Assembly (NCBI GenBank): GCA_949297275.1
Contig: CASFQR010000006.1
Location: forward strand, 1 to 50,885
Length of the DNA: 50,885 bases
Direction of reading: 5' to 3'
From: an uncultured bacterium
GTDB lineage: Bacteria > Bacillota_I > Bacilli_A > RFN20 > CAG-826
Shown here: positions 1-50,885 of the stretch, piece by piece
Layout of the letters: each line of letters opens with the position of its first letter
How positions within the stretch are numbered: the first letter of the stretch is position 1
Notes under the pieces: model-generated
Told to the model about the DNA's origin: nothing
What the model saw: the letters and a program-made list of their open reading frames with translations, nothing else
Databases searched by the model: none
Program-made: the position numbers and the translations under genes

Positions 1-64
1 ATAATTAAAAGATTAAATAATGAAAAAATCATCGTAATGAAAAATATTTTTATGGTGGAAAAAA

Positions 65-145
65 TGTGTATAAATCCTTTTTTAATTAGAAAAACTAACT
101 TCCTATCGCGCTTTTATTTTTATAAATGCTAAAAAGTTATCCACA
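65..145. promoter_or_regulatory. Two DnaA boxes upstream of dnaB
   Basis: TTATCCACA at 137-145 (+ strand) and TTATACACA at 65-73 (- strand, read as TGTGTATAA) both match the DnaA box consensus TTATNCACA exactly. They lie within 145 bases upstream of the dnaB-dnaI operon. By inference DnaA could adjust expression of the helicase-loading genes. The binding is not shown here; the exact matches and their position are what is visible. Confidence 0.6.
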
Positions 146-207
146 CTAAATATTTTTGAAATTTTCGGCTCTTTAAATTCTATGAATTAATGCTAATATT
201 TTTAGGT

Positions 208-1455
208 ATGGAACACATCTTGCCTTCGGATTTTTTAGAAATTGATAATGTCTCGGTTATTTCTAATCTTGATAAAGATGTTTTGCTTGATTTATATCAA
301 CCCTTAATTGGTTCAAAAGCCGTTATGCTTTATTTAACTTTATACAAACAAAGTAAAGATAGTGATGAGGAAGAATTATTAATTGTTGAAGATTTATTAT
401 CTTTTATGAATATATCGACTGGCGAATTACTTTTAGCCCGGCAAGCCCTTGAAGGCGTGGGCTTAATTGAAACCTATTTAAAAGAAGAAAATAATTTAAG
501 ATATTTTTTAATCAAAATGTTTTCACCTAAAACACCGAAAGATTTCTTTGCTGATATTTTATTTAATGGTTTATTAATTTCTTATGTTGGTGAAAAAAAC
601 GCGAAGCGTCTAGCGTTTAAATACGCGATTTATCCGCGGAGCACTCTAGGGTATCATAATGTTTCAGCCTCTTTCCGCGATGTCTTTAATCCAAATTATG
701 ATTCAAAAGCCTTTCGCACTAATTTAGGAATTCAAACGATGGGTCATGTTGAAGGTAAAGTGCGTTATGATTTTAACAAAGAAACTTTCTATCAATATTT
801 AAATGAAAAAACCCAAATTAATCCTAAGGTTATTAATCACGATGATATCTTAGAAATTGAACGCCTTGCTTCCTTATTAAATATTAACGAAGAAGAAATG
901 GTGAATATTGTTAATGAAATTTATAATCCTTACGCCCAAGAGCATCTTAATTATGAAAAACTCTTTGATGCTTCTATTAAATCATTATCTTATCCGATAA
1001 GAAAAAGAACAATCATTAGTAAAAAAGCCGAAATTTATTCCTCGAGTCAAATCGCGGATAAAATTAGATTATTTGACGCTAAAACGCCTCTAGAAATGCT
1101 TTCGCTTTTAAGAGATAATACCCAGCCCGCTGAAGCTGATATTAAGATTTTAGATTTTATTTCGCGAAAATATGGTCTACCTAACAATGTAATTAATCCA
1201 ATATTAGATTATTGTTTAAGTAAAAATAACGGCATCTTATCACGTAATTATATCGATAAAATCGCTTCTAATGTGGCAAGTGAGAAAATCGATAATGCTG
1301 TCGATACGATGAATTATCTTAATCGCGTTTCGCAAAAAGCCCATCGTAAACAAGCTAGTGCTATTAAGGTAAAAGAAGTTAAAAAGACTGAAAGTCCTAA
1401 AGAAGAAGTTTTAACGCCTGAAGAGCAAGCTATCGTCGATGAATTTTTTAAGTAG
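208..1455 (+). CDS. dnaB: Replication initiation and membrane attachment protein DnaB
   Basis: This 415-residue protein resembles the Bacillus-type DnaB primosome protein (not the E. coli helicase). In Firmicutes it works with DnaD and DnaI to load the replicative helicase at oriC and at restart sites. The N-terminal part looks like a winged-helix DnaB/DnaD domain, and the segment around residues 215-290 (EEMVNIVNEIYNPYAQEHL) fits the DnaB_2-type helical region. A Lys/Glu-rich tail follows. An ATG 18 bases upstream (190) is in frame, but 208 was chosen because the predicted protein then starts with the family-like MEHILPSDF. No strong Shine-Dalgarno sequence precedes either start. dnaI follows 11 bases downstream, the usual Bacilli pairing, which is the strongest support for the call. 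Confidence 0.85.
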   Translation: MEHILPSDFLEIDNVSVISNLDKDVLLDLYQPLIGSKAVMLYLTLYKQSKDSDEEELLIVEDLLSFMNISTGELLLARQALEGVGLIETYLKEENNLRYFLIKMFSPKTPKDFFADILFNGLLISYVGEKNAKRLAFKYAIYPRSTLGYHNVSASFRDVFNPNYDSKAFRTNLGIQTMGHVEGKVRYDFNKETFYQYLNEKTQINPKVINHDDILEIERLASLLNINEEEMVNIVNEIYNPYAQEHLNYEKLFDASIKSLSYPIRKRTIISKKAEIYSSSQIADKIRLFDAKTPLEMLSLLRDNTQPAEADIKILDFISRKYGLPNNVINPILDYCLSKNNGILSRNYIDKIASNVASEKIDNAVDTMNYLNRVSQKAHRKQASAIKVKEVKKTESPKEEVLTPEEQAIVDEFFK

Positions 1456-1466
1456 TAGAGGTCATT

Positions 1467-2354
1467 ATGGAAAAAATCAATCCGCAAGAATTTATGAACC
1501 AGCATGGTGTTGAGGAAATCAAAAAGGAATTATTTTCGCAAATTGAAAAAGATCGTTTCATCTACCAAAAGATGTTAGATTTAGGTTTATCGCGTAAAGA
1601 TATCTTTGCAAATGTAGCTAAAATTAGTGAATATCAAGAAGATTATCATTATTGTGAAAATTGTCCTGGTTTAGCTAATTGTAAGAAGAAAAATCCTCAT
1701 CTCGAATTGACCTTAATTTATGAAGATAATGAATTAGGGCGCGAATTTACGCCTTGCAAACGAATCCGTGAAAATATCGATAAAAATAAAAATTATCTCT
1801 ATCGTGATTTTGATGAAGATATCCTCAATACTAAAATTGATTTTTATGAAGAAAGAAAGAAAGTTTTAAATGCTTTTTCAAAAGTGATTGCTTCTAATAA
1901 TAATACTTGGTTTTATCTATCAGGTCCCATCAATAGTGGCAAATCATTTTTAGCCGCTCATTTAGCGAATATCTATGTGACCAAAACGAACCGGGAAGTC
2001 GCTTATTTAGAAGCAAATAATCGCATCAAAGAATTATCTGATTTATATTTTGAAGATCGGGAAAAATTTGACCGCGAATTTAATTCGTTAGCAAATATTT
2101 CTTTATTAATCATCGATAATTTTGGCAGTGAATATCATTCTGACTTTATCCGCGACACTATTCTTTATCCGCTTTTATATAATCGTTATAAAAATAACAA
2201 AGTAACTATTCTAGTTAGCGATTTTGCCCTCAATGATTTAAATCTCCTCTACGCTTCTAAAAATCGTGATGGCTATTTAAAAAGCCGACAATTTGTCGAC
2301 TTAATTAAAGGTAAGGCTCAAGAATATAATTTAGAAACGATTCTTTTTAAGTAA
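1467..2354 (+). CDS. dnaI: Primosomal helicase loader DnaI
   Basis: AAA+ ATPase of 295 residues that loads the DnaC/DnaB-type hexameric helicase onto DNA in the cytoplasm. Walker A is GPINSGKS at residues 153-160 and Walker B is LLIID at 213-217. The N-terminal region carries C63, C66, H78 and C97, whose spacing resembles the zinc site of Bacillus DnaI, which binds helicase. The start is supported by GAGGT seven bases upstream. It is the second gene of the dnaB-dnaI operon, and its 3' end overlaps the convergent mutM-coaE gene by 24 bases, so the two operons meet without an intergenic terminator. Confidence 0.92.
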   Translation: MEKINPQEFMNQHGVEEIKKELFSQIEKDRFIYQKMLDLGLSRKDIFANVAKISEYQEDYHYCENCPGLANCKKKNPHLELTLIYEDNELGREFTPCKRIRENIDKNKNYLYRDFDEDILNTKIDFYEERKKVLNAFSKVIASNNNTWFYLSGPINSGKSFLAAHLANIYVTKTNREVAYLEANNRIKELSDLYFEDREKFDREFNSLANISLLIIDNFGSEYHSDFIRDTILYPLLYNRYKNNKVTILVSDFALNDLNLLYASKNRDGYLKSRQFVDLIKGKAQEYNLETILFK

Positions 2355-3749
2355 ATCTTGATAGAGTGAATCTAATTGCTCTTTTAAGTTAAGATAGTCA
2401 CCATCATTATTAATTAGATAGTCGCTGATGAGGCGATTATTTTTTTCATCATAGCTTTGATTAATCTTTAAAATATCTAAATCTTTTTGGCGCATCTTTA
2501 AATGAGCAATGCGATTCTTTTCTAAGCAAGCAACATAGATGATATCATGCATTAGTTCATCGCACCTAGCTTCAAACATTAAGGGGACTTCAATGATAAA
2601 TTTCTTATCTAGAGAATTTTCGGTTAAGGTTTCAATTTGGCGATAAACAAGCGGGTAGAGGTATTTTTGCATCTTGCAATTAAGTTCAGGTTTAGCTAAT
2701 AAAACACCTTTAAGTAATGATTTATTTATTTGTCCTTGATCATTTAAATCAAGGTTAGTAATTTTTGATAATTTTTTAATTACATCTTCTTGGTGATATA
2801 GATCTAAAATAATTTGATCAGCAGAAATGTAAGTAAAACCCTTGTTAATAAAATAATTAGCAATAGTTGATTTTCCACTTGCGACTTTGCCAGTTAAACC
2901 AAGCAAATATTTTGTTTCGCCATCGCGTTGGAGGTGGCGGCAATAAGTCGTACCGCGGCCATTTAATTTTGTCTTATAAAAGCGGTGGGTACATTTATCG
3001 GAAAATAGATGCGCTTTCCCATAACAAAGTAATTTATCTTGATAAGATCCCGAGATATCTTTGCCAGGATGATATGATTTAATCGTTGAACCTTTTAAGG
3101 CAATTGCTAATTCGAGAATTCGTTTACTTTCGCGTAAAATATCTTTAAATTGCATTAAAGTAAGCGCAGAAGCCTTCTTAAATGGTGAAATTTCGACAGC
3201 GTACAATGTTTCATCGACATAAATATTTCCTAAACCAGAAATTAAAGATTGATCGAGTAAAGTTTCTTTTAAAGTGCGTCTTGATAAGATGAATTTTTGA
3301 TATAAAGGTAAAACATCTTTTTCTTTGATTTCTAAGGGATCTAATCCGACATGATTTAGTGGTGGCTTAAGTAAATAGTCTTCTTCAGTGCTTAAAAGCA
3401 TTCTACCAAAATGACGCGTATCATTATAAATAAGCGTGAGATTATCGCTAAGATGAAAAATAACCATATCATGAGTATTAAATTTAGCTTCATAACCTTG
3501 GAAAGTAAAAAATTTACCTTCCATTCTTAAATGAGAAATCATAACTAAATTATCGTTAAAATGAAAAACGAGGAATTTGCCTTTTCGGGTAATATCATTT
3601 ATCTTTTTAAGCTTTAAAAGTTCTTGAAAAGATTTTACATCTCCTTCGATGATATTTTCATTTAAAACAATAACATCTAAAATTGTTTTTTTTAAAATTT
3701 CGTTTTTTAAGATTTGAATAACTGTTTCAACTTCAGGGAGTTCTGGCAT
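2331..3749 (-). CDS. mutM-coaE: Fused formamidopyrimidine-DNA glycosylase / dephospho-CoA kinase
   Basis: One 472-residue reading frame joins two enzymes. Residues 1-278 are MutM/Fpg, the base-excision glycosylase for 8-oxoguanine: it starts MPELPEVETV with catalytic P2/E3, has the NDTRHFGRM segment (109-117) and the helix-two-turn-helix signature ISGLGNIYVDE (170-180). Residues 281-472 are CoaE, the last step of coenzyme A synthesis: P-loop GKVASGKS at 287-294, SADQ near 311 and EVPLMFE. No stop or start separates them. The MutM zinc finger is degenerate: of four expected cysteines only C253 and C270 remain, the other positions being Ser250 and Leu273, although the GRGT hairpin is kept. In many Firmicutes mutM and coaE are neighbours after polA, so the fusion probably arose from that order. 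It is last in the nrnA-dnaE-polA operon. Confidence 0.9.
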   Translation of the reverse strand: MPELPEVETVIQILKNEILKKTILDVIVLNENIIEGDVKSFQELLKLKKINDITRKGKFLVFHFNDNLVMISHLRMEGKFFTFQGYEAKFNTHDMVIFHLSDNLTLIYNDTRHFGRMLLSTEEDYLLKPPLNHVGLDPLEIKEKDVLPLYQKFILSRRTLKETLLDQSLISGLGNIYVDETLYAVEISPFKKASALTLMQFKDILRESKRILELAIALKGSTIKSYHPGKDISGSYQDKLLCYGKAHLFSDKCTHRFYKTKLNGRGTTYCRHLQRDGETKYLLGLTGKVASGKSTIANYFINKGFTYISADQIILDLYHQEDVIKKLSKITNLDLNDQGQINKSLLKGVLLAKPELNCKMQKYLYPLVYRQIETLTENSLDKKFIIEVPLMFEARCDELMHDIIYVACLEKNRIAHLKMRQKDLDILKINQSYDEKNNRLISDYLINNDGDYLNLKEQLDSLYQDLLKKNRF

Positions 3750-6347
3750 TTATTTGACCTCGTACCATGATTTAGCCTCGCCGATGGAGACTTCTAATTT
3801 AATTTTGTCATTTAAAATGTTTTCCATGATTTCTTTGATTTTATCTATGACGATATCTTTTTCTTTGATGGCTAATTTGAAGATTAATTCATCATGGATT
3901 TGCATAATTAATTTGGTTTCAAAATTATTTTCAGTTAAATATTTATCGACTTCAATCATGGCGATTTTAATGATGTCAGCCGCTGTTCCTTGGATCGGAG
4001 CGTTTACCGCTGCTCTTTTAGCAAATTCGCGAATTTGATAGGAAGTATCAAATAATTCTTTAAGATATCTTCTTCGACCATATAAAGTTGTAACATATCC
4101 TTGCTTATGGGCTTCTAGACTTATTTGATTAAAATAATCATTGATTTCTGGGAATGCTTGATAGAAGGCTTTGATGATTTCTTTAGCTTCATTAATTGGG
4201 ACACCGATTTGTTCGGCTAAACCCCATTCCGAAATCCCATAAATTATGCCAAAATTGACAGTTTTAGCCTTGCGACGTTCTTCATCATTGATTGTTTCTT
4301 TATGGAAAATCTTTTGAGCGGTTAAGGCGTGGATATCGCCATGGGCATTAAAGACATCTTGCATCGATTTAGAATTAGCTAAAGTTGCAACGATGCGTAG
4401 CTCAATTTGTGAATAATCTAATGATAAGAAATGATAATCATCTTGATAATAAAAAGCTTGACGAATTAATTTACTTTCTTCGTCACGGACGGAAATATTT
4501 TGTAAATTAGGTTCAGAACTTGATAAACGTCCGGTTTGGGTTAAAGCTTGATTATAGATGGAATGGAGTTTTTGATCAGGAAATAAATGATTAATTAAGC
4601 CGTCAATATAAGTTGAGCATAATTTCGCGTATTTGCGGTAATTGATAATTTCTTCCACGATGGGGTGACGATCTTTAATCGCGTTCAACGCTTCAATATT
4701 CGTCGATTCTTTTTTATTGATGCTAGCAATTTTTAAGTCATGATATAAAACTTCACCAACTTGCTTAGGCGAATCAATATTAAATTCTTTGTTAGCGTAT
4801 CCATAGATTTTTTCTTGACTAGCGAGCATTTTTTCTTGATAAATACTACCAATTTCTAATAATTTCTCGCGACTTAAAGGTACGCCTTCAATTTCCATTT
4901 TCGCTAAAACATTGATAAGTGGCATCTCGATTTCGTTAAAAAGTTTTAAAGAAGCAACTTTATCTAATTCTGATTTAATTTTACCTTCAAGATGTAAAGA
5001 GTGATGGGAGATAAGGGCCAATTCTTGATTATCGTTATCATTAAATAAAGCAAGATCATCTTGATTGTTGTTTTTAATATCTACACCAAAAAGTTTAAAG
5101 ACATTTTCCTCATCGCTTTGATTCGATGAATCTAAAATATAGGACGCAAGCATGATATCAAAAGCCACACCTTGTAAATTAATGCCATAACGCTTAAATA
5201 AAACAATCATCCCCTTTAAATCAAAACCATATTTTTGAATTGAAGGATTTTCTAAAATATCTTTAAGATAAGAATCTTTTAAAAGATCTTCTTGATTAAT
5301 AATATAGGTGTCTTCTTTAATGGTAATGGCCAATTTAGTTAGTGTAGCTAAGTGATAATTAAAATGATCTTTTTTAAGCGCAAGACCAATTTTATTATCA
5401 AGCGGAATATCTTTAAAGCTTGAAATAATTTGTGGTTCAATTTCTAAAAGTGCATCGCTAATTTTAAATTTAGCGGGCAAACGGCCTAAAAATTGTTTTA
5501 GTTCATAGCGATTAGCAAATTTTTGCACGAATTCATAACTATAGCCTTGATAAAGGGTATCTTCGACATCAAAGGGTAGAGGTACATCATCATAAATAAT
5601 CGCTAAATGTTTACTTTTTAGACCAATTTCTTGATGAAGTAAAATATTTTCCCCTAATTTTCCTTTTATTTCGCCAGCATGTAGGATGATATTTTCTAAA
5701 GTGCCATAACTATTAATTAATTTAGAAGCCGTGACATCACCAATCCCAGGAATTCCAGGGATATTATCACTTTTATCACCGGTTAGACCTTTATAATCGA
5801 CAATATATTCTGGACCAAAACCAAATTTGTCTTTAACACCATTAATATCCATCTTAGCAATATCACTTAAGCCTTTTTTAATTAGATTAACGGTTATTGA
5901 AGGACTCACTAATTGTAAAAAATCGCGATCAGAAGTATAGATATAAACATCAATACCTTTTGCTTTTGCTCTTTTTGCCATCGTGCCACAGACATCATCA
6001 CCTTCAAAACCTTCTTTTTCAAAAGTGAAAATATTTAAAGATTTTAATAATTCACGGGCTAAGGGCATTTGGGAAATTAATTCATCGGGAACTTTACTCC
6101 GATTAGCTTTATATGTTTCATCCTCTTGGTGGCGGAAAGTCTTTTTGCCAGTATCAAAGCCAACAAAGAAATAATCACCTTGATTTAAAGTCGCTAAGAG
6201 GCGATTAATCATATTGGCAAAGGCAAAGACTGCATTCGTATAAATTCCGTCACTCGTTTGCATTAAAGGTTGATCTTTATTATACGCAGTCGCGTAATAA
6301 GCGCGAAATAACAATGAATTGCCATCAACAATATACATTTTATTCAT
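3750..6347 (-). CDS. polA: DNA polymerase I
   Basis: Full-length family A polymerase (865 residues) for Okazaki fragment maturation and repair. Residues 1-290 form the 5' nuclease (VDGNSLLFRAYYA, GDKSDNIPGIPGIG). Residues about 315-470 are a 3'-5' exonuclease-like fold, but the first exonuclease motif (Asp-x-Glu) is replaced by GLALKKD near 321-327, so proofreading is probably absent, as in Bacillus and Thermus Pol I. The polymerase domain has motif A DYSQIELR (644-651), motif B with K695, F699 and Y703, and motif C QIHDE with D819/E820. GAGG lies nine bases before the chosen ATG, inside the end of dnaE, which it overlaps by 8 bases. The stop is immediately followed by mutM-coaE, indicating one transcript. 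Confidence 0.97.
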   Translation of the reverse strand: MNKMYIVDGNSLLFRAYYATAYNKDQPLMQTSDGIYTNAVFAFANMINRLLATLNQGDYFFVGFDTGKKTFRHQEDETYKANRSKVPDELISQMPLARELLKSLNIFTFEKEGFEGDDVCGTMAKRAKAKGIDVYIYTSDRDFLQLVSPSITVNLIKKGLSDIAKMDINGVKDKFGFGPEYIVDYKGLTGDKSDNIPGIPGIGDVTASKLINSYGTLENIILHAGEIKGKLGENILLHQEIGLKSKHLAIIYDDVPLPFDVEDTLYQGYSYEFVQKFANRYELKQFLGRLPAKFKISDALLEIEPQIISSFKDIPLDNKIGLALKKDHFNYHLATLTKLAITIKEDTYIINQEDLLKDSYLKDILENPSIQKYGFDLKGMIVLFKRYGINLQGVAFDIMLASYILDSSNQSDEENVFKLFGVDIKNNNQDDLALFNDNDNQELALISHHSLHLEGKIKSELDKVASLKLFNEIEMPLINVLAKMEIEGVPLSREKLLEIGSIYQEKMLASQEKIYGYANKEFNIDSPKQVGEVLYHDLKIASINKKESTNIEALNAIKDRHPIVEEIINYRKYAKLCSTYIDGLINHLFPDQKLHSIYNQALTQTGRLSSSEPNLQNISVRDEESKLIRQAFYYQDDYHFLSLDYSQIELRIVATLANSKSMQDVFNAHGDIHALTAQKIFHKETINDEERRKAKTVNFGIIYGISEWGLAEQIGVPINEAKEIIKAFYQAFPEINDYFNQISLEAHKQGYVTTLYGRRRYLKELFDTSYQIREFAKRAAVNAPIQGTAADIIKIAMIEVDKYLTENNFETKLIMQIHDELIFKLAIKEKDIVIDKIKEIMENILNDKIKLEVSIGEAKSWYEVK

Positions 6348-9300
6348 TTTGATAATCCTCTAATAATGTCATATTTATTACATTAAATGTCTCTTTATTA
6401 CTATTATAATAACCTTCAACGATAACGATATTCCCTCTTTTGATAATGCCATAGCATTTGCGATAAACTTCACTAAAAATGACTAATTCGCATTCACCCG
6501 TGTCATCATTTAATAAAACAAAGGCCATATTATCACCCTTTTTAGTTTTGAGCTTGCGTTCATTTTTAATAAAACCCGCGATTTGGATGTCGCCGATTGC
6601 ACTGCTGATATTAACAATTGGGGTAATATTTAAATGCTTAATTTTTTCTTGATAATTAGTTAAAGGAGAACCACTAAGCATAATCCCTAATAATTCATAT
6701 TCTCTTTTTAAATTATCTAAAAGATCATCTTTGGCTTTACTCATAATTGGTTTAGGGAAGACACCTTCTAAACCTAAAGAATTTTCATATTCAACGAAAT
6801 TTTGGGCATACATTAAGGCGGCTAGTAACGAAGCTCTTAACGAGGAGCGAGAAGGATATAAGCTATCTAAAGCTCCCGCGTCTATTAATTTAACAATGGT
6901 CGATTGACCGACTTTATAAGGGTAAATTCTTAAGACAAAATCGAAGAAATCTAGATATGGTCCATTTTTATCTCGTTCTAATAAAATGGCATCAACTTGG
7001 TTTGATAAAATACCTTTAATTTGATTTAAAGGGAAAATAACTTCATTTCGCTTAACTAAGTACCTTTTTGAAGAGAGATTAATGTTTGGCAAAGTAAGTT
7101 TTAAACAAACTTTTTTCATCTCAGAAACAATCATGTTAAAAGTTTCATCCTTAGAGGAGGTATTATCTAAAATCGCCGCATAAAATTCTTCTTTATAATG
7201 ATATTTTAAATAAGCCATCTGAGTGGCTAAAATCGCGTAAGATAAAGAGTGGGAGCGATTAAAACCATAATTCGCGAATCTTTCAATTAAATTATAAATA
7301 TTATTCGCTTCAATATTTGAGACGCCGTTTTTTAGACATCCATCGATGAAATCCGGTTTTAACGCTAAAAGTTTTTCTTGGTTTTTCTTTGATATCGCCT
7401 GGCGGAAGATATCGGCCTTACTTAATGGGAAGAGAGCAACTTTATTCGCAATTTGAATAATTTGTTCTTGATAGACGATAATGCCATAAGTGGACGCTAA
7501 AATATCTTTTAATAGGGGCGAGACATAAGATACTTTTTCAAGCCCTTTTTTTCTTCTAGCGTAAGTTGGAATATTTTCCATTGGACCAGGGCGAAAGAGG
7601 GCTAAGAGAGCAACAATATCTTCAAATGTTGTCGGTTTAAGGGTTTTAATCGCTCTTTTCATGCCGCTACTTTCTAGTTGGAATATGCCCATTGTTAAGC
7701 CATCATGAATTAATTCAATCGCTTTTTCATCTTCATAGGGCAAGGCATAATAATCTAATTTAATGCCTTTATCTTCTTCGACACGCGTTAAACATTCTTG
7801 AATGATAGTTAAATTGCGAATGCCTAGGATATCCATCTTTAAGAAACCTTGATCTTGTAGATAATCCATTTGGTATTCCGAAATTAACATATTATTTTCA
7901 TCATTGATGCAAGGTAAAACATTTTCTAAAGGGGCATCATTTAAAATTACCCCAGCTGCGTGAAGGCCTCTTTGACGCGGCAAGCCTTCAATTTTACTTG
8001 CTAAAGCAACGATATTTAAATAATATTTATCGCTATCAATCAATTTGCGAAATTGTTCATTTTTCCGATAATTATCGCGTAAAGATAATGATGAATCGAT
8101 GATTAATTTAGATATTAAATCGATTTCCCGCGTTTCATAATTATAGATGCGACCGATATCTCTTAATGATTGTTTTGCCCCGATTGTTTGGAGAGTTAAA
8201 ATATTAGCCACATGGGTTTTGCCATATTTTTCTTTTAAATAATCAATGACTTGATATCGCCTAACATCGCTAAAATCGACATCGATATCTGGCATTGATC
8301 GGCGATCTTTATTTAAAAATCTTTCAAATAATAAATTGTATTTAAGAGGATCAGCGATCGTAATATTTAAACAATAAGAAACTAAAGAACCAGCCGCGCT
8401 GCCTCGCCCTGGTCCTACGACGATACCATGCTTTTTTGCATAATTAACATAATCGCTTACTAAGAGAAAATAATCGCTATAACCCATCGAAATAATTACA
8501 TCAAGTTCTTCATTCAAACGCGCGCGATATTTATCATTATCTAAACCGCGTTCTTTTAAATTATCAAAAGTAATTTTTCTTAAATATTCATCGCTTGATA
8601 ATCCTTCGTTATTTTGATAATGGATTAAATTTCCTCTTTTAATAATTAAACTAAAATCGATGGTTTGAAAGATTTTTAAATTAGCAATTTCTTCTTCTAA
8701 ATAATAATTTTCTAAATCTAAATCACTTAATAAATATTCTTCACCTTCTTCTTCTTTTTCTTTTAATGTTTCCTCTTTATCGATCGCTTCGACGATTTTT
8801 AAAGTGATTGCGTCTTCTTTTTTCTCATAACGAATAAAAGGGAAAGCAAGAAGGGGATAATTGTATTTTTTAGCAAATTCGCGAATCGTTTCTCTTTCTA
8901 AGATATCATAACCATAATCTAAACCTAAATATACTTCTTGACCTAGATTGGTTAAATCGCGAATAATGAGATTTAAACCATCGTTCTTAAAATTGAAATT
9001 GCGTGTTTTGATGACGATAATTAAATCTTTTGTTAAATCTTTTATTTGCCCTAGTTTTAATTGACCGCAGGAATTTTGATAATGGATTTTTAATAAATTA
9101 AGATAACCATTTTCATTTTTGACATAAAAAGAAAATAAATAATCTTCGATTAAAAAATCTTCCCCAATAATGGGTGAAATTCCTAATTTTTTTAAACCTA
9201 AATAGAATTCAGGTGCGCTGCTAAGGGTTTGGAAATCACTTAAACCCGCCCATTTAAAATTACGTTTTTTAATTGCTTGAAGATAACGCGCAATCGTTAA

Positions 9301-9360
9301 ACCACTCTTTAAAAAAGAATTGCCGGAATAAACATGTAAAGGGATAAAATTATTCATCAT
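6340..9360 (-). CDS. dnaE: DNA polymerase III alpha subunit, DnaE type
   Basis: Family C replicative polymerase of 1006 residues, shorter than the roughly 1100 of Bacillus DnaE. Order: PHP-like domain (about 1-240), palm with PGRGSAAGS (317-325) and the catalytic aspartates in PDIDVDF (357-363) plus D510 in KMDILG, fingers, tandem helix-hairpin-helix region, and a C-terminal OB fold (about 920-1000). The PHP domain has lost its metal ligands: the usual HLxVHS reads PLHVYS at 7-12 and the later TDH-type motif is GLSDF, so it should not be an active nuclease. In Bacilli DnaE extends primers before PolC takes over; polC is not in this window. The start overlaps the nrnA stop as ATGATG/TGA, showing translational coupling. 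Confidence 0.96.
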   Translation of the reverse strand: MMNNFIPLHVYSGNSFLKSGLTIARYLQAIKKRNFKWAGLSDFQTLSSAPEFYLGLKKLGISPIIGEDFLIEDYLFSFYVKNENGYLNLLKIHYQNSCGQLKLGQIKDLTKDLIIVIKTRNFNFKNDGLNLIIRDLTNLGQEVYLGLDYGYDILERETIREFAKKYNYPLLAFPFIRYEKKEDAITLKIVEAIDKEETLKEKEEEGEEYLLSDLDLENYYLEEEIANLKIFQTIDFSLIIKRGNLIHYQNNEGLSSDEYLRKITFDNLKERGLDNDKYRARLNEELDVIISMGYSDYFLLVSDYVNYAKKHGIVVGPGRGSAAGSLVSYCLNITIADPLKYNLLFERFLNKDRRSMPDIDVDFSDVRRYQVIDYLKEKYGKTHVANILTLQTIGAKQSLRDIGRIYNYETREIDLISKLIIDSSLSLRDNYRKNEQFRKLIDSDKYYLNIVALASKIEGLPRQRGLHAAGVILNDAPLENVLPCINDENNMLISEYQMDYLQDQGFLKMDILGIRNLTIIQECLTRVEEDKGIKLDYYALPYEDEKAIELIHDGLTMGIFQLESSGMKRAIKTLKPTTFEDIVALLALFRPGPMENIPTYARRKKGLEKVSYVSPLLKDILASTYGIIVYQEQIIQIANKVALFPLSKADIFRQAISKKNQEKLLALKPDFIDGCLKNGVSNIEANNIYNLIERFANYGFNRSHSLSYAILATQMAYLKYHYKEEFYAAILDNTSSKDETFNMIVSEMKKVCLKLTLPNINLSSKRYLVKRNEVIFPLNQIKGILSNQVDAILLERDKNGPYLDFFDFVLRIYPYKVGQSTIVKLIDAGALDSLYPSRSSLRASLLAALMYAQNFVEYENSLGLEGVFPKPIMSKAKDDLLDNLKREYELLGIMLSGSPLTNYQEKIKHLNITPIVNISSAIGDIQIAGFIKNERKLKTKKGDNMAFVLLNDDTGECELVIFSEVYRKCYGIIKRGNIVIVEGYYNSNKETFNVINMTLLEDYQNE

Positions 9361-10355
9361 CCAATCAACGCATCTAAATCTTTTAATAGTAGCGGTAATT
9401 CATCTAAAGTAGTTAGACGAGCTCCGACAGCATTTTCGTGCCCACCCCCGCGATATAAACTAGCGACTTCAATTAGAGAAATCCCGCTTGAGCGAATGCT
9501 CACGCGATAATTTTGACTCTTAGGATTATAACTGACACTTAGCCATATTGGTAAACCATCGATAAATTCAAATAAATCTAAATAATCTTTTGCTAATTCA
9601 GGCGGGAGATGTAGCTTATTTAATTCTTCCATCGTTAAAATATAATAACCTACACCTTTAGGTGTAAATTGCATGTGATCAAGAATATATTTTTTGATAT
9701 AAAATTCGTTGTGATTTTTATTATACATTTCTTGATAAGCTTGATAGATATCAACTTCACCTTGACTAATTAATAGTGATAAAGTGAAGGTTAAATCATT
9801 TACTCCGCTATATAGATAGCGATTCGTATCACCAATAATACCTTTAAAAAACATTTCTAAGCTTGCTTTTGGCATGCTAAATTCTTTACCCATTTTTAGT
9901 AAAACCGCCATTACTAGTTCACTCGCGGACGCTAAATTTTCATCAATGATTTGGATGTCACCAAAATTTAATTTATCAACAATGTGGTGGTGGTCAATTT
10001 TAATCAGATAAGCCGTTTGTTTATAGCGTTCATCCGAGATGCGTTTTTCACTAGCGGTATCAACGATGATGCTTAAAGTATTTTTATCAAATAAATCATC
10101 CGAAATTTCTTGTGTCAAGGGGAAACATTGTCCCATTAAAGTTACATGATTTTCACCGACATAATAAATTTCTTTTTGAGGAAAATTAGCCTTCAGCCAA
10201 TAATATAAACCCATCTGTGAACCCATCGCATCATAGTCAGGGAGAATATGGCGAAATAAAATGATGCGAGGATAATTTTGAATTTGTTCTAAAACTTTCT
10301 TAATTTCCTCATTAAATTTATCAGTATATTTATTGATAATCACATCAATATCCAT
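9357..10355 (-). CDS. nrnA: DHH/DHHA1 phosphoesterase, NrnA-like nanoRNase/pAp phosphatase
   Basis: Protein of 332 residues with the DHH phosphoesterase motifs: H36-x3-D40-x-D42, D99 in VDTAS, D121-H122-H123 and an Asp in GDTNR near 194; the C-terminal DHHA1 domain has GGGHENAVGA near residues 304-313. NrnA enzymes degrade nanoRNA (2-5 nucleotides) and dephosphorylate 3'-phosphoadenosine 5'-phosphate in the cytoplasm. The nrnA-dnaE adjacency is also found in Bacillus subtilis and supports the assignment over c-di-AMP phosphodiesterase relatives, which carry extra N-terminal membrane and GGDEF domains missing here. It starts two bases after the stop of the DtxR-type regulator and overlaps dnaE by 4 bases. 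Confidence 0.88.
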   Translation of the reverse strand: MDIDVIINKYTDKFNEEIKKVLEQIQNYPRIILFRHILPDYDAMGSQMGLYYWLKANFPQKEIYYVGENHVTLMGQCFPLTQEISDDLFDKNTLSIIVDTASEKRISDERYKQTAYLIKIDHHHIVDKLNFGDIQIIDENLASASELVMAVLLKMGKEFSMPKASLEMFFKGIIGDTNRYLYSGVNDLTFTLSLLISQGEVDIYQAYQEMYNKNHNEFYIKKYILDHMQFTPKGVGYYILTMEELNKLHLPPELAKDYLDLFEFIDGLPIWLSVSYNPKSQNYRVSIRSSGISLIEVASLYRGGGHENAVGARLTTLDELPLLLKDLDALIG

Positions 10356-10357
10356 TT

Positions 10358-10732
10358 TTAAATCCCGTTTCTTTCTAAATATTCTTTAATTTTATTCAAT
10401 GTTTCTTCGCTAATAACATGTTCGATTTTGCAGCAATCAATTTCAGCAACTGCATTATCAACGCCTAAAGAAATTAAAAAATCTTTAATCGTTAAATGGC
10501 GATCATAAACTTTTAAAGCAATTTTTTTGCCTTTGCTCGTCAATAATAAACTCCCATCTTTTAAGCGTTTAACATATTTTAAATCGAGAAGCTCTTTCAT
10601 CTCTTTGGTAACCGCCGCGCGCGAAACATTTAACCTTTCAGCAATCTTAGTCGCGTGCACACTTTGATCTTCACTAGATAAAATTAATATCATCTCAAGA
10701 TAATCTTCAATCGCTTTTGTAACTTTATTCAT
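10358..10732 (-). CDS. DtxR-family metal-dependent transcriptional repressor, probably iron-sensing
   Basis: Small DtxR/MntR-type regulator of 124 residues: winged-helix DNA-binding domain (1-63, recognition region RLNVSRAAVTKEMKELLDL) and a metal-dependent dimer domain, without the SH3-like third domain of DtxR itself. Candidate metal ligands are D10, E13, H79, C101, E104 and H105. The residue at the position of MntR Glu99 is Cys, as in DtxR/IdeR (Cys102), which favours iron over manganese; this is inference from one residue plus context. It is divergent from feoAB, whose promoter carries two operator-like repeats. It is also first in the replication-gene operon, so metal status might touch nrnA-dnaE-polA expression. 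No clear ribosome binding site precedes the ATG. Confidence 0.88.
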   Translation of the reverse strand: MNKVTKAIEDYLEMILILSSEDQSVHATKIAERLNVSRAAVTKEMKELLDLKYVKRLKDGSLLLTSKGKKIALKVYDRHLTIKDFLISLGVDNAVAEIDCCKIEHVISEETLNKIKEYLERNGI

Positions 10733-10741
10733 CTTTTTAAC

Positions 10742-10768
10742 TTTATACTACTAGCGATATTTTTTCAA
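10742..10768 (-). promoter_or_regulatory. Candidate promoter of the DtxR-type regulator operon
   Basis: On the - strand TTGAAA (10768-10763) and TATAAA (10747-10742) are spaced 15 bases, shorter than ideal. Transcription would begin only a few bases before the ATG at 10732, which lacks a Shine-Dalgarno sequence, so the transcript could be leaderless. The spacing makes this tentative. Confidence 0.35.
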
Positions 10769-11002
10769 TAAGTATTAAGCATAGCTTAAAAGTAGCATAG
10801 CTCTTTATTTAATTTTATGAGGTTTTTAACAATAAAATTATTAAATCTTTGCTTAAATTTTTCTAATATATTTTTCTATTCCTATCAAGATCTTTATTTA
10901 AAGATAAATTAAGTTATTTTGATTAAAATAGTGGGGTTTTAAATCGTTTTTCTCGCAATTAAGCATTATTTTTTATTTTTTAAGTTGATTAAATATATAA
11001 AA

Positions 11003-11022
11003 TAATTAACTTTGGTTAACAA
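11003..11022 (+). promoter_or_regulatory. feo operator 1 (DtxR-type candidate site)
   Basis: The core is ATTAAC-TTTG-GTTAAC, an interrupted dyad. It lies about 15 bases upstream of the feoA -35 hexamer. Its 20-base stretch matches the reverse complement of operator 2 at 19 positions, sharing TTAACTTTGGTTAACAA. The divergent DtxR-type regulator is the likely ligand; this is inferred from position and symmetry. Confidence 0.65.
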
Positions 11023-11037
11023 TTTTTTATTTTTATC

Positions 11038-11065
11038 TTGCATTAATTTTTTTCGGGTTCATAAT
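11038..11065 (+). promoter_or_regulatory. feoA promoter
   Basis: TTGCAT (11038-11043) and CATAAT (11060-11065) are separated by 16 bases and sit between the two operator copies. Transcription would start about 11072, inside or beside operator 2. This gives a simple repression geometry. Confidence 0.6.
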
Positions 11066-11072
11066 AATTGTG

Positions 11073-11092
11073 TTGTTAACCAAAGTTAACTA
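11073..11092 (-). promoter_or_regulatory. feo operator 2 (DtxR-type candidate site)
   Basis: GTTAAC-CAAA-GTTAAC at 11075-11090 is the inverted copy of operator 1, 70 bases away, and covers the predicted transcription start of feoA. Binding here would block transcription initiation. The two copies differ at one of 20 positions. Confidence 0.68.
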
Positions 11093-11107
11093 AAAGAAAG
11101 GTGTTAT

Positions 11108-11368
11108 ATGAAAAGGAAAAATTTAACTAGTGGCGAGGTGGGTTTACTTTCCGATTTAAAACGAGGACAAAAATGTGAAGTGATCAAAATTAATGTTCTC
11201 GACAAAGCCCTGCGCCGCAGAATTCTTGATATGGGCGTCACAAAAGGAGCAACTATTGAAATTAAAAAAATTGCTCCATTAGGCGACCCGGTCGATGTTT
11301 ATTTACGAGGCTATGAACTTTGTTTAAGAAGAAAAGATATGGCCTTAATAGAAGTGAGGTGTTTATAG
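11108..11368 (+). CDS. feoA: Ferrous iron transport protein A
   Basis: Small SH3-like cytosolic protein of 86 residues that partners FeoB. The typical FeoA core is visible: a glycine-rich entry around LKRGQKCEVIKI, then LRRRILDMGVTKGATIEIKKIAPLGDP and the closing YELCLRRKDMALIEV. A GAAAGG ribosome binding site lies seven bases upstream. feoB starts on the last base of its stop codon, so the two are translationally coupled. Expression is likely iron-repressed through the paired operators in front of it. Confidence 0.93.
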   Translation: MKRKNLTSGEVGLLSDLKRGQKCEVIKINVLDKALRRRILDMGVTKGATIEIKKIAPLGDPVDVYLRGYELCLRRKDMALIEVRCL

Positions 11369-13458
11369 TGGCAGTCATTGGTCTAGTTGGTAATCAAAAC
11401 TCGGGTAAAACAACTTTGTTTAATGCCTTAACAGGGGCGAATCAAAAAGTTGGTAACTGGCCGGGCGTTACGATTGAACGCAAAGAGGGTAAATTAAAAA
11501 AATGCGATGATACGATTGTCGATTTACCAGGTATTTATTCTTTATCTCCTTACTCATTAGAAGAAGGTGTCTCGCGTTCATTTGTTTTAAATGATTATCC
11601 TAATTTAATTATTAATATTGTCGATGCAACTTCGTTAGAAAGAAGCTTATATTTAACGACACAACTTCTGGAGTTAGATTCAGATGTCATTGTTGCTTTA
11701 AATATGAGCGACATTTTAAAGAAAGAAAACATTTTAATCGATGAAAAGAAATTATCGGATTTATTAGGGGTTACCGTCATTAAAATTTCGGCAAAAACTG
11801 GTGAAGGTATTACGCATTTAATTGAGACTATTAAAGAAGGGAAATATTTAAAGAAAAAGAAATTTACTAAATTTTTCCCTCCGAAAGTCGAAAATATTGT
11901 CGCCGAAATTTCATCAACTATTAAAGATGATGATAATCGACGCTTTAAAGCGCTGAAAATTTTAGAAAATGATCCGAATTTTTCGACTAAATTACCGATT
12001 GAAACTTTAGGTAAAATTAAAGAATTAGAAAACGAATATCAAACGGATCAAGAAGAATTAGTCGTCTCTTTAAGATATAGTTATATTGAAGAAATTAAAA
12101 AGGAAACCGTTGTCGATAATCGCCGAATAGAGAATAAAGTATCGTTAAGCGATAAATTAGACAAAGTCTTTTTAAATAAATACGCGGCGATTCCTATTTT
12201 CTTAGTAATAATGCTTTTAATTTATTTATTAAGTGTCGGGATTGTCGGTGGCTTAACGGTCAATTTTGTCGACGCTTTATTTAATGGTTCAGAAGAACTT
12301 GAACTCAATCTTTTTGGGGTTGGTTCTTTAAGTTGGACCGTTCCTTTTGCTATTGATGGTCTAGGACCGCTATTAAGTAATTGGCTAAGTGGTTTAGGGG
12401 CAAGTGATTGGGCAACTAGTTTAGTAAGTGATGGGATAGTAGCTGGTGTAGGCGCTGTTTGTAATTTCATTCCCCAAATTATGATTATGTTCCTATGCTT
12501 ATCGCTTTTAGAAACAAGCGGTTATATGTCACGAATTGCTTTCTTCTTAGACCGCGTCTTCCATAACTTTGGTTTAAGTGGTAAATCTTTAATTCCCTTT
12601 ATTGTTGGGGTTGGCTGTTCCGTCCCAGGCATTATGTCAACGCGCACAATCGAAGATAAAAAAGAACGCGAATTAACTGCAGTTTTAACGCCATTTATGC
12701 CTTGCTCAGCTAAATTACCAATCATTTCGATCTTTGCGACTTTCTTTTTCCCAACGGTTGGTTGGCTAGTCTCATTTAGTTTCTATTTATTAGCAGTGGT
12801 TGTAATTTTAGTTAGTGGCATCATCATTAAAAAAGTCATTTATAAAAATCAATCCCACATGACATTTATTAGTGAATTGCCAGAATATAAAGCCCCAATC
12901 TTCTCCTATGTCATGCGCGATGTTGGCGATAAAACTTGGGCCTTTATTAAACGGGCTGGTACCATCATTTTACTATGCTCGGTGGTTGTATGGTGGTTAT
13001 CGAGCTTTACCTGGGATTATCGTTATGTTGGTACGGTCTTAGCTGATGGCACTGAAATTACAATTGATCAATCGATGTTAGCGGGTATAGGAAATGCTTT
13101 TGCTTGGATTTTCTATCCGATGTTAGGAATGAATTGGTCATGGGCCGCTAGTGTCAGTGCGATACAAGGTTTAGTCGCTAAGGAACAAGTCGTTGGCTCT
13201 TTAGCAACAATCGCCCATGTTAGTGAAGAAGCCGAATTAATCTTTAATTCTAATTTATTTAGTTTCTTTACTCCCGCTAGTGCTTACGCTTATATGACCT
13301 TTAATTTATTTAGTGCACCTTGCTTTGGGGCAATCGGCGCCATGCGCACTGAACTAGGTTCAACAAAGAAAACGCTTTATGCAATTTTATTTCAAACAGG
13401 TTTTGCCTGGTTACTGGCTAGTTTAATTGGAACGATAGGATGGTTATTTACATTATGA
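11368..13458 (+). CDS. feoB: Ferrous iron transporter FeoB
   Basis: Inner-membrane Fe(II) transporter with an N-terminal G-protein domain. I take the GTG at 11368, preceded by GAGGTG, giving 696 residues; an upstream in-frame ATG at 11320 would add residues encoded inside feoA. G1 is GNQNSGKT (8-15), the switch Thr is in PGVT (32-35), G3 is DLPG (52-55), G4 NMSD (112-115), and G5 SAKTGEGI follows near 137. A cytosolic helical segment leads into two gate-type membrane domains; the first contains the conserved Cys of VGCSVPGIMSTR, and the second has the CFGAIGAM segment. The stop overlaps the next gene as ATGA. Confidence 0.97.
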   Translation: MAVIGLVGNQNSGKTTLFNALTGANQKVGNWPGVTIERKEGKLKKCDDTIVDLPGIYSLSPYSLEEGVSRSFVLNDYPNLIINIVDATSLERSLYLTTQLLELDSDVIVALNMSDILKKENILIDEKKLSDLLGVTVIKISAKTGEGITHLIETIKEGKYLKKKKFTKFFPPKVENIVAEISSTIKDDDNRRFKALKILENDPNFSTKLPIETLGKIKELENEYQTDQEELVVSLRYSYIEEIKKETVVDNRRIENKVSLSDKLDKVFLNKYAAIPIFLVIMLLIYLLSVGIVGGLTVNFVDALFNGSEELELNLFGVGSLSWTVPFAIDGLGPLLSNWLSGLGASDWATSLVSDGIVAGVGAVCNFIPQIMIMFLCLSLLETSGYMSRIAFFLDRVFHNFGLSGKSLIPFIVGVGCSVPGIMSTRTIEDKKERELTAVLTPFMPCSAKLPIISIFATFFFPTVGWLVSFSFYLLAVVVILVSGIIIKKVIYKNQSHMTFISELPEYKAPIFSYVMRDVGDKTWAFIKRAGTIILLCSVVVWWLSSFTWDYRYVGTVLADGTEITIDQSMLAGIGNAFAWIFYPMLGMNWSWAASVSAIQGLVAKEQVVGSLATIAHVSEEAELIFNSNLFSFFTPASAYAYMTFNLFSAPCFGAIGAMRTELGSTKKTLYAILFQTGFAWLLASLIGTIGWLFTL

Positions 13459-13646
13459 GTGCAGCTGATATTATCATTTTAATTGTTGTTATCTTATTAC
13501 TCTTAACAATCATTTTCTTCCGCTTTATCTTTCCTCATCTTCGCGGCAAGAAATCATCGCATTGTGCTTCTTGCCCGGTGGGCTATGATGCAAAGATTAA
13601 AAGATCATTAAAAGAATACCGTAAATCTGAGAAAAATCATAAATAA
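13455..13646 (+). CDS. FeoB-associated Cys-rich membrane protein
   Basis: Protein of 63 residues starting at the ATG that overlaps the feoB stop (ATGA). One N-terminal membrane helix (about residues 4-27) is followed by a cytosolic basic segment with a CASCP motif. This matches the small FeoB-associated Cys-rich protein family found downstream of feoB in many Firmicutes, which may play a FeoC-like role. The role in maintaining or regulating FeoB is inferred from position and the paired cysteines. Confidence 0.82.
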   Translation: MSAADIIILIVVILLLLTIIFFRFIFPHLRGKKSSHCASCPVGYDAKIKRSLKEYRKSEKNHK

Positions 13647-13683
13647 CTTCCAGTTTCTTTGGTCAAGATTATCCTAATTGACC

Positions 13684-13717
13684 AAAAAAAGATTGGGTGA
13701 GACGCCCAATCTTTTTT
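13684..13717. terminator. Bidirectional intrinsic terminator between feo operon and hsp20
   Basis: A perfect stem pairs AAAAAAGATTGGG with CCCAATCTTTTTT around a 7-base loop. A-runs and T-runs on both sides let it work for the feo operon (+) and the convergent hsp20 gene (-). Confidence 0.88.
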
Positions 13718-13734
13718 ATTAAATCGTGAAGTGA

Positions 13735-14169
13735 TTATTTGATTTCAATATATTGTTTAGCAGGTTTCTTTTCTTCGATTTTTTTAACATTGATACTTAA
13801 GGTGCCGTTTTCTAAATTCGCGGAGATATCTTCGTTAGTGACATCTTCACCGACATAGAAGCTACGAGAATAAGAACCAGAGAAGCGTTCCTGACGGAGA
13901 TATTTTCCGTGAGAATTCTTTTCATTGTTACTATAGTTCTTTGAGGCACGGACGGTTAAATAACCATCATTAAGTTCAATTTTAATATCTTCTTTGCGGA
14001 CACTAGGAACATCGATATCGATGACATAATGATCATCATGTTCACTAATATCGGCCTTCATAATTTCCCCGCGATGCATTTCATGGGGTTCCATCAAGAA
14101 GAAGTCATCGAAGAAAGGATCGAAGAGTGAATAATCATCACGATTAGTTAAGCCATATTTTCTTACCAT
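13735..14169 (-). CDS. Small heat shock protein, Hsp20/alpha-crystallin family
   Basis: Protein of 144 residues with a central alpha-crystallin domain (about 37-130) ending in LENGTLSINVKK, and a C-terminal IEI motif (YIEIK) that in this family docks subunits into oligomers. It is an ATP-independent chaperone holding unfolding proteins. I place the start at 14169 because CCTCCT (AGGAGG on the coding strand) ends nine bases upstream; a longer frame from 14196 would begin inside the CIRCE operator. The gene stands alone with its own promoter and terminator and is almost certainly under HrcA control. Confidence 0.95.
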   Translation of the reverse strand: MVRKYGLTNRDDYSLFDPFFDDFFLMEPHEMHRGEIMKADISEHDDHYVIDIDVPSVRKEDIKIELNDGYLTVRASKNYSNNEKNSHGKYLRQERFSGSYSRSFYVGEDVTNEDISANLENGTLSINVKKIEEKKPAKQYIEIK

Positions 14170-14189
14170 AAATTTTATCCTCCTATTTT

Positions 14190-14216
14190 TTAGCACTCAG
14201 CATATCTAAGTGCTAA
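14190..14216. promoter_or_regulatory. CIRCE element 1 (HrcA operator)
   Basis: TTAGCACTC-N9-AAGTGCTAA matches the CIRCE consensus TTAGCACTC-N9-GAGTGCTAA with one mismatch. It lies between the hsp20 -10 hexamer and the ribosome binding site, so bound HrcA would block transcription. Confidence 0.92.
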
Positions 14217-14220
14217 CTAT

Positions 14221-14248
14221 ATTATAGAGCGATTTAGCAGTCTGTCAA
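14221..14248 (-). promoter_or_regulatory. hsp20 promoter
   Basis: On the - strand TTGACA (14248-14243) and TATAAT (14226-14221) are both perfect consensus hexamers, spaced 16 bases. The -35 lies in the spacer of CIRCE 2 and CIRCE 1 starts just after the -10. A strong vegetative promoter held down by repression is the expected arrangement. Confidence 0.9.
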
Positions 14249-14260
14249 TAGGAGTGCTAA
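14234..14260. promoter_or_regulatory. CIRCE element 2 (HrcA operator)
   Basis: TTAGCAGTC-N9-GAGTGCTAA differs from the CIRCE consensus at one position. Its 9-base spacer contains the -35 hexamer of the hsp20 promoter. Its start is 44 bases from that of CIRCE 1. Confidence 0.88.
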
Positions 14261-14286
14261 AAAAGTATATATACATGGTATATATA
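14260..14286 (-). terminator. Possible terminator of the small membrane protein gene
   Basis: Arms TATATATAC (14266-14274) and GTATATATA (14278-14286) flank a 3-base loop. In the - direction the hairpin is followed by CTTTTTT. The stem is AT-only and therefore weak. It separates the 14333-14746 gene from the hsp20 promoter. Confidence 0.4.
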
Positions 14287-14332
14287 AAAAAATATTTTAA
14301 AAATTCTTAACTTTTTTATTTCAAAAAATTAG

Positions 14333-14746
14333 TTATTCTTCAACTTTAATTGGCTTGCTAGAAGTAATTTCGTTTTTTAAATAAAAGATTTTTTGTTGGC
14401 GGTGACGCGCTTGCGCTCCAAAAACGGCCGCTGAAATAATCATTAAGGCGACGCCACAAAATAAACCGACTAAAAATGTAAAGAAAAAGATGCCTGATAA
14501 AATTAATTGAAAGAGCCAAAACATCGCATCATCACTTGATACTAAGGCATCATAATTATTGATATCAGTTGAGAATTTAACAAAGAAGACGACGCTACAA
14601 ACTAGCCAAGCGGCACATAATAAATATGTAATGCCAAAGATGATTGCCATCATTAAGCCGGCATTAAAAAATTTCTTGCGGCGGCTATTTATATCATTTA
14701 ATTCAATCTCGAGATATTCAATGTGATTGGTAAAGTCTTTTGTCAT
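14333..14746 (-). CDS. Small two-to-three-helix membrane protein, unknown function
   Basis: Protein of 137 residues that I do not recognise. An N-terminal amphipathic, charged stretch (about 1-26, probably coiled coil) is followed by a membrane helix around 29-55, a short polar loop rich in Asp/Ser, and a longer hydrophobic region around 72-107 that could hold one or two helices. The C-terminus is basic then acidic. There is no signal peptide cleavage site or known motif. No ribosome binding site is visible before the ATG; TACTAT on the - strand about seven bases upstream could be a -10 of a leaderless transcript. It is a single-gene unit between hsp20 and the sugar operon, with no functional hint from its neighbours. 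Confidence 0.6.
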   Translation of the reverse strand: MTKDFTNHIEYLEIELNDINSRRKKFFNAGLMMAIIFGITYLLCAAWLVCSVVFFVKFSTDINNYDALVSSDDAMFWLFQLILSGIFFFTFLVGLFCGVALMIISAAVFGAQARHRQQKIFYLKNEITSSKPIKVEE

Positions 14747-15023
14747 CGCTAAAATAGTAGCATAAATTAAACTATTTATCTAATAAAAGATGTTAGGAAA
14801 TTCATTTTCTTTTCTTAAATTATCTTCCCTTTGTATTTATTAACGATGAAATTATCGATTAAAAACATCATTTTTATTAAAAATGCTCTGTTATAAGATT
14901 CTTCTTGTGTATTATTAAAATCTTTAGGAATTAGTTTATTTTTATTTGATTAAAAAGACCTTTATTTTTAATATTTAGTTATTCGCTATTTATTTTTAAA
15001 ATAAATGTTATTAATATATTGAT

Positions 15024-16007
15024 ATGAAAATCAATAAAAAAATCTTAGATAAAATCGAACTCATCGAGGTGGAAGTCTCGGAAAATTTTGTCGTGACGCT
15101 TTCAAGCTTTGGGGCGGCAATTTATAGTATTTATTATCACCATGAATTAATGAATATTACCCCCAAAGATCTAAAAGATTTTTATTTATCAAATAAATAT
15201 TTTGGAAAAACTTTAGGGCCGACAGCCGGACGAATCGCTAAGGGGGAATTTAAGATGGATGATACTATCTATCATCTTGATAAAAATGAACACGGTATCA
15301 CCTCCTTACATGGTGGCAATCACTCCTTGAGTTTTACAAATTTCACTAGTGAAATTAAATTAGGTGAAAATGACGCTTTAATTTCTTTTAAATGTCTCCG
15401 CCACGATAAAGATGGTGGCTATCCTGGTGAAGTCAATTATGAAATTCAATATTTGTTTAATACTAATCAAGATGAAATTACGATGCGTTTTTTAGCATCG
15501 ACTAATGATAAATCGTTCGTCAATTTAGCTAATCACCTTTATTTTAATTTAGGGGAAAGTGATGCCAGTGAATTATTTTTAAAACTGCGTTCACATTATT
15601 ATATGTTAATGGATGATGATTTGATTCCTTTAAAGAAGAAGATGGTAACTAAACCATTCAATTTCATCTTTAAAAAGCCAATTAAAAAAGATATCAATAA
15701 TAGTGCGCTTAAAGGTCCAAATTTAAATGGTTATGATAATATTTTTATCATTGATTCACCAAATAAAATCCATCCCTCAATGGTCTTAGAATCACCTAAA
15801 TATAAATTAAAAATTTTTTCTGATTTAAAAGCCGCGATTATTTATTCAAATAATTATTTAGAAGATGTTGAGCTCTTAAATGGTTATAAAGATAAATTAC
15901 ATGCGGGTGTCACTGGAGAATTTATGAATCTCAAACCAGAAATCATCGATAAATTTCATCCCTATGACCATTATGTTAAATTAGTCTTTTCTAAGAAAGG
16001 TCATTAA
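15024..16007 (+). CDS. galM: Aldose 1-epimerase (galactose mutarotase family)
   Basis: Protein of 327 residues of the GalM beta-sandwich family, interconverting alpha and beta anomers of galactose/glucose in the cytoplasm. Conserved features are GPTAGRIAKG (65-74), LHGG with H96, the catalytic His in NHLYFNLG (H171), and the catalytic Glu in GVTGEFMNLKPE (E299). It is first in a tight operon with a sugar transporter and a GH2 glycosidase, which fits supply of the right anomer to downstream sugar kinases. No Shine-Dalgarno sequence precedes the ATG. The preceding 277 bases (14747-15023) are AT-rich and show no other convincing feature. Confidence 0.9.
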   Translation: MKINKKILDKIELIEVEVSENFVVTLSSFGAAIYSIYYHHELMNITPKDLKDFYLSNKYFGKTLGPTAGRIAKGEFKMDDTIYHLDKNEHGITSLHGGNHSLSFTNFTSEIKLGENDALISFKCLRHDKDGGYPGEVNYEIQYLFNTNQDEITMRFLASTNDKSFVNLANHLYFNLGESDASELFLKLRSHYYMLMDDDLIPLKKKMVTKPFNFIFKKPIKKDINNSALKGPNLNGYDNIFIIDSPNKIHPSMVLESPKYKLKIFSDLKAAIIYSNNYLEDVELLNGYKDKLHAGVTGEFMNLKPEIIDKFHPYDHYVKLVFSKKGH

Positions 16008-16009
16008 AT

Positions 16010-17419
16010 ATGGAAAAATTAAAACTTAATTATAAGCGCACCTTAATTATTGGCTTTGCCTTTTTTGGCATTTTGATGTTGTGGCAAATTTATAATACTT
16101 ATTGCCCAGTTATTTTAACGGAATTACTTGTCGAAAAGATGGGTAATGCTGAGCATAATGAAGTGCAGTGGATTGTTGGCATCATTATGGCTGTCGATAA
16201 TATTTTAGCTTTATTCATGCTGCCAATTTTTGGCGCTCTTAGTGATAAAACTAAAACAAAATATGGTAAAAGGATGCCTTATATCTTTATTGGCACAATT
16301 TTATCAGCGATTGCTTTACCACTTATTCCTTTAGCCTTTGCTTATGATTCATTATGGGGCGTTATTATCACAATGCTCCTAGTCTTAGTCTTTATGAATG
16401 CTTATCGTAATCCCGCAGTTGCCTTAATGCCTGATATTACTCCTAAACCCTTAAGGGCAAAGGCGAATGGCGTGATTAATTTAGTAGGTTACATCGGGGC
16501 AATTTTAGCTGGTGGCATTGCCTTATTTATTACCACGAGCAAATATTTTAGAGCGGAACTTGATGATGGCAGCCTTAATCCAAATTATCAAAGTTGGTTA
16601 ATCTATTTACCCTTTATCATCACTAGTGTCTTAATGCTAGTTTCTTTAATTGTCTTAGTTTTAAAAATTAACGAAAACGATTTAGAAAAGAAGATGGCTC
16701 TTGAGATGCAAGAAGGCGAAAAAGCAGCGGAAGTAATTGAAGAAATCCCTGAAGATAGTTCTAAATTAGGCAAAGGCAATTTAAAAAATTTAATTTTAAT
16801 GATTGTTGCTATCTTTTTATGGTTTGCGGCCTTTAATGCGGTGGAAACATTTTGGTCTAATTATTGCACTTATTATATTTCCTTTACTTCTTATTCGATG
16901 GCGACAAATGTCCTAGCTATCGCCTCGATGATCGCCTTTATACCTGCTGGTATGTTAGCGACTAAAATTGGTCGTAAATACACAGTCATTATCGGTTTAG
17001 TGTTATGCATCTTACCAATTGGGGCTTGCTTTATTATGTCACCTTTGATTATTCAAGATAGTGGCATCGTCTCCAACCATACCTATTTAGCGTTCATTTA
17101 TTACATTTTATTTGCAATCGCTGGCATCGGTTGGGCGATGATTAATTGTTGCTCTTATCCGATGGTGGTGGAGCTCGCTAATAAAAATAATATTGGTAAA
17201 TATACTGGAGCCTATTATGCTTCTAGCATGCTCGCGCAGTCTTTAACTCCCATTGCTTTAGGTGCGTTAATGCGTTCACCTTCTTTCCAATATGGGGTAA
17301 TGTTTATTTATTCAACGATTCTTTTTGTCGCGGCGATGGTGGTATTTTTCTTTGTTAAAGAAAATCGCCAAAAGAAAATTACTTACAAAAAAGGTTTGGA
17401 GGCTTTTGATCAAGATTAA
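16010..17419 (+). CDS. MFS glycoside/sugar transporter (SLC45/GPH-like)
   Basis: Membrane transporter of 469 residues with about 12 membrane helices and a central cytosolic loop (residues about 222-258) rich in Glu/Lys. The loop between helices 2 and 3 carries GALSDKTKTKYGKRMPY, the family signature shared by SLC45-type sucrose/maltose carriers and the GPH group. Substrate import with a cation is expected. It starts two bases after galM and is followed two bases later by the next gene. Together with the cytoplasmic GH2 enzyme two genes on, it most likely brings in a small glycoside such as a galactoside, but the exact sugar cannot be read from the sequence. Confidence 0.85.
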   Translation: MEKLKLNYKRTLIIGFAFFGILMLWQIYNTYCPVILTELLVEKMGNAEHNEVQWIVGIIMAVDNILALFMLPIFGALSDKTKTKYGKRMPYIFIGTILSAIALPLIPLAFAYDSLWGVIITMLLVLVFMNAYRNPAVALMPDITPKPLRAKANGVINLVGYIGAILAGGIALFITTSKYFRAELDDGSLNPNYQSWLIYLPFIITSVLMLVSLIVLVLKINENDLEKKMALEMQEGEKAAEVIEEIPEDSSKLGKGNLKNLILMIVAIFLWFAAFNAVETFWSNYCTYYISFTSYSMATNVLAIASMIAFIPAGMLATKIGRKYTVIIGLVLCILPIGACFIMSPLIIQDSGIVSNHTYLAFIYYILFAIAGIGWAMINCCSYPMVVELANKNNIGKYTGAYYASSMLAQSLTPIALGALMRSPSFQYGVMFIYSTILFVAAMVVFFFVKENRQKKITYKKGLEAFDQD

Positions 17420-17421
17420 TT

Positions 17422-18399
17422 ATGCCGGCTATTTTAACCCATTTTGCTTTTGCAAAAGATAATTATATTTTTGAAGAGAGATATCATCCCCTAATCGCCA
17501 TCGGAGCGATGGGGCCTGATACTTATTTCTTTTATGGTTATTCTTTGTATAAACGACCTTTTAAAAAAGAAATTCGCGCCTTTGGCACTTATCTTCATCA
17601 TATCAATGTCGCAAAATTTTATGAAGCCTTATTAGATTACGCGATGCGACAAAAAGAAGATGAACAGAAAATTTATTACGCCTTTATCTATGGTTTATTA
17701 CTCCATTATATTTTAGACAGAAAAGTTCATCCTTATGTCTTTTATAAGACTGGTTTTACCATTAAAGAAGAAGAAAAATTTGCTTATATGTATGGCCATG
17801 TCTATTTTGAAAGCATGATGGACTCTTTAGTTAGTAAAGCCAAAAAGATTAAAATGCAAAACGCGAAAGTGATTAAAAATAAGAAAGAAGACATTTTAAA
17901 GATTTCCAAAATGCTTTATGAGGTAAGCGCCTTAATCTTTAAATTTTCTTATTTAACACCCTTATCTTTTTATCATGCCTATTTAGATATGCGCTTTTTA
18001 GAAAAATTATTTACCTCGCGATTAGGGATTAAGCGCTTTTGTTATCGCCTCTTTTGCTATAAGAGCCAACTTTATCCTCAAACTAATATGAATAAAGTGA
18101 AATATAATGATATCTTAGATGTTTTAAATGATAAAAAAGCGTTATGGCTTGATCCCAGTAGTGGCGCCCCTCATCATGAATCATTTTTTGAATTATATGA
18201 AGAGGCATCTAAGGAGGCTAAAGAGATTCAAGCTTTTATTTATGAATATATTTCAAAGAAGAAAACTAATCGTTTCTTATTTAAGTTTATTAGTGATATC
18301 AATCACGATGGCGAAGTGATTGGGGCTTTAAAAAGATATATGGATTATGTCTATGATAAATTACCCCATCGTCTCATCCCCTTTATCGTCAATAATTAA
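17422..18399 (+). CDS. Zinc-dependent phospholipase C-like protein
   Basis: Cytoplasmic-looking protein of 325 residues in the Zn_dep_PLPC family. The fold's metal-site pattern is visible: N-terminal MPAILTHFAFAKD, GAMGPDTYFF near residues 28-37, a paired His in THLHHIN-like text near 53-55 (YLHHIN) and the HYILDRKVHPY segment near 93-103. No signal peptide is present, unlike secreted clostridial alpha-toxins; intracellular relatives of this type are common in Firmicutes and mostly uncharacterised. It lies inside the sugar operon, two bases from both neighbours. A hydrolase of a phospho-ester is likely; a role in sugar metabolism is not shown. Confidence 0.75.
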   Translation: MPAILTHFAFAKDNYIFEERYHPLIAIGAMGPDTYFFYGYSLYKRPFKKEIRAFGTYLHHINVAKFYEALLDYAMRQKEDEQKIYYAFIYGLLLHYILDRKVHPYVFYKTGFTIKEEEKFAYMYGHVYFESMMDSLVSKAKKIKMQNAKVIKNKKEDILKISKMLYEVSALIFKFSYLTPLSFYHAYLDMRFLEKLFTSRLGIKRFCYRLFCYKSQLYPQTNMNKVKYNDILDVLNDKKALWLDPSSGAPHHESFFELYEEASKEAKEIQAFIYEYISKKKTNRFLFKFISDINHDGEVIGALKRYMDYVYDKLPHRLIPFIVNN

Positions 18400-18401
18400 C
18401 A

Positions 18402-20144
18402 ATGGAAAAAATAGAAAATTTATCGCTTTATCCTCGACCCTCTTTTAGGAGAAATTCTTATTTATCCCTCCATGGCGCTTGGGATTATAAAATTTTAAAA
18501 GACGATGAATTCAAAATATGGGATAAATTAAATTATGATGGTGAGATCTTGGTCCCTTATCCTCTTGGTTCTAGTTATAGCCAAGTAAATAAAATTTTAA
18601 AACCGGATGAAATCTTAATTTATCATAAAAAAATTAACCTTCCAAAAGATTTTATCATACCTAATGGTCATTTAATCATAAATTTTTTCGGGGTTGATCA
18701 AATTGCCATATTATATATAAATGATCATTTTGTCGGAAAACATGAAGGTGGTTACACTCCTTTCAGTTATGATATTTTACCTTTTCTTAATCTAGAAGGT
18801 GATAATGATTTATATCTTTATGTCAAAGATTACACTGATACATCCTATTATGGTCGCGGCAAACAAACTTTAAAACCGCATGGGATTTGGTATCACCCCT
18901 TTAGTGGCATTTATTTACCGGTCTTTTTAGAAGCAACACCATTAGAATATTTATTAAATATTAAAATCACCCCTTTGTTTGATGAAGGGAAAATTGATAT
19001 CTATTTAGAGGCAACGAGTAAAAATATACCAGCCCAAATCCTTTTAGAAGGAGAAGAAATAACTTTACCAATTCAAGAACATTATCAATATCAATTAAAA
19101 AATATCCACCCTTGGTCAATTGCTGATCCCTATCTTTATGATTTTAAAATCAAATATGGTAGTGACGAAATAGCGTCTTATTTTGGCTTCCGTAAAATTG
19201 AAATTAAAGAAGATCATAAGAAGATAAAAAGAATTTATTTAAATAATAACCCCATCTTTTTAAATGGTTTATTAGATCAAGGTTATTTTGCCAATAATTC
19301 GATTACTCCTTTCAAGGAAGAAGAATATCTTCGCGATATTAAAATTGCAAAAGCTTTAGGGTATAACACCTTAAGGAAACATCTTAAAATTGAAAATCCT
19401 CTCTTTTATTATTATTGCGATAAAGAGGGAATGTTAGTCATCCAAGATTTTGTTAATGGTGGTGAGAAATATTCGACCTTTATCACCGTCATCACTGGCT
19501 TTTTAGGTTGGCACTTTAACGATTCTAATTACAGTTTATTTAAGCGGAATAATCCTAAAGGACGCGAGTTATTTAAAGAGGCAATTAAAACAACCCTCAC
19601 TCATTTATATAATCACCCTTCAATTATTATGTACACCATCTTTAATGAAGGCTGGGGACAATTTGATTCTAAATTAATTTATGAATTATGTTTAAAGAAT
19701 GATTCATCGCGCCTTTATGATGTTAATAGTGGTTGGCATGACCAAAAAGTTGGTAAGATAAAATCAATCCATAAATATTTTGTTAAATATCATGAAAAAC
19801 CTGATAAATATCACCGCCTAAAATTCCTCTCTGAATTTGGTGGCTATTCCTTGATTAAAGATAAAGAAAATTTAAATTATCCCGCCTTTGGCTATAAATT
19901 CTATCGTTCCTCCGACGACTTAATTAATGCAATTAGTCGCCTATATTATCACGAAATTATTCCTGCAATTCCTCGCGGTTTAAGTGGGGCAATTTATACC
20001 GAACTTAGCGACGTCGAAGGAGAAGTTAATGGCTTAGTAACTAATTCGCGTGATTGTGTTAAAGTCGATCAAAGCAAAATGCGAAAAATAAATGAAGATT
20101 TGCAAATAGAATTTGTTAAAAACACTATAAATGAAGAAAAATAA
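18402..20144 (+). CDS. Glycoside hydrolase family 2 enzyme, cytoplasmic
   Basis: GH2 enzyme of 580 residues (beta-galactosidase/glucuronidase/mannosidase family). Domains: jelly-roll sugar-binding (about 10-178, with HGAW and GGYTPFSYDI), Ig-like (about 180-268), and TIM barrel (about 270-560). The acid/base is E416 in FNEGWGQF and the nucleophile is E478 in SEFGG. It lacks the large C-terminal domains of LacZ. There is no signal peptide, so it should act on sugar imported by the operon's transporter. With galM in the same operon and galT elsewhere, a beta-galactosidase is the favoured guess, but the TIM-barrel pocket does not let me assign the sugar. It overlaps the first protease gene by 14 bases. 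Confidence 0.88.
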   Translation: MEKIENLSLYPRPSFRRNSYLSLHGAWDYKILKDDEFKIWDKLNYDGEILVPYPLGSSYSQVNKILKPDEILIYHKKINLPKDFIIPNGHLIINFFGVDQIAILYINDHFVGKHEGGYTPFSYDILPFLNLEGDNDLYLYVKDYTDTSYYGRGKQTLKPHGIWYHPFSGIYLPVFLEATPLEYLLNIKITPLFDEGKIDIYLEATSKNIPAQILLEGEEITLPIQEHYQYQLKNIHPWSIADPYLYDFKIKYGSDEIASYFGFRKIEIKEDHKKIKRIYLNNNPIFLNGLLDQGYFANNSITPFKEEEYLRDIKIAKALGYNTLRKHLKIENPLFYYYCDKEGMLVIQDFVNGGEKYSTFITVITGFLGWHFNDSNYSLFKRNNPKGRELFKEAIKTTLTHLYNHPSIIMYTIFNEGWGQFDSKLIYELCLKNDSSRLYDVNSGWHDQKVGKIKSIHKYFVKYHEKPDKYHRLKFLSEFGGYSLIKDKENLNYPAFGYKFYRSSDDLINAISRLYYHEIIPAIPRGLSGAIYTELSDVEGEVNGLVTNSRDCVKVDQSKMRKINEDLQIEFVKNTINEEK

Positions 20145-21411
20145 GTTTTTAAATATTAGTTTTTTATTACCATTAATTATTGGATTTGGTTCTTCTTTTA
20201 TAACCAAAAATGACCATAATTATTTCCCTAACGATATATCAAATATTCCAGAAGAAATTTTAAACGCTAAACTGGAAACGACAACTGTTTCTAGTGCCTC
20301 GCCTTATATTTTATCCCCGCGCGATGAACCATATTTTTCGCGGCAATTACAATTTGAAACTATCGATTATTCTTCAACTTATAATTTAACACGTGGCGAA
20401 GATATTAAAGTGGCGGTGATCGATACCAAACCGCAAATTAATCACCTTGATTTCTTTGATGAAATTGGTAATAGCGTTTTTTCTAATGATAGCGCCTTAA
20501 TTGTTGGAAGTGCGAGTGGGAATGTTTATTATAGCGTAGAGGAATATGGCTTAGATATCATTGCTGAAACAGCGTCTTCTAGTAAGCATGGAACTTCGAC
20601 AATGGGTGTGATTAGCGCCCAAGTGAATGGTGTATTAGGCGCAGGTATCGCCCCGGAATGCGAATTGATTGCCATCGCTTTAGAAAACGCAACGGTTGGT
20701 GAGATGCTCGGCGCTTTTCAATATGCTTATCAATTAGATGTTGATATTATTTCCATCTCGATGCTTGTTTACGAAAATACTTTTACGGATATTAATGGAG
20801 TTGAACATATTGGCGTTAGTGGCATCAAAGATGTCATTACTCCTTATTTAGAAGCATTATATCTTGCTGATATTGCCGTGGTCGCTAGTGCGGGAAACGA
20901 ATCCACTAATCAATTAGCCTATCCTGCTAATAGTGAATATGTTATTAGTGTTGGGGCTTTAGCAACCCGATCTTCTACTAATCTAGCTACTTATTCTAAT
21001 TACGGACATTCTTTCTTAGTCGCACCTGGTACCGTCTATGCTCCAGCGACTTTTTATCCTGAAGTAGGTCAACCACAATATAATCGCTATGGGCAATTTG
21101 AAGGTACATCTTTTTCAGCCCCAATCGTCGCCGGCGCTTTAGCGTTATATAAATCCATAAATTTAGATGCTAGTGTCGACGAATTAAAAAATGCTCTCAA
21201 AGAAAGCGCGGTTGATTTAGGCATAGAAGGCTATGATGAACTCTATGGCTATGGCCGCTTATCAATCGCGAATTTATTAAATTACGAACAACCTTTTGCC
21301 TTGATAAACTATATTTACATTATTATTGGGGCAATTTTATTACTTGCTTTAATTGGTGTAATTATTTTCATCATCGTCTATACTCGTAAACGTAAAATCT
21401 TTGAAAAATAG
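20131..21411 (+). CDS. Membrane-anchored subtilisin-like serine protease 1
   Basis: Peptidase S8 protein of 426 residues. A hydrophobic N-terminus (about 7-23) fits a signal peptide, then a short linker leads directly to the catalytic domain (about 85-375) with D98 (VAVIDTK), H153 (KHGTS), oxyanion N256 (SAGNES) and S327 (GTSFSAP). The first motif reads DTK rather than the usual DTG. A membrane helix at about 393-416 is followed by a basic tail RKRK, so the protease faces outside and is tethered to the membrane. There is no I9-type propeptide. It is the shortest of three consecutive paralogues and lacks the extra C-terminal region of the other two. Substrate unknown. Confidence 0.9.
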   Translation: MKKNKFLNISFLLPLIIGFGSSFITKNDHNYFPNDISNIPEEILNAKLETTTVSSASPYILSPRDEPYFSRQLQFETIDYSSTYNLTRGEDIKVAVIDTKPQINHLDFFDEIGNSVFSNDSALIVGSASGNVYYSVEEYGLDIIAETASSSKHGTSTMGVISAQVNGVLGAGIAPECELIAIALENATVGEMLGAFQYAYQLDVDIISISMLVYENTFTDINGVEHIGVSGIKDVITPYLEALYLADIAVVASAGNESTNQLAYPANSEYVISVGALATRSSTNLATYSNYGHSFLVAPGTVYAPATFYPEVGQPQYNRYGQFEGTSFSAPIVAGALALYKSINLDASVDELKNALKESAVDLGIEGYDELYGYGRLSIANLLNYEQPFALINYIYIIIGAILLLALIGVIIFIIVYTRKRKIFEK

Positions 21412-21420
21412 GAAAAATAT

Positions 21421-23574
21421 ATGTTAAAAATCACTTTATTAATTGGAACATTATTCTCGTTAAATATCGGATTGATTAATCTACCTTTAAAAGAAAATCA
21501 ATTGGAAGGATTCTCTTATCATCGCCAAGTTGAAATTAGTGATGCTTCTTTTATTAAGGCATCAACTTTTGATCAAGATATTATTCCTCCTTATGATTAT
21601 TTAGAAGAAGAATATTCTTATCTTAATGAGCCGTTTTATACTGGGGAAAATAATTATTTATCTTATCTCGATGAGATTAATTTAGGTGATATTCTTAACC
21701 AATATCGCGGGGAAAATGTTAAGGTCGCTGTGCTTGATACTGGTTATAATTATCTCCATGAAGAATTTTCTTATCTAGACGAAAATAACAAGCGACAATC
21801 TTTATTTTCTCCTGATAGCGCACTTATTAACCTCGATTATAATTCTAGTACAGGTGAATATTATTTAGACATTTATCCCGTCAAAGATTATGGTTATGAA
21901 GTCATTATGGAGGATACTAATCCGGAAACTTATAGTGCTAATAATCATGGGACAGCAGTGGCTGGTACCATCTTTTCACAAATTAACGGTGTTGGTGGCT
22001 TTGGGGTCGCTCCAAATGTTGAATTAATAGCGATTAAATTAGGTCACCTTTATCTTGATGAAATTAAATATGCTTTAGAATATCTTCTTGAAATTGGGGA
22101 TGTAGATATTGTTACGATGTCATTAGGCGTTTATGCTGAAAGTTTTACGACGACGATTGATGGTCAAACTTATCAAATAAGTGGCACTAGCGAAGTTCAA
22201 ACATATTTAGCGGATGTCATTAAAAGATGTTATCAAAACGATATCTTTGTTTTAGCTTCCGCCGGAAATGAAAATACCACCCATATTTCTTATCCAGCTG
22301 GAAATGATTATGTTTATAGCGTTGGTGCTTTAGATGATAATGATTTAACGAAACGCGCATCTTATTCTAATTATGGTAATGTTGATATTTACGCTCCTGG
22401 GACAGTAGTTAGTCCAACTGGCTTTTATGATGATCCTAAACTTGATCCAAATTCTTCTTATGGAATAATTTCAGGTACTTCTTTTTCTTGCCCGTTAGTA
22501 GCGGGAATCGCTGCCTTATATAAAGCTAAATATCCTTACGCCAAACCGAATCAAATTGCTGAAGCCATCAATTTAACTGCGACTGATTTAGGTGAAAGTG
22601 GCCATGATGATATTTTTGGTTATGGTCGGATCTCAATTAGCGACTTAATGTCTTTTGTCCCACTAAAACAAGTTACATCCCATAAAAATCTTTTATTAGC
22701 GATTAATAGTGAACCATTGGCATTAGATTTAGAACTTTCACCATCTAACGCGTCTAATCAAGATTTTATTATCATTAATCAAGGTGCTGAAAATGTTTTA
22801 GATTATACGAATAATATTATTAATCCTTTAAATCTTGGTGATTTTGCTTATGAATATCATTATCTAAATCACGCACCTTTAAAAGGCACTGAAAATGACC
22901 CAAGTGATTTCATCATTAAAGTTAGTGGGCAAGTCTTAAATAATTTCGATGATGTTATATTAAGTTCTTTCAACGAAACATTTTTCTTTAATCAAGAACT
23001 TAATATCAATGATTTCTTCTTAATTTATCAAGATGATTATTATGATATCCCCATAGCGAATAATATTTATTTTAATTATGAACGGGCGAATTTTATCCCG
23101 CGTAAAGAAATTATTTTATCTTATTTAGGGCATGAATTTCCTTATTTCTTAAATGTCTCAATCGATGATTTATCTACTGATGATTTCCCCTTAGCGGTCA
23201 ATGCTTATTTAAACTATTTCGATGAAATTACCCATCAAGAATGTCTAAATAATTATGATCATTTTAGCGAAACCCTATGGAATGATTTAAAGATTTTATA
23301 TGAGGAATTAATTAGTAAAAATCCTCAATATAATAATGAAGTAGTGGAAGCGATGAATGATGATCTCTTAGAGCGTTATCGCTTAATTACTAATAAATAT
23401 CAATATGATGATTTTTTAGATTTAAATTTAGAAACATTCTTATTTAATCATCCCTTAGTTGATGAGACGAATAATAATTTATTAATTATTATAACTACTT
23501 TGAGTGTTGGCTTTTTTATCCTCTTAACTTTCTTAACAATTAATCGCCATAAAGGACAACAAAAAAATGATTAA
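21421..23574 (+). CDS. Membrane-anchored subtilisin-like serine protease 2
   Basis: Peptidase S8 protein of 717 residues: signal-like N-terminus (1-22), acidic linker, catalytic domain (about 95-412) with D106 (VAVLDTG), H176 (NNHGTAVAG), N283 (SAGNEN) and S354 (GTSFSCP). A long region of about 180 residues without a recognised fold follows, then a module at about 594-667 (ECLNNYDHFS ... RYRLITNKYQYDDF) that is shared with protease 3, and a membrane helix at about 686-706 with a short charged tail. It begins 9 bases after protease 1 and overlaps protease 3 by 8 bases. All catalytic residues are present, so an active ectoprotease is expected. Confidence 0.9.
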   Translation: MLKITLLIGTLFSLNIGLINLPLKENQLEGFSYHRQVEISDASFIKASTFDQDIIPPYDYLEEEYSYLNEPFYTGENNYLSYLDEINLGDILNQYRGENVKVAVLDTGYNYLHEEFSYLDENNKRQSLFSPDSALINLDYNSSTGEYYLDIYPVKDYGYEVIMEDTNPETYSANNHGTAVAGTIFSQINGVGGFGVAPNVELIAIKLGHLYLDEIKYALEYLLEIGDVDIVTMSLGVYAESFTTTIDGQTYQISGTSEVQTYLADVIKRCYQNDIFVLASAGNENTTHISYPAGNDYVYSVGALDDNDLTKRASYSNYGNVDIYAPGTVVSPTGFYDDPKLDPNSSYGIISGTSFSCPLVAGIAALYKAKYPYAKPNQIAEAINLTATDLGESGHDDIFGYGRISISDLMSFVPLKQVTSHKNLLLAINSEPLALDLELSPSNASNQDFIIINQGAENVLDYTNNIINPLNLGDFAYEYHYLNHAPLKGTENDPSDFIIKVSGQVLNNFDDVILSSFNETFFFNQELNINDFFLIYQDDYYDIPIANNIYFNYERANFIPRKEIILSYLGHEFPYFLNVSIDDLSTDDFPLAVNAYLNYFDEITHQECLNNYDHFSETLWNDLKILYEELISKNPQYNNEVVEAMNDDLLERYRLITNKYQYDDFLDLNLETFLFNHPLVDETNNNLLIIITTLSVGFFILLTFLTINRHKGQQKND

Positions 23575-25519
23575 AACGCTTTTAATATCTATTATTTCTA
23601 TCTTAACTTTTACGAATATAAATGTTTTAAATATTAATAAAAATTTAGAAGAAGAAGTTCTTTATCAATTTAATCATGATATTTTTGCAATGAATGATCC
23701 TTATCAAGAACCATATTATTTAAATAATGCCCAATATCAATATCAACATCTTGATTTAGGTGATAGTTGGTTAACTACTTTAGGTGAAGGAGTTAAGATT
23801 GCCATTATTGATACCGGGATTCGCTATGACCATCATGATTTTATTGATGAAAATGGTCAATCAATTATTTCGCCTGATAGCGCCTCTTTTACGCGAGTAA
23901 ATTCTATCGGTGGTGGTACCCATATTGAAATTAAAACCGTCAAAGAAGATGGTTATGAAATTTTAATGGAAGATACCACTAATACATCTAATAATCATGC
24001 GACTGCGGTGACGGGAACGATTGCCGCTGCTTTAAATAAGGAACTAGGTGTCGGTTTAGCGCCCCAAGCGGAAATTATAAATTTAAAATTAGGTAATTTA
24101 CAGAATCTCGAATTATATGCTGCCTTAGAATATGCTTTAACTTTAGATGTAGATATTATCAATATGTCCTTTTCCCTTTATGAAAGTAATTATCCTGGCA
24201 TTGCTAAATCTTTAAAGCCTTATATTGATGCTTGCGATGAACAAGGGATAGTGATGGTCGCTAGTAGTGGGAATGATGAAACTTATCTCCCTAGTTATCC
24301 AGCCGCTTATGATAATGTGATTGCTGTTGGGGCCTTAAAAGATAATTCTTCAACTGAAATCGCCGAATATTCAAACTTTTCTTATAACGATATTGTAGCG
24401 CCAGGAACCGTCTATGCCCCCTGGATTGATTATAATGGCCCATATACTTTGGATGACTATCATTATATTTCGGGTACTTCGTTTGCTGCTCCTTTAACTG
24501 CCGCTGCGTTAGCCTTATATAAATCAAAATATCCTTCCGCTAATAGTGCTCAAATGAAAGAAGCTCTCCTTAATAGTGCGGTTGATTTAGGTGAAGTAGG
24601 TTATGATTATGATTTTGGTTATGGTCGTTTATCGGTTACTAATTTATTAAATTATCCACCAATTGAAACTGTCTCTTATTACGATGAAATCAAAATTCCT
24701 TTAAATATTCAAACTTATCAAATTAATTTAACGACTTCCCCCGATGATCTGATTTTAAAAAATATTGAATATACTTCTAGTAATGAAGATATCGCTAGTG
24801 TGAACGCGACTGGTTTATTAACTTTAAAGCAATTAGGTGAAACGACGATTAGTTATCGTTCTAAAGTTAATCCTAATATTGAGGGTAGTTTTCTATTAGA
24901 AGTTATTGCTGATAATATCGATTTAGATTTAACTAATACCAAAACACATTATACTTTTGGGGAAAAGGTTACTAACACTGATATCAAATTTTTAGATAAT
25001 TATCTACCTCCTAATTTAACGATTAAAGGTGAGACGAAAAAATTAGGAGCATATCAAATTAAAGTCGTTATTGATGGTTATGAGATTCCTCTAACTATTA
25101 AAGTGACAAATTTAAATGCCTTAGCCTCTAATTTTACTCCCATGGAACAAGCTGAGGCTTATTATCAATATTTTATGACCTTAAGTGGGGAGGAATGTCT
25201 AAATCACTATGATCATTTTTCCTTAGAGATATGGGAAGAATTAAAGAATGAATATAATTACCTCCTTAATAGCAGTAAAGAAGAATTATTATCTTTAGAT
25301 AATTTTGAAACCTTAAATCAAAGATATACCTTAATTGTCAATAAATATCACTACGATGATTTTATTAAAGATGTTTCAACTAATAATGTTTTAAATCCTC
25401 TTACTAATTATTCCAAAGTTATCTTCTTAATCTTTACCTTATCTTTAGGAATAATTGCTATCTTTTTAACTAGTATCTTATATATAATTTTCAAAGCAAA
25501 AAAGCCAAAAAATAAGTAA
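23567..25519 (+). CDS. Membrane-anchored subtilisin-like serine protease 3 with Ig-like domain
   Basis: Peptidase S8 protein of 650 residues: signal-like N-terminus (1-20), catalytic domain (about 65-362) with D82 (IAIIDTG), H144 (NNHATAVTG), N236 (SSGNDE) and S305 (GTSFAAP). The His motif is HAT instead of the common HGT. A BIG2-type Ig-like domain follows (about 375-446, with YTSSNEDIASVNATGLLT), then a small beta-rich domain (about 450-515), the juxtamembrane module shared with protease 2 (about 528-599), a membrane helix (about 617-642) and a Lys-rich tail. It is the last gene of the operon starting at galM. Substrate unknown. Confidence 0.9.
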   Translation: MIKTLLISIISILTFTNINVLNINKNLEEEVLYQFNHDIFAMNDPYQEPYYLNNAQYQYQHLDLGDSWLTTLGEGVKIAIIDTGIRYDHHDFIDENGQSIISPDSASFTRVNSIGGGTHIEIKTVKEDGYEILMEDTTNTSNNHATAVTGTIAAALNKELGVGLAPQAEIINLKLGNLQNLELYAALEYALTLDVDIINMSFSLYESNYPGIAKSLKPYIDACDEQGIVMVASSGNDETYLPSYPAAYDNVIAVGALKDNSSTEIAEYSNFSYNDIVAPGTVYAPWIDYNGPYTLDDYHYISGTSFAAPLTAAALALYKSKYPSANSAQMKEALLNSAVDLGEVGYDYDFGYGRLSVTNLLNYPPIETVSYYDEIKIPLNIQTYQINLTTSPDDLILKNIEYTSSNEDIASVNATGLLTLKQLGETTISYRSKVNPNIEGSFLLEVIADNIDLDLTNTKTHYTFGEKVTNTDIKFLDNYLPPNLTIKGETKKLGAYQIKVVIDGYEIPLTIKVTNLNALASNFTPMEQAEAYYQYFMTLSGEECLNHYDHFSLEIWEELKNEYNYLLNSSKEELLSLDNFETLNQRYTLIVNKYHYDDFIKDVSTNNVLNPLTNYSKVIFLIFTLSLGIIAIFLTSILYIIFKAKKPKNK

Positions 25520-25564
25520 AAAAATGGTCTTTTATATAAATTTTTCACTTATATATTATTTTTA

Positions 25565-25593
25565 TTGAAAGCGCTTACAATTATTACTATAAT
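25565..25593 (+). promoter_or_regulatory. Promoter with overlapping CRE (CcpA-type) site
   Basis: TTGAAA (25565-25570) and TATAAT (25588-25593) are spaced 17 bases. TGAAAGCGCTTACA at 25566-25579 matches the catabolite-responsive element consensus TGWAANCGNTNWCA at every defined position and overlaps the -35, a location that normally gives repression by CcpA or a LacI/MalR-type sugar regulator. It serves the starch-binding surface protein and the short ORF before it. Confidence 0.85.
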
Positions 25594-25653
25594 TATCACA
25601 AGGTTTTTAACCGATTTTATCGTTATGTTTAACAATTAGAAGGAGTACATTTT

Positions 25654-25743
25654 ATGAAAACAAATAAGAAATTCCTCGCTATTATCAGTGCCTCTTTAGC
25701 GTTATTATCATTTCAAAGAAAAGAAAAGCGAATAATTAATTGA
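25654..25743 (+). CDS. 29-residue signal-peptide-only ORF, probable remnant
   Basis: An ATG with a strong AGAAGGAG ribosome binding site starts a 29-codon frame whose first 20 residues (MKTNKKFLAI...LLSF) look like a secretion signal: basic start and hydrophobic core. It then turns into a basic tail QRKEKRIIN and stops at TGA. It is directly below the CRE promoter and 25 bases before the surface CBM protein, which has its own ribosome binding site. The simplest reading is that a secreted protein gene lost its body by deletion and kept its start. A functional small membrane peptide is possible. Confidence 0.55.
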   Translation: MKTNKKFLAIISASLALLSFQRKEKRIIN

Positions 25744-25768
25744 TAAAATAGTAAGGAGATATCTAACA

Positions 25769-27334
25769 ATGGATAAATCTAAATTAATTAAATATCTAAC
25801 AGTTGGTTTCTTATCGATGAGTGCTTTAGCGGCCATTACCTTTTCAATGGTTTCTTTTACAAACGAAGAAAACAAAGTTGAAGTAGTAGCAGAAGAAACT
25901 AATATGCCGAATTTTGATCGGTTTGTCTATCTTCAACCTAGTGATGGTTGGAAGCTAGGTGACGAAAGATACGCTATTTGGTGCTTTGGTAGTTCAACAG
26001 GCGTGGCTGATGCTTTCGTTGATATGTATTGGAAGGATAATGATAACGGTTATGATATATATTACGCTGAGATTCCAGCCGATTATACGACAATCAATTT
26101 TGTTCGGATGAACGGGGATACCAGCGAAAATAATTGGGAGAATAAGTGGGATCAATCTGATAATATCACATTCACCGGTCGTCATATTTATTACAATAAT
26201 AATTTTAGTTATAGCGAAGAATACGCTAATGCTTATGTCGCCCCTTCAACCGAAACGGTTACAATTGATGTAAGCTATGATAGTAGCACCATTAATGGCG
26301 ATGTCTATGCTTATGTTTATACCACTAAGAAAAATGTCTATAATTTACCAGGAATTTATGTTTGGCCTGGTGTAAAAGTAGATGCGGGTGATGCGGTTAC
26401 ATTTTCAGATGATTATGACATGATTATCTTTAATAATGGTAGTGACCAGACTGCTGATTTATATGTCCCTGCTTTAATTAAAGAATCGCAAGATAAACAA
26501 GATGGTGTCGCACAATTTACCTATAATTTAACTGCTTATAATAATAGTAGTGCTACAGCATGTGGCTGGTGGGAAATTAATAGCGATGTTTTCCCTTCTT
26601 ACACCAGTGAGTATGCTCGCGTCTATGTCAAACGACCAGATACTTATACTAATCACTCAATTACTTCTTTACATTACTATAAAGAAGGCGTCGATGCCGA
26701 AGTGGCTGAAGGCGGATATATTGAATTTTCTAGTGGTGATTGGCAAGTCTATTTTAATGTTAAAATTGCCGATTTAATAGGTTCACAAGTTCAAGTTAAA
26801 ATTTATGATTCGCGTTCTGGATATAATAGTTATAGTACAACTGATAGTGATTATACTTATTCTAGTGGCGATAATGCTCAAGTTTATTATGCTAATGAGG
26901 ATTCTTCCTTGACGCGAGGTATTATTGATAATCCTGCACCTTCTTCGATGAGTGTTATTTTGGGCGGTTATTTTACCTGCTTAGAATCTTTAGATAATGG
27001 TTATGGTAATTTTGCGCAATTATCGCGAACTTGGCTTACTGATGATAGTGGTGACTTTAGAATCGATGATTCTTGGCAAAATACGATCATTAAGGATTTT
27101 GCTAATGGTGATATCACCTATAGTGGCGAAAGAAATAATACGGTTAAATTAATTGATAAATATAATAAAATGATGAATTTATATAATCAAAAGGTGAATG
27201 AATCTTCGGCGTTAATTGTCGCTAATTCGCCAATGATAGATCAAAATAGTTTCATTATCTTAATTGCCGTTTCTTTGGTGGCCATAGCTTCTATCTCTTT
27301 CTTAGTCATTCGCTTTAAGAAAAGACAAAATTAA
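25769..27334 (+). CDS. Membrane-anchored surface protein with starch-binding modules
   Basis: Extracellular protein of 521 residues: signal-like N-terminus (about 8-30), then at least two aromatic-rich modules resembling CBM26-type starch-binding domains (about 45-150, with Trp/Tyr in VYLQPSDGW and the WENKW area; and about 168-270, with YAYVYT...GIYVWPG), a third beta-rich module (about 285-375), a C-terminal region (about 395-480) and a membrane helix at about 492-514 ending RFKKRQN. No catalytic motif is visible. It probably holds starch or maltodextrin at the surface for the amylase and pullulanase encoded 5-11 kb downstream. AAGGAG precedes the ATG and the CRE promoter upstream links expression to sugar status. 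It ends in an intrinsic terminator. Confidence 0.8.
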   Translation: MDKSKLIKYLTVGFLSMSALAAITFSMVSFTNEENKVEVVAEETNMPNFDRFVYLQPSDGWKLGDERYAIWCFGSSTGVADAFVDMYWKDNDNGYDIYYAEIPADYTTINFVRMNGDTSENNWENKWDQSDNITFTGRHIYYNNNFSYSEEYANAYVAPSTETVTIDVSYDSSTINGDVYAYVYTTKKNVYNLPGIYVWPGVKVDAGDAVTFSDDYDMIIFNNGSDQTADLYVPALIKESQDKQDGVAQFTYNLTAYNNSSATACGWWEINSDVFPSYTSEYARVYVKRPDTYTNHSITSLHYYKEGVDAEVAEGGYIEFSSGDWQVYFNVKIADLIGSQVQVKIYDSRSGYNSYSTTDSDYTYSSGDNAQVYYANEDSSLTRGIIDNPAPSSMSVILGGYFTCLESLDNGYGNFAQLSRTWLTDDSGDFRIDDSWQNTIIKDFANGDITYSGERNNTVKLIDKYNKMMNLYNQKVNESSALIVANSPMIDQNSFIILIAVSLVAIASISFLVIRFKKRQN

Positions 27335-27356
27335 GACCATAAATATTTCCTAATTT

Positions 27357-27391
27357 AAATGACGAATCGCCTCGGTTCGTCATTTATTTTA
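27357..27391 (+). terminator. Intrinsic terminator after the starch-binding surface protein
   Basis: Perfect 10-base arms AAATGACGAA (27357-27366) and TTCGTCATTT (27376-27385) flank a 9-base loop and are followed by ATTTTA. Confidence 0.85.
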
Positions 27392-27415
27392 TCTAGATTT
27401 AGACAAAATATTATG

Positions 27416-27421
27416 TATAAT
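27416..27421 (+). promoter_or_regulatory. Candidate -10 for the Nudix-like gene
   Basis: TATAAT lies between the preceding terminator and the AGAGGA ribosome binding site of the next gene. The best -35 (TAGATT at 27394-27399, 16-base spacing) is weak, so only the -10 is well supported. Confidence 0.4.
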
Positions 27422-27444
27422 AATAATCGTTTAGAGGAAAAATT

Positions 27445-28101
27445 ATGAAAAAGAAACATGTTTATTTTGTAGGCGCGATTATTCATCAGGACAATAATAT
27501 TTTAATTATGCGGGAATTTGATCAGCCTTCTTTACCAACCCACCCCTATTTTTTCCCGGGGGCTAAGATGGTTAAACATGTCGCTCCTGATTTATTATTA
27601 ATTGAAGAACTTAAAGCTAAATATGGCTTCATGATTGCCATTGAAGAATATATTGGAGAATCAGTTGTTGAAACTCTCGATCAAATCGTCCATCTTCACG
27701 CTTATTACGCGCATTTTTTAACTAAACCCCATTTCAATCACAAACAAATCGATTATCGCTTTGTAAGTGTGAATGACCTCTTATCTTATTTCCTCGATTC
27801 AAATGATCATATCATCGCTGAACGCGTTTATTATTTTAATGATGTTTATAATCTTTCTTTACCTAGTATAAACAAAGATTATCGCTCTAACCAAGAATTA
27901 TGGTTTTATTATGAATCGTTACGCTACTACAAGAAACGCATGGTGAAAAAAGATTATGAAGATATCGTTAATTTAATTTACACTGATTGCGACAACAAAA
28001 AATTCCGTCAAGCTTATAAATGGATTTTAAAGCAAAATCATCTTGATTATAACGAATATCTAGATCATGTCGATTATCTTAATTATTTAAAGAAAAAATA
28101 A
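27445..28101 (+). CDS. Degenerate Nudix-fold protein
   Basis: Protein of 218 residues whose first 110 residues follow the Nudix layout: a first strand with VGAIIHQDNNILIMREFD, the FPGAKM entry and IEELKAKYGF where the Nudix box helix should be. Aligned to GX5EX7REUXEEXGU, the box lacks the key glutamates: the GE position is HV, and the REUxEE part reads EELKAK. The divalent-metal site for pyrophosphohydrolysis is therefore probably lost. The C-terminal half (about 125-218) is Tyr- and Lys-rich with no known domain. It could be a binding or regulatory protein. GAGG is present eight bases before the start and a lipoprotein gene follows five bases later. Confidence 0.6.
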   Translation: MKKKHVYFVGAIIHQDNNILIMREFDQPSLPTHPYFFPGAKMVKHVAPDLLLIEELKAKYGFMIAIEEYIGESVVETLDQIVHLHAYYAHFLTKPHFNHKQIDYRFVSVNDLLSYFLDSNDHIIAERVYYFNDVYNLSLPSINKDYRSNQELWFYYESLRYYKKRMVKKDYEDIVNLIYTDCDNKKFRQAYKWILKQNHLDYNEYLDHVDYLNYLKKK

Positions 28102-28106
28102 AAGAA

Positions 28107-28967
28107 ATGTTGAAATCTAAATTACCTTTAATAGCCTTTTTTATTTTACTTCCCTTCTTAAGTGGTTGCGAAAAAATTCCTTCTTATCATTTCCCGAATT
28201 CTAGTAGTAATTCCCATAACGATTTTTCTCATTCTAATTATGAAGAAAATATCGTTAAAGGTATTGGGGCCTCTCAATTAGCGGAAGCCATCGAACTCAC
28301 CAAAGAAAATTTAATTAATTTAAAGAACGCGAATGTTAATTACCAAATTGTTGATTATACGAATGATTTAGAATTAGTGACATATTATCTCAATTATGAA
28401 ATTCATCTATATAATAACGATGTGCGGGCGACGCTTTATGAGATTCCTTCCTTAATTGAAACTGGTAAACGCTTTGGAATCTATGATGAAGATAGTGCAT
28501 CTTTTTTAAAAGAAGAATATATCTTTATCGACGAAGGTTATCAAAATTATTTAAAGAGTGAAATTTATGGCAATAATAATTCCACAATTGAAATTATTAA
28601 AACCTCTTTATTAGGCGAATACGATATTTATCATTACGATAGTTTCTTTACTTTAGTGAGTCCCGAGTTATTAAAATCGCCACTAAGTGATGTGCAATAT
28701 TTTAAAGCTGGTTATTTAGCCGATGGGGCGATTTATGCCTCTTATTTAACTAGTAACACTTTAACTCACCAAGTGGGGAAAATCGAATTAATTATCCGCA
28801 ATAATTCTTTATCGCAATTAATTAGTTATCAAACGACTTATTTAGATGAATCATTATCGACAATTGTTAGTGAAGATAAATGCGAATATAATTATTCCAC
28901 TTTAAATAATGGCAATTTCTTAAATGTCCCGATTAATGAAGACGATTTAGCGAGCATTTATCAATGA
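28107..28967 (+). CDS. Putative lipoprotein, unknown function
   Basis: Protein of 286 residues with a lipoprotein signal: basic start, hydrophobic core and lipobox LSGC with C21 as the lipidation site. A Ser/Asn-rich linker follows (about 29-45). The mature part is mainly beta with many Tyr/Asn residues and no motif I recognise. Its early mature sequence EENIVKGIGASQLAEAI resembles EENINIVRGISLVDAQAV in the lipoprotein at 31247-32134, and both are about 290 residues long, so they may be distant paralogues. It sits between the Nudix-like gene and cardiolipin synthase, overlapping the latter by 4 bases. Confidence 0.75.
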   Translation: MLKSKLPLIAFFILLPFLSGCEKIPSYHFPNSSSNSHNDFSHSNYEENIVKGIGASQLAEAIELTKENLINLKNANVNYQIVDYTNDLELVTYYLNYEIHLYNNDVRATLYEIPSLIETGKRFGIYDEDSASFLKEEYIFIDEGYQNYLKSEIYGNNNSTIEIIKTSLLGEYDIYHYDSFFTLVSPELLKSPLSDVQYFKAGYLADGAIYASYLTSNTLTHQVGKIELIIRNNSLSQLISYQTTYLDESLSTIVSEDKCEYNYSTLNNGNFLNVPINEDDLASIYQ

Positions 28968-30538
28968 AAAAATTCTTTCGTTTATTCTTTGGCCGCTTCT
29001 TTTGGTTCGGTTTAATTATTTTAATTGAAATTATCTTATTTATTGCCTTTTTTGTCGTGCTAGAAACTTTGTTTTCGATTGATCCTTATATATACGCTAT
29101 CGCGGGTTTAGTCTTTAATTTTGTTGCCTTAGTGGTGATGATTTATATCATTTGGAGTTCAAAAAATTCTTCTTATAAAATCTCTTGGCTCTTCATTATT
29201 GGTCTAGTGCCTTATTTTGGGATCATTCTTTATATTTTATTTGCCAATAAAAACCAATTAAGCAAAAGACAAAAGAAGAAAATCGCGCCTTTTTTAGAAG
29301 CTAATAAAGCTTTAAATGCTCCGCAAAATGTTCTTGAAGAAATCAAAAAATATCCTGATGGCTATAAAGCAATTCACATGTCAAATTATATTTCTAAAGT
29401 CTCTCGCACAGGGATTTATAATAATACCAGCGCGAAATATTTTGCCTTAGGTGATGAGGCCTTTCCTATCATTTTAGCTGAACTAAAAAAAGCTAAACAT
29501 TATATCTATATGGAATATTTTATTATCGCTAAAGGGAAGATGTGGAATTCCATCTTAGATATTTTAAAAAGCAAAGTCTTAGAAGGTGTTGATGTGAGAG
29601 TAATTTATGATGATGTTGGTTCCATCTCCTATTTGCCAGGCTCTTATCCTAAACAATTAGAAAAATTTGGCATTAAATGTTTGGCCTTTAATAAATTTCG
29701 TCCCCTAATGGATATTAGGATGAATAATCGCGATCACAGGAAAATATTAGTAATCGATGGCTTTACTGGTTTTACTGGTGGCATCAATTTAGCGGATGAA
29801 TATATTAATGCTTATGAACGCTTTGGGCACTGGAAAGATAATTGTATCATGCTTAAAGGGAAAGCTGTCCAAGAATTAACCCGAATGTTTTTATCAACTT
29901 ATGGAGCTTTAGTTCATGATTTTAGTGAAATTAATAATCCGAAATATGCCTATAATTATTACATTAAAGAAGATAGTGCCTCATTATTTGATGGCTATAT
30001 TAATCCTTATAGTGATATTCCCTTTGATGATATCTCTTTAGGTCAAAAAGTTTATTTATCAATCATTAATCAGGCTGAAAATTATGTTTATATTACAACT
30101 CCTTATCTCATTTTAGACGAAGAGATGGAAAATGCTTTAATTAATGCCGCATTGCGCGGTGTGGAAGTCATCATTTTAACTCCCCATATTCCTGATAAAA
30201 AACTCGTCTATCAAGTCACGCGATCTTACTATCATAAATTAATTAATAATGGGGTTAAAATTTATGAATACACTCCAGGGTTTATTCATAGCAAAATGTT
30301 TATTTCGGATGAAAATGTTGGGACGATCGGAACGATTAATTTAGATTATCGCTCCCTTTATTTACATATGGAAAATGGTATTTATTTATATCGCTCAAGT
30401 GCTTTAAAAGCCATGAAGGAAGATTTCTTAAATACTCTAAAAATTAGTGAAGAAATTACCCCGACTAAATATCGCGCCTTAAAAAAATATAAAACTTTAT
30501 ATTGGACAATTTTGCGTTTATTTGCCCCTATGCTTTAG
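28964..30538 (+). CDS. cls: Cardiolipin synthase
   Basis: Phospholipase D superfamily enzyme of 524 residues joining two phosphatidylglycerol molecules into cardiolipin at the membrane. Two N-terminal helices (about 12-35 and 42-64) and the PLDc_N segment (about 72-95) precede two HKD motifs: H258-x-K260-x4-D265 and H442-x-K444-x4-D449. Both are followed by the expected GG/Gly-Thr and Asn residues (GGIN, GTIN). It overlaps the preceding lipoprotein gene by 4 bases and the convergent DUF308-like gene by 11 bases. Confidence 0.94.
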   Translation: MKKFFRLFFGRFFWFGLIILIEIILFIAFFVVLETLFSIDPYIYAIAGLVFNFVALVVMIYIIWSSKNSSYKISWLFIIGLVPYFGIILYILFANKNQLSKRQKKKIAPFLEANKALNAPQNVLEEIKKYPDGYKAIHMSNYISKVSRTGIYNNTSAKYFALGDEAFPIILAELKKAKHYIYMEYFIIAKGKMWNSILDILKSKVLEGVDVRVIYDDVGSISYLPGSYPKQLEKFGIKCLAFNKFRPLMDIRMNNRDHRKILVIDGFTGFTGGINLADEYINAYERFGHWKDNCIMLKGKAVQELTRMFLSTYGALVHDFSEINNPKYAYNYYIKEDSASLFDGYINPYSDIPFDDISLGQKVYLSIINQAENYVYITTPYLILDEEMENALINAALRGVEVIILTPHIPDKKLVYQVTRSYYHKLINNGVKIYEYTPGFIHSKMFISDENVGTIGTINLDYRSLYLHMENGIYLYRSSALKAMKEDFLNTLKISEEITPTKYRALKKYKTLYWTILRLFAPML

Positions 30539-31235
30539 AATCGATATCATTATCGATAACATCGCTTTCATCAATAATTTTATCGCGTTTACTAACTTGG
30601 TGATGATGAGAAATTAAGGTATCGATAAATAGAATAATTCCGCGTAAAAAGACGTAAAAACCTAAGACAATCATGATGATTAACATAATTGTCGCATCAG
30701 GTAATAGCGATAAAATAATTAACGCGACCGCAAAGATGATTTGAATAATAGCAGTGGTAATTTCATACCATTTTAAAGTATCACTATCTTGGCGAAGGTT
30801 ACTTAAGCGGAAGATGCCGCGGAATAAGCTGGCAAAAGCATAAAACATCAAAACCCAATAAAATAAATCGGTAATCGCAAATAATAAAGAATTAGTGAAA
30901 GATTCACCAGTAATTGCCCCAATCATGATGGCGTTAGTAATTAAAGAGATAGTTAGCATCACTGCTAAAAGGAGATTAATGACGCCATTAATTAATAAAT
31001 AGACATGATTGAAGCCATTTTTCTTATCGCGGCTATAGCGGTAAATACCAAAAGCCCCAGCTAAAATAAGGCCAACGATAAAGATGATGACATAAGCAAA
31101 GGTAGAAAAGGTTGGAAAAATCATCATTAAGACACCAACAAGCATTATAGCAATAGATGTTAAGATGCCTAAGATTTTATATTCTTTAATGGTAGCGATA
31201 ATTTTTTCCTTAGTAAAAAGTTGTTTTGTTTTCAT
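30528..31235 (-). CDS. DUF308/HdeD-like membrane protein
   Basis: Protein of 235 residues with about six membrane helices spread over residues 20-215 and short charged ends. The repeated two-helix units with small residues (AIMLVGVLMMIFP, FIVGLILAGAFGIYR, VLGFYVFLRGIILF) resemble the HdeD/DUF308 family, whose molecular function is not settled. AAGGAG precedes the ATG. It lies 11 bases behind the lipoprotein at 31247 and is probably cotranscribed with it; its 3' end overlaps cls. Confidence 0.7.
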   Translation of the reverse strand: MKTKQLFTKEKIIATIKEYKILGILTSIAIMLVGVLMMIFPTFSTFAYVIIFIVGLILAGAFGIYRYSRDKKNGFNHVYLLINGVINLLLAVMLTISLITNAIMIGAITGESFTNSLLFAITDLFYWVLMFYAFASLFRGIFRLSNLRQDSDTLKWYEITTAIIQIIFAVALIILSLLPDATIMLIIMIVLGFYVFLRGIILFIDTLISHHHQVSKRDKIIDESDVIDNDIDSKA

Positions 31236-31246
31236 ATTTTTTCTCC

Positions 31247-32134
31247 TTAAATCGTTGGTATTTCTTCTTTATTAAAATTTCCTAAATTTTCGTTACTTAA
31301 TGAGGTAACTCGCTCTTCGCTAGATAATAAGACCGGTGCTTCTAATGGTTCATTGCCAAAGATACCATAACCCGTTAAGATTTGCTCTCTTTCAATCATA
31401 TAATCAAGGGTATAATGCGTTTCATTATTTTCATTAGTAAAAGGTAAATAGCGATACATCGTATAAGAATTAGTTAAAGTTGGGACAGTTTGATTAGTAA
31501 AGGCAATGCGGAAAGTGCCTTCAGTTGATGTCGCGTATTCTTCGATAATAATTTCATCATTACTAGCAAAACCGTAAGTGGAAGAATCCCAATTAATATT
31601 ATTTTGTTGAATGATGTAGCCTAACGCAATTCGCGAAGCATAAGTCGATGCATCTAAAGTAAAATTATTGATGGTTATTTCTAAATCACCATAACCATAA
31701 TCATTCACAATCGTTTCTTCTAAATATGTATTATTTTCACCCGCTAAATAAATATTGGAAGTATATGCACTTACTTGATGCGCGGTTAAATAATTTCTTT
31801 CTTCGGTATAATCGATAACTTCATGCGTGACTTCATTTTGATAGCGATGGGCTTCCGCTAGGGAAGAGATTAAAATATTCGCATCACTTTCACTAGAAAA
31901 GGTGCCTAAATAATCGCGATAAAAGGTTTGGTAAGAATAAGAGACGCGTCTAGAATTAAAATAATCATAATTAGTGGAGGCATCACTAACGACAGCTTGG
32001 GCATCCACTAACGATATCCCGCGGACAATATTAATATTTTCTTCACTCCACCAAGACCATTTCATCGAAGTGCAACTCGCTAAGCATAGCGGCGATAAAG
32101 CAAATAAAAATAACAAGATTTTCTTAATTTTCAC
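31247..32134 (-). CDS. Putative lipoprotein, unknown function
   Basis: Protein of 295 residues starting at GTG, with lipoprotein signal and lipobox LASC (C21). The mature region is rich in Tyr, Asn and Ser. A helical segment (about 38-105) precedes a beta-rich region. No known domain was recognised. A faint similarity just after the lipidation region to the lipoprotein at 28107 is noted there. It is the first gene of a two-gene minus-strand operon with the DUF308-like membrane protein, and is divergent from the amylase operon. Confidence 0.72.
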   Translation of the reverse strand: MKIKKILLFLFALSPLCLASCTSMKWSWWSEENINIVRGISLVDAQAVVSDASTNYDYFNSRRVSYSYQTFYRDYLGTFSSESDANILISSLAEAHRYQNEVTHEVIDYTEERNYLTAHQVSAYTSNIYLAGENNTYLEETIVNDYGYGDLEITINNFTLDASTYASRIALGYIIQQNNINWDSSTYGFASNDEIIIEEYATSTEGTFRIAFTNQTVPTLTNSYTMYRYLPFTNENNETHYTLDYMIEREQILTGYGIFGNEPLEAPVLLSSEERVTSLSNENLGNFNKEEIPTI

Positions 32135-32251
32135 GCCTATATATTAACTCATTTTTTTAGATTTTACTATTAATAAGAACATTTATTTATCTTTTAGTTT
32201 TTGTCAATAAGTTAGTAAATAGTTTTTAGGAGAAAAGTCGCAAAATCATTA

Positions 32252-32280
32252 TTGAATAAATAATGATAAATTTTTATAAT
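32252..32280 (+). promoter_or_regulatory. Promoter of the starch-degradation operon
   Basis: TTGAAT (32252-32257) and TATAAT (32275-32280) are separated by 17 bases. The CRE site follows immediately downstream. Confidence 0.75.
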
Positions 32281-32293
32281 TACTAATAGATTA

Positions 32294-32307
32294 TGAAAGC
32301 GGTTTCA
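32294..32307 (+). promoter_or_regulatory. CRE (CcpA-type) site downstream of the amylase promoter
   Basis: TGAAAGCGGTTTCA matches TGWAANCGNTNWCA at every defined position and is close to a perfect palindrome. It lies just after the predicted transcription start (about 32287) and before the AAGGAG ribosome binding site, a position expected to cause carbon catabolite repression or MalR-type control. Confidence 0.87.
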
Positions 32308-32332
32308 TGTCAATTTAAAGAAGGAGTTTAAA

Positions 32333-34798
32333 ATGATGAAAAAGCGATTTTTATCTTTGCTTTCTTTAGTGTGCATTTCTTTATCGGCTTTAGCTAGTTG
32401 CGATGATCAAACCTCATCTAGTCAAGTTGATTCTAGCCCAGCAAGCGTCGAAGAAATAGCCGAATACGAAGATTGGATTAATTCTTGGAGCGAAGAGGGT
32501 CATTTATATATTCATTACCTTCGCGAAGGGGCTAGTGAAGCTGAATACGATAATTATGCGATTTGGATTTGGCAAAGTGCTCCGATTGATAGCGAAGGTT
32601 CTTTATGGGGCGCTTCTAATCCTGATGTCCAAAATTTATATAATTATATGTCAACATCTTGGATGGAGAATATTACCCCTAATGGTGGGAATGTCGATCA
32701 ATATGGCAAAATCATGGATATTGATATGACGCGAACGGATATTATCGGCGGTAATAGTGGCTCACCAGTTTCTTTAATTGACGCTGAGCGAGTTGGTTTT
32801 TTAATTTGCGATCAATCATCGATGGATGGTTCTAAGCATTGGACGAGTGATGGTGGTCGCGATACCTATATTAGCGATTTCCAAGACCATTTCCGTGAAA
32901 ATGGCTCTATGCATATTTTCTGCGTTAAAGGTTCAGTTAGTAATTTCTCTTTTTATAGTGAAGATCTTACTTCGATTGATAATCCGACGGTGGAGGACAC
33001 AACTGGGCAATATGCCTCGACTAGCGATGTTGAGTCATCAAATAGCTTATATACAAATAGTGTTACTTCTGATTCCTTTTCATCTTTAGGAGTAGGTTAT
33101 CAAATCTTTGTAGCTTCCTTCCGCGATAGTAATGGCGATGGTTTAGGTGATCTCCGCGGCATTATTGATTCTTTAGATTATTTAGAAGATTTAGGAGTGC
33201 AAACCTTATGGTTGACTCCGATTCAAACTAGTAGTTCTTATCATGGTTATGACACGATTGATTATTATGAAATTGATCCTAAATTTGGGACGCTTGATGA
33301 TTATCGTGAATTGATTTATGAGTGCCATAAGCGCGGCATCAAAATTATTATGGATTTAGTTTTAAATCATACTTCCACTAATAATATTTGGTTTACTAAA
33401 TCACAACGCGCGGAAAAAGGAACTGATCCTTATGGTAACCCAATAAATTACCGCAATCTTTACCACTGGAAATATCAAGGCACGAAAGTGCAATATTATG
33501 ATAAAGATTTAGGTCGCTACACCTCGATTAATGTTGAAGATCATCCTAATTGGTATCGCGATGGGGAATCAAATTATTACTACTATGGTAAATTTGGTTC
33601 CAATATGGCGGAATTAAATTACGATAATCAAGCGACGCGCGATTTTGTCATTTCCTTAGCGGCTTATTGGCTAGGCTTTGGCCTTGATGGTTTCCGCCTC
33701 GATGCTGTTAAGCATATCTATATGAAAGACGAAGTCGATGATACCGGTAATGATTTAATTGTCACCGATATCGCTGATAAGACTTATTATGACGAACAAT
33801 TATTCCAAGAAGTTACCGAAACGAATGATTATAGTTCCGATCTAACCAAAAATGTCAATTTTTGGAAAGAATTTGCTGTCGAATTAAAGAATTTATACCC
33901 AGATTGTTTCTTGGTCGGGGAAAACTTTGATGGTTATGGCGCGCGCATTGCCCCATATTATCAAGCTTTAGATTCCCAATTTGATTTTAGTTTATATTAT
34001 CATAACCAAGAATGGTTATTCCGTCATTTAAATGGGATGCATGCTTCTTATATGGCTGTTACCCAACCAAATGAAACTTATAATAAATTTAGTACTAGTA
34101 CTTCCACTAACATTGATAATGTTGGCTTAGTTAGTGGCGGCAATCGACCAGATTTCATTAATGGGGCCTTCACTTCTAATCACGATGTAGCTCGAGCAAT
34201 TAATCACATCAATTCATCAGATGGTAATCCTTATGATGTTCAAGGTAATGACTTAGAAATTAATCGGGCGAAGGTTCACGCTGCATCAACCATTTTAGCT
34301 CCTGGTATCTCCTGGATTTATTATGGCGATGAACTCGGGATGAGCGGCAACACCTTAAAACATGAAGAAATTTATGGCAACACGAATAATTTAGATATGT
34401 GGTATCGTCAACCCTTTAAGTGGGGTGAGGAAGAAATTACCACTGATTATACCTTTGGTGGTTATGAAATTAAGTGGGATGATTACAATCAAACACTCCC
34501 ATCTTTAAACGAACAAGAAACTGATTCTAATTCGATGTTAAATTATTATCGCGCTTTAAATGAAGTGAAAAAACTTTATGGCAAAAATGCTAAATATATT
34601 GGACATGAATTTCAGGCGAACACTGATGTTTTACATTATGAAATTAATAGCGATAATGGGGTATTTTATATCTATATTAACGCGGGCGAGAAAGCGCAGA
34701 ATGTTGAATTAAGGGGGGACACAAATGTCTGTTTAAATGGTTCAACTTCCACCCTTTTAGCCCCCTATGGGACAATTATTAGTTACACTTTAAAATAA
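32333..34798 (+). CDS. Lipoprotein alpha-amylase family (GH13) enzyme with CBM41-like domain
   Basis: Surface lipoprotein of 821 residues, lipobox LASC with C23. Residues about 55-200 resemble the CBM41/pullulanase-associated carbohydrate-binding domain (YIHYLREG, YAIWIW). The GH13 barrel begins near 255 (YQIFVASFRDSNGDGLGDL). Conserved regions: DLVLNH (341-346), nucleophile D457 in GFRLDAVKH, acid/base E530 in LVGENFD, and D618 in TSNHD. The YQIFVxSFxDSNGDGxGDLxG opening is typical of alpha-amylases and oligo-1,6-glucosidase relatives, so cleavage of alpha-1,4-glucans outside the cell is likely. AAGGAG precedes the start. It is the first gene of a CRE-controlled operon with a pullulanase. 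Confidence 0.93.
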   Translation: MMKKRFLSLLSLVCISLSALASCDDQTSSSQVDSSPASVEEIAEYEDWINSWSEEGHLYIHYLREGASEAEYDNYAIWIWQSAPIDSEGSLWGASNPDVQNLYNYMSTSWMENITPNGGNVDQYGKIMDIDMTRTDIIGGNSGSPVSLIDAERVGFLICDQSSMDGSKHWTSDGGRDTYISDFQDHFRENGSMHIFCVKGSVSNFSFYSEDLTSIDNPTVEDTTGQYASTSDVESSNSLYTNSVTSDSFSSLGVGYQIFVASFRDSNGDGLGDLRGIIDSLDYLEDLGVQTLWLTPIQTSSSYHGYDTIDYYEIDPKFGTLDDYRELIYECHKRGIKIIMDLVLNHTSTNNIWFTKSQRAEKGTDPYGNPINYRNLYHWKYQGTKVQYYDKDLGRYTSINVEDHPNWYRDGESNYYYYGKFGSNMAELNYDNQATRDFVISLAAYWLGFGLDGFRLDAVKHIYMKDEVDDTGNDLIVTDIADKTYYDEQLFQEVTETNDYSSDLTKNVNFWKEFAVELKNLYPDCFLVGENFDGYGARIAPYYQALDSQFDFSLYYHNQEWLFRHLNGMHASYMAVTQPNETYNKFSTSTSTNIDNVGLVSGGNRPDFINGAFTSNHDVARAINHINSSDGNPYDVQGNDLEINRAKVHAASTILAPGISWIYYGDELGMSGNTLKHEEIYGNTNNLDMWYRQPFKWGEEEITTDYTFGGYEIKWDDYNQTLPSLNEQETDSNSMLNYYRALNEVKKLYGKNAKYIGHEFQANTDVLHYEINSDNGVFYIYINAGEKAQNVELRGDTNVCLNGSTSTLLAPYGTIISYTLK

Positions 34799-34811
34799 GG
34801 AGCACTTAGCG

Positions 34812-35585
34812 ATGAAAAAAATAATCTTAGCTTTAAGTTTATGTACATTACTTGGAGCATGTAATGTTCATCATGATATTAATACTTTCCCCTTAGAAAA
34901 AGAAATCAGCGTTGTCACTTATTTAGTTTTAGGTAAAAATGGTTTATACCAAGGCCAAAAGGGCGAAGATATCGCGAGTGATTTTTTAGAAAACACTGTG
35001 CGTTATGTTGCTGAAAGTGGAGCAGCTTTGCCTGATAAAACTTTAGTGAGCAGCGAAATTAAAGATGTCGAATTCGTTTCCTGGGTCAAATATGATGGCG
35101 ATGGTACGCCTAAGATTTATCAAGAAGTACCATCCCTTAATTATGAGATTTTATATGCGACTTATCGCTACAAGGGCGAAATTAATTTAGGGGCGGGTAC
35201 TAGTAATGGTAGCAGCACGATCGATCCCGATGATCCAGTTAGTGAAAGTATTTATTATGTTACTGGTGAAGGAGCTTTTATGGGCGAGAATGCTTCTTGG
35301 AGTGAAGAATCTAATCTCCAATTAACCCCTTTAGCTAGCGATGATCCTAATATCGTAGAGCAATATACCATTACTTTAACTTTTAATCAAAACGATCAAT
35401 TTAAAATTATTTCAAGGCAAAATAATCAAGTCAATTGGCTTAGTCCTTGGCTCGAAGAAAACGGCACATATTTTTGTGGTGGTCAAGGTGAAAATATTGT
35501 CTGTTTAAATTCCGGCACTTATCATCTTTATCTTAAATTTTATCTTGATGGCGGCTTAAATATTTATTTAGGCTTAGCTAGTTAG
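34812..35585 (+). CDS. Putative starch-binding lipoprotein
   Basis: Lipoprotein of 257 residues with lipobox LGAC (C17). The N-terminal half (about 20-125) has no recognised domain. The C-terminal half (about 145-257) begins YYVTGEGAFMGENASW and continues with TITLTFNQNDQFKIISR, the pattern of beta-sandwich modules of SusE/SusF or CBM26 type that bind starch through aromatic residues (several Trp in NQVNWLSPW). No catalytic residues are visible. It lies between the amylase (13 bases) and pullulanase (8 bases) genes and has its own AAGGAG site, so a binding role in the same surface complex is inferred. Confidence 0.65.
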   Translation: MKKIILALSLCTLLGACNVHHDINTFPLEKEISVVTYLVLGKNGLYQGQKGEDIASDFLENTVRYVAESGAALPDKTLVSSEIKDVEFVSWVKYDGDGTPKIYQEVPSLNYEILYATYRYKGEINLGAGTSNGSSTIDPDDPVSESIYYVTGEGAFMGENASWSEESNLQLTPLASDDPNIVEQYTITLTFNQNDQFKIISRQNNQVNWLSPWLEENGTYFCGGQGENIVCLNSGTYHLYLKFYLDGGLNIYLGLAS

Positions 35586-35593
35586 GAGGTCTT

Positions 35594-38572
35594 ATGCCAA
35601 AACATAATATTTTCTCACTTATTAGTGGTTTAATTTTATTACCAATTTTAACGCTTGGGGTTAACCCTAAAGATCAAACATCTACTCCTTTATTTGAAGA
35701 TCCTATCGTTTATGATGAAGAAGTACATTATCAAATTGAAGATGGCGAAGAATTTAGTGGTGAACATTTAGAATTACAAGCAACTTCTCCTAGTAAAGTT
35801 GTCATCCATTACCGCAATAATGATGGCAATAATCCTAAACGAAGATTATATACTTGGTGCAGTGGAGTTAATGGGAAAGAAAATAGCGATTATACGCTTG
35901 TCGATGATGAAAATATGTATTTTACTTTCGATTTAACTTTACCGGAAAATGCTCTTTATAATGGGAAAGCTGGTTTATATTTTATCGTTAAATTAGAGGG
36001 AACATGGGACGGACAATCAAGCGATACTTATCTTGACTACGCGGATTATCAATTAGTAAATAACACTTTAGAGATTTGGTGTATCCCAGGTGAAGGTTCA
36101 GCCTTAGAAGTCCATCTCAGCGAAGAAGATACTTATTATGATAAAGTTTTAATGGCGCGCTTTTTAGATGATTGGAAAACAATTCGTTGTGAAGCGACTT
36201 ATTTCCCAGAATCTTATGAACTTTATGCTTATGAAGGTCGTTATTTAAGAGAAGGCGCACCAGTGCAAAATACTTTAAAACCTTATCGTCTAATTAAAAG
36301 AGCAGAGGTCGGTAAAGAAAATTGTACCTATGATTCTGAGAGTGAGACTTACATATTTGATATCGAATTAGCGACGACCGCTCATATTAATGTTTTATAT
36401 GTAGTGGAAACCGTTTATGAGACTTATCCAGATAAAAAACCAGAAAAATATGTTTCTTTTGAGTATCTATATGATACGCCTTTATTTGAAGAATATTATA
36501 CCTATGATGGCGATGATTTAGGTGTTACTTATAGCGAAGAGGAAGTGACTTTTAAATTGTGGTCACCTTGCTCAAGTAATGTTAGATTAAATTTATATAT
36601 TAATGGTACACCTGAGCAAGTTAGTAGCACTTTAGGTAATGATGATGGTCGTTCTTTCACCATGGCTTATACTCATTATGGTGTCTGGCAGGCAAGTGTC
36701 TCTTTTAAAACTCTCCCAACCTTATTAAATTGGTTTTACACTTATGAAGTTACCAATGTCAATGGGACGAGTGAAGTTGTTGATCCTTACGCGAAAGGAG
36801 TAGGAGTTAATGGGATGCGCGGTTATGTTGGACCATTAGATGCTTCCGATCCTGAAGGTTGGGATGAATTACCTTTAAAATGGGATCAAGATGAAATCTA
36901 TGATTTAAAGCGTCCGAGTGATTTAACAATTTACGAAGTTCATATTCGCGATTTAACGATTGATGAGACTTGGGTGTCGAATCAAAATAATGAACGCGGA
37001 ACTTATTTAGCCTTTGCTGAAAAAGGGACGACTTATACTGATCCTAAAAGTGGTAAAACCGTGAAAACTGGTTTTGACCACATCGAAGAACTCGGTGTCA
37101 ACGCGATTCAAATCTTGCCTTTTTTTGATAGCGATAATGATGAGACAAATTATAGTTATAACTGGGGCTATAACCCGACAAATTATAATGCTTTAGAAGG
37201 CGCCTATGCTTCTAGTAGTAGTGACATCGATAATCTTGGTGGTCTATATGACCCGATTAAACGGGCGAATGAATTTAAACAATTAGTGTTAGCCTATGCA
37301 AATAACGCGAATCATACTAGGGTTATTATGGATGTTGTCTATAACCATGTTTCGAGTGCTTCTAATTCTAATTTTAATAAAATTATGCCGAAATATTTCT
37401 TCCGAATGACGGATGATGGCTATTATATGAATGGTTCCGGTTGCAATAATGAAATCAAGACCGAACGCAAGATGGTGAGAAAATTTATCGTTGATTCCGT
37501 CTCTTACTGGGCAAAAGAATATAAGATTAAAGGTTTCCGCTTTGATTTAATGGAGTTAATTGATTATCAAACGATGGCGGCCGTGCAAGAAGCCCTTTAT
37601 CAAATTGATCCTGATATCGTCATCTATGGTGAACCTTGGTCACTCGGTTATAATGGCTCAACGGATGGCACTGGACCAACTAATCGCGGGACAGTTTATA
37701 GTAAACTTTATGGTCATGATGGGATGAACGGCGTTGCCGCTTTTAATGACAGCGGTCGCAATGCCTTAAAAGGCGAAAATACTTGCGGCGGGAATGGTTA
37801 TGGCTTTATTAGTCAAGGGACAGGCGATAGCAGCAACAAAGTTAATGATGTAATGAATTTATTTAAAGGGGTAATTAATGAAGGAGCAAATCCTGATCAA
37901 ACGATTAATTATGCTTCTTGTCATGATAATTACACACTTTTCGATCAATTAAATTATCATCTTCATAATGGTGGTTTAACTAATCCCCCAGCAGAATATG
38001 AGCCTTCGCCTTTAACGGTCGCGCAGGCTTCTTTATCGGTGCATGCTTATATCTTTGCTAGCCAAGGCATCGCCTTTATGCATGGCGGGGAAGAAATCTT
38101 CCGCACGAAGAAAGAATATGATCCAAGCGATACGACTGATAATTATGAGATGTATGGTTACACCATCACTCATAATTCTTATAATTCTAGCGATGCAACA
38201 AATGCCTTTGAGTGGGACCGCAAAATTAGCATTGAATATCATGGCGAAGACATTGATGTTTCGTCCTATAGCGAAAAATTTAAAGAAGCAGTAGCGATTC
38301 ATTCTTACTTTTCGCGCTTTGCTTATGGCGAAACGGAAAATAAAGTCAATACTTGGAGTAATGAAGAGGGCTCAGTAGTTGCTGGCCAAGGCGAATATTA
38401 TTTTGTCTTCTTAACTAATCGCGAAGGCGGGGCAATCTCTTTTGATAATATTAATCAAGCCGAATTATTATTTACTTCTAATCCAAGTGAAGATGGTGGC
38501 ATCACGAATAATAATGGTGTTGGTTTATCTTTAACTGGCCTAACTTGTGCTATATATAAGGGGAATTGGTAA
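35594..38572 (+). CDS. pulA: Type I pullulanase
   Basis: Secreted debranching enzyme of 992 residues that cleaves alpha-1,6 links in pullulan and amylopectin. After a signal-like N-terminus (about 6-22) come a CBM41-like region (about 55-165), an N2-type domain (about 170-295), CBM48 (about 305-415) and the GH13 barrel (about 440-880). The diagnostic type I motif appears as YNWGYNP (522-528; the usual form is YNWGYDP). Catalytic residues are D651 in GFRFDLMEL, E680 in IYGEPW and D778 in SCHDN. The signal has no lipobox and there is no C-terminal anchor, so it may be free or held by partners. GGAGG precedes the start. Confidence 0.94.
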   Translation: MPKHNIFSLISGLILLPILTLGVNPKDQTSTPLFEDPIVYDEEVHYQIEDGEEFSGEHLELQATSPSKVVIHYRNNDGNNPKRRLYTWCSGVNGKENSDYTLVDDENMYFTFDLTLPENALYNGKAGLYFIVKLEGTWDGQSSDTYLDYADYQLVNNTLEIWCIPGEGSALEVHLSEEDTYYDKVLMARFLDDWKTIRCEATYFPESYELYAYEGRYLREGAPVQNTLKPYRLIKRAEVGKENCTYDSESETYIFDIELATTAHINVLYVVETVYETYPDKKPEKYVSFEYLYDTPLFEEYYTYDGDDLGVTYSEEEVTFKLWSPCSSNVRLNLYINGTPEQVSSTLGNDDGRSFTMAYTHYGVWQASVSFKTLPTLLNWFYTYEVTNVNGTSEVVDPYAKGVGVNGMRGYVGPLDASDPEGWDELPLKWDQDEIYDLKRPSDLTIYEVHIRDLTIDETWVSNQNNERGTYLAFAEKGTTYTDPKSGKTVKTGFDHIEELGVNAIQILPFFDSDNDETNYSYNWGYNPTNYNALEGAYASSSSDIDNLGGLYDPIKRANEFKQLVLAYANNANHTRVIMDVVYNHVSSASNSNFNKIMPKYFFRMTDDGYYMNGSGCNNEIKTERKMVRKFIVDSVSYWAKEYKIKGFRFDLMELIDYQTMAAVQEALYQIDPDIVIYGEPWSLGYNGSTDGTGPTNRGTVYSKLYGHDGMNGVAAFNDSGRNALKGENTCGGNGYGFISQGTGDSSNKVNDVMNLFKGVINEGANPDQTINYASCHDNYTLFDQLNYHLHNGGLTNPPAEYEPSPLTVAQASLSVHAYIFASQGIAFMHGGEEIFRTKKEYDPSDTTDNYEMYGYTITHNSYNSSDATNAFEWDRKISIEYHGEDIDVSSYSEKFKEAVAIHSYFSRFAYGETENKVNTWSNEEGSVVAGQGEYYFVFLTNREGGAISFDNINQAELLFTSNPSEDGGITNNNGVGLSLTGLTCAIYKGNW

Positions 38573-38573
38573 A

Positions 38574-38972
38574 ATGAAAAAACGAATTATCTTTTTAGCG
38601 CTTTTACCGTTATTAGTATTAGCTAGTTGCGATCCTGATAATAGCGTTTCTTCCACTAGTGAAGAATCTTCTAGTTCTATTAAAGAAGGCCGCGGGGATT
38701 ATCGAGTTGATTTTTATCTTAATTACAATAAACAATCTAGTAGTGATATTTATTTAACGATTTGGGTTGATGAAGGGGAAAAATTAACTGAGCCAACTAC
38801 CCCAACAGAAAGCGATGATTTATTATTTACGGTTTTTGCTGGTTGGTCACCTTATCCTTTTGCTGATCGCCTCGATCAAATATGGGATTTTGCTAACGAT
38901 GTCTATCCTAGTGATACACCATATTTATATATGTATGGCATTTGGCTAAGAGAAGGAGAAAGTTTATCTTAG
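38574..38972 (+). CDS. Small lipoprotein with InlB-type repeat unit
   Basis: Lipoprotein of 132 residues, lipobox LASC (C19). I take the ATG one base after the pullulanase stop; a longer frame from 38547 would start inside pulA. Following a Ser-rich linker, about residues 40-130 show one unit resembling the InlB B-repeat/Listeria-Bacteroides repeat: VDFYLNYN, then EGEKLTEPTTPT, FAGW, WDFANDVYPSDTPYLYMYGIW. Such beta-grasp repeats usually occur in adhesins and large surface proteins; a single unit alone is small. It closes the starch operon and could be an accessory surface factor. Confidence 0.75.
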   Translation: MKKRIIFLALLPLLVLASCDPDNSVSSTSEESSSSIKEGRGDYRVDFYLNYNKQSSSDIYLTIWVDEGEKLTEPTTPTESDDLLFTVFAGWSPYPFADRLDQIWDFANDVYPSDTPYLYMYGIWLREGESLS

Positions 38973-39020
38973 CGATTAAATTTCTCTTTAGCGACAATTT
39001 TGTTAAAATAAGAGGAGAAA

Positions 39021-40256
39021 ATGAATTTAATTAAAAAAAGTTTCGTTCGTTTATATCAAGGCATCATTTATCTACTTAAGCCGATGGTGGGCATTAAAGA
39101 ACCAGTGATGCGGATTGAAGAAGGAGCCTTAACCAAGGTCGATGAAATTTTATATCTCCATTTTTTGAAAAAAGCTTTTATTTTAGTGGATCCTGTAATT
39201 AATCGCTTAGATTTAATCGCCCCTTTAAAGAAAGATTTAGCTGCAAAAAATATTCATTATGTGATTTATGATCAAATTTCACAAAATCCTTCGACGAATG
39301 AAATTGATCGCGCTTATTTAGAATTTTTAAAATATTATAAAAATTATCATGATGTTGCTTTAATTGCCGTTGGTGGAGGCTCAACGCTTGATGCAATGAA
39401 GGGTTTAAAAATTAAATTAGTCAAAAAGGGCAGGCCTTTAGAAAGATATCGCGGTTTATTAAAAGTTCATCATCCTAAAACTCCTTTAATGATTGGGGTA
39501 CCAACTACTTGCGGTAGCGGGGCTGAATGCACCTTAGCGGCCGTCTTAACTTCTACACAAACTGGTCATAAATTTATTATTAATGACCCCTCTATAATTC
39601 CTAGTTATGCGATTTTAGATCCTAATTTATTAAAAACTTTGCCTAAACACCTCCTAGCAAACACTGGGATGGATGCTTTAACTCATTTAATTGAAAGTTT
39701 TATTGGGCGATCTAATACTAAAAAGACGAAAGAATATGCCTTACTGGCCTTAAAGAAAATTCATGATAATTTATTAAAAGCTTATTTTGATCAAGAAAAC
39801 AATATCAATTATCTTTCTGAGATGCTTTTAGCTAGTTATTATGCCGGGAATGCTTTTACGCGCGGGTATGTTGGTTATGTCCATGCTTTAGGCCATGCGT
39901 TTACGAGTTTATATCATATCCCACATGGGGAAATTAACGCTATTTTGTTGCCGCTTGTCCTCACTCGTTATGGTAAAAGCGCGAAGAAAAAATTAGCTAT
40001 CCTTAGTGACACCTTAAATTTAACCCCGAGCAAGCAATCAAATAAAGAAAAGGCTTTAGCCTTTATTTCTTACATTAAAAATCTTGTTAAAGAATTAGGC
40101 TTACCAACTTCCTTAGAAATCAAATATAATTTTATCGAGGTGAGTCGCATCGCTTCATTAGCCTATAAGGAAGCGACGCCTGATTACCCCGTGCCTTTAT
40201 TATTAGATCAAAATGAATTGATTGGAATTATCTCCCTCGCGATTAGAAAGGAATAA
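39021..40256 (+). CDS. Iron-containing alcohol dehydrogenase
   Basis: Group III (Fe-ADH) dehydrogenase of 411 residues. The nucleotide-binding GGGS motif is at 118-121, with PTTCGSGAE at 161-169. Metal ligands by family pattern are D218 and H222 (MDALTH), H288 (YVHALGH) and H302 (IPHGE). It probably reduces an aldehyde or ketone with NAD(P)H during fermentation; substrates of this family vary (butanol, propanediol, lactaldehyde) and cannot be assigned. AGAGGAG precedes the start. It is followed 5 bases later by galT and heads a long plus-strand run of genes to rimO. Confidence 0.92.
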   Translation: MNLIKKSFVRLYQGIIYLLKPMVGIKEPVMRIEEGALTKVDEILYLHFLKKAFILVDPVINRLDLIAPLKKDLAAKNIHYVIYDQISQNPSTNEIDRAYLEFLKYYKNYHDVALIAVGGGSTLDAMKGLKIKLVKKGRPLERYRGLLKVHHPKTPLMIGVPTTCGSGAECTLAAVLTSTQTGHKFIINDPSIIPSYAILDPNLLKTLPKHLLANTGMDALTHLIESFIGRSNTKKTKEYALLALKKIHDNLLKAYFDQENNINYLSEMLLASYYAGNAFTRGYVGYVHALGHAFTSLYHIPHGEINAILLPLVLTRYGKSAKKKLAILSDTLNLTPSKQSNKEKALAFISYIKNLVKELGLPTSLEIKYNFIEVSRIASLAYKEATPDYPVPLLLDQNELIGIISLAIRKE

Positions 40257-40261
40257 ATTTT

Positions 40262-41770
40262 ATGCAATTACCTGTCATTAATCATTTAATTTATTACGCG
40301 AATAAGCATCTAGAATTAGCAACGCTTGATAATATTTATAAATATAATGAATTATTACATTTCTTAAACGCGGATGAAATGGCGTTTACTTCCGAAGATT
40401 TATCTTATATCGACCAATTAGATCGCCCTGATATATTACTTGATCGCTTAATGAATGAACTCGCTATTAACAAGATTGAATTACCCTATAGTGAAGAAAC
40501 AATTAAAGCTGAAGTAATGGGTATTTTATCACCTTTACCTAGCCGCGTTATTGAGCGATTTAATGCTTATCAAAATAAAGAAGAAGCAATCAAAGATTTT
40601 TATCATTTAAATATTGCTTCTTATTATGTCCAAGCGACAAATATTGCTCGCAATAAAAAATGGTGGACAAAAGATAATCTAGTCATCACCATCAATTTAA
40701 GTAAGCCAGAAAAAGATAATAAAGATATCCGTAACGCGCTTTTAAATCAAAATGTTACTTATCCCCAATGTGTTTTATGTTATGAAAATGAAGGTTTTTT
40801 TGGCAAAGGGAAATTTTTAAATCGCAAAAATATTCGCGTGATTCCTTTAACTTTAAATCACGAAGATTGGTTTATGCAATATTCGCCTTATGGTTATTAT
40901 GATGAACATTTAATCGTGATTAAAAAGCATCATGAACCGATGCATATCACTTTAAATAATCTCTTAGCAATGTTTGATTTTGTCGATCAATTCCCCTTTT
41001 ATTTTATTGGTAGCAATAGCGATTTACCAATTACCGGCGGTTCGATTTTAAGTCATGAACATTTTCAAGGGGGCTTAGAGAGGATGCCTTTAATGTTAGC
41101 AAAGACCAAAGAGCATTTTTCTTTAGGTGAAAAATATAGCGATGTTGATTTAGGCATTTTAGATTGGCCAAATACCGCTTTTATTCTTGAAAGTAAGAAT
41201 TGTCAAAAATTAGTGGAAGTCATTAAGGTGATGAATGAAGTGTGGCTAACTCATAGCGATGAAAAATGCGATATTATTGCATCGAGTAATCATGAGCGAC
41301 ATAATTCAATTACTCCCTTATTAGAGAAAAAAGGTGATTTATATCGCTTTTTTATGATTTTAAGAAATAATCGTACCTCAGAAAAATATCCGGAAGGCAT
41401 CTTCCATGCGCATCAAGAATATTATCATATTAAAAAAGAAGGAATTGGCCTTATTGAGGCTAGTGGGTATTTTATCTTACCTGGCCGTTTAGATAAAGAA
41501 TTGCCTTTAATTGCCAAAATTTTAGCTAATCCTTCCTTAAAAGAAGAATATCTACGCGCTTACCCTAATTTAGAAAAATTTAGCGGAATGATTGATGAAT
41601 TAATCTTAGTAGATAATCCCGATAAAGATGCTTTAATTAAAGATTATTTAGGGGATGTTATCCGCGGCATATTAAATAACACTGCGGTGTATAAAAATGA
41701 TCAAAATGGTTTAGATGGTTTAAATCGTTATTTAAAGAAAATCATAGAGGTAATTAACAATGCAAACTAA
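40262..41770 (+). CDS. galT: UDP-glucose-hexose-1-phosphate uridylyltransferase, class II
   Basis: Leloir pathway enzyme of 502 residues, the class II type found in Firmicutes: it exchanges UMP between UDP-glucose and galactose-1-phosphate. The active-site histidine motif is SHEHFQGG (264-271), preceded by the conserved GYYDEHLIVI and SNSDLPITGGS segments. The class II enzyme lacks the zinc-type HPH motif of E. coli GalT. It overlaps the following galactokinase-like gene by 11 bases. It pairs functionally with galM and the GH2 enzyme at 15-20 kb. galE is not in the window. Confidence 0.95.
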   Translation: MQLPVINHLIYYANKHLELATLDNIYKYNELLHFLNADEMAFTSEDLSYIDQLDRPDILLDRLMNELAINKIELPYSEETIKAEVMGILSPLPSRVIERFNAYQNKEEAIKDFYHLNIASYYVQATNIARNKKWWTKDNLVITINLSKPEKDNKDIRNALLNQNVTYPQCVLCYENEGFFGKGKFLNRKNIRVIPLTLNHEDWFMQYSPYGYYDEHLIVIKKHHEPMHITLNNLLAMFDFVDQFPFYFIGSNSDLPITGGSILSHEHFQGGLERMPLMLAKTKEHFSLGEKYSDVDLGILDWPNTAFILESKNCQKLVEVIKVMNEVWLTHSDEKCDIIASSNHERHNSITPLLEKKGDLYRFFMILRNNRTSEKYPEGIFHAHQEYYHIKKEGIGLIEASGYFILPGRLDKELPLIAKILANPSLKEEYLRAYPNLEKFSGMIDELILVDNPDKDALIKDYLGDVIRGILNNTAVYKNDQNGLDGLNRYLKKIIEVINNAN

Positions 41771-42842
41771 AGAAACTTTCGGAGCTTATTTCCATTATTT
41801 GCCACATGCGACTTTAACTTATCGCCTAGCCTTACCATTAATAAGTACTTATCCTAGTTTAACCAAAGAAGAGTCTTATTATTTTTTCCCTAACGAAATC
41901 TTCTATGAAATTAGTTTAGCCCCGCGAAATGATTATAAGATTCATCTCCGTCATCACGATCAGACTTGTTTAATTGATTTAACTGCTTTAGATAAAAAGA
42001 AAGATTGCCCCTTTTATTTAGGGACAATGTATCTTTATCTATTATTAAATGAAAAAGGTTATTTTTATCATGGCTATGATGTAACCTATCAATCGCATCT
42101 AAATAATCAAGATCTTGAATTAGCAGCTTATTTAATCACTTTAATTAAGACAATTAATCATGATGATAATAAAGATTTATTAGCAGTAGAAGAAATGCTA
42201 ATAATCTTAAAAGAAGTTTTTGAGCGCTTAAATTCACCTTTACCATTTAACTATTTAATTGCCCTTTTTAATCAACAAGATGCTTTTATTAATTGTGATC
42301 AAAATATGCCTATAATTAATAATTTCCCCTTTCCTTTTTCTTATCACTATGCCTATTTATATCATCGCGATTCCCTCTTAGCGTTATCCGCCAATAATCA
42401 AATGAAAAAACGCATTCAAAATGTCCTTTTAGCGATTTTTAATAAAGATAATTATTGTGATCTTAGCCCCAGCGAATTTGCTTATCGGATGTCTTTATCT
42501 TACGCACTTGATGAATTAGATAAATATTATGCGCAACAATTATTTGATTTAATTATGCAAAATCGTTTATTACTTGCGGCCTTAAAGACCAAAGACGAAA
42601 GTCAATTTTATCGCCTAAATTTAGAACGCAATTTTAAAATTAATAAATTATTTTTATTAAAAGATAATCATTATCATGCGACCTTAGTCAATTATTTAGC
42701 GTTAAATTATCCTAAAGTTAATTATTTAACCCCCTTCCTATTTGCTAGTGGGGTCATGTTATTTTCTAAGGAAGAAATTAATAATCTAACCTTTAAAGGC
42801 GAGGAATTTAAAAATTATTCTCTCATAAGATTAACAAAATAA
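41760..42842 (+). CDS. Galactokinase-like protein lacking kinase motifs
   Basis: Protein of 360 residues coupled to galT by an 11-base overlap, the place where galK is often found. The framework follows GHMP galactokinases: an FG start near 7, a strand pattern FPNEIFYEISLAPRNDYKIHL (43-63), the helix GTMYLYLLLNEKGY (88-101), GYDV and LELAAYL (119-125), then a C-terminal helix pair with ALKTKDESQFYRLN where galactokinases have ALxxGDxxxFGxLM. The defining motifs are gone: no GRVNLIGEH, no GLSSSA ATP loop (it reads TYQSHLNNQ at 109-117), and no GxGFGGC. It is therefore probably not a kinase. It could be a pseudoenzyme, a regulator or a GalT partner. The homology is judged by eye and is moderately certain. 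Confidence 0.6.
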   Translation: MQTKETFGAYFHYLPHATLTYRLALPLISTYPSLTKEESYYFFPNEIFYEISLAPRNDYKIHLRHHDQTCLIDLTALDKKKDCPFYLGTMYLYLLLNEKGYFYHGYDVTYQSHLNNQDLELAAYLITLIKTINHDDNKDLLAVEEMLIILKEVFERLNSPLPFNYLIALFNQQDAFINCDQNMPIINNFPFPFSYHYAYLYHRDSLLALSANNQMKKRIQNVLLAIFNKDNYCDLSPSEFAYRMSLSYALDELDKYYAQQLFDLIMQNRLLLAALKTKDESQFYRLNLERNFKINKLFLLKDNHYHATLVNYLALNYPKVNYLTPFLFASGVMLFSKEEINNLTFKGEEFKNYSLIRLTK

Positions 42843-43396
42843 TGGTGCGTAATAAGAAATTAACTTTCAGTTTTTTAATGGTGATGATTGCCTTAGCCCT
42901 ATGCGCCTTCATCCCCTTATTTTTTCCGCTATTAAGTGTCGATAATTCTTTAACGAGCGAACGAAAGATGATGTTAAATTTTCTCCATTTAGCGTTCGGG
43001 GATGATTTTACTAATCTAGTAAATTTAGATACCTTATATATAAGTGGGAACGGGTTTATCTTTTGTACTCTCATCGCTGGCTTAGCGATGATTATGATGA
43101 CGATTATTTTTGCATTTTATTATGCTTTTTCTAAGAAAAAATCTCCATATTCTTTTATTCTCTTAGGTTTAGCAACCCCCTTTGATGCTTTATATATTGT
43201 CGGCTTATTTTTACTTCGTTCATTATTTTTAGCCTCGAACCCTAATTACGCGATTAATCAATGGAGAGTGAGTCTTTTACCTTCCTATTATATTGCTTTA
43301 ATTGCTGCGATGAGCGTAGCAATTTATTTGATATTTATTATAATATATATGGGCGTTGTTGTCCCTAGTAGGAAAGTGAATGATGTTCAAAAATAA
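42842..43396 (+). CDS. Four-helix membrane protein, unknown function
   Basis: Protein of 184 residues with four predicted membrane helices (about 9-33, 71-94, 104-126, 147-171) and a 35-residue loop after the first. I see no motif. It starts on the last base of the preceding stop codon without a clear ribosome binding site, suggesting coupled translation, and its end overlaps the next gene by 17 bases. Its neighbours are a galactokinase-like gene and a nuclease lipoprotein, which say little about its job. Confidence 0.6.
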   Translation: MVRNKKLTFSFLMVMIALALCAFIPLFFPLLSVDNSLTSERKMMLNFLHLAFGDDFTNLVNLDTLYISGNGFIFCTLIAGLAMIMMTIIFAFYYAFSKKKSPYSFILLGLATPFDALYIVGLFLLRSLFLASNPNYAINQWRVSLLPSYYIALIAAMSVAIYLIFIIIYMGVVVPSRKVNDVQK

Positions 43397-44207
43397 GATT
43401 TTAAAACCCCTTTTAAGTTTAAGCGCGACGATTGTGCTTCTAATTGGCGGCATTTTTTCTTTAAATAGTTGTAATCAAGATTATTACGCTGCAATTAAAG
43501 ATTCTTATCAAGGCGAAGAACTCAAATTAGCGTTAAATAAAATTATTAGTCATCGCGAACAAGTTAGTTACGCCTCCTTAGCCCGCATCTATGCGACTAG
43601 TGACGCTGCTCCTAATAGTGAGATTGATTCATTAACTGGTTTTCCAACAGAAGTTGTCCTATTTTATACTGGGGAAGTAGTTGAATGGTCACCTTGGGGC
43701 CAAATGGGAACATCGCTAAATGATATTAATCGTGAGCATGTTTGGCCGCAGTCGCGCTTTAAAGTTTATGGGGAAGCAATCCCAGGACCTTATAGTGATC
43801 CCCATATGGTTAGGCCAACTTTATATTCGATTAATGTTAGTCGCTCAAATTATTTCTACGCGGAAGAAGGCAATAATGTTTTTGATCCCGCTAAAATTGA
43901 GGGTGGAGATATTACTTATCGCGGCGATATCGCTCGCATCCTTTTTTACACGGCGACGCGATATTTAGAGCTTGAATTAGTGGACGCAAAAAGCGCTCCA
44001 AGTGACCTCAATCAAATGGGTTGTTTATCGGATTTATTAGAATGGAATTTAACTTATCCGGTTTTAGATAGAGAAAAACAACGTAATGAAGCAATCTATG
44101 CTTCAAGTCAAGCTAACCGCAATCCTTTTATTGATCATCCTGAATACGCTTGTCGCATTTGGGGCAATGTTAGCGATCAAACCAAAGCCATCTGCGGCTT
44201 AATTTAA
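43380..44207 (+). CDS. Secreted endonuclease I-family nuclease, lipoprotein 1
   Basis: Lipoprotein of 275 residues (lipobox LNSC, C31) with an endonuclease I (EndA/NucM-type beta-beta-alpha metal) domain. The signature REHVWPQS has H120; the second motif reads DPHMVRPTLYSINVSRSN, keeping H142 but replacing the second His of the usual DLHH by Met. RGDIARILFY and NPFIDHPEYA are also typical. Such enzymes degrade DNA or RNA outside the membrane, probably for nutrient nucleotides. An ATG ATG start offers 43380 or 43383. A second family member follows 11 bases later. Confidence 0.87.
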   Translation: MMFKNKILKPLLSLSATIVLLIGGIFSLNSCNQDYYAAIKDSYQGEELKLALNKIISHREQVSYASLARIYATSDAAPNSEIDSLTGFPTEVVLFYTGEVVEWSPWGQMGTSLNDINREHVWPQSRFKVYGEAIPGPYSDPHMVRPTLYSINVSRSNYFYAEEGNNVFDPAKIEGGDITYRGDIARILFYTATRYLELELVDAKSAPSDLNQMGCLSDLLEWNLTYPVLDREKQRNEAIYASSQANRNPFIDHPEYACRIWGNVSDQTKAICGLI

Positions 44208-44218
44208 GGAGAAAAAAT

Positions 44219-45082
44219 ATGAAAAAAACAATTTATGCTTCAACCTTTGTCCTCTTTAGTTTATGTTTATTAGCTAGCTGCGAAGATAAACGCGCGGATT
44301 ATGATGTCTTTGAAGGAAATCCGAGCGATTATAACGGTTATTACGCTAGTACGAATATTTATGACGAAAATGTCTCGAGTGGTGATATCACGATATCCTT
44401 ACATAATTTAATGATTGAAACGCATACTTATTATAATACTTATAATGAATGCTATGAATATTCTGAAGCTGGTGCTGATCTTGATGATAGCGGCAATTTA
44501 GAATTATTCTGGTCGGGCCGCAGTGTTCCTAAAACTTATAATTATAACCGCGAGCATGTCTGGCCGCGTTCAAAATCTAATAGTCTATTTAATGATGTTG
44601 AACCAAGTAGTCGCGGGGCGGGTAGTGATCTCCATCATATTCGCCCGACTGATCCTGAAACTAATACTGCTCACTGGGCGTGGGGCTATGGCGAAATAGC
44701 CGATCTTACAAACGCGAGTGACCAAGAAACATTGCTAGAAGCTGGCGTGGACGCTGGAATCATTTGTCCAAGTGAAAGAATTTATGAACCTAGCGATGAA
44801 TTTAAAGGTGATGTCGCCCGCATTTTAATGTATGTTTATGTCCATTATAACGCGGCGAGTGGCGGTTTAACGAATGAATATACTGGCGCTTTAGGTTTTG
44901 CTGCCGTGTTTTGGGATGGGTATGATATTATGCAAATCTACGATTTATTATTAGATTGGAATGAAATTGATCCCGTTAGTGACATCGAAAGAAGTCGCAA
45001 TGAATATATTTTTACCATTCAAGGCAATCGCAATCCCTTCATTGATTATCCCGCTTTAATGGGCCTATGCTTAGGCATTTAA
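44219..45082 (+). CDS. Secreted endonuclease I-family nuclease, lipoprotein 2
   Basis: Lipoprotein of 287 residues (lipobox LASC, C21) with the same endonuclease I domain as its neighbour but the fuller motif set: REHVWPRS with H113, and SDLHHIRPTDPETN with H139/H140. Later GDVARILMYVYV and NPFIDYPALMG complete the pattern. A ribosome binding site AAGGAGA precedes the start. The two nucleases are divergent in sequence and probably arose by an old duplication; one may prefer a different nucleic acid. It lies 15 bases before rimO. Confidence 0.9.
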   Translation: MKKTIYASTFVLFSLCLLASCEDKRADYDVFEGNPSDYNGYYASTNIYDENVSSGDITISLHNLMIETHTYYNTYNECYEYSEAGADLDDSGNLELFWSGRSVPKTYNYNREHVWPRSKSNSLFNDVEPSSRGAGSDLHHIRPTDPETNTAHWAWGYGEIADLTNASDQETLLEAGVDAGIICPSERIYEPSDEFKGDVARILMYVYVHYNAASGGLTNEYTGALGFAAVFWDGYDIMQIYDLLLDWNEIDPVSDIERSRNEYIFTIQGNRNPFIDYPALMGLCLGI

Positions 45083-45097
45083 TCACCGATTAATAAG

Positions 45098-46390
45098 ATG
45101 TATTGTGGCATTTTAATTTCTTTAGGCTGCGCGAAAAACGAAATTGATTCGGAAATAGTCCTTGGGATGTTACCGCCCACTGATTTTAAAATTACCCAAG
45201 ACATCAATGAAGCCGATTTTATCATCATCAATACTTGTGGCTTTATTTTGGCTAGCAAGCAAGAATCAATTGATGTGATTAGTGAATATGAGCAATACCA
45301 TAAAGAAATTTTTGTCATTGGTTGCCTAAGCGAGCGTTATCAAGCGGATTTAATTAAAGCTTTTAATAACCCGCAGCTCCATTTTGTTAAAATTAGCGAA
45401 TATCATCGCTTAAATGAAATTATTAATGAAGTGCTTAACACTAATGTAGTCGCCCCTTTTAATCCTTTAAAAAGAATGATGCCACCATCTCCTTATAGTG
45501 CTTATCTACGCATTTCGGAAGGGTGTTCTAATCATTGCTCTTTTTGTGCTATTCCGTTAATTCGCGGTCATTTTCACTCAAGAAAAAAGGAAGATATTTT
45601 ATTAGAAGCGCGCTGGTTAAAGGCTTTAGGTGTTAAAGAAATTATCTTAATTTCACAAGATTCTTCGCATTATGGATTTGATTTATATCCTGATTATCAT
45701 ATTGAAGACCTTTTAGCGGATATTGCTAAGCTCGATTTTATGATGGTACGCTTATTATATTTATATGTCGATGCGATTAATTTGCCATTTATTCAGACGA
45801 TGAAAAAATATCCTAATATTGTTCCTTATTTTGATTTACCTTTTCAGCATGCTTCTAATCGCATCTTAAAGGCGATGAATCGTCATGGGACAAAAGAAGG
45901 ATATTTAGCCCTAATTAAAAAGATTAAAGAAGAAATACCAGAGGCGATTTTGCGTTCAACTTTTATTGTCGGCTATCCTAGCGAAAGCCAAGAAGATTTC
46001 TTAGAATTAATCGATTTTATTCAAGAAGTTAAATTCGATCATTTAGGCGCCTTTACTTATTCGCGGGAAGAAGGTACTCTTGCGTACTCTTTACCTCAGC
46101 AAGTTAAGGAAAAAACTAAACAAAAACGCTTAGATATTTTATTAAAAACCCAAAAAGAGATTGCTTTAAATAAAAAACAAGCGCATCTAGGTGAAAAGAT
46201 GAAGGCCTTAGTTGTTAATTTTGATCCGACTTTAAATTATTATTTAGTGCGTTCGTATTATAACGCTCCTGATGGGGTCGATGGGAATATTTATTTAAAA
46301 ACTGAAAAAGATCTCGCGTTAGGGGAAATCATCCAAGTTAAGATTGTTGATTGTTCCCCCTATGATTTATACGCTGTTATTGATGATTAA
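45098..46390 (+). CDS. rimO: Ribosomal protein S12 methylthiotransferase RimO
   Basis: Radical SAM methylthiotransferase of 430 residues that adds a methylthio group to an aspartate of ribosomal protein S12. The N-terminal cluster cysteines are C11 (SLGCAKN), C47 (NTCGF) and C76 (IGCLSE); the radical SAM cysteines are C143, C147 and C150 (EGCSNHCSFC). The SLGCAKNEIDSE opening is the RimO form rather than MiaB or MtaB. A C-terminal TRAM-like domain (about 365-430) is present. It is the last gene of the plus-strand run and has no obvious functional link to the nuclease genes before it. Confidence 0.93.
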   Translation: MYCGILISLGCAKNEIDSEIVLGMLPPTDFKITQDINEADFIIINTCGFILASKQESIDVISEYEQYHKEIFVIGCLSERYQADLIKAFNNPQLHFVKISEYHRLNEIINEVLNTNVVAPFNPLKRMMPPSPYSAYLRISEGCSNHCSFCAIPLIRGHFHSRKKEDILLEARWLKALGVKEIILISQDSSHYGFDLYPDYHIEDLLADIAKLDFMMVRLLYLYVDAINLPFIQTMKKYPNIVPYFDLPFQHASNRILKAMNRHGTKEGYLALIKKIKEEIPEAILRSTFIVGYPSESQEDFLELIDFIQEVKFDHLGAFTYSREEGTLAYSLPQQVKEKTKQKRLDILLKTQKEIALNKKQAHLGEKMKALVVNFDPTLNYYLVRSYYNAPDGVDGNIYLKTEKDLALGEIIQVKIVDCSPYDLYAVIDD

Positions 46391-46403
46391 ATTAAAAATA
46401 TAA

Positions 46404-46441
46404 TAAAAAAAGAGCTGTTTAATCTATTAAATTAACAGCCC
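46404..46441 (-). terminator. Intrinsic terminator of the lipoprotein gene at 46468
   Basis: On the - strand GGCTGTTAAT pairs with ATTAAACAGC (one bulge) and is followed by TCTTTTTTTATT. The T-run is only on this strand, so it ends the minus-strand lipoprotein transcript rather than rimO. Confidence 0.75.
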
Positions 46442-46467
46442 TTAATCGGATAAATTTTATTAAATTA

Positions 46468-47649
46468 TTAGAAAGATGTCATATCGATAGTTAAATCGTA
46501 GAAGATGCCATCACCGACATCAGTTTGGTCGGCAACGCGATAAGCAGAGGCGTCTGGTAATGCTTTACTATATTCCGCTAGTTCGCCATATTCATAATGG
46601 AAATTATAAAATTCCCAGTTCCAAATATATTGTTCGCTAGAAGGAATTGCTCTTAAATCTAATAAAGCAATATCTTCCGGGGTTAAACTAGGATTATCCA
46701 TATTATAATCGGTACCTAATTCCGCGACTGGAATTTCATTTAAATCATAATAAAGGCGTTCTCTAAAGGATAGACTTTGGAATGCCATGTCAGTGATTTT
46801 ACCATCAACAATTTTATAAGAATAACCTAATTGATAATCGCGAATACAATACATATATTCATATGAATTTCCCCAAATTGTACAAGTAAATAATGGTAAA
46901 ACTTCTAAACTAACATCATAATTTAATTCTAAAGTTTGGACGCCATTAGAATCGGTTGTTTTGGTAGCAGTTTTAGTGGTAATAACATTTTCTGGGGCTA
47001 GTTGTTGACCATAAGCATCGATTAATTCGTTAATCGCATCGTGATATGAATGGAAAGTTTCCCCTGAATCATTGCGATTAAACATTGCATCATAAATCGT
47101 CCAATCAAAATCGATTGATTTATGGAAGGATAAAGGATTAGTGATTTCGCCGTTTTGGGTATAAGTGGCATTTAATTTGTTATTGACATGATCCACATAA
47201 ATTACTTCATCATAGTTATAATCTTGCGCGGGACCAAAACCGCCATTTAGACCTTGTTCACCACCAGGAGTAACACCATCCCAAGGTGCATAATAAACAT
47301 CGCCAGTTACTTCAATAATATCGTTTTGATAAAAGGTTATTGTATCGGTACGATCTTCTTTATAAACCGCTTGACTTTCAAAACCTGGATTAATCATTGT
47401 TGGTTCGACATTATAATCAACATCGATTGTCTGCGAAATGAAATCGTGATTTAAGAAACCATTTTGAATATTGTCATTAGTTTCTAAAATGATGATATCT
47501 TCTTCATTTAAAGCCCCATCAGCTAAGGAATTAATAAAGTCTTGATAATTTTGCACCGCGGAACTTGATTCTTCTTCAGCTGGACAACCCGTTAAGGCAA
47601 AGACACCAACCAAGGCGAGCGGGGTAATTTTTAAGATAGTTTTATTCAT
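46468..47649 (-). CDS. Putative lipoprotein, unknown function
   Basis: Lipoprotein of 393 residues with lipobox LTGC (C22) followed by an acidic/Ser linker. The start is the ATG at 47649, with GGAGG nine bases upstream; a longer TTG-initiated frame would include that ribosome binding site. The mature protein is acidic, rich in Asn, Asp and Tyr, and mainly beta by eye, with no recognised domain. It is a single-gene unit with its own terminator and a palindrome in its leader, so it is probably regulated. A solute- or ligand-binding role is possible but not supported by any motif. Confidence 0.75.
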   Translation of the reverse strand: MNKTILKITPLALVGVFALTGCPAEEESSSAVQNYQDFINSLADGALNEEDIIILETNDNIQNGFLNHDFISQTIDVDYNVEPTMINPGFESQAVYKEDRTDTITFYQNDIIEVTGDVYYAPWDGVTPGGEQGLNGGFGPAQDYNYDEVIYVDHVNNKLNATYTQNGEITNPLSFHKSIDFDWTIYDAMFNRNDSGETFHSYHDAINELIDAYGQQLAPENVITTKTATKTTDSNGVQTLELNYDVSLEVLPLFTCTIWGNSYEYMYCIRDYQLGYSYKIVDGKITDMAFQSLSFRERLYYDLNEIPVAELGTDYNMDNPSLTPEDIALLDLRAIPSSEQYIWNWEFYNFHYEYGELAEYSKALPDASAYRVADQTDVGDGIFYDLTIDMTSF

Positions 47650-47678
47650 TGTTTTGACCTCCAATTTGTTTACATACC

Positions 47679-47695
47679 CTTTTGTTTAACAAAAG
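47679..47695 (-). promoter_or_regulatory. 17-base palindrome in the leader of the lipoprotein gene
   Basis: CTTTTGTT-T-AACAAAAG is a perfect dyad 30 bases upstream of the ATG. A TTGACA on the - strand (47732-47727) could be the -35, but no good -10 at proper spacing was found. The dyad could be an operator; as a short leader hairpin it has no T-run on the - strand. Confidence 0.45.
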
Positions 47696-47773
47696 TATAA
47701 ACAAGATTAATAATTAATTATTAACTTGTCAATAGTTTTTAATTTTAAATTTGTTTTTTAGTCTTTATTTTCT

Positions 47774-48982
47774 TTAATCGAGGTGATGATTAGCAAAATA
47801 AGCGTAAGTATCGCGAGCAATCATGATTTCTTCATCGGTAGGAATGACAGCAACTTTCACCTTAGATTTAGCGGTGGAAATTAAACCTTCCTTACCACGA
47901 ATCATTTCGTTATTTTTCTCTTCATCAATGATGATTCCTAATGAATCTTTTAAAACTTCGCAGATTTTTTGGCGATAATAGGAAGCATTTTCCCCAATGC
48001 CAGCAGAAAAGATAATTAAATCTACCCCGCCTAAACGGACATAATATTGGCCGATATAATCTAAAATGCGACGAATAAATAATTGATCGGCAATCAGCGC
48101 GCGTTTATTGCCTTGCTTGAGTGCCTCGATGATATCGCGGGAGTCGTTAGAGACACCACTGACACCTAAAAAACCACTTTGTTTATTAAATATTTGATAC
48201 ATTTCAGTGACTGATTTATTTTCCATGCGACATAAATAATCCATGACTGAGGGATCTAAATCACCAGTCCTAGTTCCCATCATTACTCCGCCTAAAGGTG
48301 TTAAACCCATCGAGGTCGCTACACATTTTTCATCTTTAATGGCGGTTAAAGAAGCGCCGGAACCAATATGACAAGAAATGATGCGGTTTAAAGAATTAGG
48401 ATCTAAATATTTTTGACCTTCATGCGCTAAATATTTATGGCTAGTGCCATGCGCCCCATAGCGGCGACAATCATATTTAAGTGATAATTCATAAGGAATC
48501 GGGAATAAATAATCTTCTTCCGCCATTGTTTGGTGGAAGGCGGTATCGAAAGTAAAGACATTTAAAGATTCAGGCAAAGCATCTTTAAAAGCTTGATAAC
48601 CAATTAAATGGGCTTCGTTATGTAGAGGGGCTAAAGGAATTAAAGAACGCACTTTGTTAACGACATCTTCATCAACAATTACTGATTGTGAAAAATATTT
48701 TCCCCCTTGAACGATGCGGTGGCCTAAAGCTTTAATTTCATGAATATCTTGCACAATCTTTTTATCAATTAAAGCATTTAATAATAAAGTAACAGCCACC
48801 GAATGATTTTTTATCGGTAATACCTTCGTATCTTTTTGACCTTGATAATTAATTGTAAAGATGGCATCATCATGCCCAATTCTTTCAGCAATGCCCGAGG
48901 TAATTACTGTTTCACTAGGCATTTCATATAATTTAAATTTTAACGATGAACTACCAGCATTTACTGCCATGATTTTTGCCAT
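47774..48982 (-). CDS. ackA: Acetate kinase
   Basis: Protein of 402 residues of the ASKHA family converting acetyl phosphate and ADP to acetate and ATP, the energy-yielding step of acetate fermentation. Motifs: NAGSSSLKFKLYE at 8-20, FDTAFHQTM near 146-154, and YGAHGTSHKYL near 177-187 with the catalytic His, followed by HIGSGAS and GTRTGDLDP. AAGGAG lies seven to eight bases before the ATG. pta is not adjacent. It is monocistronic with a good promoter and two palindromes upstream. Confidence 0.97.
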   Translation of the reverse strand: MAKIMAVNAGSSSLKFKLYEMPSETVITSGIAERIGHDDAIFTINYQGQKDTKVLPIKNHSVAVTLLLNALIDKKIVQDIHEIKALGHRIVQGGKYFSQSVIVDEDVVNKVRSLIPLAPLHNEAHLIGYQAFKDALPESLNVFTFDTAFHQTMAEEDYLFPIPYELSLKYDCRRYGAHGTSHKYLAHEGQKYLDPNSLNRIISCHIGSGASLTAIKDEKCVATSMGLTPLGGVMMGTRTGDLDPSVMDYLCRMENKSVTEMYQIFNKQSGFLGVSGVSNDSRDIIEALKQGNKRALIADQLFIRRILDYIGQYYVRLGGVDLIIFSAGIGENASYYRQKICEVLKDSLGIIIDEEKNNEMIRGKEGLISTAKSKVKVAVIPTDEEIMIARDTYAYFANHHLD

Positions 48983-49008
48983 AAAATCTATCTCCTTATC
49001 TCTATAAA

Positions 49009-49047
49009 ATACTTTTAAAGTATAGAAAGAATTAAGGCTTAAATCAA
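49009..49047 (-). promoter_or_regulatory. ackA promoter with dyad over the -10
   Basis: On the - strand TTGATT (49047-49042) and TATACT (49024-49019) are spaced 17 bases. The perfect dyad ATACTTT-T-AAAGTAT (49009-49023) overlaps the -10 and could be a repressor site. Confidence 0.65.
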
Positions 49048-49050
49048 GCG

Positions 49051-49070
49051 ATATTAAATATATTTAATAT
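49051..49070. promoter_or_regulatory. 20-base perfect palindrome upstream of ackA -35
   Basis: ATATTAAATATATTTAATAT is fully self-complementary and ends four bases upstream of the ackA -35. An activator site is possible; AT-only palindromes also occur by chance in such AT-rich DNA. Confidence 0.45.
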
Positions 49071-49142
49071 AAATCTTAATTGATAAATTAAATGATAGGA
49101 ATATTTTAAATTTTAAATGCTTTTATCGCTATTAAAATTTTA

Positions 49143-50477
49143 TTAATCAAAATTTACCGTACTGGCTGGTCTAATTCCTAAAATATTTTTAGCATCGCTG
49201 CCACCTAGCAAGGAACCAGAAGCACTAACATAGCTAACTTGGTTACCATTTCCTTCATTATTTGGTGAGCGTGTCCAATATTCACCATAATTATTAGCGG
49301 TTACTTCATTATCCATTAGCATTTGACAATAATCGCTTGTGAAGGCTTTTCTTAATTGTGGAGCATTTAAAAGACCTTGATGGCCTTAGTCTTGATCAAA
49401 ATTAACATATGCGAGTAAATATACATAATCATTAGTGTTCCTACAAACATAAGGATTAGGTATACGATCAGGGTGCATTTGATAAACATCACGCGTTGTC
49501 GAAGCTTGATTATCAGTTAAGTGATTAACTACTTTTTGGCGATCAAATTCATTAAATAAAGAATTATAAAAATCATTATTTAAATAAGCGCGAATTTCAG
49601 AATGCTCATAATTTGATGGATAGATGCCATCTATTACAACCTTTGAAGAATATACTTTCGCGTCTAAAATATTTTTAGCTACCATTTCATAACCTTGATT
49701 AGTTTTGCCTAACACCAACCAAGTAACAGGTTCAAGCTTGAAATAAGAAGTTTCACCATTAATTTCATAGATTATTGCTATAAATGACATAGCCATTTAA
49801 CAAGTTATTAGCAATTTTAGCGTTATTAGCGATACCTTGGGCATTATCCACCTCTAAGGTTTGTGGATAAAAACCAAAATTATATTCTTCATTGACAGTT
49901 GGATGGTCTTTAATATTCAAATATTCATCGATGCATGAATAAGAAATTTCAAGATTAATTATATTTAAGGCGGTTTGGCGAGTATTAATTATCTTAAAAT
50001 AGTTAGGCTTTAGTGAGTCAAATGAAATCGTATAACTTCTTAAGCCAGAATTACTACCAGCATATGTTTTAAATTCATATTCACTAAAATTACGATGACC
50101 AGAATAGATAACTAGAAATTGGAAAGGACTCTGAATTGATATTTCAATGTTTTTAATACCCGTAATTGCGGTGGTATTATAAATTTCACCATCTTGAGAT
50201 AGGCTTTGCCAATTTCCAGCTGTTTGATAGACATTGTTATACGCAAAGTCAACTGTGTTATTTAAAGTGGTTTGAATTGTTGTATCGCCACTAGAAGATG
50301 TCTCATTATTAGTTAACACATTGGTCTCTTGATTAAAGGTTAATTCATAACCCTCATTAGCGATCGCGGTATAAATTTTTTCTTGATTTACACTAGCGTT
50401 TATAACTAATCCCGTCACTGCTATGAGCACCAAAGATAGTTCATGCCTAAGAATATTTGACTTTGTTTAATTTTCAA
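49143..50477 (-). pseudogene. Decayed gene for a secreted DUF6273-type protein
   Basis: Reading from right to left, one protein can be rebuilt through three lesions. A TTG start at 50477 with a GTGAGGA site gives MKIKQSQIFLGM, which must shift frame near 50440 to continue with the hydrophobic LSLVLIAVTGLVINA, completing a signal peptide. The frame then runs through a beta-rich region to FGFYPQT and NGYVIYSNN, stops at 49765, and resumes after a one-base shift near 49770 as YEINGETSYFKLEPVTWLVLG. An in-frame TAA at 49386-49388 precedes the last part, whose frame continues GHQGLLNAPQLRKAF, YGEYWTRSP and ends LGIRPASTVNFD at 49143. The W-V-L, S-IR-LN and GIRP pattern fits DUF6273. Sequencing error is an alternative, but three independent lesions favour decay. 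Confidence 0.78.
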
Positions 50478-50643
50478 TATTTTTTCCTCACTTATACACC
50501 GGGTCAATTATATGACGAAGCGCGAATAACATCCAATAAATATCAACTGACTATTTTTAAAAATGCTTTTTTAGCCTATGGCTTTATGTTAAAATGTGGT
50601 CACAAGGAGAAGTATTTAATATTTGGCATTAAACATTTAAATT

Positions 50644-50885
50644 ATGGATATCTTGATAAATAAAAAAGATAAAATTCTACAAATCATCGCTAGTTCGTTG
50701 CTTTTATTTGGTGCTTTAATTTTCTTTGTTGAAATATTTACTCCGATTAGAGTATATGCCCCAATTTATAATCTTTTTATTGATTTTAATATTCCTATTT
50801 ATAAATATATTATTTATTTAATCGTAAACATCTATATCATCGCTTTATTCTTACTTGCAGTTATCACATTTGTTTTAACATTATT
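50644..50885 (+). CDS. Membrane protein, partial at window edge
   Basis: An ATG at 50644 (MDILINKKDKILQIIAS) opens a frame that runs off the window after 80 codons. It contains two hydrophobic stretches (about residues 14-32 and 56-80) typical of membrane helices. No motif is seen and the family cannot be named. The 166 bases between it and the pseudogene (50478-50643) contain no convincing gene; a frame there has no ribosome binding site and no recognisable sequence. No strong ribosome binding site is seen for this start either. Confidence 0.55.
   Translation, partial: MDILINKKDKILQIIASSLLLFGALIFFVEIFTPIRVYAPIYNLFIDFNIPIYKYIIYLIVNIYIIALFLLAVITFVLTL

Follow-up and report, generated by a model that had tools for sequence, protein, structure and literature searches.

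Dephospho-CoA kinases with fused partners

The dephospho-CoA kinase CoaE (DPCK) is known as one part of several bifunctional proteins. Some Mycoplasma species carry a bifunctional HAD-DPCK with the kinase at the C-terminus; the paper that describes it leaves its role unclear (PMC8721197). In eukaryotes the kinase belongs to CoA synthase (PPAT-DPCK), and PPAT-DPCK fusions occur in archaea as well (PMC6650551). The mutM-coaE fusion reported here resembles HAD-DPCK in that CoaE lies C-terminal to an unrelated enzyme in small-genome relatives, and it resembles PPAT-DPCK in that the kinase is joined to another enzyme. The partners differ: a HAD-like hydrolase in Mycoplasma, the preceding pathway enzyme in PPAT-DPCK (where the archaeal DPCK, moreover, is of a different family) and the DNA glycosylase MutM in the present case. 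HAD-DPCK and CoA synthase are precedents for a CoaE placed C-terminally to a second enzyme.

Also related are the stand-alone mutM and coaE genes found side by side in Bacilli, with the same order and the same domains, but these yield two proteins, and their CoaE has its own start and ribosome site. A MutM–CoaE fusion is not stated in the open literature searched. The nearest text is one sentence in a review (PMC3322544), which calls a phytoplasma CoaE ‘annotated as formamidopyrimidine-DNA glycosylase’ and does not state a fusion; this remark is possibly an earlier glimpse of the same arrangement. Both halves are known families, and what is new is MutM as a partner among bifunctional DPCK fusions. 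Automated databases may already label such fusion proteins multifunctional.

One frame for MutM and CoaE downstream of polA

The window, i.e. the whole 50,885-nucleotide stretch of DNA that was analysed, belongs to a metagenome-assembled genome (MAG) of 1.04 Mb (38 contigs, 85% complete). Its minus strand holds a single ATG-to-stop frame that starts MPELPEVE and encodes both enzymes (Table 1). The first-pass annotation had read MutM and CoaE in one frame of 472 residues, leaving the strand unstated, and had pointed to adjacent mutM and coaE genes downstream of polA in Firmicutes; ORF reading, Pfam and NCBIfam bear out the frame, and polA lies upstream on the same strand. Pfam assigns residues 1–117 to Fapy_DNA_glyco, 135–225 to H2TH and 282–451 to CoaE, each above its gathering score, and the 472-residue protein exceeds the NCBIfam equivalog cut-offs for both fpg (TIGR00577, 255.9 versus 203.3 bits) and CoaE (TIGR00152, 87.2 versus 65.55 bits). 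Positions P2, E3, K58 and R265, the Walker A residues G287, G292 and K293, and D311 and R420 are invariant across an alignment of 30 fused rows. From the finger end (Q274) to the first Walker A glycine (G287) there are twelve intervening residues, close to the earlier estimate of about 10; in 76 fused rows the finger-to-P-loop spacing is 8–17 residues, and exactly 12 in 33 of them.

Table 1. Positions of the fused gene, its parts and its neighbours in the window
Feature	Position	Strand	Details and basis
Fused mutM-coaE gene	2331..3749	-	472 aa, single frame; Pfam/NCBIfam
MutM/Fpg part, residues 1–275	2925..3749	-	PELPEV N-terminus, K58, H2TH, finger; profiles, alignment, fold match
Degenerate MutM finger, residues 244–274	2928..3020	-	S250/C253/C270/L273, R265 kept; sequence, alignment
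Six-residue linker, residues 276–281	2907..2924	-	Translation
CoaE (dephospho-CoA kinase) part, residues 282–472	2334..2906	-	Profiles, comparison with 1jjv
CoaE Walker A, residues 287–294	2868..2891	-	Sequence, alignment
polA, immediately upstream of the fusion	3750..6347	-	Pfam/NCBIfam
DNA polymerase III alpha (dnaE-like), upstream of polA	6340..9360	-	Pfam
DnaI-like ATPase, convergent with the fusion	1467..2354	+	IstB_IS21, 25.5 bits, just above cut-off
DnaB_2 (replication initiation) gene, likewise convergent	190..1455	+	Pfam

The name DnaI for the convergent gene is suggested by its context; the 3′ ends of this gene and the fusion share 24 nt (2331–2354). Elsewhere on the plus strand, three subtilase (Peptidase_S8) genes stand in a row at 20131–25519, the third with a Big_2 domain, and two Endonuclease I genes (PF04231) occur in tandem at 43380–45082. 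Rfam and tRNA searches of the window gave no match.

Distribution among relatives

Full-length fusions with 72% and 45% identity within the genus, and 33–40% across the family, are found in independently assembled relatives; the fusion in the window is therefore real and not a chance event. A match is present in 54 of 58 relatives, most with both halves in one uninterrupted frame. At the level of the order (222 genomes, those at least 80% complete), the profile of the fusion matched in 212; families f1, f2, f3 and f5 have fused members, and f4, f6 and f8 are unfused in the loci read. Outside the order, at least 34 intact fusions occur among 338 genomes (31 loci, preselected on full-length matches free of stops and all fused on reading, plus G419, G230 and G293), distributed over families f12, f16, f19, f25, f26, f27 and f28. 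The fusion is thus found in 11 families, four within the order and seven outside. The survey covers one bacterial class, and a phylum-wide search matched members of that class only. One named fused relative is a MAG from goat rumen, and assembly titles of the relatives suggest that the group is gut-associated.

A stop at the junction in relatives, or an indel near 2910, had been named beforehand as a refutation of the fusion. Neither applies, since the frame is intact in the closest relatives; a single stop at the junction does occur in the unfused L196 and L197 of f8, but these belong to a different clade. Other deviating loci include a fused gene with TAA inside the MutM part and the remaining frame intact (L229, genome G462), a locus in a MAG titled uncultured Erysipelotrichaceae in which an intact MutM is followed, after a shift of frame, by a CoaE that lacks the P-loop (L087, 2692–4100), a MutM without CoaE after it (L208) and nine small f16 genomes (g171), possible phytoplasmas, with MutM alone. 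G600 was rejected as a fusion, having two frames under code 4.

Unfused precursors and loss of the internal start

Origin from two neighbouring genes that lost the stop separating them, as first proposed, is the simplest reading, since unfused relatives display the precursor. In these, mutM and coaE are often few bases apart, and in many pairs both genes lie in one reading frame interrupted by a single stop, so that a single point mutation is enough for fusion. L210 and L222, for instance, have TAA at the junction and ATG directly after it. Of the 30 adjacent pairs among named loci, 7 share a frame, about the chance third; these loci were not chosen for in-frame matches, whereas the class-search loci were, which biases the in-frame share of the latter.

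Start signals distinguish the two states. Close to where CoaE begins, an ATG combined with a match resembling a ribosome site is found in 1 of 76 fused versus 43 of 67 separate loci, and any ATG in 7 of 76 versus 58 of 67 (the 76 fused loci include the near-identical pairs L007/L082, L022/L085 and L024/L025). An internal CoaE start was also sought in the window and rejected, the junction offering only an in-frame TTG and no ribosome-site match. With the internal start lost after fusion, the cell probably makes no CoaE other than that in the fused protein.

Repeated origin

The tree, with the junction excluded, comprises 83 rows (45 fused, 38 separate) hand-picked from 170 loci to span families. 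The fused or separate state changes at least 12 times on it (11–13 over bootstraps), a count in which gains and splits are not distinguished, and nine of these changes are forced by well-supported (starred) branches. Fused rows adjoin unfused rows of the same family in f28 (support 100/99), f27 (100/97) and f19 (92/72, not starred). A single fused clade is rejected (p-AU 1.9e-5), and with it one ancestral fusion followed by splits, although some splits or decays may still have taken place (L087, L208). Both of these ‘separate’ rows lie inside a fused clade and look like decay rather than precursors. Collectively, the tree indicates that the fusion arose repeatedly across this group of small-genome bacteria. 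The alternative first offered for the window, a ‘fixed accident’ of one lineage, does not fit a fusion that is family-wide, occurs in 11 families and arose repeatedly.

State of the two halves

The MutM half has the marks of the MutM/Fpg family: Fapy_DNA_glyco and H2TH domains, an equivalog score, PELPEV with P2 and E3, K58 and R265. A fold search with the window protein retrieved MutM chains at a TMt of about 0.93; the 50 matches listed are Fpg/Nei-type chains, with no CoaE chain among them, and none of the 53 matched sequences is a solved chain covering both domains. The usual four-cysteine zinc finger is absent in the window and in genome G002. In the window the first and fourth cysteines are missing (S250 and L273), C253, H255, C270, H272 and the finger arginine are kept, and Pfam listed no zf-FPG_IleRS match at E ≤ 10. 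Loss of two finger cysteines is restricted, among the 76 fused rows, to G002 and the genome of the window (G000); a four-cysteine finger is found in 69 rows and a Cys-x3-His variant in five f27 rows. In the fused loci L182–L186 (f27 g153), Cys-x3-His replaces the first Cys-x2-Cys of the finger. The finger of G000 and G002 would thus be zincless or re-liganded, and, on its sequence, the MutM half encoded in the window belongs to the MutM family but has a degenerate finger.

The CoaE half combines the CoaE domain and a TIGR00152 score above cut-off with a Walker A motif. In the DxD motif after the P-loop helix, the second aspartate is the invariant D311 and the first, an aspartate in 1jjv, is S309. 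Given S309 and the two lost finger cysteines, one activity could be weakened in the window protein. Between G000 and G002, NG86 gives dN/dS ratios of 0.18 (MutM) and 0.27 (CoaE), rough values since dS is about 0.9; YN00 gives 0.14 for CoaE. These ratios point to purifying selection on both halves.

CoaE (PF01121, E ≤ 1e-6) is present in one copy each in 207 of the 222 order genomes. Frames of at least 440 aa hold 139 of the 150 CoaE matches listed; the other 11 are five in unfused f6/f8 and six shorter frames in otherwise fused families. Two of these six, in G071 and G155, run off a contig end. A second, stand-alone CoaE was not found in fused genomes, which have one PF01121 match each. CoaD, the enzyme preceding CoaE, scores 181.7 bits in the window's own genome, so CoaE has a substrate there. 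Ten of the 222 genomes have no fused-profile match and none of these has an H2TH match; CoaD exceeds its cut-off in eight of the ten, and the absence of both domains is likely due to MAG gaps. Two f4 genomes (G036 and G048) have MutM but lack matches to both CoaE (E ≤ 1e-6) and CoaD, possibly reflecting loss of CoA synthesis.

How and why the two enzymes became joined

It is likely, on these comparisons of sequences, that the window encodes a genuine bifunctional MutM–CoaE protein, the only recognisable CoaE of the cell, and that such proteins come from repeated stop loss in a polA-mutM-coaE operon. The N-terminal MutM/Fpg glycosylase-lyase and the C-terminal dephospho-CoA kinase would both be active in the cell. 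Fusion would begin with loss, by whatever exact mutation, of the single stop between the neighbouring genes. The MutM nucleophile is the N-terminal proline (PMC5422863), so that only the order MutM-then-CoaE would keep both enzymes; MutM would stand first of necessity, with CoaE accommodating the partner before it. Decay of the ribosome-binding site and start of coaE would then commit the cell to CoaE within the fusion. Co-production would be the main consequence, and the same stop-loss step would have been taken many times in this bacterial class.

What maintains the fusion is a separate question, and the answer that we consider fairly probable is a neutral ratchet, in which loss of the stop between in-frame neighbours is frequent and does no harm, the start within the fused gene is eroded and a return to two genes becomes difficult, with no functional coupling of the enzymes. 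The many unfused pairs that stand one stop away from fusion, the in-frame share of named pairs at about chance and the decayed start signals inside fused genes all agree with it. A ratchet alone nevertheless leaves a contrast between predicted structures unexplained. AlphaFold models the window protein (alignment of 30 fused rows) with a mean pLDDT of 91.7 and a pTM of 0.87, versus 89.2 and 0.56 for an unfused control, the L210 pair translated across its stop and aligned with 17 comparable pairs, each value coming from one model and the two differing in protein, linker and alignment depth (30 versus 18 rows).

Per-residue confidence is high in both models. The pTM contrast hints at a fixed interface, as an evolved interface would give, and is a lead towards selected physical coupling, in which joining would stabilise the enzymes, fix their stoichiometry or let the CoA/ATP state regulate repair. 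The uniformly short linkers and the repeated origin also speak for such coupling, which we nonetheless hold to be rather unlikely: the models are single and not of like proteins, and adjacent in-frame genes fuse easily, so that recurrence needs no selection. Nor is 8-oxoguanine repair known to be linked biochemically to CoA. More doubtful still is the stronger proposal, prompted by the models, that the fusion was repeatedly favoured and that a specific fixed interface in the window's lineage links the sole CoaE and base-excision repair physically, perhaps even regulatorily.

A quite improbable course is that, in the genus of the window, one half is a decaying passenger, either a MutM that is losing function next to a retained CoaE or vice versa. 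The degenerate finger peculiar to G000 and G002, the broken fusion at L087 and a mutM without coaE following in G003 could be read as stages of such decay. Between G000 and G002, however, the finger shows 86% identity, more than the 76% averaged over MutM, and it retains its arginine; a four-cysteine finger is usual among MutM/Fpg proteins, not universal, and NEIL1 and plant Fpg have zincless fingers that are active. Finally, an assembly or sequencing artefact (a missed stop or indel near 2910–2925) might be suspected with a single, incomplete MAG as source, but its probability is practically nil, the uninterrupted frame being present also in independent assemblies, including the single-contig G221 and G307.

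Significance

For annotation, CoaE is hidden in genes perhaps named MutM only, and calls of ‘missing CoaE’ in small genomes may be wrong. More broadly, these bacteria offer a natural case in which a single pair of operon neighbours has fused repeatedly, and living relatives show both the precursors, one stop codon apart, and the products, whose internal start has been erased. This makes it testable whether fusions of functionally unrelated neighbours reflect a neutral ratchet or selected coupling.

Follow-up and report, generated by a model that had tools for sequence, protein, structure and literature searches.

Three consecutive, complete subtilase genes (S8a, S8b and S8c) close a probable seven-gene operon for sugar use in the 50,885-bp stretch of DNA analysed here (hereafter, the window). 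Their products are probably, on balance, anchored scavenging proteases, which would cut environmental proteins into peptides for the oligopeptide transporter Opp and would be co-expressed with sugar use. We regard the threefold, sugar-linked arrangement as a genus-level peculiarity of a system that is otherwise of an ordinary kind.

Gene organization around the subtilase triplet

The genome analysed measures 1.04 Mb in 38 contigs (85% complete), of which contig C6 is the window. Between positions 15024 and 25519, seven forward-strand genes are spaced by −14 to +9 bases, in the order galM-like, MFS transporter, PF00882, GH2, S8a, S8b and S8c. The features of this region are as follows.

15024..16007, + strand: galM-like aldose 1-epimerase (PF01263, E 1.5e-37), first gene of the probable operon
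16010..17419, + strand: MFS/GPH-type sugar transporter (PF07690, PF13347); the proteins of the congeners are 94% and 75% identical
17422..18399, + strand: PF00882 (zinc-dependent phospholipase C-like) protein, E 1.2e-10, without signal peptide
18402..20144, + strand: GH2 beta-glycosidase (PF02836/PF02837/PF00703), no hydrophobic N-terminus
20131..21411, + strand: S8a; S8 domain at residues 89-375, membrane helix at ~387-421, basic tail, no accessory domain
21421..23574, + strand: S8b; S8 domain at 97-402, low-confidence beta-rich region, stalk at ~586-660, membrane helix at ~684-708
23179..23421, + strand: stalk module of S8b (profile match, E 2e-35)
23567..25519, + strand: S8c; S8 domain at 73-353, Big_2 Ig-like domain and second beta-sandwich, stalk at 525-605, membrane helix at 615-644, basic tail
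25127..25372, + strand: stalk module of S8c (profile match, E 3e-42)
25565..25593, + strand: promoter-like site (11/12) downstream of S8c and ahead of the following gene, a hint only
25769..27334, + strand: surface protein with C-terminal anchor after the triplet, a neighbour kept in the genus and possibly its own transcription unit
27356..27386, + strand: terminator-like hairpin (14 pairs, T-rich tail), the strongest of the region

The GH2 gene ends at 20144 and S8a starts at 20131 (−14), and the two following junctions are +9 (S8a/S8b) and −8 (S8b/S8c); the coordinates, frames and gaps reported for the three S8 genes in a preliminary description of this DNA were exact. That description had also joined the S8 genes to galM, the transporter and GH2 in one block. 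The block is conserved in the genus, but the PF00882 gene, which sits between the transporter and GH2, had been overlooked. On the basis of the gaps and the conserved gene order, we infer co-transcription, and the run from galM to S8c is a probable operon. Promoter- and terminator-like matches are no more numerous here than in shuffled sequence, and these sites are therefore hints only.

Neither the GH2 protein nor GalM of the operon has a signal peptide, and the GH2 beta-glycosidase is probably cytoplasmic. A galactose-1-phosphate uridylyltransferase-like gene (40262-41770), 15 kb downstream, places galactose metabolism near the operon and makes galactosides a plausible substrate. Secreted enzymes encoded elsewhere in the window include amylase and pullulanase-like types and two endonucleases I. 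The adjacent endonuclease I genes at 43380-44207 and 44219-45082 have secretion-type N-termini and stand in tandem, like the proteases.

Domain architecture of S8a, S8b and S8c

The three proteins (426-717 aa) are the only S8 matches found in the 85%-complete genome. In each of them the PF00082 match spans the whole domain (E 4e-38, 5e-45 and 7e-48), and the scores of 131.9, 154.4 and 163.8 bits exceed the curated cut-off of 21.8, which places them in family S8. The Asp-His-Ser triad and oxyanion Asn that characterize this peptidase family are complete in all three and invariant across 18 aligned S8 sequences; S8a has a Lys in the Asp-Thr-Gly motif where most subtilases have Gly. Judged by their sequences, S8a, S8b and S8c look proteolytically active. 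PADLOC gave nothing for them beyond a weak match to its generic 'subtilase'.

The membrane topology proposed in the preliminary description was borne out, as each protein combines an N-terminal hydrophobic (signal-like) stretch with the catalytic residues, one C-terminal membrane helix and a basic tail. The I9 propeptide found at the N-terminus of classical secreted subtilisins had been said to be lacking. In agreement with this, Pfam gave no I9 match in any of the three proteins, and the propeptide fold is absent from the structure model of S8c, in which residues 8-49 are of low confidence. The S8c model contains a subtilisin fold (TM 0.82-0.85 of target against solved subtilisins), two beta domains, the first of which is Big_2, a helical stalk and the membrane helix. 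The suggestion that the proteins gain domains from one to the next is thus right for the Ig-like addition in S8c, whereas the long region of S8b is beta-rich only in a low-confidence model, and the stalk common to S8b and S8c had not been separated from these regions.

A stalk module shared with other proteins of the genome

The stalk consists of approximately 83 helical residues that precede the C-terminal membrane helix in S8b and S8c. Its profile also matches three more proteins of this genome (C2:56433-56693, C9:30484-30708 and C19:21762-22010), namely a protein without named domains, an Ig-like protein and an endonuclease I, each of which terminates in a hydrophobic helix and a basic tail. 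The module is present in 16 of the 58 genomes searched, has no match in Pfam or NCBIfam, and yielded no credible relative in a PDB profile search. It looks like a lineage-typical display module and, if the explanation favoured below is right, would offer a way to find hydrolases displayed by this bacterial group.

Conservation within the genus

The order galM, MFS transporter, PF00882, GH2 and S8 is kept in both congeners searched (G002 and G001). G002 has the full set of genes in the same order, with galM cut by the contig end, and its proteins are 75% (S8a), 69% (S8b), 76% (S8c) and 94% (transporter) identical to those of the window. Contig C34 of G002 carries a fourth S8 match, which shares 97.5% DNA identity with the S8c gene of that genome and has the same downstream neighbours; it was therefore treated as a strain-variant contig rather than as a fourth gene. 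In the more distant G001, galM, the transporter, PF00882, GH2 and S8c are present, S8b is absent, and S8a contains a single in-frame TAA. This TAA (14455-14457 of locus L033) lies within an otherwise intact S8a, which may be a pseudogene or reflect an assembly error. Given the absence of S8b and the interrupted reading frame of S8a in this congener, three copies are not essential.

The S8 genes are under purifying selection. Between the window and G002, dN/dS values (NG86) are 0.17-0.21 for the proteases, 0.19 for GH2 and 0.04 for the transporter. Within the three proteins, constraint is strongest in the catalytic domains, and those of S8a and S8c are 80-85% identical to those of the congener. 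Together with the conserved gene order, this selection excludes a chance run of open reading frames.

Distribution and origin of the S8 genes

At E 1e-15, an S8 match was found in 165 of the 279 genomes of the order, and its presence is patchy even inside genera. The nearest relatives of the S8 proteins belong to genera g24 and g33 (40-45% identical over the S8 region), where the genes are single or paired and have unrelated neighbours. The preliminary description held that relatives with unlinked, single protease genes would count against its reading. The linkage of proteases and sugar genes is kept in both congeners, but such relatives do exist outside the genus: their S8 genes are single or paired, the transporter and GH2, where present, are on other contigs or far from them, and in the genomes searched S8 genes were never found beside these sugar genes. 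This indicates that the linkage was assembled at the genus level. The PF00882 protein and the MFS transporter form a pair across genera, and because genera g11 and g17 have this pair but no S8 gene with it, the pair is older and the S8 genes are an addition to it.

Tandem S8 pairs were found in four other genomes (G027, G104, G153 and G206), with no further triplet among the matches listed. The pair in G027 has a build of S8 with PA (and fn3_5) like that of the cell-envelope proteinases (CEPs), and a BPD_transp_1 permease gene follows it a few genes downstream; in G132, which belongs to the same family, an S8 gene adjoins a peptide ABC transporter. In three genomes of g33 (loci L066, L070 and L072), the single S8 gene adjoins a helix-turn-helix regulator gene, on the far side of which proteins of ~950 and 300 aa are encoded in the same order; those at L070 have no Pfam match.

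In the phylogenetic tree, S8a and S8c are grouped with moderate support (84/71, and 97/84 inside); S8b may branch off at another point, as a separate, older paralogue. The triplet is therefore not simply the product of one recent triplication. The literature on Mollicutes, searched for tandem membrane subtilases, yielded nothing relevant.

Probable function of the triplet

In the explanation that we favour, S8a, S8b and S8c would be type I membrane-anchored extracellular subtilases that arose by tandem duplication within an S8 subfamily of this bacterial family. After export, they would stay attached to the outside of the membrane, with S8a near its surface and S8b and S8c further out, raised by a longer stalk and beta domains. 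There they would cut environmental proteins into peptides that enter the cell via the OppABCDF transporter. Their position after galM, the transporter, PF00882 and GH2 would most likely lead to co-expression with the use of galactosides or other beta-glycosides, such that the gathering of carbon and of amino nitrogen would be switched on together. Peptide uptake fits best with the combination of anchored proteases that look active, the presence on contig C1 of all OppABCDF genes, S8 genes near transporters in G027 and G132, and a neighbourhood rich in genes for surface or secreted enzymes that degrade polymers. The Opp genes are not adjacent to the S8 genes in this genome, and the linkage of S8 to Opp or peptide transporters elsewhere amounts to these two loci. 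The displayed endonuclease I and the secreted amylase, pullulanase-like and endonuclease I genes agree with a reduced-genome organism that scavenges polymers, the patchy presence of S8 fits an accessory role in nutrition, and the linkage to GalM and GH2 suggests that the regulation of the S8 genes is shared with sugar use. If correct, this explanation would show how an uncultured bacterium with a genome of ~1 Mb gathers amino acids at its surface in a manner coupled to sugar use. A more elaborate version, in which the co-regulated triplet of graded membrane reach, the beta-glycoside operon and the unnamed stalk belong together and each enzyme serves a different step or substrate, seems improbable to us.

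The proteases might instead act on the cell's own surface, trimming stalk-bearing proteins (amylase-type binding proteins, the nuclease and Ig-like proteins) and thereby controlling their release. Stalk-bearing surface proteins are encoded in the genome, a membrane tether would favour targets in the same membrane, and a conserved surface-protein gene directly follows the triplet. However, S8 is missing in many relatives, some of which are stalk-positive (e.g. G004, G014 and G021), and the stalk therefore does not need these proteases; we consider this role unlikely, if the least so of the alternatives. Surface subtilases of gut and oral bacteria, such as C5a peptidase and dentilisin, can act on host or competitor targets, and the triplet could likewise cut host defence proteins, the mucin backbone or antimicrobial peptides and bacteriocins, serving colonization rather than feeding. 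The S8 genes do evolve faster than the transporter gene, though no faster than GH2, and overall dN/dS gives no sign of diversifying selection. Nor did the mucin or glycoprotein use put forward in the preliminary description hold up: the sugar enzymes of the operon do not appear to be exported, and GH29 fucosidase, the only mucin-related marker searched, was not found in three congeneric genomes. A host- or competitor-directed function is thus somewhat less likely still.

A mycosin-like component of a secretion system, or a maturation protease of a secreted peptide, had also been proposed. S8a has the layout of mycosins (an S8 domain with one membrane helix), and among NCBIfam models TIGR03921 scores best for S8a, S8b and S8c, but their scores (92.1, 119.9 and 128 bits) are below its cut-off of 278.75, the type VII secretion marker WXG100 has no match in the 85%-complete genome, and no precursor-peptide gene was noticed in the operon. 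We therefore rejected mycosin identity, and a role of this kind is very improbable. The germination proteases of clostridia (Csps) are likewise three subtilases encoded together (PMC3567191). Here, Spo0A (Spo0A_C), the sporulation marker searched, has no match in the genome, on which ground Csp identity was rejected; the proteins bear membrane anchors, a Csp-like prodomain was not detected, and the CspBA model gives only 42 bits for S8c. A triplet of Csp type is accordingly the least credible of these alternatives and hardly conceivable.

Comparison with known systems

Mycosins (MycP, type VII secretion) consist of an S8 domain, one C-terminal membrane helix and an N-terminal extension (PMC8131196), a layout that the window proteins resemble; in contrast, S8b and S8c have extra domains and a stalk, and WXG100 is missing from the genome. 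CspA/B/C resemble the triplet as three S8 paralogues encoded together but are spore proteins with a prodomain and a jellyroll domain, whereas the present genome has no Spo0A match. The nearest S8 relatives are those of the same bacterial family (e.g. g24, g33, g22 and g26), which differ in occurring in one or two copies away from sugar genes. Because other members of the family also have S8 genes in tandem pairs, the earlier characterization of the triplet as the best candidate for an undescribed system overstates its novelty.

The lactococcal and lactobacillar CEPs (PrtP) share with the window the combination of a surface-held S8 protease and a peptide importer in the same cell, the latter being represented here by OppABCDF on C1. 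One account of CEPs describes them as providing auxotrophs with amino acids (PMC7783315). They are large enzymes with a covalent link to peptidoglycan, whereas the window proteins, of at most 717 aa, are held by a membrane helix, have no PA or fn3_5 Pfam match and, by this domain content, are not CEPs; tandem S8 proteins bearing PA/fn3_5 do occur in the same bacterial family (G027). By analogy, the pairing of CEP with Opp, that is, surface proteolysis followed by uptake, would be the closest match to the triplet in working principle, realized in a different build.
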